A DNA stretch of 45,192 nt. Origin: Verrucomicrobiota bacterium (lineage in GTDB: Bacteria; Verrucomicrobiota; Verrucomicrobiia; Palsa-1439). The notes beneath the pieces are model-generated. The model ran no database searches, was not told where the DNA came from, and saw only the letters and a program-made list of their open reading frames with translations. Position 1 is the first letter of the stretch, and each line of letters starts with the position of its first letter. The stretch lies in the NCBI GenBank assembly GCA_016871575.1, contig VHCW01000033.1, forward strand, positions 1 through 45,192, given 5' to 3'. Position numbers and translations under genes: made by a program. Shown here piece by piece: positions 1 through 45,192 of the stretch.

Positions 1-7
1 CCCGCCC

Positions 8-34
8 GACGCGGCCTCCGCAGAGGCCGTCGTC
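8..34. repeat. GC-rich hairpin, possibly a degenerate REP
   Basis: A 7-bp perfect stem CGGCCTC/GAGGCCG (12-18 and 23-29) encloses the loop CGCA and is extended by GACG/CGTC with a one-base bulge. On the minus strand the loop region reads CTCTGCGGAG, close to the loop of the REP at 44353 (TTCTGCGAAG), but there is no GTAG tetranucleotide. No T-run follows, so a Rho-independent terminator is less likely. It may be a decayed REP or a hairpin at the end of a gene outside the window. Confidence 0.35.
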
Positions 35-304
35 CTTTGAAACTGCTGATGACTCTTGGGCAGAGGGTTCAGAGCCTCAATCAAATCGAAAAACCATCAC
101 AACCTTTCGTACGGTGAAACAAATGGGCTAAAGCACAATGCCTTCCGCTGGCTGAGAGATTCCGGTTTCAACTCGACTGCCTACGCGATTTCAAACCGAA
201 CCTTCTCCACGGAGGTCGAGGCGGGCCTGCTGGCATACGCGAGACTCTATTCTGCGTCCGCAGCGCCTGCCGGTATTCTTCCGCTTATCGTCAAACAAGA
301 CGAC
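35..304. other. Stretch with no supported gene
   Basis: About 270 bases between the left-edge hairpin and the small membrane-peptide candidate. A reading frame stays open through it on the plus strand from position 56, but the translation has no recognisable features. I see no tRNA, repeat or convincing promoter here. Confidence 0.4.
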
Positions 305-433
305 ATGGCTGATCGTCCGCTCCCGCAGTTCTCGATGCCAGAGTTCCGAGCCAAGGTGTATGCGGCCATCACGCTGTTGGTTGTCGTAGGCACTGTGCTG
401 TTGTTCTGGCCGTGTCGGAAGAACGGCGCATGA
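305..433 (+). CDS. Possible small single-pass membrane peptide (hypothetical)
   Basis: A 42-residue frame starts MADRPLPQF and has a hydrophobic stretch near its C-terminus (VYAAITLLVVVGTVLLFW, roughly residues 19-36), followed by a short basic tail. That is the layout of a single-span membrane peptide. The frame is open back to position 56, so a longer 125-residue product is possible, but the upstream part looks non-coding. No strong ribosome binding site precedes the ATG at 305. It converges with nadA, the stops being 2 bases apart. I do not recognise a family; it may be spurious. Confidence 0.22.
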   Translation: MADRPLPQFSMPEFRAKVYAAITLLVVVGTVLLFWPCRKNGA

Positions 434-435
434 AG

Positions 436-1347
436 TCATCGCCCAAGCGCCATCATGCGTTCGATGGGGACGAGGGCGCGTTGGCGGATGTCTTCGGGGA
501 GGATGATTTCAGGCGCGAGGTTCTCCAGCGCGGCGACGCAGTTTTCCAGCGTGTTTTTCTTCATGTACTCGCACTCGTTGCAACTGCACGTGTCGGTCGG
601 GCCGGCGAAGAACTGTTTGTCGGGAAGCTCCTTCTTCAGCCGGTGAAGCATTCCGCTTTCGGTGATGATGAGGAACGCTTTCGCGGGCGACGATTTGCAG
701 TAGGCGAGCATCTTTTCGGTGGAGCAAACTTCGTCGGCCATCGAGCGGACGATGGGAAGACATTCGGGATGGGCGACAACTTTGGCGTCGGGATGCGCGG
801 CGCGCAGCTTGGCCAGCGACTCGGCGGTGAACTTGACGTGGACGTGACAGACGCCGGGCCAGAGGATCAGTTTGCGGCCGGTTTGTTCCATGACCCATTG
901 GCCGAGGTTCTCGTCGGGGCAGAACAGGATTTGTTTGTCGCGCGGGATGGAGTTGACAACTTTGACGGCGTTGCCGCTGGTGCAGATGATGTCGGTCTGG
1001 GCTTTGACGGCAGCGGTGCAGTTAATGTAGGCAACCACGACAACGCCGGGATGTTCGGCCTTCCACTTGGCGAGCGCGTTGGCGTCGCACGAGTCGGCCA
1101 GCGAACAGCCGGCTTCGAGCGTCGGGATGAGGACGCGCTTGGACGGGTTGACGATCTTGGCGGTCTCAGCCATGAAATGAACGCCGGCGAAAAGGATGAC
1201 GTCGGCATTGGTTTCCTTGGCCTTGAAGGAAAGGCCAAGGGAGTCGCCGACGTAATCGGCGGCGTCCTGGATGTCGCCGGTCTGGTAGTTGTGGGCGAGG
1301 ATGACGGCGTTGCGCTGGCGTTTCAGAGTTAGCAGTTTATTGATCAC
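436..1347 (-). CDS. nadA: Quinolinate synthase NadA
   Basis: NadA condenses iminoaspartate with dihydroxyacetone phosphate to quinolinate in de novo NAD synthesis, using a [4Fe-4S] cluster. The 303-residue protein has the family's N-terminal AHNYQTGDIQDAADYVGDSL signature, the GVHFMAETAKI motif, and conserved cysteine-bearing segments EAGCSLADSC, LWPGVCHVH and the C-terminal DTCSCNECEYM region that supply the cluster ligands. Length is normal for the short form. The start is a GTG at 1347 preceded by a good TTGACA -35 element on the minus strand. It is divergent from htrA, and no nadB or nadC is nearby in the window. Confidence 0.95.
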   Translation of the reverse strand: MINKLLTLKRQRNAVILAHNYQTGDIQDAADYVGDSLGLSFKAKETNADVILFAGVHFMAETAKIVNPSKRVLIPTLEAGCSLADSCDANALAKWKAEHPGVVVVAYINCTAAVKAQTDIICTSGNAVKVVNSIPRDKQILFCPDENLGQWVMEQTGRKLILWPGVCHVHVKFTAESLAKLRAAHPDAKVVAHPECLPIVRSMADEVCSTEKMLAYCKSSPAKAFLIITESGMLHRLKKELPDKQFFAGPTDTCSCNECEYMKKNTLENCVAALENLAPEIILPEDIRQRALVPIERMMALGR

Positions 1348-1352
1348 ACCGG

Positions 1353-1403
1353 CAGCGTAGCGAAAACGCGGGGTTTGTCAACGCGCCGCCCATCTGCTAA
1401 GTT
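1353..1403. promoter_or_regulatory. Divergent nadA / htrA promoter region with overlapping -35 elements
   Basis: In the 64-bp gap between the two divergent genes the minus strand has TTGACA (1381-1376), a 16-bp spacer and TACGCT (1359-1354) reading into nadA. The plus strand has TTGTCA (1375-1380), a 17-bp spacer and a weak TAAGTT (1398-1403) reading into htrA. The two -35 hexamers overlap almost completely, so the two promoters would compete for polymerase. This is a reading by eye; the -10 elements are poor matches to the sigma-70 consensus. Confidence 0.38.
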
Positions 1404-1411
1404 GCGCCACT

Positions 1412-2833
1412 ATGAAGATTCTGTGCTTTGCTTTTCTTGCTCTGGTCGCGCCGGTTTGGGCCAAGGACAATGCCGACCTCGATGTCGCGCGACGCTTGGA
1501 AAACGCTTTCGTAAAAGTCGCCGAACAGGCCGGCCAGTCGGTCGTTGTCATCACCAGCACCCGCAAGTATGGCACTGCGATGGAAGGCGAGGAGGGCGAC
1601 GGACAGACACCGCGCGGTTTTGAAGGAACGCCGTTCGAGTACTTTTTCAAACGACGCGGCACACCGACGCCCATGCCGGACGTTGACAGCGCAGGATCGG
1701 GCATCATTTTTCGCAAGGACGGCTTCATTCTCACCAACCAGCATGTCGTGGAGGGCGCGGACAAGATCAAAGTCCGATTGAGGGATGGGCGCGAGTTTCC
1801 CGCGGAAGTCGTCGGCGTGGACGAACGCACCGACGTTGCCATCATCAAGGTGAATGCGAAAGATTTGCCCGCCGCGCAATTGGGCGACAGCGACAAGCTC
1901 CGTGTCGGCCAGTGGGCCATCGCCATTGGCGCGCCATACGAACTGGAGTACAGTTTCACGGTCGGGTTTGTCAGCGCCAAGGGCCGCAGCGCCGTGTTCA
2001 GCCGCAGCGGGAGCGCCTACGAGGACTACATCCAGACCGATGCCTCCATCAACCCCGGCAACTCCGGCGGCCCGCTCTGCGACATCGAAGGCCGCGTCAT
2101 CGGCATCAACACGTTGATCCGCGGCCTCAATCGGGGCATCGGGTTCGCCATTCCCATCAACATGGCGCGTTCCGTCGCCGACCAACTCATCGCTCACGGC
2201 AAGGTCATTCGCCCGTGGCTCGGCATTGCCATCGCTCCGCTCAGTGAGAATAAGGAACTCCAAGAATTGGTCAAACTCCAGAATGGCGTCATCGTCCAGG
2301 AAATCCGCCCCGATACGCCCGCCGCAACGAGCGACTTGAAACCTGCCGACATCATCACGGCGGTGGACGGCGCCCCGGTGAAGACACCCCGCGAACTTCA
2401 ACAACAGGTTCTCAACAAGAAAATCGGCCAGAAGGTCATCCTCGACGTGGTGCGCGACGGCAAAACCGTCAAGGTGCCGGTCCAAACGGCCGAAATGAAG
2501 GACGACATTGCGGTCGCCTCCCGGAAGCCGGGGCAGACACCCAAGACGGAGTCCGCGTTCGGCATCACTGTTCAGACATTGACAAAGGCGGTTGCGAAAG
2601 AATTCGGCATTGAAGAGACCGATGGCGTTATCGTGACCGAGGTGACTGAGGACAGCACGGCTGCCGAGCGCGGCTTGCAACGGGGCGACATCATCGTCGA
2701 AGTGGATCGCCGTCCCGTGAAAAACGCCGCCGATTTCAAGTCCGCCATTGCCAAGGCGGAAGCCAGGAAGGGCGTTCTTCTCTACCTGAAGCGCGGCGAC
2801 AGTTCGACTTTTGTAGTGCTGAAAGAGAAGTAA
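1412..2833 (+). CDS. htrA: HtrA/DegQ-type periplasmic serine protease with two PDZ domains
   Basis: The 473-residue protein is an envelope quality-control protease of the S1C family. It starts with a signal peptide (residues 1-17, ending PVWA) and has a chymotrypsin-like protease domain with the catalytic triad visible as His111 (TNQHVV), Asp141 (ERTDVAI) and Ser218 (GNSGGP). Two PDZ domains follow at about residues 265-365 and 385-470, the usual DegP/DegQ arrangement. No transmembrane anchor follows the signal peptide, so it should be a soluble periplasmic enzyme. It stands alone, divergent from nadA and convergent with nfo, and a REP hairpin lies just after its stop. Confidence 0.93.
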   Translation: MKILCFAFLALVAPVWAKDNADLDVARRLENAFVKVAEQAGQSVVVITSTRKYGTAMEGEEGDGQTPRGFEGTPFEYFFKRRGTPTPMPDVDSAGSGIIFRKDGFILTNQHVVEGADKIKVRLRDGREFPAEVVGVDERTDVAIIKVNAKDLPAAQLGDSDKLRVGQWAIAIGAPYELEYSFTVGFVSAKGRSAVFSRSGSAYEDYIQTDASINPGNSGGPLCDIEGRVIGINTLIRGLNRGIGFAIPINMARSVADQLIAHGKVIRPWLGIAIAPLSENKELQELVKLQNGVIVQEIRPDTPAATSDLKPADIITAVDGAPVKTPRELQQQVLNKKIGQKVILDVVRDGKTVKVPVQTAEMKDDIAVASRKPGQTPKTESAFGITVQTLTKAVAKEFGIEETDGVIVTEVTEDSTAAERGLQRGDIIVEVDRRPVKNAADFKSAIAKAEARKGVLLYLKRGDSSTFVVLKEK

Positions 2834-2843
2834 CCGTCGCCGC

Positions 2844-2867
2844 GCCCCGGCGGAGCGGGACGACTAC
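2844..2867 (-). repeat. GTAG-headed REP palindrome at the htrA/nfo convergence
   Basis: On the minus strand GTAG (2867-2864) is followed by TC and a hairpin GTCCCG-CTCCGC-CGGGGC (2861-2844), a 6-bp stem with one G.T pair. The TAG of the GTAG head is the stop codon of nfo. The layout, GTAG plus GC-rich palindrome, matches the other REPs in the window. It lies between two converging genes and could also act as a transcription barrier. Confidence 0.55.
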
Positions 2868-3709
2868 AGCAGACCGCGCAACACCCGCAAGTTCTCCACG
2901 TCCTCGCGCAGGTCAGCGCCTTTCGGCGTCTCCAATACCATCGGCAGGCCGCGCCACCTTTCGTCTTGCATCACACAACGAAACGCCTCCAAACCGAGTA
3001 ATCCTTTCCCAATGTGCTCGTGCCGGTCCACGCGGGAACCAAGCGGTTTCTTCGAGTCGTTCAGGTGAAACGCCGCCACTCGTCTTTTGCCGACAACAAC
3101 ATCCAGTTCCTGCATCACCGCCTCGTAGCCGCGTCGCGTTCTGATGTCGTAGCCGGCAGCAAACAGGTGACACGTATCCACGCAAACAGCGAGCCGCTTG
3201 GGATGATGGCACGCCCGGATGATGGCCGCGAGATGCTCCAACCGATGGCCGAGACAGGTGCCCTGCCCTGCCGTCGTTTCCAGCGCGATCTTCACCTTGC
3301 TGGACGATGTCTCCGCAAACACCGCGTCAAGGCTCCGCGCCACCGATTCCAAGCCAGCGGCTTCACCAGTGCCAAGATGCGCGCCGGGATGCAGCACGAT
3401 GAACGGAACGCCAAGCAAATCAGCCCTGCGGATTTCGTCCACAAGCGCCGCGACCGAACGGGGACTCGGCACGCCGAAATTGATGAGATAGCTGGAGTGC
3501 GCAAAGACCGGCATTGCATTGCGCGCTGCTCGAAACCGGTCAACTTCCGCCTGGGAAATCTCCTTCCCACGCCATTGTGTCGAGTTCTTCAGAAAAATCT
3601 GGATAGCCTCGCATCTGATGGACACGCCTCGCTCGATGGCAAGGTCCACGCCACCGGCAATTGACATATGAGCGCCCAGTTTAGGAGCGGCTTGATTCCG
3701 TGGTGTCAT
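2864..3709 (-). CDS. nfo: Endonuclease IV (AP endonuclease)
   Basis: Nfo cleaves DNA 5' of abasic sites in base-excision repair and uses three zinc ions bound in a TIM barrel. The 281-residue protein opens with LGAHMSIAGG, the usual N-terminus, and carries the zinc-ligand segments VLHPGAHLG, ALETTAGQG, CVDTCHLFAAGYD, AFHLNDSK and the RVDRHEHIGKG loop. Length is normal. The start at 3709 leaves a few residues before LGAH as in most homologues; its 5' end faces the AsmA-like gene with only 18 bp between the start codons. The stop codon is embedded in a REP head. Confidence 0.95.
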   Translation of the reverse strand: MTPRNQAAPKLGAHMSIAGGVDLAIERGVSIRCEAIQIFLKNSTQWRGKEISQAEVDRFRAARNAMPVFAHSSYLINFGVPSPRSVAALVDEIRRADLLGVPFIVLHPGAHLGTGEAAGLESVARSLDAVFAETSSSKVKIALETTAGQGTCLGHRLEHLAAIIRACHHPKRLAVCVDTCHLFAAGYDIRTRRGYEAVMQELDVVVGKRRVAAFHLNDSKKPLGSRVDRHEHIGKGLLGLEAFRCVMQDERWRGLPMVLETPKGADLREDVENLRVLRGLL

Positions 3710-3727
3710 GGGGGTACAAATATCACC

Positions 3728-4456
3728 ATGAAACTACTCTTCAAGCTCATCAAATGGTTATTGCTACTGGTGATCGTGCTGGGCGTGGCCCTGTATTTCA
3801 CACGGAACATCGTCGCCCGCCATGCCGTGCAAGTTGCCACCACTCAATTGACCGGGTTTCCACTGGAAATTGGCTCGGTGGACCTTGGCTTGTTGAACGG
3901 TACACTGGAAGTGCGCGACCTGAAATTGACGAATCCGCCAGAGTTTCACGGTGGCACGTTCCTGATCATGCCGCTGTTGCGCGTTGATTACGACACCATG
4001 TCGTTCGTTCGTCGCGCGCCGCACATCAAGGAGTTGACGGTCAATGTTGCCGAAGTCAACCTCGTGACGAATGCGAAGGGCGAAACTAACTATAGCGTTC
4101 TTCAAAACAGGGCGTCGTCAGTAGGCGGTGGCGGGGCGCCAAAGGAAGAGAAGAAAGTGACGCCGTACCGCGTGGACTTATTGAAGGTGCACGTTGGCAC
4201 GGTATTCAAATGCACGTTAGGCACTGACGGCAAAGAGAAAAGCAAAACCCAGGTACTTTTCAAACCTCTGAATGCCAAATACGAGAACATCACCGAATGC
4301 ACCAGTATTTCGAAGCTCGTAATGGACACGCTGTTCACACAGGTTGGCACGGTGGCCGGCGAAGTTATCAAAGGCGCAGGTGAAGCCGTCAAGGGCGCTA
4401 CTGACACACTCCAGAAGACCACCAAGGGCCTTTTCGACGCGTTTAAGAAGAAATAG
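3728..4456 (+). CDS. Small AsmA-like membrane-anchored protein
   Basis: A 242-residue protein. It has an N-terminal membrane anchor (LLFKLIKWLLLLVIVLGVAL, about residues 3-22) and then a beta-rich stretch typical of the AsmA/DUF748 N-terminus (TGFPLEIGSVDLGLLNGTL, TNPPEFHGG). A low-complexity GGGGAPKEEKK linker and a C-terminal amphipathic region with repeated EVIKGAGEAVKGATDTLQ-type helices follow. AsmA-like proteins act in the envelope, where long relatives bridge membranes for lipid transport; this one is too short for a bridge. I chose ATG 3728 because the membrane segment then begins at once; a longer frame opens at 3668. Exact function is unknown. Confidence 0.7.
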   Translation: MKLLFKLIKWLLLLVIVLGVALYFTRNIVARHAVQVATTQLTGFPLEIGSVDLGLLNGTLEVRDLKLTNPPEFHGGTFLIMPLLRVDYDTMSFVRRAPHIKELTVNVAEVNLVTNAKGETNYSVLQNRASSVGGGGAPKEEKKVTPYRVDLLKVHVGTVFKCTLGTDGKEKSKTQVLFKPLNAKYENITECTSISKLVMDTLFTQVGTVAGEVIKGAGEAVKGATDTLQKTTKGLFDAFKKK

Positions 4457-4467
4457 CAATCCGGATT

Positions 4468-4492
4468 CATTCTGGTCGAATGCTTTTTTTTT
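4468..4492 (+). terminator. Short hairpin plus T-run after the AsmA-like gene
   Basis: CATTC (4468-4472), loop TGGTC and GAATG (4478-4482) form a 5-bp stem. One C and nine T residues follow (4484-4492). It lies 11 bases after the stop of the AsmA-like gene and 15 bases before folP, so it probably ends that transcript. The stem is short. Confidence 0.55.
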
Positions 4493-4507
4493 GCGTACAC
4501 TCGCGGT

Positions 4508-5341
4508 GTGGCAACGCCTTTCGAATGGAATACGCGACGAACGTTGGTGATGGGAATCATCAATGTAACGCCCGACTCATTTTCCGATGGCGGCGTGTTT
4601 TTCGACACAGACTCGGCCGTCGCGCACGCGCTGGCAATGGTCGCCGCTGGCGCGGACATCATTGATGTCGGCGGCGAGAGCACACGTCCCGGCGCGGCAC
4701 CGGTCAGCGAGGACGAGGAAATCCGCCGTGTCGTGCCCGTGATTGAGCGATTGGTTGCCGCCGGGACGGCGGCCACTACACCAGTCGTCGTTTCCGTGGA
4801 CACGACAAAGGCGACGGTCGCGGAGCAGGCGCTGGCGGCCGGGGCGCGAATTGTCAATGACATCAGCGCGCTGCGTTTCGACGCGCGGATGGTGGACGCG
4901 GCGCGCCACGCCGGCGCCGGCGTGGTGTTGATGCACATGCAAGGAACGCCGCAGACAATGCAAACAGCGCCTCGCTACGATGACGTTGTCGCGGAGGTGC
5001 GCGCGTTTTTGGCGGAACGAATCGCATGGGCGGAGTCGCGCGGCCTGAAAAAAACACAAATCGCCATTGACCCGGGCATCGGCTTCGGGAAAACTGTCGA
5101 ACACAACGTGGCCTTGCTTCGTCATTTGGAGGTGTTGCGTGAATTGGGTTGCCCGGTGCTGGTCGGCGCATCGCGCAAGTCGCTTGTTGGAAAACTGCTC
5201 GGACGCGAACCGCAACAGCGGCTGGCTGGTTCCGTGGCGGTGGCGGTGTGGGCGACGACACACGGGGCGCGCATCGTGCGCGCGCATGACGTGGCGGAAA
5301 CAGTGGATGCCGTGCGGATGGCCGAGGCCATCCAACAGTGA
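4508..5341 (+). CDS. folP: Dihydropteroate synthase FolP carrying an in-frame REP peptide
   Basis: FolP joins p-aminobenzoate to the pterin pyrophosphate in folate synthesis. The 277-residue TIM barrel shows MGIINVTPDSFSDGG, VGGESTRPGA, SVDTTK, VNDISALR, LMHMQGTPQTMQ, DPGIGFGK, GASRKS and the C-terminal RVHDV-type segment (RAHDVAETVDAVRM). The start is GTG at 4508. Between RVVPVIERL and the VSVDTTK strand it contains the octapeptide AAGTAATT (residues 84-91), encoded by a REP palindrome also found in the hydrolase at 36759. Compared with E. coli FolP, which I recall as shorter there, this loop is several residues longer. Three bases separate its stop from cdaA, so they probably share a transcript. 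Confidence 0.95.
   Translation: MATPFEWNTRRTLVMGIINVTPDSFSDGGVFFDTDSAVAHALAMVAAGADIIDVGGESTRPGAAPVSEDEEIRRVVPVIERLVAAGTAATTPVVVSVDTTKATVAEQALAAGARIVNDISALRFDARMVDAARHAGAGVVLMHMQGTPQTMQTAPRYDDVVAEVRAFLAERIAWAESRGLKKTQIAIDPGIGFGKTVEHNVALLRHLEVLRELGCPVLVGASRKSLVGKLLGREPQQRLAGSVAVAVWATTHGARIVRAHDVAETVDAVRMAEAIQQ
4757..4780 (-). repeat. In-frame REP inside folP
   Basis: GCCGCC (4757-4762), loop GGGAC and GGCGGC (4768-4773) form a perfect 6-bp hairpin. CACTACA follows, giving GTAG two bases from the stem on the opposite strand, so the REP head points left to right on the minus strand. The 24 nt are identical to 36759-36782 and are read in the same frame, giving AAGTAATT in both proteins. Confidence 0.8.
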
Positions 5342-5344
5342 TTT

Positions 5345-6265
5345 ATGGAATTGATTCGAGACTTCATCGCGTCGTACTGGAAGGCGGGATTTGAAATCCT
5401 GCTGTTGTCCGCGGTGATCTACTATGTGTTGTTGTTGTTCCGGGGCACGCGCGGAGCGGCCGTGTTGACCGGGTTTGTGATCGTGTTGCTTGGCATCGTG
5501 GGTTTCACGCAATTGTTTCACCTTGATGTCATCAACTGGATCCTGAGCCGGTTCCTCGCGCTCCTGGCCATTGCCGTGTTGGTGATCTTCCAGCCGGAAC
5601 TGCGCCGCGCGCTCGCGCAACTCGGCAGCCGCAATCCGTTTGCCAGCTCGCGCCTGCGAATCGAACTGGCCGATGTGCTCGCGGAAACCGCCAAGGCGCT
5701 CGCGCAAAAACGTTGCGGCGCCTTGATGGCCATCGAGCGCGAAATCGGATTCCGCGGCGTCGCCGAGACGGGCATCTCGGTGGATGCCAAGGCGACAACC
5801 GAATTGTTGACGACGATTTTTTTTGAGAACACCCCCCTGCACGATGGCGGCGCCATTCTGCACGGGGACCGCGTGGTGGCCGCCGCGTGCGTCTTTCCGC
5901 TCACCCAACAACAAGGATTGAACGTCCAACTCGGAATGCGCCACCGGGCCGCCATCGGATTGTCGGAGGAAAGCGACGCCATCGTCATCGTCGTCAGCGA
6001 GGAAACCGGCGATATCTCCGTGGCCGTTGATGGCCAGTTGCAGCGCGGGCTGGACGCTGATGCGTTGCGCGACTACCTCTCCAAGACGCTCGCGCCACCG
6101 GCGCGGCGCGGCTGGGGTGTGACGGATGCCGTGCGCCGGTTTGTCGGCGGGCTGTTCTTGCGTGAGCCTCGCGCCGAACCAGCAGAGACATTCAGTGGAG
6201 CCACCGAAGAACCAAGCACCAAGGCCGGGACAAACTCCGAAGACCCACAGGAGGATCAATTCTGA
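5345..6265 (+). CDS. cdaA: Diadenylate cyclase CdaA (DisA_N domain)
   Basis: CdaA makes the second messenger c-di-AMP from two ATP at the cytoplasmic membrane. The 306-residue protein has three N-terminal membrane segments (about residues 16-32, 38-54 and 66-82) and the DisA_N catalytic domain. Its signature motifs are NTPLHDGGA (residues 162-170, the DGA-type motif) and GMRHRAAIG (RHR at 199-201). The C-terminal 40 residues look disordered. It overlaps cdaR by one base (TGATG) and lies just upstream of cdaR and glmM, the classic arrangement in which GlmM and CdaR modulate cyclase activity. Confidence 0.93.
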   Translation: MELIRDFIASYWKAGFEILLLSAVIYYVLLLFRGTRGAAVLTGFVIVLLGIVGFTQLFHLDVINWILSRFLALLAIAVLVIFQPELRRALAQLGSRNPFASSRLRIELADVLAETAKALAQKRCGALMAIEREIGFRGVAETGISVDAKATTELLTTIFFENTPLHDGGAILHGDRVVAAACVFPLTQQQGLNVQLGMRHRAAIGLSEESDAIVIVVSEETGDISVAVDGQLQRGLDADALRDYLSKTLAPPARRGWGVTDAVRRFVGGLFLREPRAEPAETFSGATEEPSTKAGTNSEDPQEDQF

Positions 6266-6705
6266 TGCAGTGGTTCCGAGACAACACAACCTTGAAGCTT
6301 CTCTCGTTGCTGCTGGGAATCATTGTCTGGCTTTTCGTCAAGGCCCTCACCATTGAACCGCGTCCCCCGTCACAAACTCACACCGGACTCTTTCATCAGC
6401 TCGGCCTTGTCGGCGTCGCCCAGCTCACGGAACGCGAACTGCCCGTCCACTTGGCGTTCACCGGCAAATTGCCGTCGGGATTCATCATCGAACGGACAAA
6501 CGTCGTCCCCCGCACCGTCCGCGTCAAAGGACCGAAATCCGTCCTCACATCGCTTCGCGCCATCGAAACGCTGCCGGTTGATTTGACCGACCGCCGCATT
6601 TCGTTCCGTGAACGCGTGGATCTTGTGCCGCCCGACACCCGCATTGCCCTCGTCTCGCACGCCCGCGCAGACGCTGATGTTCGCATCCGTGAAGTCAACC
6701 GCTGA
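6265..6705 (+). CDS. cdaR: YbbR-domain protein, CdaR-like
   Basis: A 146-residue protein with one N-terminal membrane helix (LLSLLLGIIVWLFVKAL, residues 13-29). One extracytoplasmic YbbR-like domain follows (ELPVHLAFTGKLPSGFII, RTVRVKGPKSVL, RAIETLPVDLTDRRISF). CdaR proteins bind CdaA and tune c-di-AMP synthesis. Firmicute CdaR usually has several YbbR repeats, so this is a minimal one-domain version. Its ATG overlaps the cdaA stop and is preceded by a strong AGGAGGA site at 6249-6255 inside cdaA. Confidence 0.82.
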   Translation: MQWFRDNTTLKLLSLLLGIIVWLFVKALTIEPRPPSQTHTGLFHQLGLVGVAQLTERELPVHLAFTGKLPSGFIIERTNVVPRTVRVKGPKSVLTSLRAIETLPVDLTDRRISFRERVDLVPPDTRIALVSHARADADVRIREVNR

Positions 6706-6712
6706 CCAAGAG

Positions 6713-8107
6713 ATGAGCAAGCCCAAATCCACCACTATCCGCCGCATTTTTGGAACCGATGGCGTCCGCGGCATCGCCAACATCGAGCCGGTCACCGCCG
6801 AGACGGCATTGAAACTTGGCCGCGCCGCCGCGCACGTTTTCAAACAGCGTCTCCCGCTCCCGCGCGGGCATGGCCGTCACAAAATCGTCGTCGGCAAGGA
6901 CACGCGCCTCAGCGGTTACATGCTCGAAAACGCCATCAGCGCCGGCATCCTCTCGATGGGCGTGGACGTGTTGCTCATCGGGCCGCTGCCCACGCCGGGC
7001 GTCGCTTACATCACGCGCTCGCTGCGCGCCGACGCCGGCATCGTGTTGACCGCCTCGCACAATCCCTACGAGGACAACGGCATCAAGTTCTTCTTCCACG
7101 ACGGCTACAAACTCGACGACGCCATCGAGGCCGAGATCGAAGACCTCGTCTTCAGCGGCACCATCGAACACATCCGACCCACCGCCGGCGAAATCGGCAA
7201 GGCATTCCGCATTGACGACGCCCTCGGCCGTTACGTCGAGTACGCCAAGGCCGCCTTCCCGAAGGGAAGACTCCTCGAAGGCATGCGCATCGTCGTGGAC
7301 GCCGGCCACGGCGCCACTTACAAAAGCTCCCCCTGCATCCTGCGCGAACTCGGCGCCCGTCTCTCCGTCCTCAACAACCAACCGGACGGCACCAACATCA
7401 ACCTCAACTGCGGCTCGCTCTATCCCGAAGCCATGTGCGCCGCCGTCAAACAGATCGGCGCCGACATCGGCATCGCGCACGATGGCGACGGCGACCGCGT
7501 CCTGCTCTGCGATGAACGCGGCGTCCTTGTGGATGGCGACGACGTCCTTGCCATCACCGGCTTGGATTGGCTCCGGCGCGGCGCGCTCAAGAATAACACG
7601 ATGGTCGCCACCATCATGAGCAACATCGGCCTCGACCACTTCATCCGCCAGCACGGCGGCGACGTCATCCGCACCGCCGTCGGCGACCGGTACGTCCTCG
7701 AAGTCATGCTGCGCGACGACCTCAACGTCGGCGGCGAACAAAGCGGCCACATGATTTTCCGCGATTTCGCCGCCACCGGCGACGGCATCGTGAGTGCCCT
7801 CCAAGTCCTGCGCATCATGATGGACACCGGCAAACCGTTGAGCGAATTGCTCAAGACATTCGAGAAGTTCCCGCAAGTCGCTGTCAACATGAAGGTCCGC
7901 GAGAAACCGCCGCTTGAAACGATGCCCGATGTCCTCGCCGCTGTCAAAGACGCCGAGCAAGCCCTCGGCGATACCGGACGAGTCCTGCTGCGTTACTCCG
8001 GCACGGAGCCGAAGATTCGCCTCCTCATCGAAGGGCCGGACGCCAAAACAATTCGCGCCCTCGCCGACGGCATTACCGCCAAGATCAAAGTCAAAATCGG
8101 CAGCTAA
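6713..8107 (+). CDS. glmM: Phosphoglucosamine mutase GlmM
   Basis: GlmM converts glucosamine-6-phosphate to glucosamine-1-phosphate for UDP-GlcNAc and cell wall synthesis. The 464-residue protein has the N-terminal RRIFGTDGVRGIAN motif, the active-site phosphoserine loop TASHNP (Ser115), the magnesium loop DGDGDR, the sugar-binding GGEQSGH and the C-terminal phosphate-binding RYSGTEPKIR. ATG 6713 is chosen because the protein then starts 11 residues before the conserved FGTDGVRG. It lies seven bases after cdaR, completing the cdaA-cdaR-glmM unit. Its 3' end overlaps the convergent tonB-like gene by four bases. Confidence 0.95.
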   Translation: MSKPKSTTIRRIFGTDGVRGIANIEPVTAETALKLGRAAAHVFKQRLPLPRGHGRHKIVVGKDTRLSGYMLENAISAGILSMGVDVLLIGPLPTPGVAYITRSLRADAGIVLTASHNPYEDNGIKFFFHDGYKLDDAIEAEIEDLVFSGTIEHIRPTAGEIGKAFRIDDALGRYVEYAKAAFPKGRLLEGMRIVVDAGHGATYKSSPCILRELGARLSVLNNQPDGTNINLNCGSLYPEAMCAAVKQIGADIGIAHDGDGDRVLLCDERGVLVDGDDVLAITGLDWLRRGALKNNTMVATIMSNIGLDHFIRQHGGDVIRTAVGDRYVLEVMLRDDLNVGGEQSGHMIFRDFAATGDGIVSALQVLRIMMDTGKPLSELLKTFEKFPQVAVNMKVREKPPLETMPDVLAAVKDAEQALGDTGRVLLRYSGTEPKIRLLIEGPDAKTIRALADGITAKIKVKIGS

Positions 8108-8997
8108 CTGCGATTCAGGCGAAACGTCACCGGGACCTCAGCCCACGAGGTGATCGGCGTTCCATTGTGACGCGCCGGCTGAAATCGCGCAGCGCGAACC
8201 GCCTCGATGGCTGCATCGTCCAGCACCTTGTGCCCGGTGCTTTGCACAATCTGAATCACACCGATCAAACCGTTGGCGCGAATCTCCACTCGCAAAACCG
8301 TCGTCCCCTCCCATCCCTGCTGTCGAGCAATGGACGGGTACTGCGGTTGCGGATTCCGCAAATAGTTCGCACCGCCAAAACCAGCGCCGTCACCTTCCCC
8401 CATACCCACACCCGCGCCGGTTCCCGTGCCCGTACCGGCAACGCCGTCGGCAGAACCATCACCCACACCCGGCCCCCTGCCATTCCCAATCCCCATGCCA
8501 CTCCCTGTCGTTTCCTCAACCGCGACGGCTTCCGCGAACAACGACGCCGGCGGACTGGCCGGCTCGACACTGGTAAACGGCGCTGCGTCAAGCGTCTCAA
8601 CAGCAATGACAGGCCGCAGCCGCGCCTGCGGTTGCGGCTGCGGCAGGGGCGGCATTTCCAGACTCGATTTCGTGACCGGCGAAACGCGCAACAGCGGCGC
8701 ACGAACACTGCGAGCCGACCGTCCACCGGCGTTGGGATTGCCGGCGCGCCCTCCCCCGCCGCCGCTCATCGCCGGCTCGCGCAAACCGGCAAAGCTGATC
8801 GTGGCGTTGACAAATTCCGAGCGGGGCGCATTCACGAGCTGAGGCACTTTCCAAGCCGCCAACCCGGCAACAAGGAGAACGTGAACGACAACAGCAATCC
8901 CAATTGCCGGCGAAAACTTCCGGCGTTGCTCCGGTCGCGTCGGCCACGCGATGGAACGAAGCCGTAGCGAGCCGCGATTGGCGTGGTGCCCGATCAT
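8104..8997 (-). CDS. TonB-family energy transducer
   Basis: A 297-residue inner-membrane protein of TonB type. It has an N-terminal membrane segment (AIGIAVVVHVLLVAGLAAW, about residues 32-50) and a long Gly/Pro/Gln-rich periplasmic spacer with GTGTGTGAGVGMGEG-type runs. The C-terminal TonB domain has NPQPQYPSIARQQGWEGTTV, the VRAARFQPA helix and PVTFRLN. It would pass proton-motive energy to the BtuB-like receptor encoded two genes upstream. I start it at 8997, where ATG overlaps the preceding stop as ATGA; a longer open frame reaches 9225 but runs through the CWC gene. No exbB/exbD is present in the window. Confidence 0.85.
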   Translation of the reverse strand: MIGHHANRGSLRLRSIAWPTRPEQRRKFSPAIGIAVVVHVLLVAGLAAWKVPQLVNAPRSEFVNATISFAGLREPAMSGGGGGRAGNPNAGGRSARSVRAPLLRVSPVTKSSLEMPPLPQPQPQARLRPVIAVETLDAAPFTSVEPASPPASLFAEAVAVEETTGSGMGIGNGRGPGVGDGSADGVAGTGTGTGAGVGMGEGDGAGFGGANYLRNPQPQYPSIARQQGWEGTTVLRVEIRANGLIGVIQIVQSTGHKVLDDAAIEAVRAARFQPARHNGTPITSWAEVPVTFRLNRS

Positions 8998-9218
8998 TGA
9001 TTGTAGGGTAGCAGACAGGCGGGACAGAGGCAATTGTCGTATTGGGCGCGCAGTTCCCGCAGTGTCGCCGGGCTGAGCCGCAGCGCGGCGCACCAGCAAC
9101 CGCCCGGCAGACACGGAAACGTCGCGCCGCAGGCCGGACAAGTTTTGCGTTGTGCCGTCGGTTCCTCTTCGAGCGCGGCCACGAGCCGCGCCAAGTCGGC
9201 AGCTTGGATGGAGGCCAT
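8994..9218 (-). CDS. Cysteine-rich CWC family small protein
   Basis: A 74-residue protein with eight cysteines arranged as CPACGATFPC, GGCWCA and CLCPACL, the pattern of the Cys-rich CWC family of unknown function; the paired CPxC motifs suggest zinc or another metal bound in a small ribbon. There is no signal peptide. It lies between the BtuB-like receptor (eight bases upstream) and the TonB-like gene, which it overlaps by four bases. It is therefore co-translated with vitamin B12 uptake genes. Whether it takes part in uptake is unknown. Confidence 0.75.
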   Translation of the reverse strand: MASIQAADLARLVAALEEEPTAQRKTCPACGATFPCLPGGCWCAALRLSPATLRELRAQYDNCLCPACLLPYNQ

Positions 9219-9226
9219 GATTCATC

Positions 9227-11110
9227 TCAGAACTTTACCGTGCCGCCGCCCCAAAAAACACGTCCCATGGCAGGATACCCGGCCGCTTCATAATAGTTTT
9301 CGTCCGTTACATTTTCAATGCGCCCAAACACCGTAAAGTGTTTGCACACCTCGCAGGACAAGCCGAGGTCGAGCTTGAAATACGCCCCGGATTTGATGAG
9401 ATCGCTCGTGACAGGATCGTAGTCGTGCCGGTCGCCCACAAGCTGGGCGCGAACCGTCGCGCCAAACCGCCGGAGGAAACGGTAGTTGGCCAGCAGTTCC
9501 CCTGTGTGCCGGGGACGCCGCAAAAGCCGCTGGTTGGTGACGCGATCCTCGGCTGTGGGCAACCACGTGTAGCTGCCGCGCACGAGCAACTCCTTCCAAG
9601 GCGTCCACGTGCCGAACGACTCAATGCCGATCGTCTGCGCCTGTTGAACGTTCATCATCGTGCCGGCCCATGTGACCCAGTTGGTGACACTGTACTGGAT
9701 AAGATTGTCATATTCGTTCTGAAAGTAATTGGCGCCGATTCGCAGTTTATTCTCGAAGAACGCTTGCTCGAACCCGGCATCCCAACCAATGCTGCGTTCC
9801 GGTTCCAGATGCGGATTGCCATACACTGGAAAGTACAGGTCATCCACACCGGGCGCTCGAAAACCGGTGCCAAAATTGGCGCGGAGAATTGTCTCCGTGT
9901 GCGGCACCGTGTAGCGTGCCCCGACTCGATAGGTCAACTCCGCACCAAACGTGTTGTATGAATCCAAACGCAACCCGGCATTGAGGGTGGCGCGCGGACA
10001 CGGCGCAAATTCGTACTGTGCGTAGCCGGCGAAATTACGGACTGTGGGAGCAATAACACCACCGGAGGCGCCGCTCCACCAGGAATAATCATCATGCACG
10101 CGATTGGCGTGGATGTTGTCAAATGACATCCCAGCCACGAGTTGGTGATGGTCGGCGATGGCAAACAGGTTCTGAAAATCAACCTGGTCGCGGTCAGTGG
10201 TCGTCCTGGCATATGAATAATCGCCGCCCGGAACATTGGGAGCGCCATTCCAAAACTTGCGGTCGTGATTGTGGGAGAGGGTCAGCCGCGCATCCCAGAC
10301 ATCAAAAGGCTGCGCATGTACCACGGCGGCGACCGCCGTGTTCTCGCCGTTGAGGAAGTCATTGGGATCATTGCCCCACAAACTGTCGAGACCGGGGGAG
10401 CCGGCGTGGCTGGACCGGAACCAGCCGGAAACAGTGAGATCCAGCCGCTCCAGAAACTGATAACGAACGCTCCCCGTCATGTCACGTTGTCGCACGGCGC
10501 TGTTGAGGCGGTCGTTGTCGCTGGAAAAATAACTTCCCGCCCCGCTGAGAGAGAGCTTGCCGGAGCTTCCCGCGAACGAGACGCGCGGACGGATGCTGTC
10601 GTAACTGCCGCCCTCGAACGTCGCAGCGCCCGTCCATTTTTCGGCGCCTCGTTTGGTGATGACGTGGATGACGCCGCCGAGCGCCTCGGAGCCGTACAGG
10701 GTGCTTTGCGGCCCGCGCAACACCTCGATCCGATCCACGTTGTCCAGCGGGAGATTGTTGAAGTCAAACAAACTGTCAAACCCATTGTTCACGCGCACAC
10801 CGTCAATCAGAACCAGCGTGTGTTTGGAATTGCTCCCGCGCATGAACACAGCAGTAACGCCACCAGGCTGGCCGCTCTGCACGACACTCAGACCGGGCAC
10901 CGCGCGCAAGGCATCGGCAACCGTGCGGATTTGTTGCAGCTCAATCTCGTCACCTTGAATGACCGTGACGGCGGCTGGCGTGCTCTCGCTTTCGGACGGG
11001 ATACGGGTGGAGGTGACAAGAACTTCGGTAAGGCGGTTGGTGTCGGCACGCAACACCACATGAGACAGGACAAGCACAGCAACGACGGACAACAAACGAC
11101 AATACTTCAT
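9227..11110 (-). CDS. btuB: TonB-dependent outer-membrane receptor, BtuB-like (cobalamin)
   Basis: A 627-residue outer-membrane receptor. It has a signal peptide (residues 1-22), a TonB-box-like TEVLVTSTR, a plug domain (IRTVADALRAVPGLSV, VFMRGSNSKHTLVLIDGVRVNN, DRIEVLRGPQSTLYGSEALGGVI) and a 22-strand-type barrel ending in an aromatic strand (GRVFWGGGTVKF). The plug matches BtuB. The gene is preceded by a cobalamin riboswitch, which supports vitamin B12 or another corrinoid as the substrate. A good AAAGGAGA site lies at 11125-11118. It is first in an operon with the CWC and TonB-like genes. Confidence 0.9.
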   Translation of the reverse strand: MKYCRLLSVVAVLVLSHVVLRADTNRLTEVLVTSTRIPSESESTPAAVTVIQGDEIELQQIRTVADALRAVPGLSVVQSGQPGGVTAVFMRGSNSKHTLVLIDGVRVNNGFDSLFDFNNLPLDNVDRIEVLRGPQSTLYGSEALGGVIHVITKRGAEKWTGAATFEGGSYDSIRPRVSFAGSSGKLSLSGAGSYFSSDNDRLNSAVRQRDMTGSVRYQFLERLDLTVSGWFRSSHAGSPGLDSLWGNDPNDFLNGENTAVAAVVHAQPFDVWDARLTLSHNHDRKFWNGAPNVPGGDYSYARTTTDRDQVDFQNLFAIADHHQLVAGMSFDNIHANRVHDDYSWWSGASGGVIAPTVRNFAGYAQYEFAPCPRATLNAGLRLDSYNTFGAELTYRVGARYTVPHTETILRANFGTGFRAPGVDDLYFPVYGNPHLEPERSIGWDAGFEQAFFENKLRIGANYFQNEYDNLIQYSVTNWVTWAGTMMNVQQAQTIGIESFGTWTPWKELLVRGSYTWLPTAEDRVTNQRLLRRPRHTGELLANYRFLRRFGATVRAQLVGDRHDYDPVTSDLIKSGAYFKLDLGLSCEVCKHFTVFGRIENVTDENYYEAAGYPAMGRVFWGGGTVKF

Positions 11111-11156
11111 GACGCAATCTCCTTTGGTTCGAAGGATGTTTGGTTTTGGGTTGTGC

Positions 11157-11330
11157 GCCGGCCGTTATTCTGACTTTGCAGCTTCAGACCTTCACCCCGC
11201 CTTCTCCAATTTGGATGGCCTTGGGGCGTCGTAGCTGCTTACAGATGCGCCACAGTCGCCGAATCTCACGGCGTTCCCTGCGCCGACGCGTTTGGCACGA
11301 CAAAGAACTGCGCGCAGATTACCAGCCTTC
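11157..11330 (-). promoter_or_regulatory. Cobalamin riboswitch (5' limit approximate)
   Basis: Read on the minus strand, the leader contains the hallmark blocks of the AdoCbl riboswitch in order. GGGAACGCCGTGAGATTCGG is followed by ACTGTGGCGCATCTGTAAGC (about 11279-11238), which corresponds to the usual GGGAA..GGTG..AATCCGG..ACTGT..CCGC..CTGTAAGC core. A GGCCATCC...GGAGAAGGC arm follows, and then AGTCAGAATAACGGCCGGC (11175-11157), the B12 box. The B12 box is 46 bases from the btuB start and about 30 from its ribosome binding site, so translation control by occlusion is plausible. I recognised it by eye and did not fold it. Confidence 0.82.
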
Positions 11331-11392
11331 CCGCGGAGCGCAAGGAGAATATCGAGCAATGGCGAGAAGTTTCCGGTCCTTCCGATTGCCTC

Positions 11393-11438
11393 ACCTCATA
11401 CGTATGAGGTTGACAGCCAGAGCTTCTTATGCCAGAAT
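11393..11438 (+). promoter_or_regulatory. 18-bp perfect palindrome (operator candidate) and promoter of the LacI-type gene
   Basis: ACCTCATACGTATGAGGT (11393-11410) is a perfect inverted repeat with a central CG, the symmetry typical of LacI-family operators. TTGACA (11410-11415) begins at its last base, and CAGAAT (11433-11438) follows after 17 bp. The palindrome therefore sits upstream of and abutting the -35 of the regulator gene. Autoregulation and regulation of the downstream operon are the natural inference. No second copy was seen in the window. Confidence 0.55.
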
Positions 11439-11445
11439 GCGTCCC

Positions 11446-12468
11446 ATGTTGACCCAAAAAGAAATCGCCCGCCAATTGGGGGTGTCCGCGTCACTGGTCT
11501 CGCGGGCATTGGGCGGGACCGCGGCCGGCATCGGCGCTTCCGCAAAGACGATCGAACGAATCCGCAAGGAGGCCGCGCGCTTGAATTATCAGCCCAGCGC
11601 AGCGGCGCTGAGCTTGCGAGGAACCTCAACCGGCACCATCGGCGTGGTCATCAAAAATTTCGACGACCCGTTCTTCGGCCACATCATTGCCGAATTGCAG
11701 GCGTTGGCGATGGCCAAACAGTTTTCCCTGCTGCTGACCGGTTGTCCGCCGGGCGCCGGCGCCCGCGTGGATCTCCGTCCGCTGGCCAAGTACCAGTTGG
11801 ACGGACTGATCATCGCCGGAAGCGATTTCTCCCCGGAAGGGCTGGACGACTTTTTGCGACTCGGCTTGCGCGTCGTCCGCATCGGCTGCGGCGAGCCGGC
11901 ACGCGGCGTCGTCAACATCACCGTGGATCTGGAGCACGGATTTCGTCAATTGGTTGCTTACCTCATCAAGCTCGGACACCGGGACATCGGCTATCTCGGC
12001 GATGAAACCCCATCGAACTTGCGACGGGAGAAACTGCTGGAGACGGCGCTGAAACGCGTGGATTTGTTTGCTCGTCCCCACTGTTTTATCCGCGCACGGT
12101 CAACCACCGGCGCGGAAGCCGGCGGGGAGGCCATGCAAACACTGCTGCAACGATGCGGCGACCTCCTGCCGACCGCGGTGGTGGCCGCCGAAGACGTGCT
12201 GGCGCAAACAGCGTTGCGCGTGTTGTATGAGCGGCGAATCTCCGTCCCTCGCGACCTGACCCTGGCCGGCGTGGATGACGTACCAGCCGCACACATGACC
12301 ATTCCGTCGCTGACAACACTCCGTCAACCGATACCGGCCATGGTGCACGCGGCATTCGAACAAATCACCGTCAACGGCAAACGGAGACACTCGGATATCT
12401 TCCTTCGTCCAGAACTGATCATACGGGAGTCTTCCGCGCCGCCGCCCAGGAGAAACGATGACCACTAA
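11446..12468 (+). CDS. LacI-family transcriptional regulator
   Basis: A 340-residue repressor with an N-terminal helix-turn-helix (QKEIARQLGVSASLVSRAL, residues 4-22), a hinge helix region (LNYQPSAAALSLRG) and a periplasmic-binding-like effector domain (TIGVVIKNFDDPFFGHII, YQLDGLIIAGSDF, GHRDIGYLGDE, DLTLAGVDDVPAAHM, TTLRQP). I start at ATG 11446, which puts the HTH at the usual distance; ATG 11437 is possible and the frame is open back to 11140. Its 3' end overlaps the glutamate dehydrogenase start by 11 bases, so it is likely an operon member and local regulator. The effector is unknown. Confidence 0.85.
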   Translation: MLTQKEIARQLGVSASLVSRALGGTAAGIGASAKTIERIRKEAARLNYQPSAAALSLRGTSTGTIGVVIKNFDDPFFGHIIAELQALAMAKQFSLLLTGCPPGAGARVDLRPLAKYQLDGLIIAGSDFSPEGLDDFLRLGLRVVRIGCGEPARGVVNITVDLEHGFRQLVAYLIKLGHRDIGYLGDETPSNLRREKLLETALKRVDLFARPHCFIRARSTTGAEAGGEAMQTLLQRCGDLLPTAVVAAEDVLAQTALRVLYERRISVPRDLTLAGVDDVPAAHMTIPSLTTLRQPIPAMVHAAFEQITVNGKRRHSDIFLRPELIIRESSAPPPRRNDDH

Positions 12469-13717
12469 CCCGATGTTGGAACACGCGCTGGCGAATTTCG
12501 ACAAGACGGCGCGGCTGCTGCGAGGCGAATTCCCGGCGGACCTGCTGCTCAAGATGCGCGACCCAAGGGAGCGCAGCGAGTTGCGGCTGTCGCCGGAATT
12601 GGCCGACGGACGGACGCACACCATTCGCGCATTTGTCGTGCATCACAACCGGGCGCTCGGCCCGAGCAAGGGCGGTATCCGGATGACGCCGTGCGTGACG
12701 CTCGATGAAGTCACCGCGCTGGCGATGGAGATGACGTGGAAATGCGCGCTCATCGGCGTGCCGTTCGGCGGCGGCAAGAGCGGCATTGTGGCCGACCCCG
12801 AACAATTGCCGCCGCACGACAAGGAAACGTTGATCCGCAGCTTCACGCGTGGCGCGATTCGTCACATTCACCCGCTGGTGTATGTGCCGGCGCCCGACAT
12901 GGGCACCAACGAGCGGGACATGGGGCACATCAAGGACGCCATTTCCTACTCGCTCGGCCAGGCGACCACGCAGGGCTGTTACGTCACCGGCAAACCCGTC
13001 ATCCTCGGCGGCATACCGGGCCGGCGCGAGGCGACCGGACGCGGCGTGGCCATCACGACCGCTGCGGCGATGAAAACGCTCGGACGCGATCTCTGCGGCG
13101 CGACTGTCATCGTCCAAGGCTTCGGCAACGTTGGCGCGGTGGCGGCGCACGCGTTGGCAGAACTCGGCGCGCGCGTCGTGGGCATCGGCGATATTCACGG
13201 CGCGGTTTACAATCCATCGGGACTGAACCTGACCGCCTTGGCGGCGCACGTCCGCAAGCAACGATCGGTCGCCGGGTTTACCGTCGGGCGTCACATGACG
13301 GGCGCGAAGCTGTTGACGATGCCGTGCGAGGTGCTCGTACCGGCGGCGACGGGCAACCAAATCACCAAGGAAAACGCCGGCAAAATCCAAGCGAAGATCA
13401 TCGCTGAGGGCGCCAACGGCCCGACCACGCCGGAAGCGGATCGCATCCTCGAAAAACGCGGCGTGTTCGTCATCCCCGACATTCTCTGCAACGCCGGCGG
13501 CGTGTTCGTCTCCTACCTCGAATACACACAAGAAACTCAACAAGAACAAATGACCGAGGCCGAAGTGCGGACGCGTCTGGAGCAACGGATGCAGGAACGA
13601 TTCGCGCGCGTCTGCCAGACGGCGCAGGAACGGAAACTGCCGATGCGACAAGCCGCGATGTTGCTCGCGGTCCGCAGCGTTGCCACGGCCATCGAAGCGC
13701 ACGGGAATCTGCCATGA
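12458..13717 (+). CDS. gdhA: Glutamate (Glu/Leu/Phe/Val) dehydrogenase
   Basis: The 419-residue enzyme interconverts glutamate and 2-oxoglutarate plus ammonia. Visible features are the substrate-domain motif GPSKGGIRM, the catalytic-lysine motif PFGGGKSG, VPAPDMGTN, the Rossmann segment VIVQGFGNVGAVAAHAL, and the late motifs EVLVPAATGNQIT, IIAEGANGPTTPEAD and LCNAGGV. Length fits the roughly 420-residue hexameric type. Its start lies inside the regulator gene and its stop overlaps the oxidoreductase by four bases (ATGA), giving translational coupling. In this setting it may supply or recycle amino groups for the aminotransferase two genes on. Confidence 0.92.
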   Translation: MTTNPMLEHALANFDKTARLLRGEFPADLLLKMRDPRERSELRLSPELADGRTHTIRAFVVHHNRALGPSKGGIRMTPCVTLDEVTALAMEMTWKCALIGVPFGGGKSGIVADPEQLPPHDKETLIRSFTRGAIRHIHPLVYVPAPDMGTNERDMGHIKDAISYSLGQATTQGCYVTGKPVILGGIPGRREATGRGVAITTAAAMKTLGRDLCGATVIVQGFGNVGAVAAHALAELGARVVGIGDIHGAVYNPSGLNLTALAAHVRKQRSVAGFTVGRHMTGAKLLTMPCEVLVPAATGNQITKENAGKIQAKIIAEGANGPTTPEADRILEKRGVFVIPDILCNAGGVFVSYLEYTQETQQEQMTEAEVRTRLEQRMQERFARVCQTAQERKLPMRQAAMLLAVRSVATAIEAHGNLP

Positions 13718-14958
13718 ACAACAAACCACTCGACACCCTCATCATCGGCGGCGGGATGATCACCAACGATCAACTCCTGCCAAGCATCTATCATCTGCAA
13801 CGCCTCGGCGTGGTCGGCGAAATCACCATCTGCGCCCTCAACAGCGCGCCGCTGCAAGCATTGGCCGACAACGCAGAGTTGCGCGCCGCCTTCCCCGGAC
13901 AAAAGTTCACAGCGTTGCCCGCGTTAACGACTCCACCGGACAAGATGTTCCCCGATCTGTTCAAGGACGCACTGGCCAAGTTGCGCCCCCACCAAGCGGT
14001 GGTCGTCGCCGTTCCGGATTGGTTTCATTACCCAATCATTCTGGAAGCGTTGCGACACGAGCAGCACGTGCTCAGCGTCAAACCGCTCGTACTCGAATAC
14101 CAGCAGGACGTCGCGATCGAACACCTCGCTCTGGAGAAAGGTCTGTTCGTCGGCGTCGAGTACCACAAACGCTTTGACCGTCGCGCGCTCCAGGCCAAAC
14201 GCTTCTACGCCGAGGGACGGTTCGGCAAGTTCATCATGGGCGAAGCGAAGCTCCACGAGCCGTATTATTACCGGCACTCCAACTTCCAGAACTGGTTCAC
14301 CTGCGACAAGACCGACCCGTTCACCTACGTCGGCTGTCACTACGTGGACCTTGTCTATTTCATCACCGGCCTCAAACCAGTCGCCGTCTCGGTGGACGGC
14401 GTGCGCGGCAAGTTCCCGAACGGCAAGGAAGCGTTCCTCTGGTCGAGCGGACGCGTCCGCTACGAGAACGGCGCGCTGCTCACCGTGACCGACGGTCTCG
14501 GTTATCCCGATGACGCCGCCGGCAGCAACGATCAGGGCATGATCATGTATTGCGAAGGCCAGAACCGCAGCGGCATGATTCACCACGACGATCACGAACG
14601 CGGCATCCGCTACGCCTTCCTCGAACCGAGCGGCGCGGCGCGCTACCGATACGTCAGCCCAGATTATTTCCGGCTCGTGCCATGGGAGGGAGACGGCGCC
14701 AAGCCGGTTGGGTACGGCTACGATTCCGTCGCGGCGAGCCTGCAAACGATGCAGCGCATCGAAGCGACCTGTGACAACCTCGCCGCCCGGCAGAAGATAA
14801 TCCGCGAAATTGACGCCGCAGGAATCATCGCCACGCCGGCCAACAGTTTCATCAACGAACTCGTCGTCGAAGCCGCGCGCCAATCCATCCTTGCCGATGG
14901 CGCGCTGGTCAAAATCCATTACGGCAAGAATCCCCACGTGGAGAAAACCAATGGCTGA
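13714..14958 (+). CDS. Gfo/Idh/MocA-family oxidoreductase
   Basis: A 414-residue NAD(P)-dependent dehydrogenase-like protein. The N-terminal Rossmann region starts TLIIGGGMITNDQLLPSIYHL, and the usual EKP motif is replaced by VKP (HVLSVKPLVLEY). The catalytic domain includes VGVEYHKRFD and the His-rich YVGCHYVDLVYF. No signal peptide is present, so it should be cytoplasmic. It is coupled on both sides: ATGA overlap with gdhA and an eight-base overlap with the aminotransferase. A sugar or inositol-like substrate oxidised to a ketone and then aminated would fit, but this is inference. Confidence 0.85.
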   Translation: MNNKPLDTLIIGGGMITNDQLLPSIYHLQRLGVVGEITICALNSAPLQALADNAELRAAFPGQKFTALPALTTPPDKMFPDLFKDALAKLRPHQAVVVAVPDWFHYPIILEALRHEQHVLSVKPLVLEYQQDVAIEHLALEKGLFVGVEYHKRFDRRALQAKRFYAEGRFGKFIMGEAKLHEPYYYRHSNFQNWFTCDKTDPFTYVGCHYVDLVYFITGLKPVAVSVDGVRGKFPNGKEAFLWSSGRVRYENGALLTVTDGLGYPDDAAGSNDQGMIMYCEGQNRSGMIHHDDHERGIRYAFLEPSGAARYRYVSPDYFRLVPWEGDGAKPVGYGYDSVAASLQTMQRIEATCDNLAARQKIIREIDAAGIIATPANSFINELVVEAARQSILADGALVKIHYGKNPHVEKTNG

Positions 14959-16327
14959 GTACAGTCTGACACCCGTCCAAGTCCCGCAAATCAAAACCAA
15001 ATACCGCACCATCAAGACCGCGTTGCCGGTGCCGCAATCGCTGCCGATCTTCGAGGAACTGCGCCGCAGCGAACCGCGTTCGATGTCCGGCCAGCCGCCC
15101 GTGCTCTGGCACAAGGCCGAGAATTTTATCGTCTCTGACAAATGGGGCAACCGTTGGATTGACTGGTCGAGTGGCGTGCTCATCACCAACGCCGGCCACG
15201 CTCAGCCTGACATCGTCAAAGCCGTGCGCGCCATGCTCGACCGGCCATTACTGGCCGCGTACGTCTTTCCGCACGCCGACCGCGCCTCGCTCGTGCGGAT
15301 GTTGCGTGAAGTCTCTCCCGACCCCGCCAAGTATCAGGTCTTCCTGCTCAGCACTGGCAGCGAGGCGACGGAGAACTGCATCAAGCTCTCCAAAACCTAC
15401 GCACTCCAGAAGCACGGCCCGGCCAAGAAGTTCATGGTCACTTTCCGCAACGCATTTCACGGGCGCACGATGGGCGCCCAGCTCGCCGGCGGCATGGACC
15501 GCCAGAAGACGTGGATGGTGGACCGCGACCGCACTTTCATCCAAGTCCCCTTCCCCGACGGCTTCAAGAACACCGACACCTCCTTCGACCTGTTCCTTCG
15601 CTCCCTAGCCGAGCACGACGTCAAGCCAGAGGAGATCGCCGGTGTCATGAGCGAAACTTATCAGGGCGTCGGCCCGGACTTCTTTCCTGTCGCATACGCC
15701 AAGCAACTGGAAAAATTCTGCCGGCAACACGATATCGTGCTGACGATGGACGAAGTCCAAGCCGGTTTTGGACGGACCGGCAAGATGTTTGGCTTCGAGC
15801 ACTACGGCATCAAACCCGATCTTATCGCCTGTGGCAAAGGCATCACCTCATCGTTGCCGTTGTCGGCGGTGATTGGCCGGCGCGACATTATGGAGTTGTA
15901 CGCACCGGGTTCAATGACCTCGACCCACTCCGCGTCGCCGCTTGCCGTTGCGGCCGCCATCGCGAACCTGAAAGTCATTCAGCGAAAGAAACTGGCCGCC
16001 CGTGCCGCGAAATTGGGCGCGTGGTTCATTCCCGAACTCGAACGCATCCAGCGCAAATATCCGCGGCGTCTCGGTTGTTGCTGGGGTAAAGGTCTCGTCG
16101 CCGGCATTCAAGTCGTCAAGCCCGGCACGCGCGAGCCGGATTCGACTGTCGCCACCGCAGTCAACGTCGCAGCCTATCAGAAAGGCCTATTGATGTTCGC
16201 GCCCGTCGGTGTCGGTGGTGAGTGCCTCAAGATCGCGCCGCCGTTGACGATTACCGAGGACGCCCTGCGCGAGTCGCTTGCCGTTTTTGAGGAAGCGATT
16301 GATGAAGTAATGGCCAAGTTGTCGTAA
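14951..16327 (+). CDS. Class III (fold type I) PLP aminotransferase
   Basis: A 458-residue aminotransferase of the GabT/ArgD-like group. It has WIDWSSGVLITNAGHAQPDI, the PLP phosphate-binding LLSTGSEATENCIKL, FHGRTMGA, the cofactor-contacting ETYQGVGP and the aspartate motif TMDEVQAGFGRTGKMF. The PLP lysine is in IACGKGITSSLPLSAV, and STHSASPLA follows. It ends a four-gene overlapping unit. Amino acceptor could be a keto sugar made by the upstream oxidoreductase or an ordinary omega-amino acid. Specificity cannot be told from sequence alone. Confidence 0.9.
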   Translation: MAEYSLTPVQVPQIKTKYRTIKTALPVPQSLPIFEELRRSEPRSMSGQPPVLWHKAENFIVSDKWGNRWIDWSSGVLITNAGHAQPDIVKAVRAMLDRPLLAAYVFPHADRASLVRMLREVSPDPAKYQVFLLSTGSEATENCIKLSKTYALQKHGPAKKFMVTFRNAFHGRTMGAQLAGGMDRQKTWMVDRDRTFIQVPFPDGFKNTDTSFDLFLRSLAEHDVKPEEIAGVMSETYQGVGPDFFPVAYAKQLEKFCRQHDIVLTMDEVQAGFGRTGKMFGFEHYGIKPDLIACGKGITSSLPLSAVIGRRDIMELYAPGSMTSTHSASPLAVAAAIANLKVIQRKKLAARAAKLGAWFIPELERIQRKYPRRLGCCWGKGLVAGIQVVKPGTREPDSTVATAVNVAAYQKGLLMFAPVGVGGECLKIAPPLTITEDALRESLAVFEEAIDEVMAKLS

Positions 16328-16386
16328 TCGGTCAGAAGACGTTCGCGAGTAAAAAGAGAACTTCTGGGCACCGGTGCATGGCTTAT

Positions 16387-16670
16387 TCACGAAGGGGTTT
16401 GGAAGGTGGGGCGGCGGGAACGCAGCACGCACAGGGTGTAGCGATGGTGTTCCGCATCCATGGCGGTGAAAAAGTCCGTCGTGGTTTTGTGGTGCGGTTT
16501 CTTCTGCCGACTCCGCGAGTGCATGAACAGACTGATGCTGAATCGCCGGATCCCCCAACACCCGCAGCGATTGCGGCAACCGCAGCCGACACGCATCCTC
16601 CCGATGGGATTGGTCGAAGCGTTGGTGTAAACCGTTCTCAATGCCCCATGTGGCCCGCCGGAGGAAAGAA
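16387..16670 (-). pseudogene. Frameshifted 3' remnant of a DDE transposase
   Basis: On the minus strand one frame reads RRATWGIENGLHQRFDQS and continues HREDACRLRLPQSLRVLG. That is the C-terminal motif (W-x-IEN-x-LH with a later RED) of ISAs1/IS4-like DDE transposases. The homology then jumps to another frame, GIRRFSISLFMHSRSRQKKP followed by HHKTTTDFFTAM and AEHHRYTLCVLRSRRP, so there is at least one frameshift. The N-terminal and catalytic parts are missing. I could not find terminal inverted repeats. Confidence 0.6.
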
Positions 16671-16673
16671 CTC

Positions 16674-18464
16674 TCATTGCGGTCCCCGCTGGAACTGGGC
16701 AGCCGGGGAGTAGAACAGGCGTTGGTCGCTTGCTCGCCCGTGCCCGTCGTAGGGGCCCTGCAGATACCGCCACAGTCCGCCGATGAATGTCGGCACCTGA
16801 TCGGGTTTGCCGCGGATGGCTGCCTCCAAGGTCAGCAAGGCCAGCGGATCCAGCGCGTCGAAGCGGGCATAGATGTGCCGATCACTCTCCACGAACAGAT
16901 TATTGCGGAACCGATGCTCGATCATGTTATCACCAATGCGGCGGGCCAGCGACAAGTAGCCTGCCTCGCCGCTGCCGCGGTGCAGTTCCAAGACGGCCAA
17001 TAACGCCAGCGGGTTGCTGCAACCGGTCTTCAGGTTCAGGGCCATCGCCTGGCCGGGTGTGTCGCCGATGTCGCCCAGGCCGTTGCCTCGCGCCATCGCC
17101 TGCGACGTCGTCCACAGCACCGCATCGCCGCTGAGCCGCCAGGCGCGGGCGTAGGAGAGCAGGAAGGCGGCGTCGGCGGCGATCGGCCGGATCGTTTCGC
17201 CGGCATCGCCGAACCAGCCCGACCGCTTGATCGTGTACCCGGTCAGATCGGATCCGTCGCCAAGCATCGCGCGGAAGACATTATGTTGGGCGTCGTATCC
17301 GTGCCTGGCATACGCTTTGAGGCCACCGACGGCCTCAGCGAGCAACGCACGCCCCTGCAACTTCAGCAGTTCGGTCGCGGCCATTTGCGACAGGGCGTAC
17401 TCCACGTAGATTCTCCGCACGCCCGTCGCGCTGAGCAGATTCCAGGCATCCAGTGCCGCCTCGCCGAACTCCGGTCCGAACTGGTTGCGGGTGCGGTCGC
17501 CATGCGCAGTGCTGTTGCCCGGATCCGTGCGGCGCTTTTCCAAGGCGGTGAACCGCCCGGCGCCGAGACCCGTCTGCGGGTGTCGAGCGCCTGCCATCAG
17601 GTCAGTCAGTCGCCGCGCCCAACCCAGCGCCCGCGCGTCGCCGTGTTGCGAGAGCCACGCGGCCGAGTAGGTCATATCGGTGATCGGCATGACCGAGCCG
17701 TGCCATTGCGTCTCGTACAACGGCGCCGGATTGTCCCACGGGCTATCCCACAGGGATCCCATCGCCTCGCCGTAGGGCGCGTGCCGGTTGATCTCCAGCC
17801 GCCGCCAGTCGCGGACGTTGCCGTTCCAGTACGCGCGGATGAACTTCGCCGTCGCTTCCCGGCCGACCTGCCACATCAAGTCGTAGTAGGGCAGGTGCAT
17901 CTTGATCTCCATGTGCGGACCCTCGATATGCACGACCTTCAGCGTCCGCAGGTCAACAAACGTGTGCCCGCCCCAGTACAGCAATCCGCAGGGACTGCGG
18001 AAGTGCTCGAACATATAGGCCGTGGCATCCTTGGCGGCCTGCCGATAACGCTCATCGCCCGTCAGGTTGCTCAGACCCACCAGCGTGCGGAAAAAGTTCT
18101 GCTGGCTGGCCAGGTTGCTCAACACATACCGCCGGCCTTTGTGCAGCCACTCGACCGGCTGCCCGGTCCGGACCTCCAAGCCGTCTGCGAACAGGGGCGT
18201 CTCTTTGCCGCTCCATCGGTCGCGGCCCTTCTCGAGCGCGTGGTCGGCGAACGCGACGACCGCGCGCATCCGCGCCTCGTCCGCCTCGCTGCGCGCGGCG
18301 GTCTGCTGGGCAATCGCCGATGAGCCTGGTTGGCCGAGGGCCGCCATCAGGATGGCACCGTTCAAAATGGCAACGAGACGGTTTCGAGTAGTCTCGGGAT
18401 GCTCCTTGGGTGCCTGTGGCACCAAAAAACCGCCCCTCGTTCCAAGGTTGATTTGTCGTGTCAT
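16674..18464 (-). CDS. Secreted alpha/alpha-toroid protein, pectate-lyase-like
   Basis: A 596-residue protein with an unusual 27-residue lead before a hydrophobic segment (about residues 29-52) that resembles a signal peptide ending around SSAIAQQ. The mature part has repeated helix pairs with Trp/Tyr-rich loops (LLYWGGHTFVDLRT, EIKMHLPYYDLMW, GSLWDSPWDNPAPLYETQWHG, NPLALLAVLELHRG), as in alpha/alpha-barrel glycan lyases and hydrolases. I associate the LSNLASQQNFFRTL and RYRQAAKDATAYM motifs with proteins annotated as pectate lyase (PL2-like), but I am not certain of the family. It is last in the carbohydrate cluster, and its 3' end adjoins a transposase remnant. Confidence 0.6.
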   Translation of the reverse strand: MTRQINLGTRGGFLVPQAPKEHPETTRNRLVAILNGAILMAALGQPGSSAIAQQTAARSEADEARMRAVVAFADHALEKGRDRWSGKETPLFADGLEVRTGQPVEWLHKGRRYVLSNLASQQNFFRTLVGLSNLTGDERYRQAAKDATAYMFEHFRSPCGLLYWGGHTFVDLRTLKVVHIEGPHMEIKMHLPYYDLMWQVGREATAKFIRAYWNGNVRDWRRLEINRHAPYGEAMGSLWDSPWDNPAPLYETQWHGSVMPITDMTYSAAWLSQHGDARALGWARRLTDLMAGARHPQTGLGAGRFTALEKRRTDPGNSTAHGDRTRNQFGPEFGEAALDAWNLLSATGVRRIYVEYALSQMAATELLKLQGRALLAEAVGGLKAYARHGYDAQHNVFRAMLGDGSDLTGYTIKRSGWFGDAGETIRPIAADAAFLLSYARAWRLSGDAVLWTTSQAMARGNGLGDIGDTPGQAMALNLKTGCSNPLALLAVLELHRGSGEAGYLSLARRIGDNMIEHRFRNNLFVESDRHIYARFDALDPLALLTLEAAIRGKPDQVPTFIGGLWRYLQGPYDGHGRASDQRLFYSPAAQFQRGPQ

Positions 18465-18500
18465 TGTGGTCTCCTCTCAGGAATTGTCGAGATGGATTCG

Positions 18501-19805
18501 TTACGAAATCGAGCCTTTGTCGATATCTTGCCGCAGGTTCATCGCCAGGCGGCGGAAGTTGCGCACGCGGTGGAAGGTGCAGTAGTCGGCGTCGTGCCGG
18601 CTGTGGGCGTCAACGCTGGACCGTGAGACCATGACCAGATCGTTCCCGTCAACCGCCGGGCTTGCATACATGAACGACTGCCGCAGCCTGCCGGCCCGCG
18701 CCACACAGCCCGCCGGGAACCAGTTCAGTCCGTCCAAGCCGTACATCAGCATCAGGAACCGCCGGTCATTGCCGCCACGCCCCCCGCCTCTCTCGTGATA
18801 CGGTTGGCCCCGGCCCCTTCGACTGAACTCATCGAGGTCTTTGAACTCGAACCGGTGCTGGCCATCCGCCGCAAGGTTGACCGTCGCCCAGAACAACTGC
18901 GAGACATCGTCCCGGATGACGCAGAATTTCAGTTGGCCGCCGGGCATGGGATGGAATTGGGTGAAGGGAAGTTCGATGTTTTCCCCGTCGTCGGCAACGT
19001 CGAACACGGCGGCCAGATTCGTCGTGGCCTGCAGCGGCGGTTTCACGGTCGCCAGCACGCGCAATCGGCCGCCGACGTTCAACACGTTGGGTTCCAGCAT
19101 CCGTTGCGAAGGATCGCTCCCGCGAATGCCCGGATTCAGCAGCGATTCCGGCAATCCGGGGAACGGGACGTGATTCGAGATCCGCCACGACTTCGGATCC
19201 ATCAGATTGGCCGACAGATCGCCGGCGACAACGCGCGGACCGCGCTGGTGTCCCTTGCCGACAAAATCGTCCGGCGACCAATAGAGCCAGTTGTCGCGAA
19301 TGGCAGTGCCGGTCTGGCAATTCCAGAATCTCCCCTCGAACAAGGTCACCGGTTTGGACCAGGTTCTTCCGCCGTCGCCACTGTGCAACAACAGCATGTC
19401 ACCCCCCCATCTCGGAAACGCGAACAGATACAGCCGGCCCGCGTGCTCCCACGGCACCGCGCTGCAATAGGGAAGTTGAGCGACGGGTTGGCCCCAGCTC
19501 CCGCCCCCATCGTTGCTCTGGACGATGTGACAGATCCATCCCTTGCCGCCCGGATTTACCGGTACGGCGGCCATCAGCTTGCCATCCGCCAATCGGACCA
19601 GCCCGGGGCCGTCCAGACCTCGCCCGCCGTCGGCATTGTGAAATACGACGGTGTAGTCTTGCGCCAAGGGCGTCGCCCAACCCGTGGCGCGGGGCCGGGA
19701 GGACGCGGCTACCGGGTCCGCCGCACGCGCCAACGGCCCCGCAACGGCGGCGCCGAGCGCTCCCAGGCCGCTGCCCAACAATTTTCTGCGCGGAATGGAA
19801 TGCAT
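18501..19805 (-). CDS. TAT-exported sialidase-like (BNR) beta-propeller protein
   Basis: A 434-residue secreted protein. It begins MHSIPRRKLLGSGLG, a near twin-arginine signal, with cleavage around ARAADP. The propeller carries Asp-box motifs SNDGGGSW and SGDGGRTW and ends with a conserved CTFHRVRNFRRLAMNLR tail. The start at 19805 follows an AAGGAG site; a longer open frame reaches 20672 but overlaps the next gene. It is a close paralogue of the protein at 24938-26206 (shared GPRVVxxDLSA, PKSWRISNHV, QRMLEPNVLNVGGR, VKPPLQATTNL). Such proteins may bind or cleave sialic-acid-like or uronic-acid glycans; catalytic residues were not verified. Confidence 0.78.
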   Translation of the reverse strand: MHSIPRRKLLGSGLGALGAAVAGPLARAADPVAASSRPRATGWATPLAQDYTVVFHNADGGRGLDGPGLVRLADGKLMAAVPVNPGGKGWICHIVQSNDGGGSWGQPVAQLPYCSAVPWEHAGRLYLFAFPRWGGDMLLLHSGDGGRTWSKPVTLFEGRFWNCQTGTAIRDNWLYWSPDDFVGKGHQRGPRVVAGDLSANLMDPKSWRISNHVPFPGLPESLLNPGIRGSDPSQRMLEPNVLNVGGRLRVLATVKPPLQATTNLAAVFDVADDGENIELPFTQFHPMPGGQLKFCVIRDDVSQLFWATVNLAADGQHRFEFKDLDEFSRRGRGQPYHERGGGRGGNDRRFLMLMYGLDGLNWFPAGCVARAGRLRQSFMYASPAVDGNDLVMVSRSSVDAHSRHDADYCTFHRVRNFRRLAMNLRQDIDKGSIS

Positions 19806-19831
19806 GATGGATTCTCCTTCCTTGGCAGGAT

Positions 19832-21916
19832 TCAGTCGGTGCCCGCCGTGGAAACCATGTACCGCTTCCACGTTTCCAGCAACCCGGGGCCAAGTGATTC
19901 GAGCAGTATCGGGCTTGTGGGCTCGAACTTGCGCGATCGTGGGTTCAGGTGCTTGTCCGCCATGAATTCCACGGTGAAGCAGGTCGCCGAATAGCGCTCG
20001 ACGCTCATTGCCCTGAACCGTGAGAAGTCGCTGCGCGATGCGGGCGATATCCGCGCCTCGGCAAAACCAAGATGCTCGTCCATCAACGAGTGGAGCAATC
20101 GTTGTTGCCGGGCGACATGGGGGACGTGCCTGGGTAGCGAGTCGGGGGTGAAACCGCGAAGATGATTCCGCGACTTCAATCCGCCTCCGGCATGGAAATC
20201 GAGCGCTCCGGCGATGACGCCCCCTTCGGCGACCCAGCCATCGATCGCATCGCGAACGGCCTTGGACTCCGGCTGCGTGACCGAGTCCCAGTCGCGATTG
20301 AGGTTGATGGCGTTGTGATTGAGCGACGTGTTGCCTCCCTCGGCCGCATTGTCGACATTGATCAGCGGAGCGATCAGCAGGGCGGTGGTATCCAGCAGCC
20401 CGGCTGCTTCGGGGTCGCGCCGCATCCGCTGGAGCATCGCATGCAGCACATGGCCGCCCATCGTTTCTGCCGGCGCATGCTGGCCCGAGATGATCACGAA
20501 GGCTCGCTTGCCCCGCGCAGGCGTGTCGTGGTTGGTGATGGTCCAGAATCGGATCGGCCGGCCGCCGTGACTGCGCCCGATCTCCCGTGTGCGAAATGCC
20601 GGCCAGTCGGCCAGCGCGTCCTCCGTTTTGTGGACGTGCGATTCCAGGTAGGGCACCACGCTGCACACCCACAGCGGACCGTCGGCGACCTCGATCTCAA
20701 CGTGCAGCCGGCCGAACACACCGGCATCTTTACCTTCGCTCCTCGCGAACCGCCTTGTCTTCGGAGCCTCCCACGTCTCCTGGTCGCGACTTACCCACGC
20801 GGTGGTTGTCATGGCCGCGTTTCCCTTGGCGGGAAGCAGGCACAGACGGTAGGTGCCCGGCGGTGCATCGACGCGGAAGTAGAAGTTGAACGACTCCGAC
20901 GGCTGGCCGTTGCCGCCTCCACTGAGGTAGATGACGCCGTCGTCACCGGCCACCGCATCGCGCCCGCTGCCGCACACCTCGGCCGGGTTTACCGCAACCC
21001 CCGGCGGCAACCCGCCGCCAAGCGTCGGGTACTGGTTTTCGCACTTGGCGATGCCGGACACCGCCACGTCGGCGACGGTTCCGGGAAACCGGGTCGCGTC
21101 GTTGCGGCCGCCCACGACGAGCACGCCTTCATCCATCGATAACCGCGGGCGCAAGAAGCCAGTGCTGTATCCGACGAGCTTGGGCAGCGGAGCGCCCGCC
21201 GGCGTACAGTAGATCATCGCCAGCGAATACTTCGGCATCTTGTGCTTGATGAACTCGGCATCGTCGGCAAAGTAGCTTCCCAGGTTGCGGCACACGACCG
21301 CCACGTGAACCCAGCGACCGCGGTGGGAATCATCGTCCAGCGCAACGGTGCTTGTGACCGTAAGCGTCTTGCCGCCCGTGTCGGCCCATCGTAACTGCAG
21401 CCGGCCCTCGGGCGTCAGCGTTAATGTCCATGCCGAGGCTTCGTGCTTGCCCGATTTCGCTTTGCACCCGGAATCGGCCGGAACCAGCGCCAGAATCTCG
21501 TGACCGGCCTTATCGTCCGACCGGTCGGGCGAAAGCCACACCCATGCCTCGACGGTGAACTCCGGGCGCGGAAGTCTTGGCACCCGTACTTGGCGCTGAT
21601 TCACGGGCACTGACAGAGGCGGTGGCGCGCCCGTCCGACAAGGACCGAACATGGGATTTCCGGTCTCCGTGCATTGGCCAACGCCAGCGGTTCCGGGGCG
21701 CCAAAGGGCCAGGAGAAAAGGCTCGTCGCCCGTGTAGGGCCTCGGAACTACCTGACGGGGCTTCACGTCAGACGGAGCACATTGCCCAGGATGCACAGCG
21801 CCTTCTTCCGCGGCGAGCAAGATGCCGGGTGAACCGGCGGCCGGCAGGCCGAGGGCCGCCGACAGGATCGAGCCGGCTAAAACTCCAACGCCGACGAAAG
21901 AAGGTAGAGTTTTCAT
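19832..21916 (-). CDS. Secreted LamG-like / M14 zinc carboxypeptidase-like two-domain protein
   Basis: A 694-residue protein with a signal peptide (about residues 1-36) and an N-terminal jelly-roll region resembling LamG/concanavalin-type domains (RPEFTVEAWVWLSPD, RGRWVHVAVVCRN). The C-terminal half resembles M14 carboxypeptidases: FVIISGQHAPAETMGGH supplies the HxxE zinc pair, and NHNAINLNRDWD and ALDFHAGGG supply the later conserved Asn-Arg and His positions. M14 enzymes remove C-terminal residues or, in some branches, act on peptidoglycan. It sits between two sialidase-like genes and is spaced 13-26 bp from them, so it is co-transcribed. Substrate is unknown; a glycopeptide would fit the context. 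Confidence 0.75.
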   Translation of the reverse strand: MKTLPSFVGVGVLAGSILSAALGLPAAGSPGILLAAEEGAVHPGQCAPSDVKPRQVVPRPYTGDEPFLLALWRPGTAGVGQCTETGNPMFGPCRTGAPPPLSVPVNQRQVRVPRLPRPEFTVEAWVWLSPDRSDDKAGHEILALVPADSGCKAKSGKHEASAWTLTLTPEGRLQLRWADTGGKTLTVTSTVALDDDSHRGRWVHVAVVCRNLGSYFADDAEFIKHKMPKYSLAMIYCTPAGAPLPKLVGYSTGFLRPRLSMDEGVLVVGGRNDATRFPGTVADVAVSGIAKCENQYPTLGGGLPPGVAVNPAEVCGSGRDAVAGDDGVIYLSGGGNGQPSESFNFYFRVDAPPGTYRLCLLPAKGNAAMTTTAWVSRDQETWEAPKTRRFARSEGKDAGVFGRLHVEIEVADGPLWVCSVVPYLESHVHKTEDALADWPAFRTREIGRSHGGRPIRFWTITNHDTPARGKRAFVIISGQHAPAETMGGHVLHAMLQRMRRDPEAAGLLDTTALLIAPLINVDNAAEGGNTSLNHNAINLNRDWDSVTQPESKAVRDAIDGWVAEGGVIAGALDFHAGGGLKSRNHLRGFTPDSLPRHVPHVARQQRLLHSLMDEHLGFAEARISPASRSDFSRFRAMSVERYSATCFTVEFMADKHLNPRSRKFEPTSPILLESLGPGLLETWKRYMVSTAGTD

Positions 21917-21929
21917 GGTTAGCCTCGAC

Positions 21930-23174
21930 TCATTCGTTGCCCGGCAGTAGGAATGCCGCGCGGTCGCGGAAATTCTTGATCCGGTGAAAGGTTGTCAGGT
22001 CGTTGTCGTGCTGGTTGCGGCCGGCGCGGGAGGTGCGGGACACGACGAGCAAATCCTCGCCATCAATCATCATGCCGCAGTAGTTCGAAGCCTGCCGGAC
22101 CAGCGGCCAGACAACGATGTATCCGGCGGGCAACCAGTTCAGCGCGTCGAAGCTGCAATAGAGCGCGAGGATGCGGCGTTCCTTGCCGGCCGGCATGGCG
22201 TAATGTTTGTTGCGTTTCAGCTTCTCGTTGAACGATGGGTCCTGGTCCTGAGTGCGGGTCGGCAGGGTGGCGTTCATCCAGTAGAGGCCGGTGACTGGAT
22301 CGCGCAGGATGAAGAACTGGTTCTGCGCGCCGGGCAGCGCGTAGAACTGGCGGAACCGGTAGTCGAGCGTGGCGCCGTCATCGGTCAGGTCGCAGATGAC
22401 GCCGATGCCGACACTGTCGCGCCCGGCGATCATGTAGCGCCAACTGAGCTGCAGCCGCCCGTTGACCTCGACCACGTTGCCTTCGAGAATCGTGGCGCCA
22501 CTCTTTCCCGGTCGGCTCATCGCGGGCGGCAGTTCGGGTCGGGGCAGCGGCGCGGAGATGCGCCACGAGGCGGGGTCGAGCAAATCTTTCGACAGATCGC
22601 CGGCGATGACATAGGTTTTGCTTCGTCCTTCGTCCATGCACCAGTAGAACTGTCCGTTGCGAATGACGTAGGAACTGGCCGGGTTGTAGTAGGGACCTTG
22701 AAACAGCGTCGCCGGGGCCGTCCATGTCTGCCCGTCATCGTTGGAGCGGATGATCTTCATGCCGGAGTCCCGATGGCGATGGACCGGTCCGGCGCCGAGG
22801 AAATACAGCGCCTTGCCGTGCGAGAACAGCGTCCCGCAGCAGAAATCGCTTTCCGCCGGCAATCGTTTCCAGCTTGCGCCGCCGTCATCACTGCGGAAGA
22901 ACAAAAGCGGTTTCACGGCGCCGCGCGGTTTGCCGCGGATCATCAACGGCGCCGCGCAGAGCAATGCGCCGTCGGATGTTCTGGCCAAGGACGGCGCATC
23001 GGTGAGGATGTAGCCCGATTCCATGGGAATCCCGGCGTAATGGTCGAAAACAACCGTGTAGTCGGCTCCGAGCGTGGGGTGCAGGTCGGCTGCATGGATT
23101 GGCGCCGCAATGATCGTCGCCCAAAGAAGCGTGCGGATGGCGCGGAGGGCGGTGTGTGATGGGGTGGATTTCAT
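21930..23174 (-). CDS. Secreted sialidase-like (BNR) propeller protein
   Basis: A 414-residue protein with a signal peptide (hydrophobic ALRAIRTLLWATIIAAPIHA, ending AADL) and Asp boxes SDDGGASW and SNDDGQTW. The C-terminal FHRIKNFRDRAAFLLP tail resembles the tails of the proteins at 18501 and 24938. It is a more distant member of the same local family. No TAT motif is seen, so export probably uses Sec. It lies between the LamG/M14 gene and the propeller hydrolase on the same strand with short gaps. Confidence 0.75.
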   Translation of the reverse strand: MKSTPSHTALRAIRTLLWATIIAAPIHAADLHPTLGADYTVVFDHYAGIPMESGYILTDAPSLARTSDGALLCAAPLMIRGKPRGAVKPLLFFRSDDGGASWKRLPAESDFCCGTLFSHGKALYFLGAGPVHRHRDSGMKIIRSNDDGQTWTAPATLFQGPYYNPASSYVIRNGQFYWCMDEGRSKTYVIAGDLSKDLLDPASWRISAPLPRPELPPAMSRPGKSGATILEGNVVEVNGRLQLSWRYMIAGRDSVGIGVICDLTDDGATLDYRFRQFYALPGAQNQFFILRDPVTGLYWMNATLPTRTQDQDPSFNEKLKRNKHYAMPAGKERRILALYCSFDALNWLPAGYIVVWPLVRQASNYCGMMIDGEDLLVVSRTSRAGRNQHDNDLTTFHRIKNFRDRAAFLLPGNE

Positions 23175-23185
23175 TCGGTAACTCC

Positions 23186-24871
23186 TTACGATGTTGCGGC
23201 AAACCAGAAGCTGTACAAATCCGCATTGCGCAGCAGGAATTGGATGCGGACATCACGGCCTTGCAGGGGCGACAGGTCGGCGCCGTCCTTCCAGCGGATT
23301 TCCAAGTCCAGTCCGTCGGCGGTGACGGGAACCGACACGTCCGGCGCTTCGGCGATGTGTTTGGCGAAACGTTCCCGCTCGACGACGCTGAAGCGGCGGG
23401 GATAATAATCGCCCAGCGAGAAACCGGGAATCGCCCGTCCCGTCTTTGCGTCGCGAATCTCCGCGCGGATCTCGCCCTTCGCGGCGTCGGCATTGACGCG
23501 CAGCCGCGATCCATCGACGGTCAGCACCTTGGTCAGCGCCACTCCGGGCTGCTCGCCCGCGCGCAACGACACGAACCCGTCTTCGCGCAGGTGCGCCAGA
23601 AAGATCGCCCCGGTCGGCTCCGTCTCATGGTCGATCACGGCGCCCCCTTTCGGCACATTGCGTAGCGACGACGCATGTCCAAACCGATCTCCTCGGTAAT
23701 AGAACCACAAGCGCCCGTTCTTCTTGATCGGCGCAGTCGTCTGGATCATGGCGCGATCCATCCGTGTGCAGTCAGGATCGGCCAGCGGGATGAAAGCCTC
23801 CCGTTCGCCGAGTCGCTGCCAGTCGCGCAGGTTGCGGCTGGAGACCAACTGCGGGTAGAGAATGCCGTTCTCGTAGATCTTCCGCTTTCCCGGGTGAATT
23901 ACGGTACCCGACATGCTGAAGATGGTGGGCAGGCCGAGATACACCCCTTCGTACGTGAACAGCGGCATGTTGTAGATTTCCGTGCGATACTCGGCGGGAT
24001 CGTTGACGAAGAGGATTCCTTCCTTCCGCGCCACGGCAGCGACCCGCTCGCCTCCTTGTCGCTGATCCAGTTCGTCGGCGTGAAAGATCAACTCCGGTGT
24101 GGTCCATTGCTCGAAATCTTCGCTCGTCGAAAGCGCCACGGCCCGGCCATACTCGGGAACGGGATGCTCCCCTTGATAAGCAACCCTGGATCCGTCCTGT
24201 TTCACCGTGGCCAGATAACGGTGTTTCAAAGAGTCGTACCCCAACCGATACTCATCGTGTGTGGGGGGGCCGTCGAGCTTCCGCCTTTCCCAGTTCAATC
24301 CGTCCGAAGACAAGAGCGGTCGGAGTTTGCCGCCAATCAGAGTCAGCGCCCTGAAGCGAGGTTGGGAGGCCACATTCCTGACGAATACCAGCCGGTTCTC
24401 GTCCTCCCGGCCGCGAAAGCCGAGATTGACGAGGTTGTCCGGTCGCGTCTTGCCCTTGGAAGCGGCGACCAGATCCAGTGACGGTTTTTCCCAATGAAAA
24501 CCGTCCCGAGAGGCGGCATAGAGGGGAAGCAGGTTCCGCCCGCCGATGTAAATCATCTTCCAGAGATTCTCTGCCTCATCCCACCACGGGGCGTTCCACA
24601 GTCCAAGACGCGGAGTCTCATGCGGCGTTGTCGCCTCCAGCACGGGCCGCTCGAACTTGGCGGGCTGATGCATTCTGCGGCACAGGTTCTCCGTTCGCTC
24701 GATGTGCTGGCCGTCAATGAACAGGCGCTTCAGACGCGGCGCGCCGCCGTTGCGTTGCGCCAACGGCGCAGCTTGAGCACCGGTGGCACGGAACTCTCCT
24801 CCGAAACAGCGTCCAGCCGTCAGGGCCGGGACGACCGTGGTTACTGCTTTGATGAAGTCACGGCGATTCAT
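23186..24871 (-). CDS. TAT-exported five-bladed-propeller glycoside hydrolase-like protein
   Basis: A 561-residue protein starting MNRRDFIKAVTTVVPA, a twin-arginine-like signal. The body has repeated Trp-rich blade motifs (LGLWNAPWWDEAENLWKMIYI, AASRDGFHWEKPSLDL, VALSTSEDFEQWTTPELI, LVSSRNLRDWQRLG, GRLWFYYRGDRFGHAS). These are typical of GH32/GH43/GH117-type propellers and their unclassified PVC relatives. An AGGAG site lies upstream. Its first 45 codons match the leader of the neighbouring sialidase-like gene at the DNA level although the bodies are unrelated. The glycan target is not known. Confidence 0.72.
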   Translation of the reverse strand: MNRRDFIKAVTTVVPALTAGRCFGGEFRATGAQAAPLAQRNGGAPRLKRLFIDGQHIERTENLCRRMHQPAKFERPVLEATTPHETPRLGLWNAPWWDEAENLWKMIYIGGRNLLPLYAASRDGFHWEKPSLDLVAASKGKTRPDNLVNLGFRGREDENRLVFVRNVASQPRFRALTLIGGKLRPLLSSDGLNWERRKLDGPPTHDEYRLGYDSLKHRYLATVKQDGSRVAYQGEHPVPEYGRAVALSTSEDFEQWTTPELIFHADELDQRQGGERVAAVARKEGILFVNDPAEYRTEIYNMPLFTYEGVYLGLPTIFSMSGTVIHPGKRKIYENGILYPQLVSSRNLRDWQRLGEREAFIPLADPDCTRMDRAMIQTTAPIKKNGRLWFYYRGDRFGHASSLRNVPKGGAVIDHETEPTGAIFLAHLREDGFVSLRAGEQPGVALTKVLTVDGSRLRVNADAAKGEIRAEIRDAKTGRAIPGFSLGDYYPRRFSVVERERFAKHIAEAPDVSVPVTADGLDLEIRWKDGADLSPLQGRDVRIQFLLRNADLYSFWFAATS

Positions 24872-24937
24872 GATTTGATGTCTCCTGATTTCTTGTAGTC
24901 GAAACCTCTATGGTTGCGCTGGAAGATGGATTGCATG

Positions 24938-26206
24938 TCATGACTGATCCTCCTGTCCAGTTTCGTCCGGCCGGAGGTTCATGGCGAGTTTTCGGAATTG
25001 GCGCACCCGGTGAAAGGTGCACGTGTCCGCGTCGTGCCGGTTCCGGCCGTTCACGCTGGAGCGCGCCACCACCAGCAGATCGTCGCCGTCAACAATGTGC
25101 GAAGGATACATGAACGACTGCGACAGCCGCCCGGCGCGGGCGATGCAACCGGCGGGGAACCAGTTCAGACCGTCGAGACCGTAGAACAACATCAGAAACC
25201 GCCGGTCGTTGCCGCCGATGGCGCCATTGTATTTCTTGCCGCTGCGTTTTTCGCGCGGATCCTCCATGCGGAACCGGTCCTGACCGTCTGCCGCGAGATT
25301 GAGCGTGGCCCAGAACAGTTGCGACACCTCATCCCAGACGATGCAGAATTTCACCTGACCTCCCGGCATGGGATGGTATTGCGTGAACGACAGCTTGACG
25401 TCCTTGCCGTCGTCGGTCACATCGAAGACCGCGCAGAGGTTGGTTGTGGCTTGCAGGGGCGGTTTCACCGCCGCGAGGACGCGGATGCGGCCGCCGACAT
25501 TCAGGACGTTCGGTTCCAACATTCGTTGCGACGGATAAGAGCCTTTCATGTTTGGATTCAACAGCGAGTCTGGCAGGCCGGGAAACCCGACGTGGTTCGA
25601 GATGCGCCATGACTTCGGGTTCATCGGGTCGGCAGAGAGATCACAGACGACCACGCGCGGGCCGCGTTTTGATGTCGCGACGTAATCGTCGGCAGACCAA
25701 TACAACCGTCCCTCGCGAATGGCCATCCCGGTTTGCACGTTCCAAAAATGTCCTTCAAACAAAGTCACGGGCTTCGACCATGTTTTCCCGTTGTCATCGC
25801 TGCGCAGCAACAACAGGTCATCTTCCCGATAGGGTTTGGTTCCCTTGGGATGCGCGAACACGTAGAGCGATCCCCGATGCACCCACGGCACCGCTGCGTT
25901 GTAGGGCAACTGCGCGGTCAGCTTCCAGTGTTGGCCGCCGTCAGAACTCTCGGCCACCTGCACCCGCGTCGGCCCGCGCGGTTCCACCGTGACGACGGCC
26001 ACGAGTGTGCCGTCGGGCATCTTGGCCAGGCCCGGTCCGTCAATCTTCCGAATCTCGGAGGCCGCTTGCGACAGCACCACGGTGTACTCTTGCGCCAATG
26101 GCGCAGCTTGGGCACCGGTGGAATGGCTCTCTCCTCCGAGACAACGTCCAACCGTTGCAGCCGGCACGGCTGAAGCCACTGTTTTGATGAAGTCACGGCG
26201 ATTCAT
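24938..26206 (-). CDS. TAT-exported sialidase-like (BNR) propeller protein, paralogue of 18501-19805
   Basis: A 422-residue protein with twin-arginine-like start MNRRDFIKTVASAVPA, Asp boxes SSDGGQHW and SDDNGKTW, and the tail CTFHRVRQFRKLAMNLR. Long stretches match the protein at 18501-19805 (for example KTWSKPVTLFEG, FLML.YGLDGLNWFPAGC), so the two arose by duplication. The leader instead matches the gene at 23186-24871. It is the first secreted protein of the string after the transporter gene, and a GGGAGAG site lies upstream. Confidence 0.78.
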   Translation of the reverse strand: MNRRDFIKTVASAVPAATVGRCLGGESHSTGAQAAPLAQEYTVVLSQAASEIRKIDGPGLAKMPDGTLVAVVTVEPRGPTRVQVAESSDGGQHWKLTAQLPYNAAVPWVHRGSLYVFAHPKGTKPYREDDLLLLRSDDNGKTWSKPVTLFEGHFWNVQTGMAIREGRLYWSADDYVATSKRGPRVVVCDLSADPMNPKSWRISNHVGFPGLPDSLLNPNMKGSYPSQRMLEPNVLNVGGRIRVLAAVKPPLQATTNLCAVFDVTDDGKDVKLSFTQYHPMPGGQVKFCIVWDEVSQLFWATLNLAADGQDRFRMEDPREKRSGKKYNGAIGGNDRRFLMLFYGLDGLNWFPAGCIARAGRLSQSFMYPSHIVDGDDLLVVARSSVNGRNRHDADTCTFHRVRQFRKLAMNLRPDETGQEDQS

Positions 26207-26292
26207 GATTTAATCTCTCCCAGCTTGAATTGTTGGCTCTTTGTTCATGGAAATGTCGGGTGCCGGCGCGCAATATCGTGTGTGGTGATGAT

Positions 26293-27627
26293 TCATAGCA
26301 ACTCGCGCATCGCCTTTATCACGGAGGTCACTGATCCCCATGCGGCCCAGAGAGCCACGATGAACACGATGACCATCACGGCGTTCTCCCACCAGCGGTT
26401 CCGGTAGCGGGCGCCGATGTAGCGGGAACTGGCCGTGATCCACCAGACCCCGCCCACCAAGACAGGGATCAGCACCACCTGCAAGCTGTTGGCCACGAGC
26501 GTCAGCGTCACAAAGTCCGGCATGCCGGGCAGCGACCAGACCACGGGCGAGATCACAATCCACGTTACCGCCCATTTGTAAATCGGGTGGGTTTTGTAAT
26601 CGGGCAATTCACCGGGGCCGCGCCGCCAACGCAGATAGCCGTGAGTGGCCAAGCAGCCCAGCCCCAGACCATGTCCCACCACGGATGTGTACAAAATACT
26701 GAACACACCCAGATAGAACAGCAGTTTTCCTCCTTCTCCCAGCGCGACTCCGAGTAGTTTGGTCACATCGTCGAGTTTCTTGATCTCATCTCCGCGGGCA
26801 TGGAGCAGTTCGGCGCCAATCGTCCAGATCGCAAGGGTGAAAATGATCAACGTAAGGATTGCCAGGAAGAAATCGTACATTTGCACGCGCCGGTATTGCG
26901 GTCCGCGCCAGCCCTTTTGTTCGAGGAAATAGGGATAAATCAGATTGGCGATGGAGCCGCCGAGCGCGCCGATCATGGCGATGACAACCAGCAAGGCGTC
27001 AAACCCACCCGCGCGCGCCGGCAACTCGAAAGCCAAAACGCCGCGAAGGATGCCTGACGGACTAGGTCCCGCCCAGATCGCCGTGCCCAGAAGTGAGACA
27101 GACAGCAGGACCAGAATCCCCTTGAACACCAATTCCACACGGCGAAAGGAGGGACGGAAAATCGTGACCAGCGCGATCAACGCCCAGAATGCCGCCCAGT
27201 GCCATGCGAGGCCCCGGCCGGTGACGTTGACACAGGTCTCCCCGATACCGGCCAGCATGTAGGAACCATAGATGTGTCCCAACACCACGGCGACCAGCGC
27301 AAGAAACGGCGCGTACCAGCGATGCAGCCGGGTCAACCCATCCAGCACACCCTCACCCTGCTCGTTACAGAGCTGATACTTGGCGATCAATGACACAAAC
27401 AGGAATCGCATGCCCAAGGCGATCACCACAATCCACATCAACGCATAGCCATAGTTGGCACCGGCCACGGACGAATTCACCACGTTGCCGCCGCCCAGCC
27501 ACGTAAGCACCATCACGATGCCCGGTCCGAGGGACCTCAGATATTGTAAGAATGAATGTGGAACCGGTGGCGCGACCGGCTGGTTCGCGTCCATTGCGTT
27601 CGATGACCTGTCCGGTTTCATCCGCAC
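26293..27627 (-). CDS. NRAMP-superfamily-like transporter lacking the metal motifs
   Basis: A 444-residue integral membrane protein with about 11 hydrophobic helices. The first helix resembles NRAMP TM1 (SLGPGIVMVLTWLGGGNVVN), but the canonical DPGN is replaced by GGGN. The TM6 region reads ALGGSIANLIYPYFLEQKGW, without the MPH motif. Those motifs bind Mn/Fe in true NRAMPs, so this protein probably moves something else or Mg-like ions. It overlaps the GarR-type gene by ten bases and sits in a sugar-acid gene set, which makes an organic substrate conceivable. A start at the second internal ATG (MDANQ) is possible. Confidence 0.75.
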   Translation of the reverse strand: MRMKPDRSSNAMDANQPVAPPVPHSFLQYLRSLGPGIVMVLTWLGGGNVVNSSVAGANYGYALMWIVVIALGMRFLFVSLIAKYQLCNEQGEGVLDGLTRLHRWYAPFLALVAVVLGHIYGSYMLAGIGETCVNVTGRGLAWHWAAFWALIALVTIFRPSFRRVELVFKGILVLLSVSLLGTAIWAGPSPSGILRGVLAFELPARAGGFDALLVVIAMIGALGGSIANLIYPYFLEQKGWRGPQYRRVQMYDFFLAILTLIIFTLAIWTIGAELLHARGDEIKKLDDVTKLLGVALGEGGKLLFYLGVFSILYTSVVGHGLGLGCLATHGYLRWRRGPGELPDYKTHPIYKWAVTWIVISPVVWSLPGMPDFVTLTLVANSLQVVLIPVLVGGVWWITASSRYIGARYRNRWWENAVMVIVFIVALWAAWGSVTSVIKAMRELL

Positions 27628-28547
27628 GATTCCCGCGTCTTCCGAACCTCAATCCCGGCCAGCTTCTCGAAGAACTGGATCAGGGCGCCGTGGTCGTGGC
27701 CGCCTTTGCCTTCGGCCTTCAACATCTGCATGTATCCGCAGACCTGCGCGGTCAGCAGGGCGGGCGCGCCGACCGCGTGCGCGGTATCGAGCGCGTTCAT
27801 CAGGTCCTTGATGTGGAGTTCCAGACGGAAACCGGGTTTGAATCTGCCGTCCAAGACCAGCGGCATCTTGGCATCGAGCACCGCACTGCCGGCGAGACCT
27901 CCGCGAATGGCTTCAAAGACATTCTCCGGATCCACGCCGACTTTTTTCGCGAGCACCATGGCCTCGGACATGGCCGCAATGTTCAGTCCGACAATCATCT
28001 GATTGGCCAGCTTGGCGACCTGACCGCTGCCCGATTCGCCGACGCGCACGACCGAGCGGCCCATGATACTCAGGATGTCTTTGACGGTTTCAAAAGCTTC
28101 TTCCGAACCGCCTGCCATCACAGCCAAGGTGCCGTCCATGGCCTTGGGTTCGCCGCCACTGACGGGGGCATCGAGCATCGCGACACCCCGTTGTGCCGCT
28201 GTCTGGCACAGTTCGCGCGCAACCAACGGCGCGATCGAACTCATGTCCACGACGATCAGTCCCGGTTTCGCGCCCGCCAGCACACCGTCCTTGCCCAGCA
28301 GCACGGCGCTGACATCCGGTGAGTTGGGCAGCATGGTGATTACGACGTCCGATTGCGCCGCGACCTCGCGAGGCGACCCGGCCGCCCGCGCGCCCATCGC
28401 CAGCAACTCCTCGACAGGGCCGCTGTTCCGGTCATGCACCACCAACTGGCGGCCGGCCCGGCAGAGGTTTTTCGCCATGGGCTTGCCCATGATGCCCAAT
28501 CCGATAAATCCGATGATGTTGATCGTTTCGTGATGGTTCTTTTTCAT
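27618..28547 (-). CDS. GarR/tartronate-semialdehyde-reductase-type 3-hydroxyacid dehydrogenase
   Basis: A 309-residue NAD(P)-dependent beta-hydroxyacid dehydrogenase. It has the N-terminal Rossmann motif IIGFIGLGIMGKPMAKNL, the substrate-binding signature DAPVSGGEPKAMDGTLAVM, and the catalytic-lysine motif GQVAKLANQMIVG; FKPGFRLELHIKDL lies in the C-terminal helical domain. Relatives reduce tartronate semialdehyde to glycerate in glucarate/galactarate degradation, or act on other 3-hydroxyacids. It is 52 bp downstream of the RraA-type gene and overlaps the transporter, so uptake and catabolism of a sugar acid is the likely theme. Confidence 0.88.
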   Translation of the reverse strand: MKKNHHETINIIGFIGLGIMGKPMAKNLCRAGRQLVVHDRNSGPVEELLAMGARAAGSPREVAAQSDVVITMLPNSPDVSAVLLGKDGVLAGAKPGLIVVDMSSIAPLVARELCQTAAQRGVAMLDAPVSGGEPKAMDGTLAVMAGGSEEAFETVKDILSIMGRSVVRVGESGSGQVAKLANQMIVGLNIAAMSEAMVLAKKVGVDPENVFEAIRGGLAGSAVLDAKMPLVLDGRFKPGFRLELHIKDLMNALDTAHAVGAPALLTAQVCGYMQMLKAEGKGGHDHGALIQFFEKLAGIEVRKTRESCG

Positions 28548-28586
28548 GAGTGCCTATTAGGGGGAGACGTTTTCATTTCCGGTCGG

Positions 28587-28611
28587 ATGACGCACATCCT
28601 CAGTGCGTCAT
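28587..28611 (-). other. Perfect 9-bp hairpin over the RraA-type stop codon
   Basis: ATGACGCAC (28587-28595) and GTGCGTCAT (28603-28611) are perfectly complementary around a 7-nt loop that contains the stop codon of the RraA-type gene. No T-run follows on either strand. It may limit read-through into, or protect, the downstream message in this operon. Confidence 0.5.
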
Positions 28612-29274
28612 GCGTTTGCGGATGCCGTTGAGGGTGATGTCAGCGCCTTTCAGGTAATCGAGCACGATTTTTTCCTTCGCGCGCACCCGGTCGGCGAGTT
28701 CGGGCAAACGATGGCGGCCTTTCTTCGGAATATTGATCAAGCCGTTCTCGTCGCCATGCAAGAGATCGCCGGGATGGACCGTCAGTCCGCACACAACCAC
28801 CGGCGTCTGCACCGCGCGAATGACGAAGTTGGCATGGCTGGCCACCGTGCCGGGAGCGAAAACCTGAAAACCCAGAGCGCGAATTTCCGTCATGTCGCGC
28901 ACGGCGCCGTCGCTGACCACGCCGATGGCGCCGAAACGCCGGAACAACGTCGCCAACACTTCGCCGATATGCGCCGAGAATTCAGGATGCGGCCCGAACT
29001 CCTGAACCACGACCACCGCCGGTTTCGGCGCTCGCTCGAGCGCGCGGCAGACATCGAGATACTTTTCGACCGCTTCCTTTCGATCGGACCGTTCGGCTGT
29101 CATCGTCACCGCCTGCACCGTCACGGCATGCCCGCACAGCACGCCCATTTCCGGCGTAAGTTGGCGCAGGAGGCGGCTGCAGAAACCGGTTGCGCGGTTG
29201 CGCACATCCAGCAGTTCAATGGCGTTCGCCAACGTCGGAGTGTCCACCTGACACAACTGTTCGATCAGTCTCAT
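28600..29274 (-). CDS. RraA/HMG-aldolase-family protein
   Basis: A 224-residue protein of the RraA-like superfamily, which includes 4-hydroxy-4-methyl-2-oxoglutarate and 4-carboxy-4-hydroxy-2-oxoadipate aldolases. Key segments are CGHAVTVQ, VVVQEFG and GVVSDGAVRDMTEIRALGFQVFAPG, containing the Gly-x-x-x-Asp-Gly-x-x-Arg-Asp active-site pattern, and VHPGDLLHGDENGL. The start at 29274 overlaps the GntR stop (ATGA), so translation is coupled to the regulator. Together with the GarR-type enzyme it suggests cleavage of a hydroxy-oxo acid to pyruvate-type products. It is unlikely to be the RNase E inhibitor. Confidence 0.85.
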   Translation of the reverse strand: MRLIEQLCQVDTPTLANAIELLDVRNRATGFCSRLLRQLTPEMGVLCGHAVTVQAVTMTAERSDRKEAVEKYLDVCRALERAPKPAVVVVQEFGPHPEFSAHIGEVLATLFRRFGAIGVVSDGAVRDMTEIRALGFQVFAPGTVASHANFVIRAVQTPVVVCGLTVHPGDLLHGDENGLINIPKKGRHRLPELADRVRAKEKIVLDYLKGADITLNGIRKRMTH

Positions 29275-30026
29275 CTGTTTCTTGTGTTTGTTCCGGGTTG
29301 TTTTTCCTGCTCTTGCCGCCAGCTTTCGAGCATGGCATTGCCGCCGCGACGGGCGTGGCGCCGCATCCATTCGCAGGCCGCAGCGGCGTCGCCGCGCGCG
29401 AGCGCGCGATAAATCCGCCAGTGCTCGCGTAACGTGCACGCCAGATGCCGCGTGGTCGCCAACGACGGATAGCGCACTTTCCGGAGCAGCAGACGATGGT
29501 CCTCGACGATCTTCCGCAGAGTTGCGTTGCCGCAGGATGCAAGAATCAGGCTGTGGAAAGACCAGTCGGCCTGATGCATGGCAGCATTCAACGAATCATT
29601 CTGGAATCCAGCGGCGCGGATGCGGCGGGCCAGGCCGGCCATTTGGTGGCACAGCGCGCGCAGTTCCGCATGTTGAACGTAATCCATCCGCGCGCAGGCC
29701 TGCGACACAGCATAAGGCTCCAGCGATTCGCGCAATCCCACGATGTCTTGGAATTCCTCCAGCGAAACGGGGCGAATGATGATTCCCGACTTGGCGACCG
29801 TCTGCAATACCCCCTGAGCGGCAAGGCGGTTCACCGCGTCCCGGACCGGTGATCGCCCGATTCCCAAGTGGGTAGAGAGTTGATTGATCGAAAAACGCTC
29901 GCCGAGGGGCATTTCGGAACCCAAGAGCGCAGCACGAATGCGCGCATAACTTTGCTCGGTCAGATTGATGCGCGGTTTCCGTCTTTGGCCTTTTCGGTGG
30001 ATGGAAGAATGACTGTGGATTTTCAT
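29271..30026 (-). CDS. GntR-family regulator with FCD effector domain
   Basis: A 251-residue regulator. A winged helix lies at about residues 22-90 (SYARIRAALLGSEMPLGERF, SINQLSTHLGIGRSPVRDAV, LAAQGVLQTVAKSGIIIRPV). An all-helical FCD domain follows, with the metal/effector residues typical of the fold (LRESLEPYAVSQA, DWSFHSLILASCGNATL, TLREHWRIYRALARGDAAAA). FCD regulators usually sense sugar acids or other carboxylates. It leads the RraA-GarR-transporter unit and has a near-palindromic site over its promoter, so it likely represses its own operon until the substrate is present. Confidence 0.9.
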   Translation of the reverse strand: MKIHSHSSIHRKGQRRKPRINLTEQSYARIRAALLGSEMPLGERFSINQLSTHLGIGRSPVRDAVNRLAAQGVLQTVAKSGIIIRPVSLEEFQDIVGLRESLEPYAVSQACARMDYVQHAELRALCHQMAGLARRIRAAGFQNDSLNAAMHQADWSFHSLILASCGNATLRKIVEDHRLLLRKVRYPSLATTRHLACTLREHWRIYRALARGDAAAACEWMRRHARRGGNAMLESWRQEQEKQPGTNTRNR

Positions 30027-30038
30027 TTCTTTGTGATT

Positions 30039-30068
30039 CTGATATACCAGATGTATTTAATATTACAA
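30039..30068 (-). promoter_or_regulatory. Promoter and operator candidate for the GntR operon
   Basis: On the minus strand TTGTAA (30068-30063) is followed after 16 bp by TATATC (30046-30041), a fair sigma-70-like pair 15 bases from the start codon. CTGATATACCAG (30039-30050) is an imperfect 12-bp palindrome with a GT/AC-containing core like GntR sites, and it overlaps the -10. The surrounding DNA is clearly AT-rich against its neighbours. Confidence 0.45.
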
Positions 30069-30233
30069 CTTGTTTTCGAAATATTCACCAGAATACCGCA
30101 CAGGTGTTTACATAGTAGCATATCAGACTACACCCAATCGAATACGTTCAGGGTAGCGTGATAACTCCATTTTCAATGGGCAAAACTGCAGGTCACTCCT
30201 ATGAAGCAGCATGTAAAACGACTACAAGAAATT
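30069..30233. other. Intergenic stretch with no supported gene
   Basis: The DNA between the GntR promoter and the DUF1080 remnant is AT-rich for this genome. On the plus strand a frame starting at 30201 is open but has no recognisable features and runs antisense into the remnant and the oxidoreductase. I see no clear repeat or RNA. Confidence 0.4.
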
Positions 30234-30362
30234 CTAGCCCGTGAAATTCTTGCCGTTAATGAGCGCGACGAAGTTGGTCGGCGACTGCTTGCAAGCGATC
30301 TGGGCAAACGCACTACGCGCCGACACCAACAACAGGCTCAATCGGGGTTTAATGGCGCTCAT
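30234..30362 (-). pseudogene. Truncated DUF1080 (3-keto-disaccharide hydrolase-like) gene
   Basis: The frame starts at 30362 (ATGA overlap with the preceding oxidoreductase) and encodes a 42-residue peptide with a signal-like start (LSLLLVSARSAFAQ) and then FVALINGKNFTG before a TAG stop. FxxLxNGKxLxGW is the N-terminal signature of secreted DUF1080 proteins; the expected W codon TGG is TAG here. Nothing recognisable follows, so the rest of the gene is lost. In PVC genomes DUF1080 genes commonly accompany Gfo/Idh oxidoreductases, which fits the position. Confidence 0.55.
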
Positions 30363-31537
30363 CCTTTCCATATGTACGTTGGTATCTTCATCAACTCACC
30401 GTTCTTCAGGGCAGACTGGTGGGCGATGATTCCGGAAACGGTCATGTTGAGCGCCCATGCAATGTTGACCAGCGGTTCGCGGTTTTCGAGGATCGCCGTG
30501 ATGAATTCGTTCATCAGATGTCCATGCGAACCGCCGTGTCCACCAGCTTGGACGCCGGGTGGCAACGGTGGCCGTCGCATGTCGGCGGTGTTGCGCTTAA
30601 GCCCGACAAACGCCTTATAGTAAGAGCCTTTTTGTCCACGCACCCGCCCCATTTCGCCGTCGTAACCGGGCGTGTCCCAACTCACGGCCATGCGCGCGGA
30701 GCCGCCTTCTTTTGTGCGGAACAACGCAATCTCGGTGCCGAATGGATTTTTGTAGCGATTGTTTTGCGGTTGCAGGTGAGGAACTTTGCTCGGCATCCCC
30801 ATGCAAGAGACTTCGGTGAAATAACCGCCCGTCACGCCGATGTGATACGCGTTGGAGTGCGTCGGATACCATTGCGGCGGCAATCCGACCCGCCAGTCGT
30901 TGTAGGAGGGAATCGGCGTGGGACAGTAATGATAATACTCGCCCTCCGCATACACCAATTCGCCGAATCCGCCGGCGCGATAAATCTGGCGCATCGCGTG
31001 CAGGTCCTCATGGAAACACGATGTCTCGAACATCATGTATTTCAAGCCGCTCTTCTTGACCGTCGCGTACAGTTCATCCGCTTCCTCCAACGATCCGTAC
31101 GTTGCCGGCACGGCTGTCGCCACGTGTTTACCGTGCTGGAGCGCCTCGATGCAATGACGCGCGTGGCTCGGCGCATCCGTGGCGACAAACACCGCTTCGA
31201 TGCGGTCATCCTTCAACAATTCCGCCAGCGACGGATACGTCTTTGCACACTTGCATTCCTTGGCCAGACCATCGCGGCGTTCGGGAATCAAATCGCTGAC
31301 GGCAACAATCTCCACGTTTGGGTGATTTTGAAACCCGAAACGCGCCCCAAATCGGCAATGCCCGTATCCCACAATTCCAACTCGCACTTTTCGGTCAGAA
31401 ACCGGCGTCCAGCCTTTTGACGCATTCGGATCCATCGGCGCGTTTTCAAATCCAGGAATCACCGGCTCTGCGCCATGTGCCAGCACTGCTGCGCTCAGGC
31501 CGATTCCTCGCAGAAACATTCGACGGGTCATCTGCAT
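30359..31537 (-). CDS. Exported Gfo/Idh/MocA-family oxidoreductase
   Basis: A 392-residue protein with an N-terminal twin-arginine-like signal (TRRMFLRGIGLSAAVLAHGA). A Rossmann NAD(P)-binding domain follows (VRVGIVGYGHCRFGARFGF). HVATAVPATYGS stands in place of the EKP segment, and the C-terminal domain has His-rich motifs (GGHGGSHGHLMNEF). Exported members often keep a bound nicotinamide cofactor and act on glycans by an NAD-dependent redox-hydrolysis mechanism (GH109-like). It lies 3 bases after the PIG-L gene and is coupled to the truncated DUF1080 gene. Confidence 0.85.
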   Translation of the reverse strand: MQMTRRMFLRGIGLSAAVLAHGAEPVIPGFENAPMDPNASKGWTPVSDRKVRVGIVGYGHCRFGARFGFQNHPNVEIVAVSDLIPERRDGLAKECKCAKTYPSLAELLKDDRIEAVFVATDAPSHARHCIEALQHGKHVATAVPATYGSLEEADELYATVKKSGLKYMMFETSCFHEDLHAMRQIYRAGGFGELVYAEGEYYHYCPTPIPSYNDWRVGLPPQWYPTHSNAYHIGVTGGYFTEVSCMGMPSKVPHLQPQNNRYKNPFGTEIALFRTKEGGSARMAVSWDTPGYDGEMGRVRGQKGSYYKAFVGLKRNTADMRRPPLPPGVQAGGHGGSHGHLMNEFITAILENREPLVNIAWALNMTVSGIIAHQSALKNGELMKIPTYIWKG

Positions 31538-31540
31538 TGG

Positions 31541-32353
31541 TCAGATGCCGTTCTCCAAGCTTCGCTCGTAGGCATGGTTGACGAGATAACTTTTGCCAAG
31601 CGCGTCACGGAGCGGGTCGGCGTCCTCCGCGCAGTAGCCCCAGTGCAGGTGACGACGCCAGCCTTCGGCATGCTGGAACCGACGCGACAGCTTGCCGAGT
31701 TCACGAGAATACCATTCCATCGTCGCAAGGTATTGGTTCATCTTCTGGCTTTTCGCCAGCCAATCCTGCTGGCTCCGATGCGCGGCCAGCGCGATCTTCT
31801 TCTGCTCAAACACCGCCGTCGTGTTCACAAACGCGCCGGGCATGATTCGCCGGCGCAACGGATCGCGCAGGCCGACCGGCATCGCGTGGTACAGCGTCAC
31901 ATCGCCGGCCACCGGTTTGCGTCGCGGAATCGTCCAGAAGTTCCTCATCCCGCGCACGAACGCCGCCGTCACGGAGAGACGGCAAGTATTCATGTGGTCT
32001 TCCATGTAATCCTGTGGCGAATGCACGAGCAGGACCGTCGGGTTGACATCGCGGACCACTGCCGTGAGCCGGCGGAGCGTCTTGTCCTCGTAATAGACAT
32101 CGAGGTCATCCACAAGACTCGGATGAAACTCCGCGCCGAGCAGACGAGCCGCCTCTTTCGCTTCGCGACCGCGGATACGGATCAGTTCGGCGGCCGGATA
32201 GACCTGACTGCCGCAGGAGCCGTTGGCGACGTTCATGTAATGCGTCTCGTACCCGGCCTGTTTCAACAGCACCAGCGTCCCGGCCATCATGAACTCGATG
32301 TCGTCCGGGTGACACCCAATCGCCATGGCAACGTGATTGTTCATGGTGCGCAT
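31541..32353 (-). CDS. PIG-L family deacetylase (LmbE-like)
   Basis: A 270-residue zinc-dependent N-acetyl-sugar deacetylase-like protein. The zinc motif CHPDDIEFMMAGTL lies near the N-terminus. LVHSPQDYMEDHMNTCRL supplies the third ligand, and RIRGREAKEAARLLGAE resembles the usual family helix. The family removes acetyl groups from GlcNAc-type sugars. No signal peptide is visible, so it acts in the cytoplasm, unlike the TAT-exported oxidoreductase next to it. It would suit an amino-sugar part of the carbohydrate cluster. Confidence 0.88.
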   Translation of the reverse strand: MRTMNNHVAMAIGCHPDDIEFMMAGTLVLLKQAGYETHYMNVANGSCGSQVYPAAELIRIRGREAKEAARLLGAEFHPSLVDDLDVYYEDKTLRRLTAVVRDVNPTVLLVHSPQDYMEDHMNTCRLSVTAAFVRGMRNFWTIPRRKPVAGDVTLYHAMPVGLRDPLRRRIMPGAFVNTTAVFEQKKIALAAHRSQQDWLAKSQKMNQYLATMEWYSRELGKLSRRFQHAEGWRRHLHWGYCAEDADPLRDALGKSYLVNHAYERSLENGI

Positions 32354-32406
32354 CCTGCCACGGACTTAGTATCTGTGCAAGACTGTCCCGCGATAACTTC
32401 CTCATT

Positions 32407-33633
32407 TTGGCTTGCCGTGGGGTACGCGGGAGAGTACGAATCACGCTGACAAAGGAGACGGAATTGCAAATTGCACTGTTGGCAGTCTTGCACTTGTTTG
32501 GTTGTTTCGCAAGTAAACCGGGCGAATCGTCCGGAACCATTGGTCTTGCGCCAACTGAATCGGAATGTACTCGTTTCGAAGTTTCCCCCTTACCCCGCCT
32601 GCACAAGCGTAATCTGGGCGTCGAAAGCAATTTCCTGTCAGTTGGAATTCTGCTTGCTGCCGGTATCGCAGCCACGCCACTCACGGAACAGCAACCCAGA
32701 AAAGAGCAAGTGCGAGTTGTGTACGTGATTCCCAGAGACCGCAAGCCGTGGCCGGAGTTCAACAACCGTGTCAGCGTCTGGTTGAAAGACACACAGTGGT
32801 ACTTTGCGTGTCAGATGCATGCGCATGGCTTCGGCTGGCGCACCTTCGACTACGCGAAGGGTGCAGATGGAAATGCTCAGGTCGTAGTCCTTCAGGCTCG
32901 GACGCCGAATGATGCAATGTTTTCGCTTTCCGAAGTTTGCAAACCAGAGAATGAACTTCTTGATGGGTACATAAAGAGACTATCTGCCCGCGAGCAACAA
33001 GCATGGAAGTCATCTGTAGTGATTCTGTTTCGTGAGACGCTGCAAATGAAAGACGATGGGTCCTTGCTGTTTGGAACTGCGCGCGGCGGAAACAAGAGGG
33101 CGTATGTTACTTCAGCATACCTTCGTCTAGGTCATTCCCGCCTGTTCATGAGCGCGACCCCACCTGAGGGTTTTGTATTTGAGGACTTGGTCAGTGCTGC
33201 GAAGCAAGGACATCAGAACCCGGATGTTCTTCAGAAGCCCCTTAAGGCCACTGCATTCAAGGCGTTCAGTGGGTCGAAGTCATCGGTAGGGAAGATAAGT
33301 TCTCGCTGTTATGGTGGTCCGATGCACGAATTGGGTCATGCGTTCGGACTTTCGCACACGGGAACGCTTCTTGGGGCTAAAGAGTATGAACGCCGGCTGA
33401 GCCTTGGCGGCAATTGGCTGATGAGCACACACTTCACCAACATTGGTGGGAATTTCGTCGCCGAGTACAGAGATGGATGTGCAGGTCTTGCAAAGGAGGA
33501 GGCGGCGATTCTGGCCAAGAGCCCGTTTTTCTGGAAAGTGATGACGGACAAGGAAGCAGCGATGGCACCGTCAACGGGTGCCCCTCCAACTGTCGGGGGA
33601 CGAACTGCTGCCACGGGTGCGAGGTCGCGTTGA
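32407..33633 (+). CDS. Metzincin-like zinc metalloprotease (start uncertain)
   Basis: The frame encodes up to 408 residues. A metzincin zinc site HELGHAFGLSH (HExxHxxGxxH) lies about 310 residues in, followed by NWLMSTHFTN with a Met that could form the Met-turn. Before it comes a domain with RVVYVIPRDRKPWPEF and WYFACQMHAHGF. The usual starts are poor: TTG 32407 would make the first 65 codons read through the 34-nt repeat, whereas a signal-like VGILLAAGIAATP begins just after it. Base composition is less GC-rich than in neighbouring genes, which suggests transfer. Its substrate is unknown. Confidence 0.65.
   Translation: MACRGVRGRVRITLTKETELQIALLAVLHLFGCFASKPGESSGTIGLAPTESECTRFEVSPLPRLHKRNLGVESNFLSVGILLAAGIAATPLTEQQPRKEQVRVVYVIPRDRKPWPEFNNRVSVWLKDTQWYFACQMHAHGFGWRTFDYAKGADGNAQVVVLQARTPNDAMFSLSEVCKPENELLDGYIKRLSAREQQAWKSSVVILFRETLQMKDDGSLLFGTARGGNKRAYVTSAYLRLGHSRLFMSATPPEGFVFEDLVSAAKQGHQNPDVLQKPLKATAFKAFSGSKSSVGKISSRCYGGPMHELGHAFGLSHTGTLLGAKEYERRLSLGGNWLMSTHFTNIGGNFVAEYRDGCAGLAKEEAAILAKSPFFWKVMTDKEAAMAPSTGAPPTVGGRTAATGARSR
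32601..32634 (+). repeat. 34-nt direct repeat, copy A
   Basis: First of three copies (others at 33717 and 35405). It contains the invariant core GGCGTC followed after five bases by CAATTTC. By direct comparison 22 of 34 positions are identical in all three copies. This copy lies within the open frame of the metalloprotease, just before its signal-like segment. Confidence 0.6.
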
Positions 33634-33704
33634 CAAGGGCACTGGGGATGTCAACGAGAAGACCGACGACGATGCCGCGGACTGAAGCCTGAGGGAAAGC
33701 TCCT

Positions 33705-33714
33705 CCCCCCCCCC
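33705..33714 (+). repeat. C10 homopolymer tract
   Basis: Ten consecutive C residues, preceded by TCCT, lie 72 bases after the metalloprotease stop and 3 bases before repeat copy B. It is a candidate slippage site or an assembly-sensitive position. Confidence 0.9.
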
Positions 33715-33716
33715 GT

Positions 33717-33750
33717 GCGCATGTGTGATTCGGGCGTCAAGAGCAATTTC
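33717..33750 (+). repeat. 34-nt direct repeat, copy B
   Basis: Second copy of the 34-nt repeat. Its last bases CAATTTC lead into AGTTGG, as in copy A after a 4-base insertion. The minus-strand stop codon of the DUF1573 pseudogene lies at its end. Confidence 0.6.
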
Positions 33751-34300
33751 AGTTGGAGCCGGGCAGCGGTTCGAGTCGGGCGATGATGTTCGATTGCGAT
33801 GGCGTGGTAGTCGTGATGTCAAGCGGTTTGCCGTCGCTGCGCCAGACGCGGACGGTGGCCGTTGGTGGACTCGCCGACGCGAAGTTCGCCAAAGCTGAGT
33901 TGCATAGGCTCGGTGTCGTACAGCGGAACGAGGTTGGCCTTGACGGTAAGGATGACGCCGGTTGCGCCGGGGCTGTCAGTTTGGACGTAGATGTGCTTCT
34001 CGACCGGGCCGCGCGAGAAGCTGCCCAGGTTGAGGGTGAAAACGATCGTGCCGCGCTCGCTGGGCGTGAGACGTTCGTGGTTGACGCTGGCAATGGTGTA
34101 CCCGCAGGAGGTCGCGGGGTGACGGATCGTCACCGTCTCCGTGCGGCATTCTGAAAGGTAAAGGTGCCGGTGAGCGACGGCGGCGGGTTCGTCGTGCCAA
34201 AATCGCAGACGGTGGAGTCGAACTTCAGGCACGACGGCGGCGTCGCTGCGGTTGCCGGCAGCGAAACAGCAACGAGAAAAGCGATAAGGATGGTGCGCAT
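33749..34300 (-). pseudogene. DUF1573-domain protein broken by two frameshifts
   Basis: Three consecutive minus-strand frames together make one DUF1573 protein. The first (from ATG 34300) gives a signal peptide MRTILIAFLVAVSLPATAA and KFDSTVCDFGTT..FTFQNA. The second gives ETVTIRHPATSCGYTIASV, RGTIVFTLNLGSFSRG and IYVQTDSPGATGVILTVKAN. The third gives TATVRVWRSDGKPLDI through PLPGSN and a stop at 33749. DUF1573 proteins are exported proteins of unknown role, with the DFG and CGxT motifs seen here. Sequencing error cannot be excluded for the shifts. Confidence 0.7.
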
Positions 34301-34406
34301 AAGGTGCGAAAGTGTATAAATGTTACTGTGAACGTCCAGAGTTGACAAGTAGTGTGCTCGTTTCGCAGCAGTTCCATTGTAGTGAAACTCATGCACAGCC
34401 TGAATG

Positions 34407-35414
34407 TCAGACAGTATGGCGTCGTGAATGAAATTCATCCTCATCCCATTGTCCGAAGTAGTGCAATATTGCGTCGAAGACAACTCCGGAAGACGGGGCG
34501 CCGCATGTTGTCATCCAGTCTTCTATCGTGCCTACAATGATTGCTGACTGGCGAGGTAAACAAATTGCAAGGTTTGTAAACGGTGGAATCTTAGCGGCGA
34601 CATACGGCTGTTGGCTCAGTGCTGCATAACAAATGATCTGAACGATATGTTCACGTTTGACACCTGAAAGTGTACATTTTAATTCGACTAGCGTGTCACC
34701 TGCAATCCAATCACCGTCGCTCCCCATGGCGGCACCAATACCACCAAAAACCGGGTTCGGAAAGAACCGTCCTGAAAGCTGGAGTGACTGCACATTGCGC
34801 AGTAATTGTACGATTTCGTTTCCGATAGCAATTGGCACAGCTCCGGCGAGCCATGTTCGCACTGCCGACTTTGTCAATCGGTTTGGAAGTGCGTGTAGGT
34901 CTATATCAGAAATAGGACGAAACCCACGAATAACAGGTTCAAGCCTACCGAGGATGTATAACCATCCGACCGCGTCGCGGGATTCAAGGATGTCTTGAGT
35001 TACTGGAGAATAGACTTTCAGTGCGCTTGCAAGCTTTGCAGACTTACCACCACAGCTTTCGAGATGCTGAATCGCTCGCGTGGTAATATCGTGACCGGCT
35101 AACGAGAGTGCACCTCTATCCACCGCAAGGGCGACACTAGAATACAAGCTTCCGCGCCGTGTGTCATCGCTGGCAGGAATAAACCTTCCCGCTTTTAGGG
35201 CGCGGTTAATTTGAGTAACGGCACGACGTGAATTTGGGAAAAGCGCTCTTTGAAACTCTGGTATCTGCTGTAAGAGATCAGTTAGACACGCTGGCTTTAT
35301 GTCGTGGCGTAACGGTGGGAGTGCCCAGGCAGAATTTACAGGCGGCGAAGCAGCGATCTCTCGAATGCTGAGCACCATACGCTGTTTTCTATTTCTAACC
35401 CCCTGTGCAAGCAT
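34407..35414 (-). CDS. Hypothetical protein with a PD-(D/E)xK-like motif
   Basis: A 335-residue cytoplasmic protein of no family I can name. The C-terminal third reads GSDGDWIAGDTLVELKCTLS, then HIVQIICYAALSQQ. An Asp, a beta-turn, then E-L-K on the next strand, followed by a helix with conserved Gln and Tyr, is the pattern of PD-(D/E)xK nucleases. The N-terminal part is helical (TDLLQQIPEFQRALFP, AVTQINRALKAGRF). Its start codon lies inside the third 34-nt repeat, where ATG 35414 reads MLAQGV. DNA here is less GC-rich than in flanking genes. A defence or restriction role is only a guess. Confidence 0.6.
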   Translation of the reverse strand: MLAQGVRNRKQRMVLSIREIAASPPVNSAWALPPLRHDIKPACLTDLLQQIPEFQRALFPNSRRAVTQINRALKAGRFIPASDDTRRGSLYSSVALAVDRGALSLAGHDITTRAIQHLESCGGKSAKLASALKVYSPVTQDILESRDAVGWLYILGRLEPVIRGFRPISDIDLHALPNRLTKSAVRTWLAGAVPIAIGNEIVQLLRNVQSLQLSGRFFPNPVFGGIGAAMGSDGDWIAGDTLVELKCTLSGVKREHIVQIICYAALSQQPYVAAKIPPFTNLAICLPRQSAIIVGTIEDWMTTCGAPSSGVVFDAILHYFGQWDEDEFHSRRHTV

Positions 35415-35438
35415 GATCTAGGCGTCAAAAACAATTTC
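35405..35438 (+). repeat. 34-nt direct repeat, copy C
   Basis: Third copy of the 34-nt repeat. It ends CAATTTC and runs into three tandem TTCAG units (35436-35450). The stop codon of the Gfo/Idh gene (35442) lies in these units. On the minus strand its left half contains the start codon of the hypothetical nuclease-like gene. Confidence 0.6.
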
Positions 35439-35441
35439 AGT

Positions 35442-36470
35442 TCAGTTCAGTTTCACAACCTGCCCGGTCTTGATGGATTTCTCCTCGGCCTCGCAAATCT
35501 CCACCGCGCTGGCGCCGTCCCTGCCTGTTACGATGCTCGGCGGTGTTTTCTTGCGGATACACTCAAGCATGTAACTGAGTTCGCCAATGTAACCGTCACC
35601 ACCGGACGGTTTGATCGTTCGCGCCGGCTGGCCTTTCTCGAACAAGCGTAACGCATCGGCGCCTCGGACAAGCGTGTAGTCAACAGTCGCGTTCTCGAAT
35701 TGGACAGTGAACTCCATGTTGAACCCAAACCCGATCGTCATGGCCCAGCCGCCTTCCGCCGACACGGAAGCGCCGCCATCCACCTTGTACTGCGCGACAA
35801 CGTGGTCAATGGCACCGCTGATCTGAGAGTAGCCCGTCGCGTACACCGCCTTGGGACGCCCAAAGCAGTACTGGACGAAATCCACGTCGTGAATGTGCAG
35901 GTCGAGGATCGCGCCGCCGGACTTGGCGCCGTCCATGAAATCTTTCGACCAGCCGGGCGGCTCGGCGACGCGGCGGAACCGGGCGGCCAACACCTTGCCA
36001 TAAGTCCCCTGCTCCATCGCTTGTTTCATCCAGACATAGTCCGGCCAGAACCGGATGCACATCGCCGGCATGAAGAAGCCTTTGGCAGACGCGGCGGCAT
36101 TGACGATGTCGCGGGCGAGCACGGCGGTGCGCGCGAGCGGTTTCTCGCAGATGACATGTTTGCCGGCCTTGAGAGAAGCGATGGCGAGTTTCGGGTGCGC
36201 CATCGTCGGCACGCAAAGATCAATGAGATCAATGGTTGGATCGGCGAGCAGGTCGTCGAGGTTCTTGGTGGCTTTGGTCTTTGACATGTCGAGTTTGAGC
36301 GGCTCAGCGGTGCCGACGTTGCCGCTGATGCTGGAGAAATCGCCATCCACTGGTAAGCGGACGGCGTCGCAGATAGCGGCAATGCGCACACCGGGGATTT
36401 GGCGGTACGCCTTGATGTGTGTGACTCCCATGAAACCGAGTCCTACGATTGCAACGTTGATAGTGCTCAT
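35442..36470 (-). CDS. Gfo/Idh/MocA-family oxidoreductase
   Basis: A 342-residue cytoplasmic dehydrogenase. It has the Rossmann motif VAIVGLGFMGVTHIKAY, the family motif HVICEKPLARTAVLA (EKP lysine) and the later catalytic-domain motif GGAILDLHIHDVDFV with the conserved Asp-His. Length is standard. Substrates of this family are mostly sugars, inositols and pseudoglycosides; nothing here narrows it down. It stands alone between the accessory island and the divergent alpha/beta hydrolase. Confidence 0.9.
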   Translation of the reverse strand: MSTINVAIVGLGFMGVTHIKAYRQIPGVRIAAICDAVRLPVDGDFSSISGNVGTAEPLKLDMSKTKATKNLDDLLADPTIDLIDLCVPTMAHPKLAIASLKAGKHVICEKPLARTAVLARDIVNAAASAKGFFMPAMCIRFWPDYVWMKQAMEQGTYGKVLAARFRRVAEPPGWSKDFMDGAKSGGAILDLHIHDVDFVQYCFGRPKAVYATGYSQISGAIDHVVAQYKVDGGASVSAEGGWAMTIGFGFNMEFTVQFENATVDYTLVRGADALRLFEKGQPARTIKPSGGDGYIGELSYMLECIRKKTPPSIVTGRDGASAVEICEAEEKSIKTGQVVKLN

Positions 36471-36557
36471 GTGTTTACCTCATTTTGTTTTGTCGCATCT
36501 TGCCAGTATCCGGGTTGAATGGACAGCCAAAATCTTACCGTGTAGAATGGCGGCAGG

Positions 36558-37364
36558 TTGAAACGCATGCTTGAACTTGTTTTGGTGCTCTTATTCGGGC
36601 TGCTGGCGTTTGCACTGATGCTGCGCTGGCGCGAGCCTTCGATGATCTACTACCCGATGCGGGAGATGGAGGGGACGCCTGCCCAAGCCGGTCTGAAATT
36701 CGAGGATGTCTGGCTCACCACCAGCGATGGCGTGAAGATTCACGGCTGGTACGTGCCAGCCGCCGGGACGGCGGCCACTACAATCCTCTTCCTCCATGGC
36801 AATGCCGGGAATATTTCACATCGCTTGGAGAAGTTGGCCATCCTCCACAACCTCGGAGCCGCCACGCTCATCATTGACTACCGCGGCTACGGACTCAGTG
36901 ACAACCGCCAACCTGATGAGCAAGGCACTTACCACGACGCCCAAGCTGCGTATGACTGGCTTGCCAAACGCCACAGCCAGATCATTCTCTACGGCGAATC
37001 GCTCGGAACGGCTGTCGCCGTCGAACTCGCCACGCGCGTGTCCTGCAACGGTCTCATCATCGAGGAACCGTTTACCTCCATCGCCGATGTCGGACAGAAG
37101 ATGTTCCCCTTCCTGCCTGTGCGGCTCATCGCCAAGACCAAGTACGACTCCCTCAGCAAGATGCCGAAGCTTCGCGCCCCGTTGCTCATCCTCCACAGCC
37201 GCGAGGACGAGATGTTTCCGATGAGCTACGCCGAACGCCTCCTCGCTGCGGCGCCCGAACCGAAACGGCTTGTTGAACTCCGCGGCAGCCACAACGACGC
37301 CTTCCTCGTCAGCGCCCCCGTGTATCGTCAGGCGCTCGCCGACTTCCTCGCGGCGCGACGTTGA
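36558..37364 (+). CDS. Membrane-anchored alpha/beta hydrolase carrying an in-frame REP peptide
   Basis: A 268-residue alpha/beta hydrolase (BEM46/ABHD13-like). It has an N-terminal membrane helix (LVLVLLFGLLAFALML) and the oxyanion segment LFLHGNAGNISHRL. The nucleophile elbow is LYGESLGTA, the acid Asp is probably in LLILHSREDEMFP, and the His is in LRGSHNDAF. The start is TTG 36558 or ATG 36567. The loop before the LFLHGNAGN strand contains AAGTAATT (residues 68-75 from TTG), encoded by the same 24-nt REP as in folP. Its stop is 35 bases before prfB on the same strand. Physiological substrate is unknown. Confidence 0.85.
   Translation: MKRMLELVLVLLFGLLAFALMLRWREPSMIYYPMREMEGTPAQAGLKFEDVWLTTSDGVKIHGWYVPAAGTAATTILFLHGNAGNISHRLEKLAILHNLGAATLIIDYRGYGLSDNRQPDEQGTYHDAQAAYDWLAKRHSQIILYGESLGTAVAVELATRVSCNGLIIEEPFTSIADVGQKMFPFLPVRLIAKTKYDSLSKMPKLRAPLLILHSREDEMFPMSYAERLLAAAPEPKRLVELRGSHNDAFLVSAPVYRQALADFLAARR
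36759..36782 (-). repeat. In-frame REP inside the alpha/beta hydrolase gene
   Basis: Identical over 24 nt to 4757-4780 in folP: GCCGCC, loop GGGAC, GGCGGC, then CACTACA (GTAG head on the minus strand). The reading frame is also the same, so both proteins carry AAGTAATT. The flanking bases differ. Confidence 0.8.
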
Positions 37365-37389
37365 CAACCGGCTGGCGTTATGGTCATTT
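37361..37389 (+). promoter_or_regulatory. Weak promoter candidate for the prfB-trp operon
   Basis: TTGACA (37361-37366) overlaps the hydrolase stop codon. A 17-bp gap leads to TCATTT (37384-37389), a poor -10. It may instead be read through from the hydrolase gene; the -35 is a perfect consensus hexamer but the -10 is doubtful. Confidence 0.28.
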
Positions 37390-37399
37390 TACCGCCGCC

Positions 37400-38510
37400 A
37401 TGATCGAGGAAATCAAAGCCAGATTGGACAGCCTCCACCAACGCCATCAGGCGTTGGGGAGGTATCTTTGACGCACCCAAACAACGCGCCCGCCTGATCG
37501 AACTCGAAAACATCATGTCCGGCCCGACTTTCTGGAACGACCAGATCAAGGCCAAGACCACCCTCAACGAAGCCACCATCGTCCGCCGCCGGCTCGACAC
37601 GCTCGCCGAACTCGACCGTAAAATCTCCGATGCCCAAGTCCTCATCGAACTGGGCGAGACGGAAGCCGCCGTTACCGCCGAAGTCCAAGCTGCCGAGACG
37701 CGTTTCGACCAGTTTGAACTGGAGAACCTCCTCGCCGCCGAGCACGACAAATCCAACGCCATTTTCAACATCCACGCCGGCGCGGGCGGCACAGAAAGTT
37801 GCGACTGGGCCAACATGCTCCTGCGCATGTACAATCGCTACTGCGAGACGCGCGGTTGGAAATGCGACATCGTTGACATCCAGTCCGGCGACGAGGCCGG
37901 CATCAAGAGCGCCACGATCATGGTCACCGGCGACTACGCCTTTGGCTACCTGAAGGCCGAGCGCGGCGTCCACCGGCTCGTTCGCATCTCGCCGTTCGAC
38001 TCCAACAAACGCCGGCATACTTCATTCGCCTCCGTGGACGTCGTCGCTGAAATCGAGGACGCCGAAGTCGAATTGAAGATGGAAGACGTGCAGGTGGACA
38101 CGTTCCGCAGCGGCGGCAAAGGCGGCCAGAACGTCAACAAACTCGAAACTGCCATCCGCATGACGCATGCCCCCACCGGCATCGTTGTCCAATGCCAGTC
38201 CGAACGCAGCCAGCACCAGAACCGGGAACTGGCCATCAAGATGTTGAAAGCGCGCCTCTATGAGAAGCAGCAGGACGAGAAGCGTGCTGCGATGGAGAAG
38301 TACTACGGCGAGAAAGGCTCCATCGCTTGGGGCAACCAGATTCGCAGCTACGTTTTCCAGCCTTACCAGATGGTCAAGGATCTCCGTACCGGCCACCAGA
38401 CCAGCGACGTCCAAGGCGTGATGGACGGCGATCTGGAGTCATTTATCAGCGCCTGGCTCAAAGCCGGCCAACCACGCCAACGCAAACAAGGTGTTACCGA
38501 CGAGGAATGA
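37400..38510 (+). CDS. prfB: Peptide chain release factor 2, with programmed +1 frameshift
   Basis: RF2 recognises UGA and UAA stops and triggers peptide release. The frame from ATG 37400 (MIEEIKARLDSLHQRHQALG) meets an in-frame TGA at 37469-37471, in the context CTTTGAC preceded by an internal GGGGAGG. Shifting +1 there continues DAPKQRARLIELEN and yields a 369-residue RF2. It has the tripeptide anticodon-like SPF (RISPFDSN) and the GGQ motif (SGGKGGQNVNKLET). The frameshift is the known autoregulatory device of prfB. Its stop overlaps trpC (ATGA). Confidence 0.96.
37457..37472 (+). promoter_or_regulatory. prfB programmed +1 frameshift site
   Basis: GGGGAGG (37457-37463) acts as the internal Shine-Dalgarno-like stimulator. 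Next come TAT, the slippery CTT and the stop TGA with following C (37466-37472). When RF2 is scarce, the ribosome slips from CTT to TTT and reads GAC. The arrangement is nearly the same as in Escherichia coli, with a slightly shorter G-run. Confidence 0.9.
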
Positions 38511-39340
38511 GCACGATCCTCGACAAGATCGTTACCGTGAAACGCCGTGAAGTTGCGGCCTTGGTGCCGCGCGCCGAGGAACTCCGTGGCCGCGCCGCCG
38601 CGCGCAAAGACTTCCGCACTTTCACAGCCGCACTACGCGGCGCAGTGGGGACACCGCGCCCTACCAACGAAACGGTAGGGCGGGCTGTCCCCAGCCCGCC
38701 GCCCGTCAGCATCGCCCTCATCGCCGAAGTAAAGAAGGCGTCGCCGTCGGCAGGCGTTATCTGTCCCGACTTCGATCCCGTCCGCATCGCCCGCGCCTAC
38801 GAACAGGCGGGCGCTGCCGCCATCTCGGTGTTGACTGACCGCGAGTTTTTCCAGGGCAACATCGAGTACCTCCAGCAAATCCGCGCGGTCGTGAAATTGC
38901 CGCTGCTCCGGAAGGATTTCATCATCGAGGAACTCCAGATTTATGAAGCCGCTGCCTGCGGCGCGGACGCCGTGTTGTTGATCGCCGCCATTCTCGACGA
39001 CCAGCAACTGCGCGACTTCCGAGCCATTGCCGAACATCTTCAATTGGCAGCACTGGTCGAGGTCCACGACGAGATTGAACTTGATCGCGCCCTTGCCGCG
39101 GGCGCCCATCTCATCGGCATCAATAACCGCAACCTCGCCACCTTCACCGTCAGCCTCGCCACAACGGAGAAACTGGCGGCCCGCATCTCGAATGACCGTC
39201 TTATTGTTGCCGAGAGCGGCATCCACACCCGCGCCGATGTGGAGCGCGTCGCTCGCGCTGGTGCGAAAGCAATTCTGGTTGGCGAATCGCTGATGCGCAG
39301 CGGCGACATCGCCGGTAAAGTCAAAGAGTTGATCGGATGA
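38507..39340 (+). CDS. trpC: Indole-3-glycerol phosphate synthase TrpC with an in-frame REPIN insert
   Basis: TrpC closes the ring of carboxyphenylamino-deoxyribulose phosphate to indole-3-glycerol phosphate in tryptophan synthesis. The 277-residue barrel shows IAEVKKASPSAG, FDPVRIARAYEQAGAAAISVLTD, LLRKDFIIEELQIYEA, GINNRNLATF, VAESGIH and AILVGESLM. It is longer than the usual roughly 255-265. Residues 45-66 (GAVGTPRPTNET then VGRAVPSPPP) sit just before VSIALIAEVKK and are encoded by an inverted REP pair. Start and stop both overlap neighbours (ATGA with prfB and with the trpF start). Confidence 0.95.
   Translation: MSTILDKIVTVKRREVAALVPRAEELRGRAAARKDFRTFTAALRGAVGTPRPTNETVGRAVPSPPPVSIALIAEVKKASPSAGVICPDFDPVRIARAYEQAGAAAISVLTDREFFQGNIEYLQQIRAVVKLPLLRKDFIIEELQIYEAAACGADAVLLIAAILDDQQLRDFRAIAEHLQLAALVEVHDEIELDRALAAGAHLIGINNRNLATFTVSLATTEKLAARISNDRLIVAESGIHTRADVERVARAGAKAILVGESLMRSGDIAGKVKELIG
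38639..38700. repeat. REPIN-like inverted REP pair within trpC
   Basis: Left REP: a stem-loop of 22 nt (38639-38660, GGCGCAGTG..CACCGCGCC) then CTAC (38661-38664). A 10-base spacer CAACGAAACG follows. Right REP: GTAG (38675-38678) then a stem-loop GGCGGGCTG..CAGCCCGCC (38679-38700). Both halves are 26 nt, mirror each other and have GTAG heads facing inward. The element is translated in frame without a stop. Confidence 0.82.
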
Positions 39341-40521
39341 CATCCCCTCATGATACCCCCGCGCCGCGTCAGGTGACGCGGCCTACACCCGTTGTAGGCC
39401 GCGTGACCCCACGCGGCGGGGACGGGCAACATCCTCGCCGTCTGCGACGCCTGAATGAAGTCTGGATTAACTCCGGTTATCCCCGGTATTTTCTTACCAT
39501 TTGTGTTCAAGGTCGAAAGCGAGTCTTGGCGACGGAAACCATTCATCAGCGGTTGCTCACCTTCCTGCAAGGCAGCCCTGAGCGATACGGTTGGTGGCCA
39601 ACCCGTTATGTCATCATGCCGGATCATTTGCATCTGCTTGTTTGTGCGAATCCCGACGGTGTCGCGCTGGGGGCATGGGTCAAGGCGTTGAAGGCGTTCG
39701 TTGCGACAAGCGAGTTTCGCTGGCAGAAAAGCTTCTTCGATCATGTCATACGACATGACGAGAGCGAGACAGAAAAGTGGGAATATGTCCGCCAGAACCC
39801 GGTGCGAGCCGGTTTGGTTGCGAAGGTGGAAGACTGGCCGTACGCCGGGGAGATTCCGGAATACCCCGCGCCGCGTCAGGTGACGCGGCCTACAATAACC
39901 CAGAAACGCGCCGTACCGCTTGTCAAAGTCTGCGGCATCACCAACCTCGACGATGCGCGACTCGCCGCGGAGTTGGGCGCTGACATGCTCGGTTTCATCT
40001 TCTACGCGAAGAGTCCGCGCGCCGTCAGCCGAGAGGCAGCCGCGCAGATTTGCCGAACCGTGACCGTCGAGAAGGTCGGCGTGTTCGTCAACGAGACCGA
40101 GGCGAACATCCGCCAGACGTTTCAAGAGTGCGGGCTAACGGCGCTCCAGTTTCACGGCGACGAATCGCCTGCGTTCTGCAACTTATTCTCTGCCAGGAAG
40201 ATCAAGGCCATCCGCGTCCGTGACGCCGAATCGCTGCGGACAGCGTCGGAGTACGATGTTGACGCTTTGTTGCTCGACACCTACACTGACACCCAGCGTG
40301 GCGGCACGGGAAAGACGTTCGATTGGTCGCTGGCGGTGCAGGCGAAAACGCTGGGCAAGCCAATCATTCTGTCGGGCGGATTGGCGCCCGACAACGTGCG
40401 CGACGCCATTCGCACTGTGCAACCGTACGCGGTGGATGTTGCGAGCGGCGTGGAGCGCGAGCCGGGACGGAAAGACACGGAGAAGTTGAGGAGATTTTTT
40501 GAAGCGTGCAGAAATCCATAA
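39337..40521 (+). CDS. trpF: RAYT transposase fused in frame to phosphoribosylanthranilate isomerase (TrpF)
   Basis: One 394-residue frame starts in the ATGA overlap with trpC. Residues 8-17 ([10 protein letters not shown]) are REP-encoded. Residues about 40-172 are a REP-associated tyrosine transposase, with [14 protein letters not shown], the HUH motif MPDHLHLLV (His97, His99) and catalytic Tyr150 in [23 protein letters not shown] recurs at 177-186. From about 193 a complete TrpF follows: [59 protein letters not shown]. No ATG precedes the TrpF part; the only internal candidate is a GTG in the REP without a ribosome binding site. The stop overlaps trpB by 16 bases. Confidence 0.93.
39363..39417. 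repeat. Inverted REP pair at the left end of the RAYT element
   Basis: Left REP: GCCGCGTCA-GG-TGACGCGGC (39363-39382), a perfect 9-bp stem, then CTAC (39383-39386). Seven bases follow (ACCCGTT). Right REP: GTAG (39394-39397), then GCCGCGTG-ACCC-CACGCGGC (39398-39417), a perfect 8-bp stem. Heads face inward as in the trpC element. Confidence 0.85.
39870..39893 (-). repeat. REP at the right end of the RAYT element
   Basis: GCCGCGTCA-GG-TGACGCGGC (39870-39889), then CTAC (39890-39893). It is identical to the left REP at 39363-39386 and reads PRQVTRPT in the fusion protein. It forms the linker between the transposase and TrpF domains. Confidence 0.85.
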
Positions 40522-41708
40522 AAACTGTTCCTGACAACGGCGGCCACTTCGGCCCGTACGGCGGCATGTACGTGCCGGAAACACTCATGGAGCCGTTGCA
40601 GGAGTTGGCCCGTGAGTATGAAAAGGCCCGTCGCGACAAGCGATTCCGCCAGGAACTCGATTACTACCTCCGCGAATACGTTGGCCGCCCCACCCCGCTC
40701 TACTTCGCCGAGCGGATGACCGATGAGCTTCGCGGCCCGAAGATTTACCTCAAACGCGAAGACCTGCTCCACACCGGCGCGCATAAGATCAACAACACCG
40801 TCGGCCAGATCCTGCTCGCCAAGCGCATGAATAAACGCCGCATCATCGCCGAAACCGGCGCTGGCCAGCACGGCGTCGCCACCGCGACCGTCGCCGCGAT
40901 GTTCGGCATGGAATGCGTCGTCTATATGGGCGCAGTGGACATGCAGCGCCAGGCGCTCAACGTGTACCGGATGCGACTGCTCGGCGCCGATGTCCGCTCC
41001 GTCACTGCCGGGCAGCAGACGCTCAAGGAAGCCATCAACGAGGCGATGCGCGACTGGGTCACCAACGTCCGCTCGACCCACTACATCCTCGGCAGCGTCC
41101 TCGGCGCACACCCCTACCCCATGATGGTCCGCGATTTCCAGAGCGTCATCGGCCTCGAAGCGCGCACACAGATCCTGAAACAGGAAGGACGCTTGCCGGC
41201 TGCGTTGGTCGCGTGCGTCGGTGGCGGCTCAAACTCCATCGGGCTGTTCCACGCCTTCCTCGGCGACAAACGCGTCCGCATGATCGGCGTCGAGGGCGGC
41301 GGACGCGGCATCCGTCCCGGCGACCATGCCGCCCGGTTTCAACGCGGCGGCTCGCTCGGCGTGTTGCAAGGCACACGGACATTCGTTCTTCAAGACGACG
41401 ACGGCCAGATCATGCTTACCCACTCCGTCTCTGCCGGCCTCGACTACGCCGCCGTCGGCCCCGAACACAGTTACCTCCGCGACCAGAAACGGATCGAGTA
41501 CACTTACGCCACCGACGACGAAGCGCTGGAGGCGTTCCAGTTCTGCTCGCGCGTTGAAGGCATCATCCCCGCGCTGGAAAGCGCCCACGCCGTTGCCCAC
41601 GTGATGAAGAACGCGCGGAAACTCCGCGGCGTTGTCATCGTGAACCTCAGCGGCCGCGGCGACAAAGATGTGATGCAGGTGGCTGACATTTTGAAACTGG
41701 AGAAATGA
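40506..41708 (+). CDS. trpB: Tryptophan synthase beta chain
   Basis: TrpB condenses indole with serine to tryptophan using PLP. The 400-residue protein has the N-terminal [27 protein letters not shown], the PLP lysine motif [28 protein letters not shown], the phosphate-binding [10 protein letters not shown] and the C-terminal [19 protein letters not shown] and NLSGRGDKD. Start is GTG 40506 inside trpF, with [16 protein letters not shown] matching homologues. trpA is not present in this window, so the alpha chain must be encoded elsewhere. Confidence 0.97.
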
Positions 41709-41709
41709 C

Positions 41710-42582
41710 ATGCGCAGCATGACCGGATACGGGCGTGGCGAACACGTCCAAGGCGGATTCAAGTTCAGCGTCGAGCTGAACTCGGTGAACCGCAAACAGA
41801 GCGACATCTCGATCAAGTTGCCGGCCGAACTGGAAGAGTTGGAGCCGCGCATCCGCGATGCGATCAACGCCCACGTCTCACGTGGCCGGATCAACGCTGT
41901 CGTCGCCTTCCATCGCAGCGAGGCGGCGGAGCACGTCGAACTCGATACCGCATTGGCAAAGGCCTATCTGCGCGCCATCCAGAAGCTCCAGAAGGAACTC
42001 AAGCTCAACGGCACCCTCACCCTCGACACCATCCTGCGCGCCCCCGGCGTGCTCAAGCTCGCCGAGTCCGCGCTCGATGCCGATGCCCTTTGGCCGGGCG
42101 TGGAGAGCGCGTTGCGCAAGGCGTTGGAGCGTCTCGTGAAGATGCGCGAGAAGGAAGGCAAGCATCTCGCCGCCGATCTTGCGAAACGCCTCGACTTGTT
42201 GGTCGCCGGCACAGCAACGATTCGAAGCGCTGCGCCGGAAACGGTGAAACGTTACCGGGAACAGTTGCACGCCCGCATCAAGGAAGCCGGGCTGGCCGTG
42301 CCGCTCGACGATGAACGGCTCGCAAAAGAGGTTGTCTTCTTCGCCGACCGTTGCGACATCACCGAGGAACTCACCCGCCTGGACAGTCATTTCCAGCAAT
42401 TCCGCGCCTCGCTGAAGTCGGCGGAGCCGGTGGGACGAACGCTGGATTTTCTCGCCCAGGAAATGAACCGCGAGATCAACACCATCGGCTCGAAAGCCAA
42501 CGCGGCCGAGATTTCCCAACAGGTTGTCACCATGAAAGCCGAACTGGAACGAATCCGCGAACAGGTGCAAAACATCGAATGA
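41710..42582 (+). CDS. yicC: YicC/YloC family endoribonuclease
   Basis: A 290-residue protein with the N-terminal RSMTGYGRGEHVQGGFKFSV and ELNSVNRKQSDISIKLP, a middle helical stretch, and the C-terminal FLAQEMNREINTIGSKAN and EISQQVVTMKAELERIREQVQNIE. Family members are endoribonucleases linked to RNA decay and to stationary-phase growth, and they commonly sit next to gmk as here. It starts one base after the trpB stop and overlaps gmk as ATGA. Confidence 0.93.
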   Translation: MRSMTGYGRGEHVQGGFKFSVELNSVNRKQSDISIKLPAELEELEPRIRDAINAHVSRGRINAVVAFHRSEAAEHVELDTALAKAYLRAIQKLQKELKLNGTLTLDTILRAPGVLKLAESALDADALWPGVESALRKALERLVKMREKEGKHLAADLAKRLDLLVAGTATIRSAAPETVKRYREQLHARIKEAGLAVPLDDERLAKEVVFFADRCDITEELTRLDSHFQQFRASLKSAEPVGRTLDFLAQEMNREINTIGSKANAAEISQQVVTMKAELERIREQVQNIE

Positions 42583-43214
42583 GACCCGGCCTGCTCATCA
42601 TCATCTCCTCGCCCTCCGGCGGGGGCAAAACCTCGTTGTGCAAGGGGCTGCGGCAATGGTCATCCCAAGTCGTCTATTCCGTGACATGCACCACGCGCGC
42701 ACCGAGATCGGGGGAACAACATGGCCGTGACTATTTCTTTCTCAGCCGCCACGAGTTCGAACAGCGGTTGGCGACTGGCTACTTCCTCGAACATGCCCAG
42801 TATAACGGCCAGGACTACGGCACGCCGCGCGCCTTTGTGGAAGAACAGTTGCGCGACGGGCGAATCGTCTTGATGGCCATTGACATCCAAGGCGCGGCAC
42901 AAGTGACAAAGTCTGTGCGACAGGGCGAGTTCGCCTACCCTGATGCCTTGGTGAAATTGTTTCTCATGCCGACGACGGCGCTGCTGGAGCAACGCCTCAG
43001 AAAGCGCGGAACGGACACGGATGAGATCATCGCCCAGCGGCTGGCCGTGACCGAAGCAGAAATGGCTGCGTGGCGCGAATTCGATTACGTGATTCAGACT
43101 GGTCACATTGACGACGACGTGGCCCAAGCCAAATCCATCATCATCGCCGAGCAACTCCGCGTCACTCGGCAACCGAAGGAGCGCCCATGGCCAATCAACG
43201 CACTGTCATTCTAG
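42579..43214 (+). CDS. gmk: Guanylate kinase
   Basis: Gmk phosphorylates GMP to GDP. The 211-residue protein has the P-loop ISSPSGGGKTSLC, the GMP-binding TCTTRAPRSGEQHGRDYFFLS, LEHAQYNGQDYGTP, the Walker-B-like VLMAIDIQGAAQV and the lid arginine segment RLRKRGTDTDEIIAQRL. ATG 42579 overlaps the yicC stop. Its 3' end overlaps coaC by 28 bases, an unusually long overlap for this operon. Confidence 0.96.
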   Translation: MRPGLLIIISSPSGGGKTSLCKGLRQWSSQVVYSVTCTTRAPRSGEQHGRDYFFLSRHEFEQRLATGYFLEHAQYNGQDYGTPRAFVEEQLRDGRIVLMAIDIQGAAQVTKSVRQGEFAYPDALVKLFLMPTTALLEQRLRKRGTDTDEIIAQRLAVTEAEMAAWREFDYVIQTGHIDDDVAQAKSIIIAEQLRVTRQPKERPWPINALSF

Positions 43215-43729
43215 GCATCACCGGCTCCATCGCCGCCTACAAGGCCGCCGACATCGCCAGCCAACTGGTGAAAGCCGGGCACACCGTCCATTGCGTGATG
43301 ACAAAGGACGCCACCCATTTCATCACGCCGCTGACATTGGAAACCATCTCCCGGCAGGCCGTCACGCTCGACCTGTTTGCCGAACGCGAGTGGTGTCCGA
43401 CGCACGTTGCCGTTGCCGACGCCGCCGACCTGCTGGTCATCGCGCCCGCCACGGCCAACATCATCGCCAAGCTGGCCGCCGGCATCGCCGACGACGCCCT
43501 CAGCACGATCGCGCTGGCATTGCGTCCCGAAGCGAAGGTGCTGATCGCGCCCGCCATGAACGGCAAGATGTGGCTCCATCCCGCCACGCAAGCCAACGTC
43601 AAGATACTCAAAGCGCGCGGCGCCGAATTCATCGGTCCCGACAAGGGACTGCTGGCTTGCGGCTACGAAGGCATCGGCCGTCTCTGGCCGGTGGAGAAGA
43701 TCGTCGCACGCGCCTTGAAGCTGTTGTGA
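43187..43729 (+). CDS. coaC: Phosphopantothenoylcysteine decarboxylase (stand-alone CoaC)
   Basis: CoaC decarboxylates phosphopantothenoylcysteine in coenzyme A synthesis with FMN. The 180-residue flavoprotein has the N-terminal VILGITGSIAAYKAADI, the active-site His in THVAVADAADLLVIAPATANIIAKLA, the substrate-recognition PAMNGKMW and the C-terminal GLLACGYEGIGRLW. An AAGGAG site (43176-43181) lies five bases before the ATG. In most bacteria CoaC is the N-terminal half of a fused CoaBC; here it ends in a TGA that overlaps coaB. Confidence 0.93.
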   Translation: MANQRTVILGITGSIAAYKAADIASQLVKAGHTVHCVMTKDATHFITPLTLETISRQAVTLDLFAEREWCPTHVAVADAADLLVIAPATANIIAKLAAGIADDALSTIALALRPEAKVLIAPAMNGKMWLHPATQANVKILKARGAEFIGPDKGLLACGYEGIGRLWPVEKIVARALKLL

Positions 43730-44349
43730 AGCCGCGCTTTCTCATCACCGCCGGGCCGACGCGCGAGTTTCTCGATCCCATCCGTTTCATCTCGAACCGC
43801 TCCTCCGGCAAGATGGGCTACGCGCTCGCCCGCGCCGCGCGCCGGCATGGAAACGTCACGCTCGTCAGCGGCCCCGTCGCCTTGAAGCCGCCGCCCGGCG
43901 TGACCTTCGTGCCGGTCACGACGGCGCAGGAAATGGCTGAGGCGGTGCTGTCCCACGAAGCCGATATCGTGATCATGACCGCTGCCGTCTGCGATTTCCG
44001 TCCGCGGCGCATGGCAGTCCGCAAGATCAAGAAGACCGGCTTCGACGGTCTGCTGGAACTGGTACCGACGGTTGACATCCTCGCCACGCTGGGGAAACGG
44101 AAACGCCACCAGTTGCTCGTCGGCTTCGCGGCCGAGACCGACGCGCTGGAAGCCAACGCGCTCGACAAGCTGCGACGGAAGAATCTCGACCTGATCGTGG
44201 CCAACGACGCCCGCGCCATGGAAGCTGACACGAACCGCGTGACGTTGCTTTACCGGGATGGCCGGGTGGAACGCTTGCCGGAGATGTCGAAGGCGCGTGT
44301 GGCGCGGGAGATTCTGCGCCGGGTCAACGCTTTGGGCGTAGCACCGTGA
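43726..44349 (+). CDS. coaB: Phosphopantothenate-cysteine ligase (stand-alone CoaB)
   Basis: CoaB couples cysteine to phosphopantothenate with CTP or ATP. The 207-residue protein starts at GTG 43726, overlapping the coaC stop as GTGA. It shows the family start FLITAGPTREFLDPIRFISN and SSGKMGYALARAA, then MTAAVCDFRP, VDILATLGKRK, VGFAAETD, ANALDKLRRKNLDLIVANDA and the final RVARE.L. The frame is open upstream, but that part overlaps gmk and coaC. It ends the operon and is followed by a REP pair. Confidence 0.93.
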   Translation: MKPRFLITAGPTREFLDPIRFISNRSSGKMGYALARAARRHGNVTLVSGPVALKPPPGVTFVPVTTAQEMAEAVLSHEADIVIMTAAVCDFRPRRMAVRKIKKTGFDGLLELVPTVDILATLGKRKRHQLLVGFAAETDALEANALDKLRRKNLDLIVANDARAMEADTNRVTLLYRDGRVERLPEMSKARVAREILRRVNALGVAP

Positions 44350-44352
44350 TTT

Positions 44353-44410
44353 GTAGGCCGCTTCTGCGAAGCGGCGCGCGGGGCAGACGCCGACTCACAG
44401 AGCCGGCTAC
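44353..44410. repeat. Outward-facing REP pair between coaB and the DUF1015 gene
   Basis: GTAG (44353-44356) with GCCGCTTC-TGC-GAAGCGGC (44357-44375) is a perfect 8-bp stem. About 15 bases later a second, inverted element CGACTCACAGAGCCGG then CTAC (44407-44410) has an imperfect stem with one mismatch. Here the GTAG heads face outward, the opposite of the trpC and trpF pairs. It lies between convergent genes and may serve as a bidirectional transcription stop. Confidence 0.65.
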
Positions 44411-44413
44411 AAG

Positions 44414-45192
44414 CTACCGCACTTCGTACATGACCATTCCGGAAAGCAATTTCGGGTAAAAGTCGGTGCTCTTCTGCGGCATCCGGGAACGCACATCGGC
44501 GACGGCTTTCACCGCGGATACCGGCGTTGGCGGGAGGAAGAACGCCAGTTGCACCGCGCCACTCTGTACCTGCGCCAGCGCCTTTTCCGGTTCGCGCCAG
44601 TAGGTGACGTTCGCCTCTTCGCGGAGCCGAACCTCGTCAATGCCAAGCAACGCCTCCAGGATGGCGACGTGGAGAATCGCCACGTCCAACGTGTCCCACA
44701 ACGGCGGTTTGCCGGCGAAGAGCGGCTTGATGTCCTTCGGGCGCAACGTCACCTGGCCCAGCGCATCGGCCATCCCGATCCCCTGCCCTCCGGCCGGTTC
44801 GATGTGGAAACTGCCGGCCAGTTTCTCGCGGAACTTGCGCGGGTCGAAACTGCTGAGGTTGGCCACCGTGCGGTGCGTCGGGAGAATCACGAGGCCGGGA
44901 TCGTTCATGTCCACGATGGTCGCCATGACAAACTTGGACGCTTCCGTGCCGGCTTCGTCGCGGAACGCAAGGGCAGTCTCGTAGCGGTGATGGCCATCAG
45001 CGATGTAGAAGCTTTGTGGACTTAATGCCGCTTGGATGCTGGCAATCTGCCCCGCGTCGGTGATTGCCCAGACGGTGTTGGTAACGTTGTAGTCGTCCAC
45101 GAGCGAGTAGAGCGGCGCGCCGAGATTGGGCGCTGGGATCGGCTGCGGATGGAGCATGAAGATCTGTCCCTGTTGCGCGCCGACGGCGCGCA
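44414..45192 (-). CDS. DUF1015 family protein (5' end beyond the window)
   Basis: The C-terminal 259 or more residues of a DUF1015 protein: PLYSLVDDYN, the diagnostic YIADGHHRYETALAFRD, VMATIVDMNDPGLVILPTHR and PLWDTLDVAILH. The frame is open to the window edge and continues upstream (RAVGAQQGQIF before MLHPQP), so the gene is partial. The family is cytoplasmic, of unknown function, sometimes annotated as kinase-like or HIRAN-adjacent. It converges on coaB across a REP pair. Confidence 0.88.
   Translation of the reverse strand, partial: RAVGAQQGQIFMLHPQPIPAPNLGAPLYSLVDDYNVTNTVWAITDAGQIASIQAALSPQSFYIADGHHRYETALAFRDEAGTEASKFVMATIVDMNDPGLVILPTHRTVANLSSFDPRKFREKLAGSFHIEPAGGQGIGMADALGQVTLRPKDIKPLFAGKPPLWDTLDVAILHVAILEALLGIDEVRLREEANVTYWREPEKALAQVQSGAVQLAFFLPPTPVSAVKAVADVRSRMPQKSTDFYPKLLSGMVMYEVR

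Follow-up and report, generated by a model that had tools for sequence, protein, structure and literature searches.

Same-direction copies of an IS91-family right end probably bound a decayed gene array in a Verrucomicrobiota genome

Insertion sequences of the IS91 family insert at GAAC/CAAG-type tetranucleotides without target duplication. Helitrons, which encode a Rep/helicase protein, capture gene pieces by rolling-circle read-through in eukaryotes. For IS801, the accessible text of the published account describes fragments of the right end that measure 229, 360 and 679 nt, and states that neighbouring DNA can be carried along (PMC3189936). In ISCR1, variable genes follow an origin region of 232 bp that carries outward promoters, and the accessible part of the same source states that ISCR transposition was still without experimental proof in 2018 (PMC6218425).

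In this study, we analysed a stretch of 45,192 nt, hereafter the window (contig VHCW01000033.1 of assembly GCA_016871575.1, Verrucomicrobiota bacterium), from a host genome of 5.19 Mb, together with a sample of 286 genomes of the class. A first-pass annotation had pointed to three 34-nt direct repeats in the window, and these were confirmed: the cores of copies A (32601-32634), B (33717-33750) and C (35405-35438) all lie on the plus strand and have 22 of 34 positions in common. We built an independent profile solely from the repeats of another genus (G009), so that A, B and C were absent from the training set, and searched the window with it. The profile found exactly these three copies, with the next best match at E 0.15; the similarity among them is not due to chance. 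The core GGCGTCNANANCAATTTC had three exact matches in the whole genome, every one in the window, plus one match with one mismatch and 35 with two. The true extent of each copy exceeds 34 nt (Table 1), the copies diverge pairwise by 23-30%, and copy C terminates at the stop codon of the adjacent Gfo/Idh/MocA gene. An Rfam search of the window returned a cobalamin riboswitch as its sole match, a tRNA search returned none, and comparison of flank synteny found no empty site in relatives.

Table 1. Coordinates of the repeats, cargo and flanking genes in the window
Feature	Position	Strand	Evidence
Left host flank, PIG-L family deacetylase gene	31541..32353	-	PF02585 1.4e-21
Possible IS91-element leader remnant	32411..32467	+	Parts arranged like those of 12 leader copies at related loci
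Repeat A, R of leader type (probable IS91-family right end)	32590..32643	+	R2 model 46.1 bits; independent profile E 6.6e-8
Cargo 1, putative metalloprotease	32644..33703 (ORF listed 32407-33633)	+	HELGHAFGLSH; HExxHxxGxxH motif
Repeat B, solo R, expanded poly-C, 3' spacer lost	33704..33754	+	R2 model 43.6 bits; independent profile E 5e-6
Cargo 2a, frame-broken DUF1573 gene	33819..34300	-	PF07610 2e-5, slightly below cut-off
Cargo 2b, PD-(D/E)XK nuclease-like protein, 335 aa	34407..35414	-	PADLOC RTasPDDEXK 8.3e-15; D..ELK by eye
Repeat C, solo R, CAGTT tail repeated	35396..35447	+	R2 model 41.2 bits; independent profile E 1.6e-5
Right host flank, intact Gfo/Idh/MocA oxidoreductase gene	35442..36470	-	PF01408 1.8e-20

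We consider A, B and C to be worn copies of a sequence of 50-57 nt, R, located at the very tip of the right end, the origin side, of a rolling-circle element of the IS91 family (probability about 0.78). The repeat, which the first-pass annotation could not assign to a known element, is thereby given an identity. With weak matches counted, R was found in 30 of the 286 class genomes. The transposases near R in related loci matched Pfam Y2_Tnp (4.5e-21) and Zn_Tnp_IS91 (1.1e-17) and scored 174.9 bits against the NCBIfam IS91 equivalog (cut-off 125); against ISCR clade Ia they scored 160-173 bits, far short of its cut-off of 925. In the transposase of about 450 aa, Pfam showed Y2_Tnp and the zinc domain alone. 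The position of R was then examined at 14 transposase matches that retained the C-terminus, each with at least 380 bp of downstream sequence. R lay on the same strand 116-322 bp downstream in 12 of the 14 (10 at E<1e-3) and within 400 bp upstream in none; two transposase ends (L324 and L334) had no R.

Intact elements have the order Y2 HUH transposase gene, about 200 bp holding a promoter-like sequence plus a short, conserved leader ORF, and R, and homology between copies stops at R. For the element at G000:C129, the right edge fell 0-8 nt from the end of R in all 19 alignments that reached R, and the left extents from R were 41, 56-57, 142-146, 162, 179, 207, 395, 497, 517 and about 1,860 nt. 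A left edge at L287:5494 was common to two other loci (L318 and L247) and gave an element of 1,769 bp. The right edge of R falls after CTATCAGT, and solo R copies are precise on both sides, with TAACCC at the left edge. By eye, the bases after R were mostly A or T with no clear tetranucleotide, and there was no empty site for comparison. Reading the repeat as an IS91-family right end points to a rolling-circle transposase of the Y2 HUH type. The window itself contains neither a transposase nor a clear terminal remnant of such a gene.

Parts resembling the leader of intact elements were found before copy A, namely a promoter-like pair CTTGCC (32411-32416) / TACGAA (32435-32440), an AAAGGAG ribosome site, an ORF with a TTG start (32464), and an inverted-repeat arm GGAATTGC (32460-32467) opposite GCAATTTCC (32627-32635) within copy A. 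A combined leader and R profile matched copy A at E 6.5e-9 across 32573-32643; the leader profile without R did not detect the region before A, which is not significant alone. These sequence features are only suggestive of a leader remnant. For 12 leader copies, the RNAalifold consensus was weak (-5.7 kcal/mol), with two-sided changes in 4 of 21 pairs, and five single leader folds compared with shuffles gave z values of -2.33 (clearly better), -1.67, -0.84, -0.18 and 0.06. A leader hairpin formed by the inverted repeat GGAAATGC / GCAATTTCC is likely, and because the consensus is weak, covariation falls short of proof.

The two modules described between the repeats, a metalloprotease and then a DUF1573 remnant plus a nuclease-like gene, are both present, at 1.1 and 1.6 kb, sizes for which the word island is slightly strong. 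The layout departs from the first-pass annotation in two details: copy A lies within the metalloprotease ORF, whose frame stays open across the repeat, and the nuclease ORF has its 5' end within copy C. The modules are less GC-rich than the whole window, as had been observed (0.547 for cargo 1 and 0.540 for the second module versus 0.606), but this is not unique to them, and other 1-kb stretches of the window drop to 0.52-0.53. Pfam matches to cargo 1 were below cut-off (Metallopep 9.8e-6 and M66 0.012). The DUF1573 remnant is split between two frames, with its C-terminal part at 33819-34232 and its N-terminal part, including a signal peptide, at about 34150-34300 in the ORF 34130-34483. As judged by similarity, the nuclease-like protein is related to the nuclease of DRT defence systems, and it had no relatives besides itself among the 286 class genomes. 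PHROGs gave no match on the cargo, and NCBIfam gave none above cut-off. The second module of the window carries a defence-like nuclease.

Related loci showed further copies of R around other cargo, and an even, random scatter of repeats with no cargo association was not what we found. Solo R copies bound unrelated cargo in one-way arrays that recur in several families of the class, with a single R orientation in 17 of 18 contigs holding at least two matches. At G001:C220, up to nine same-direction copies occur in 10.7 kb, and the commonest unit is 56 nt. Between two congeneric species (G000:C129 and G001:C206), identity was about 80-84% over a stretch that comprises a kinase gene, transposase and leader and runs to the end of R; similarity ended there, and the cargo past R differed. 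At G000:C170, a PHP-domain gene is cut at R after its first ~205 bp, and an intact homolog lies at G000:C13 (81% over 242 nt). Only the left half of the gene was found at the junction, whereas plain insertion of R should leave both halves. Several inter-R segments were AT-rich (0.32-0.49); since others had ordinary host GC (0.59-0.63), not all cargo is foreign. In other collections, the core pattern matched 24 genome-contig stretches from scattered taxa and at least 120 viral stretches; two R profiles gave no match at E<=1 among them, and we therefore regard these 144 stretches as chance matches.

These observations are consistent with one-ended transposition, a mode demonstrated for IS801, in which the transposase would initiate at the right edge of R and proceed leftwards. 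Halting at discrete or random points would yield right-end fragments of varied length, and neighbouring DNA would sometimes be carried along. New pieces would join beside an existing R, leaving cargo flanked by R on both sides and downstream of the outward promoter of the element; this joining of solo R units to cargo is inferred. Against the scheme, a purely one-ended process explains the precise left edge of solo R only with a fixed termination point. The window itself probably represents an old, decayed array, in the order possible leader remnant, R_A, metalloprotease, R_B, DUF1573 remnant plus nuclease, and R_C. Lacking any remaining transposase, this array probably cannot move unless one acts on it in trans. 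The earlier suggestion of cassette insertion therefore stands in part: the boundaries are repeated and the cargo is exchangeable in related loci, but no site-specific integrase or attC is involved.

An integron, or an attC cluster lacking its integrase, would equate R with attC and the modules with cassettes moved by a tyrosine integrase. Same-direction repeats between genes, the mostly uniform orientation of the cargo (40 of 55 ORFs) and the outer letters TAAC...AGTT of R, which we take to resemble attC core sites, would fit this, and the same genome holds a true integron integrase (G000:C1:35136-35966, 401 bits, above cut-off), as do 4 of 14 genomes in all. However, R was absent within about 20 kb around this integrase and from the stretches retrieved near the G001, G002 and G006 integrases. 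R is also located at IS91 transposase ends, and A, B and C folded no better than shuffles on either strand (6 of 6 single-strand folds, z 0.1 to 2.6), making this explanation very improbable. A regulatory or transcription-terminating repeat, retained for its function with no link to mobility, would account for the frequency of R at gene ends and for the promoter-like sequence and short ORF of the leader copies. It is exceedingly improbable given that R truncates genes and is tied to transposase ends and that the solo R copies in the window have no hairpin.

Separate loci wrongly joined at a short common repeat would be an assembly artefact, and the assemblies are indeed fragmented, with copies within an array often identical. 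In two pairs of contigs the ends share an overlap of exactly 141 nt, so the words in those assemblies were longer than R; the window copies differ by 23-30% and thus are not one collapsed repeat; and orientation is uniform in 17 of 18 contigs, leaving an artefact hardly credible. The integron or attC, terminator or regulatory, and artefact explanations were rejected. R could instead be a small autonomous mobile unit, a miniature element with both ends, inserting singly in one orientation as single-stranded DNA, the cargo being local genome. We regard this as unlikely. Solo R copies are sharply bounded on either side, many inter-R segments are at host GC, and IS91-type transposases are established to act on single strands, yet the sequence right of R does not continue the left side at the PHP junction or at the G000/G001 platform, and several segments are AT-rich.

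With R read as an IS91-family right end, these loci resemble IS801/IS91 in their transposase, fixed right end, nested right-end fragments of discrete lengths and occasional carriage of neighbouring DNA; in the accessible text, IS801 fragments measure 229-679 nt and are not described in arrays, (PMC3189936), whereas here the commonest unit measures 56 nt and copies form arrays. As far as the accessible sources describe ISCR1 and ISCR sandwiches, the transposase, an origin region of about 200-230 bp with an outward promoter, variable genes and the placement of genes between two origin ends are common features (PMC6218425, PMC12772301). Here, unlike in ISCR, multi-unit arrays of the terminal ~56 nt alone are found, in another host group. 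Integrons and CALINs likewise have one-way rows of genes bounded by short repeats, downstream of promoter-like sequence and beside a fixed recombinase gene; they use a tyrosine integrase in place of a Y2 HUH transposase, and the window repeats lack an attC-like fold. The likeness to Helitrons lies in the rolling-circle capture of gene pieces; Helitrons differ in being eukaryotic and in their Rep/helicase protein, which was not among the Pfam matches of the transposase here. In the literature as far as searched, short of a full survey, we found no description of IS91-end arrays of this kind.

A broader reading, which we hold to be tentative and rather doubtful, is that of a class-wide integron analogue built on an HUH transposase. 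In it, a platform inherited vertically and made up of an IS91 transposase, an outward promoter, a leader and R0 would add, order and express cassettes ended by a 56-nt R, and transposase-less R clusters such as that in the window would be the counterparts of CALINs. Most known cases of gene capture by IS91/ISCR elements come from resistance plasmids; the arrays here are chromosomal and one-way, and are probably bounded by the element's own end. In two sister species the platform is conserved and the cargo different, and the many natural junctions may reveal the rules by which such elements start, stop and insert. These findings raise the question of whether a second kind of enzyme has also given rise to gene banking of the integron type.

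The three direct repeats of the window, A, B and C, had been reported in the first-pass annotation as 34-nt copies separating two modules. We recovered this arrangement: the repeats share one strand, with 22 of 34 positions identical across these cores, and enclose a putative metalloprotease ORF and then a frame-broken DUF1573 gene with a nuclease-like ORF. The lower GC content claimed for the modules was also confirmed (0.547 and 0.540 vs 0.606 for the window). A, B and C differ from each other by 23-30%, and because of this divergence the array appears to be old. A search of 286 class genomes gave no relative of the window nuclease apart from itself; the protein resembles the PD-(D/E)XK nuclease associated with DRT (reverse-transcriptase) defence systems, and on this resemblance a defence role is plausible. 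The Gfo/Idh/MocA gene flanking C has a 79% identical paralog in a different gene neighbourhood (G000:C149:3506-4550, L055; G000 being the window's genome).

Repeats and other features located in the window
Feature	Position	Strand	Description
Repeat A	32590-32643	+	copy of R, leader-type
Repeat B	33704-33754	+	solo copy of R (no leader)
Repeat C	35396-35447	+	solo copy of R
Possible leader elements (promoter, start codon, inverted-repeat arm)	32411-32467		upstream of A; not significant by itself
Cobalamin riboswitch	11143-11326	-	49.5 bits
Large diverged direct repeats	18530-26220		71-82% identity over several hundred bp; probably paralogous genes
GC-rich near-palindrome	36757-36783		26-28 nt, CCGCCGGGACGGCGGC, inside alpha/beta-hydrolase gene; several exact recurrences elsewhere in G000 and in relatives
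Strong GC-rich inverted repeats	39359-39421 + 39866-39895; 38637-38702		arms 83-87% complementary; one apparently inside a gene; look like REP/MITE-type elements

We compared the window with G001, a second species of its genus. Near a PIG-L homolog (G001:C220, L044), nine near-identical 56-nt repeats lie between genes in one orientation and end in GCAATTTCCTATCAGT, as do A, B and C. Another genome of the family, G009, carries a variant closer to the window copies, CCTGCGCAAGCGTGATTCGG...AAAAGCAATTTCCTATCAGT. The genome-wide search suggested for the core gave no other exact copy in G000. R2, a sequence-only model of ten copies including A, B and C, matched at E≤0.01 in 30 of 286 class genomes, with 21 matches in G000. 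Among distant genomes, matches close to the threshold may have arisen by chance. As a non-circular check, a profile was built on the G009 copies alone. Its three best matches in the window were A (E = 6.6e-8), B (5e-6) and C (1.6e-5); the fourth had E = 0.15, and 61.7 kb of decoy DNA taken from this genome gave nothing better than E = 0.55. These results showed that A, B and C belong to a single 50-57-nt repeat, R.

The arrays of R are one-way: among 18 contigs with at least two R2 matches, orientation was single in 17; on the remaining contig, G001:C206, one partial match differed. ORFs of at least 130 aa between R copies were co-oriented with R in 40/55 cases (18 loci; the ORFs are not independent). 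The window scored 0/2 because its metalloprotease ORF begins before A and was excluded by rule. Some inter-R segments are AT-rich and many are at host GC. R also cuts genes. A PHP-domain gene at G000:C170 breaks off at the left edge of R after its first ~205 bp, and the remainder is not to the right of R; an intact 428-aa homolog lies at G000:C13.

In several arrays the 5'-most R is preceded by a conserved ~90-nt leader, with an IS91-family transposase ~200 bp upstream of the leader-bearing R (Y2_Tnp, 4.5e-21; Zn_Tnp_IS91, 1.1e-17; NCBIfam IS91 equivalog, 174.9 bits, cut-off 125). A transposase search of 25 genomes gave matches in 11, none of them on the window contig; 33 matches were listed, 30 with a locus, and R was sought in all 30. 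We counted the 14 that kept the C-terminus (query position ≥424 of 450) and at least 380 bp downstream; the other 16 matched elsewhere in the protein, ended too early or were distant transposases. A same-strand R lay 116-322 bp downstream in 12 of the 14, from 8 genomes (10 at E<1e-3, 2 weak). No downstream R was found at the remaining two loci, L324 and L334, and none of the 14 had R within 400 bp upstream. These positions showed R to be the right end of an IS91-family element. One R array also contains another, distant transposase of the IS91 family (26% identity; G000:C143:3778-4728, L336).

The G000:C129 element was then aligned as reference with other loci. At R's right end, 19/19 R-reaching alignments stopped within 0-8 nt, and left extents measured from that end were 41, 56-57, 142-146, 162, 179, 207, 395, 497, 517 and ~1,860 nt. 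A left edge at L287:5494 is common to two separate loci, which gives an element of 1,769 bp. The edge pattern is that of origin-anchored, one-ended fragments. IS801 (IS91 family) likewise leaves right-end fragments of several lengths: PMC3189936 gives 229, 360 and 679 nt, making up 26% of IS801 insertions, with neighbouring DNA carried in 0.7%. Solo R would be made by rolling-circle one-ended transposition. Solo units begin exactly at TAACCC, and CAGTT is repeated at some right ends; because both edges are precise, single-strand insertion of a mini-element is possible for part of the copies. Three copies of R (L290 9813, L290 14597, L292 197) break off after CAATTTC and continue into one common ~200-nt unit (CTGCTATGAGGCCGTGTCAACT...), suggestive of a second element that targets R.

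An integron was considered as an alternative. True integron integrases occur in G000, G001, G002 and G006, but no R lies in the stretches read around them (~20 kb in G000), and A, B and C showed no folding. The integrase of G000 (G000:C1:35136-35966, L353) scores 401 bits, above cut-off. Misassembly of the arrays is unlikely: in two pairs, contig ends overlap by 141 nt, more than the length of R, and some arrays are old and divergent.

Beyond the IS91-type right end, cargo differs at one conserved platform. Between G000:C129 and G001:C206, identity is 80-84% across a kinase gene, the transposase, the leader and R0, the platform copy of R, where the alignment stops; beyond R0, G000 carries a methyltransferase gene in a segment of GC 0.43 and G001 a PEMT-type gene in one of GC 0.32. 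Leader and R are common to two G009 loci, and likewise to two G020 loci, with no alignment beyond. FkbM methyltransferases are among the other first cargos, and a glycosyltransferase occurs at a later position. The leader has a start of the GAAAGGAAAGGAAATG type and carries -35-like CTTGAC in 8/12 copies. Its short ORF reads into R (e.g. L287:7121-7262, M..EENFASV...), with the peptide EENFASV conserved in many copies. At A, which carries the leader-type pyrimidine extension, and at G000:C45, this ORF is fused in frame with cargo. In ISCR1, according to PMC6218425, outward promoters lie within a 232-bp origin region followed by variable genes; the origin-side region here, with its promoter-like sequence, is similarly placed. 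New cargo would be joined beside an R already present, and may be expressed from the predicted leader promoter.
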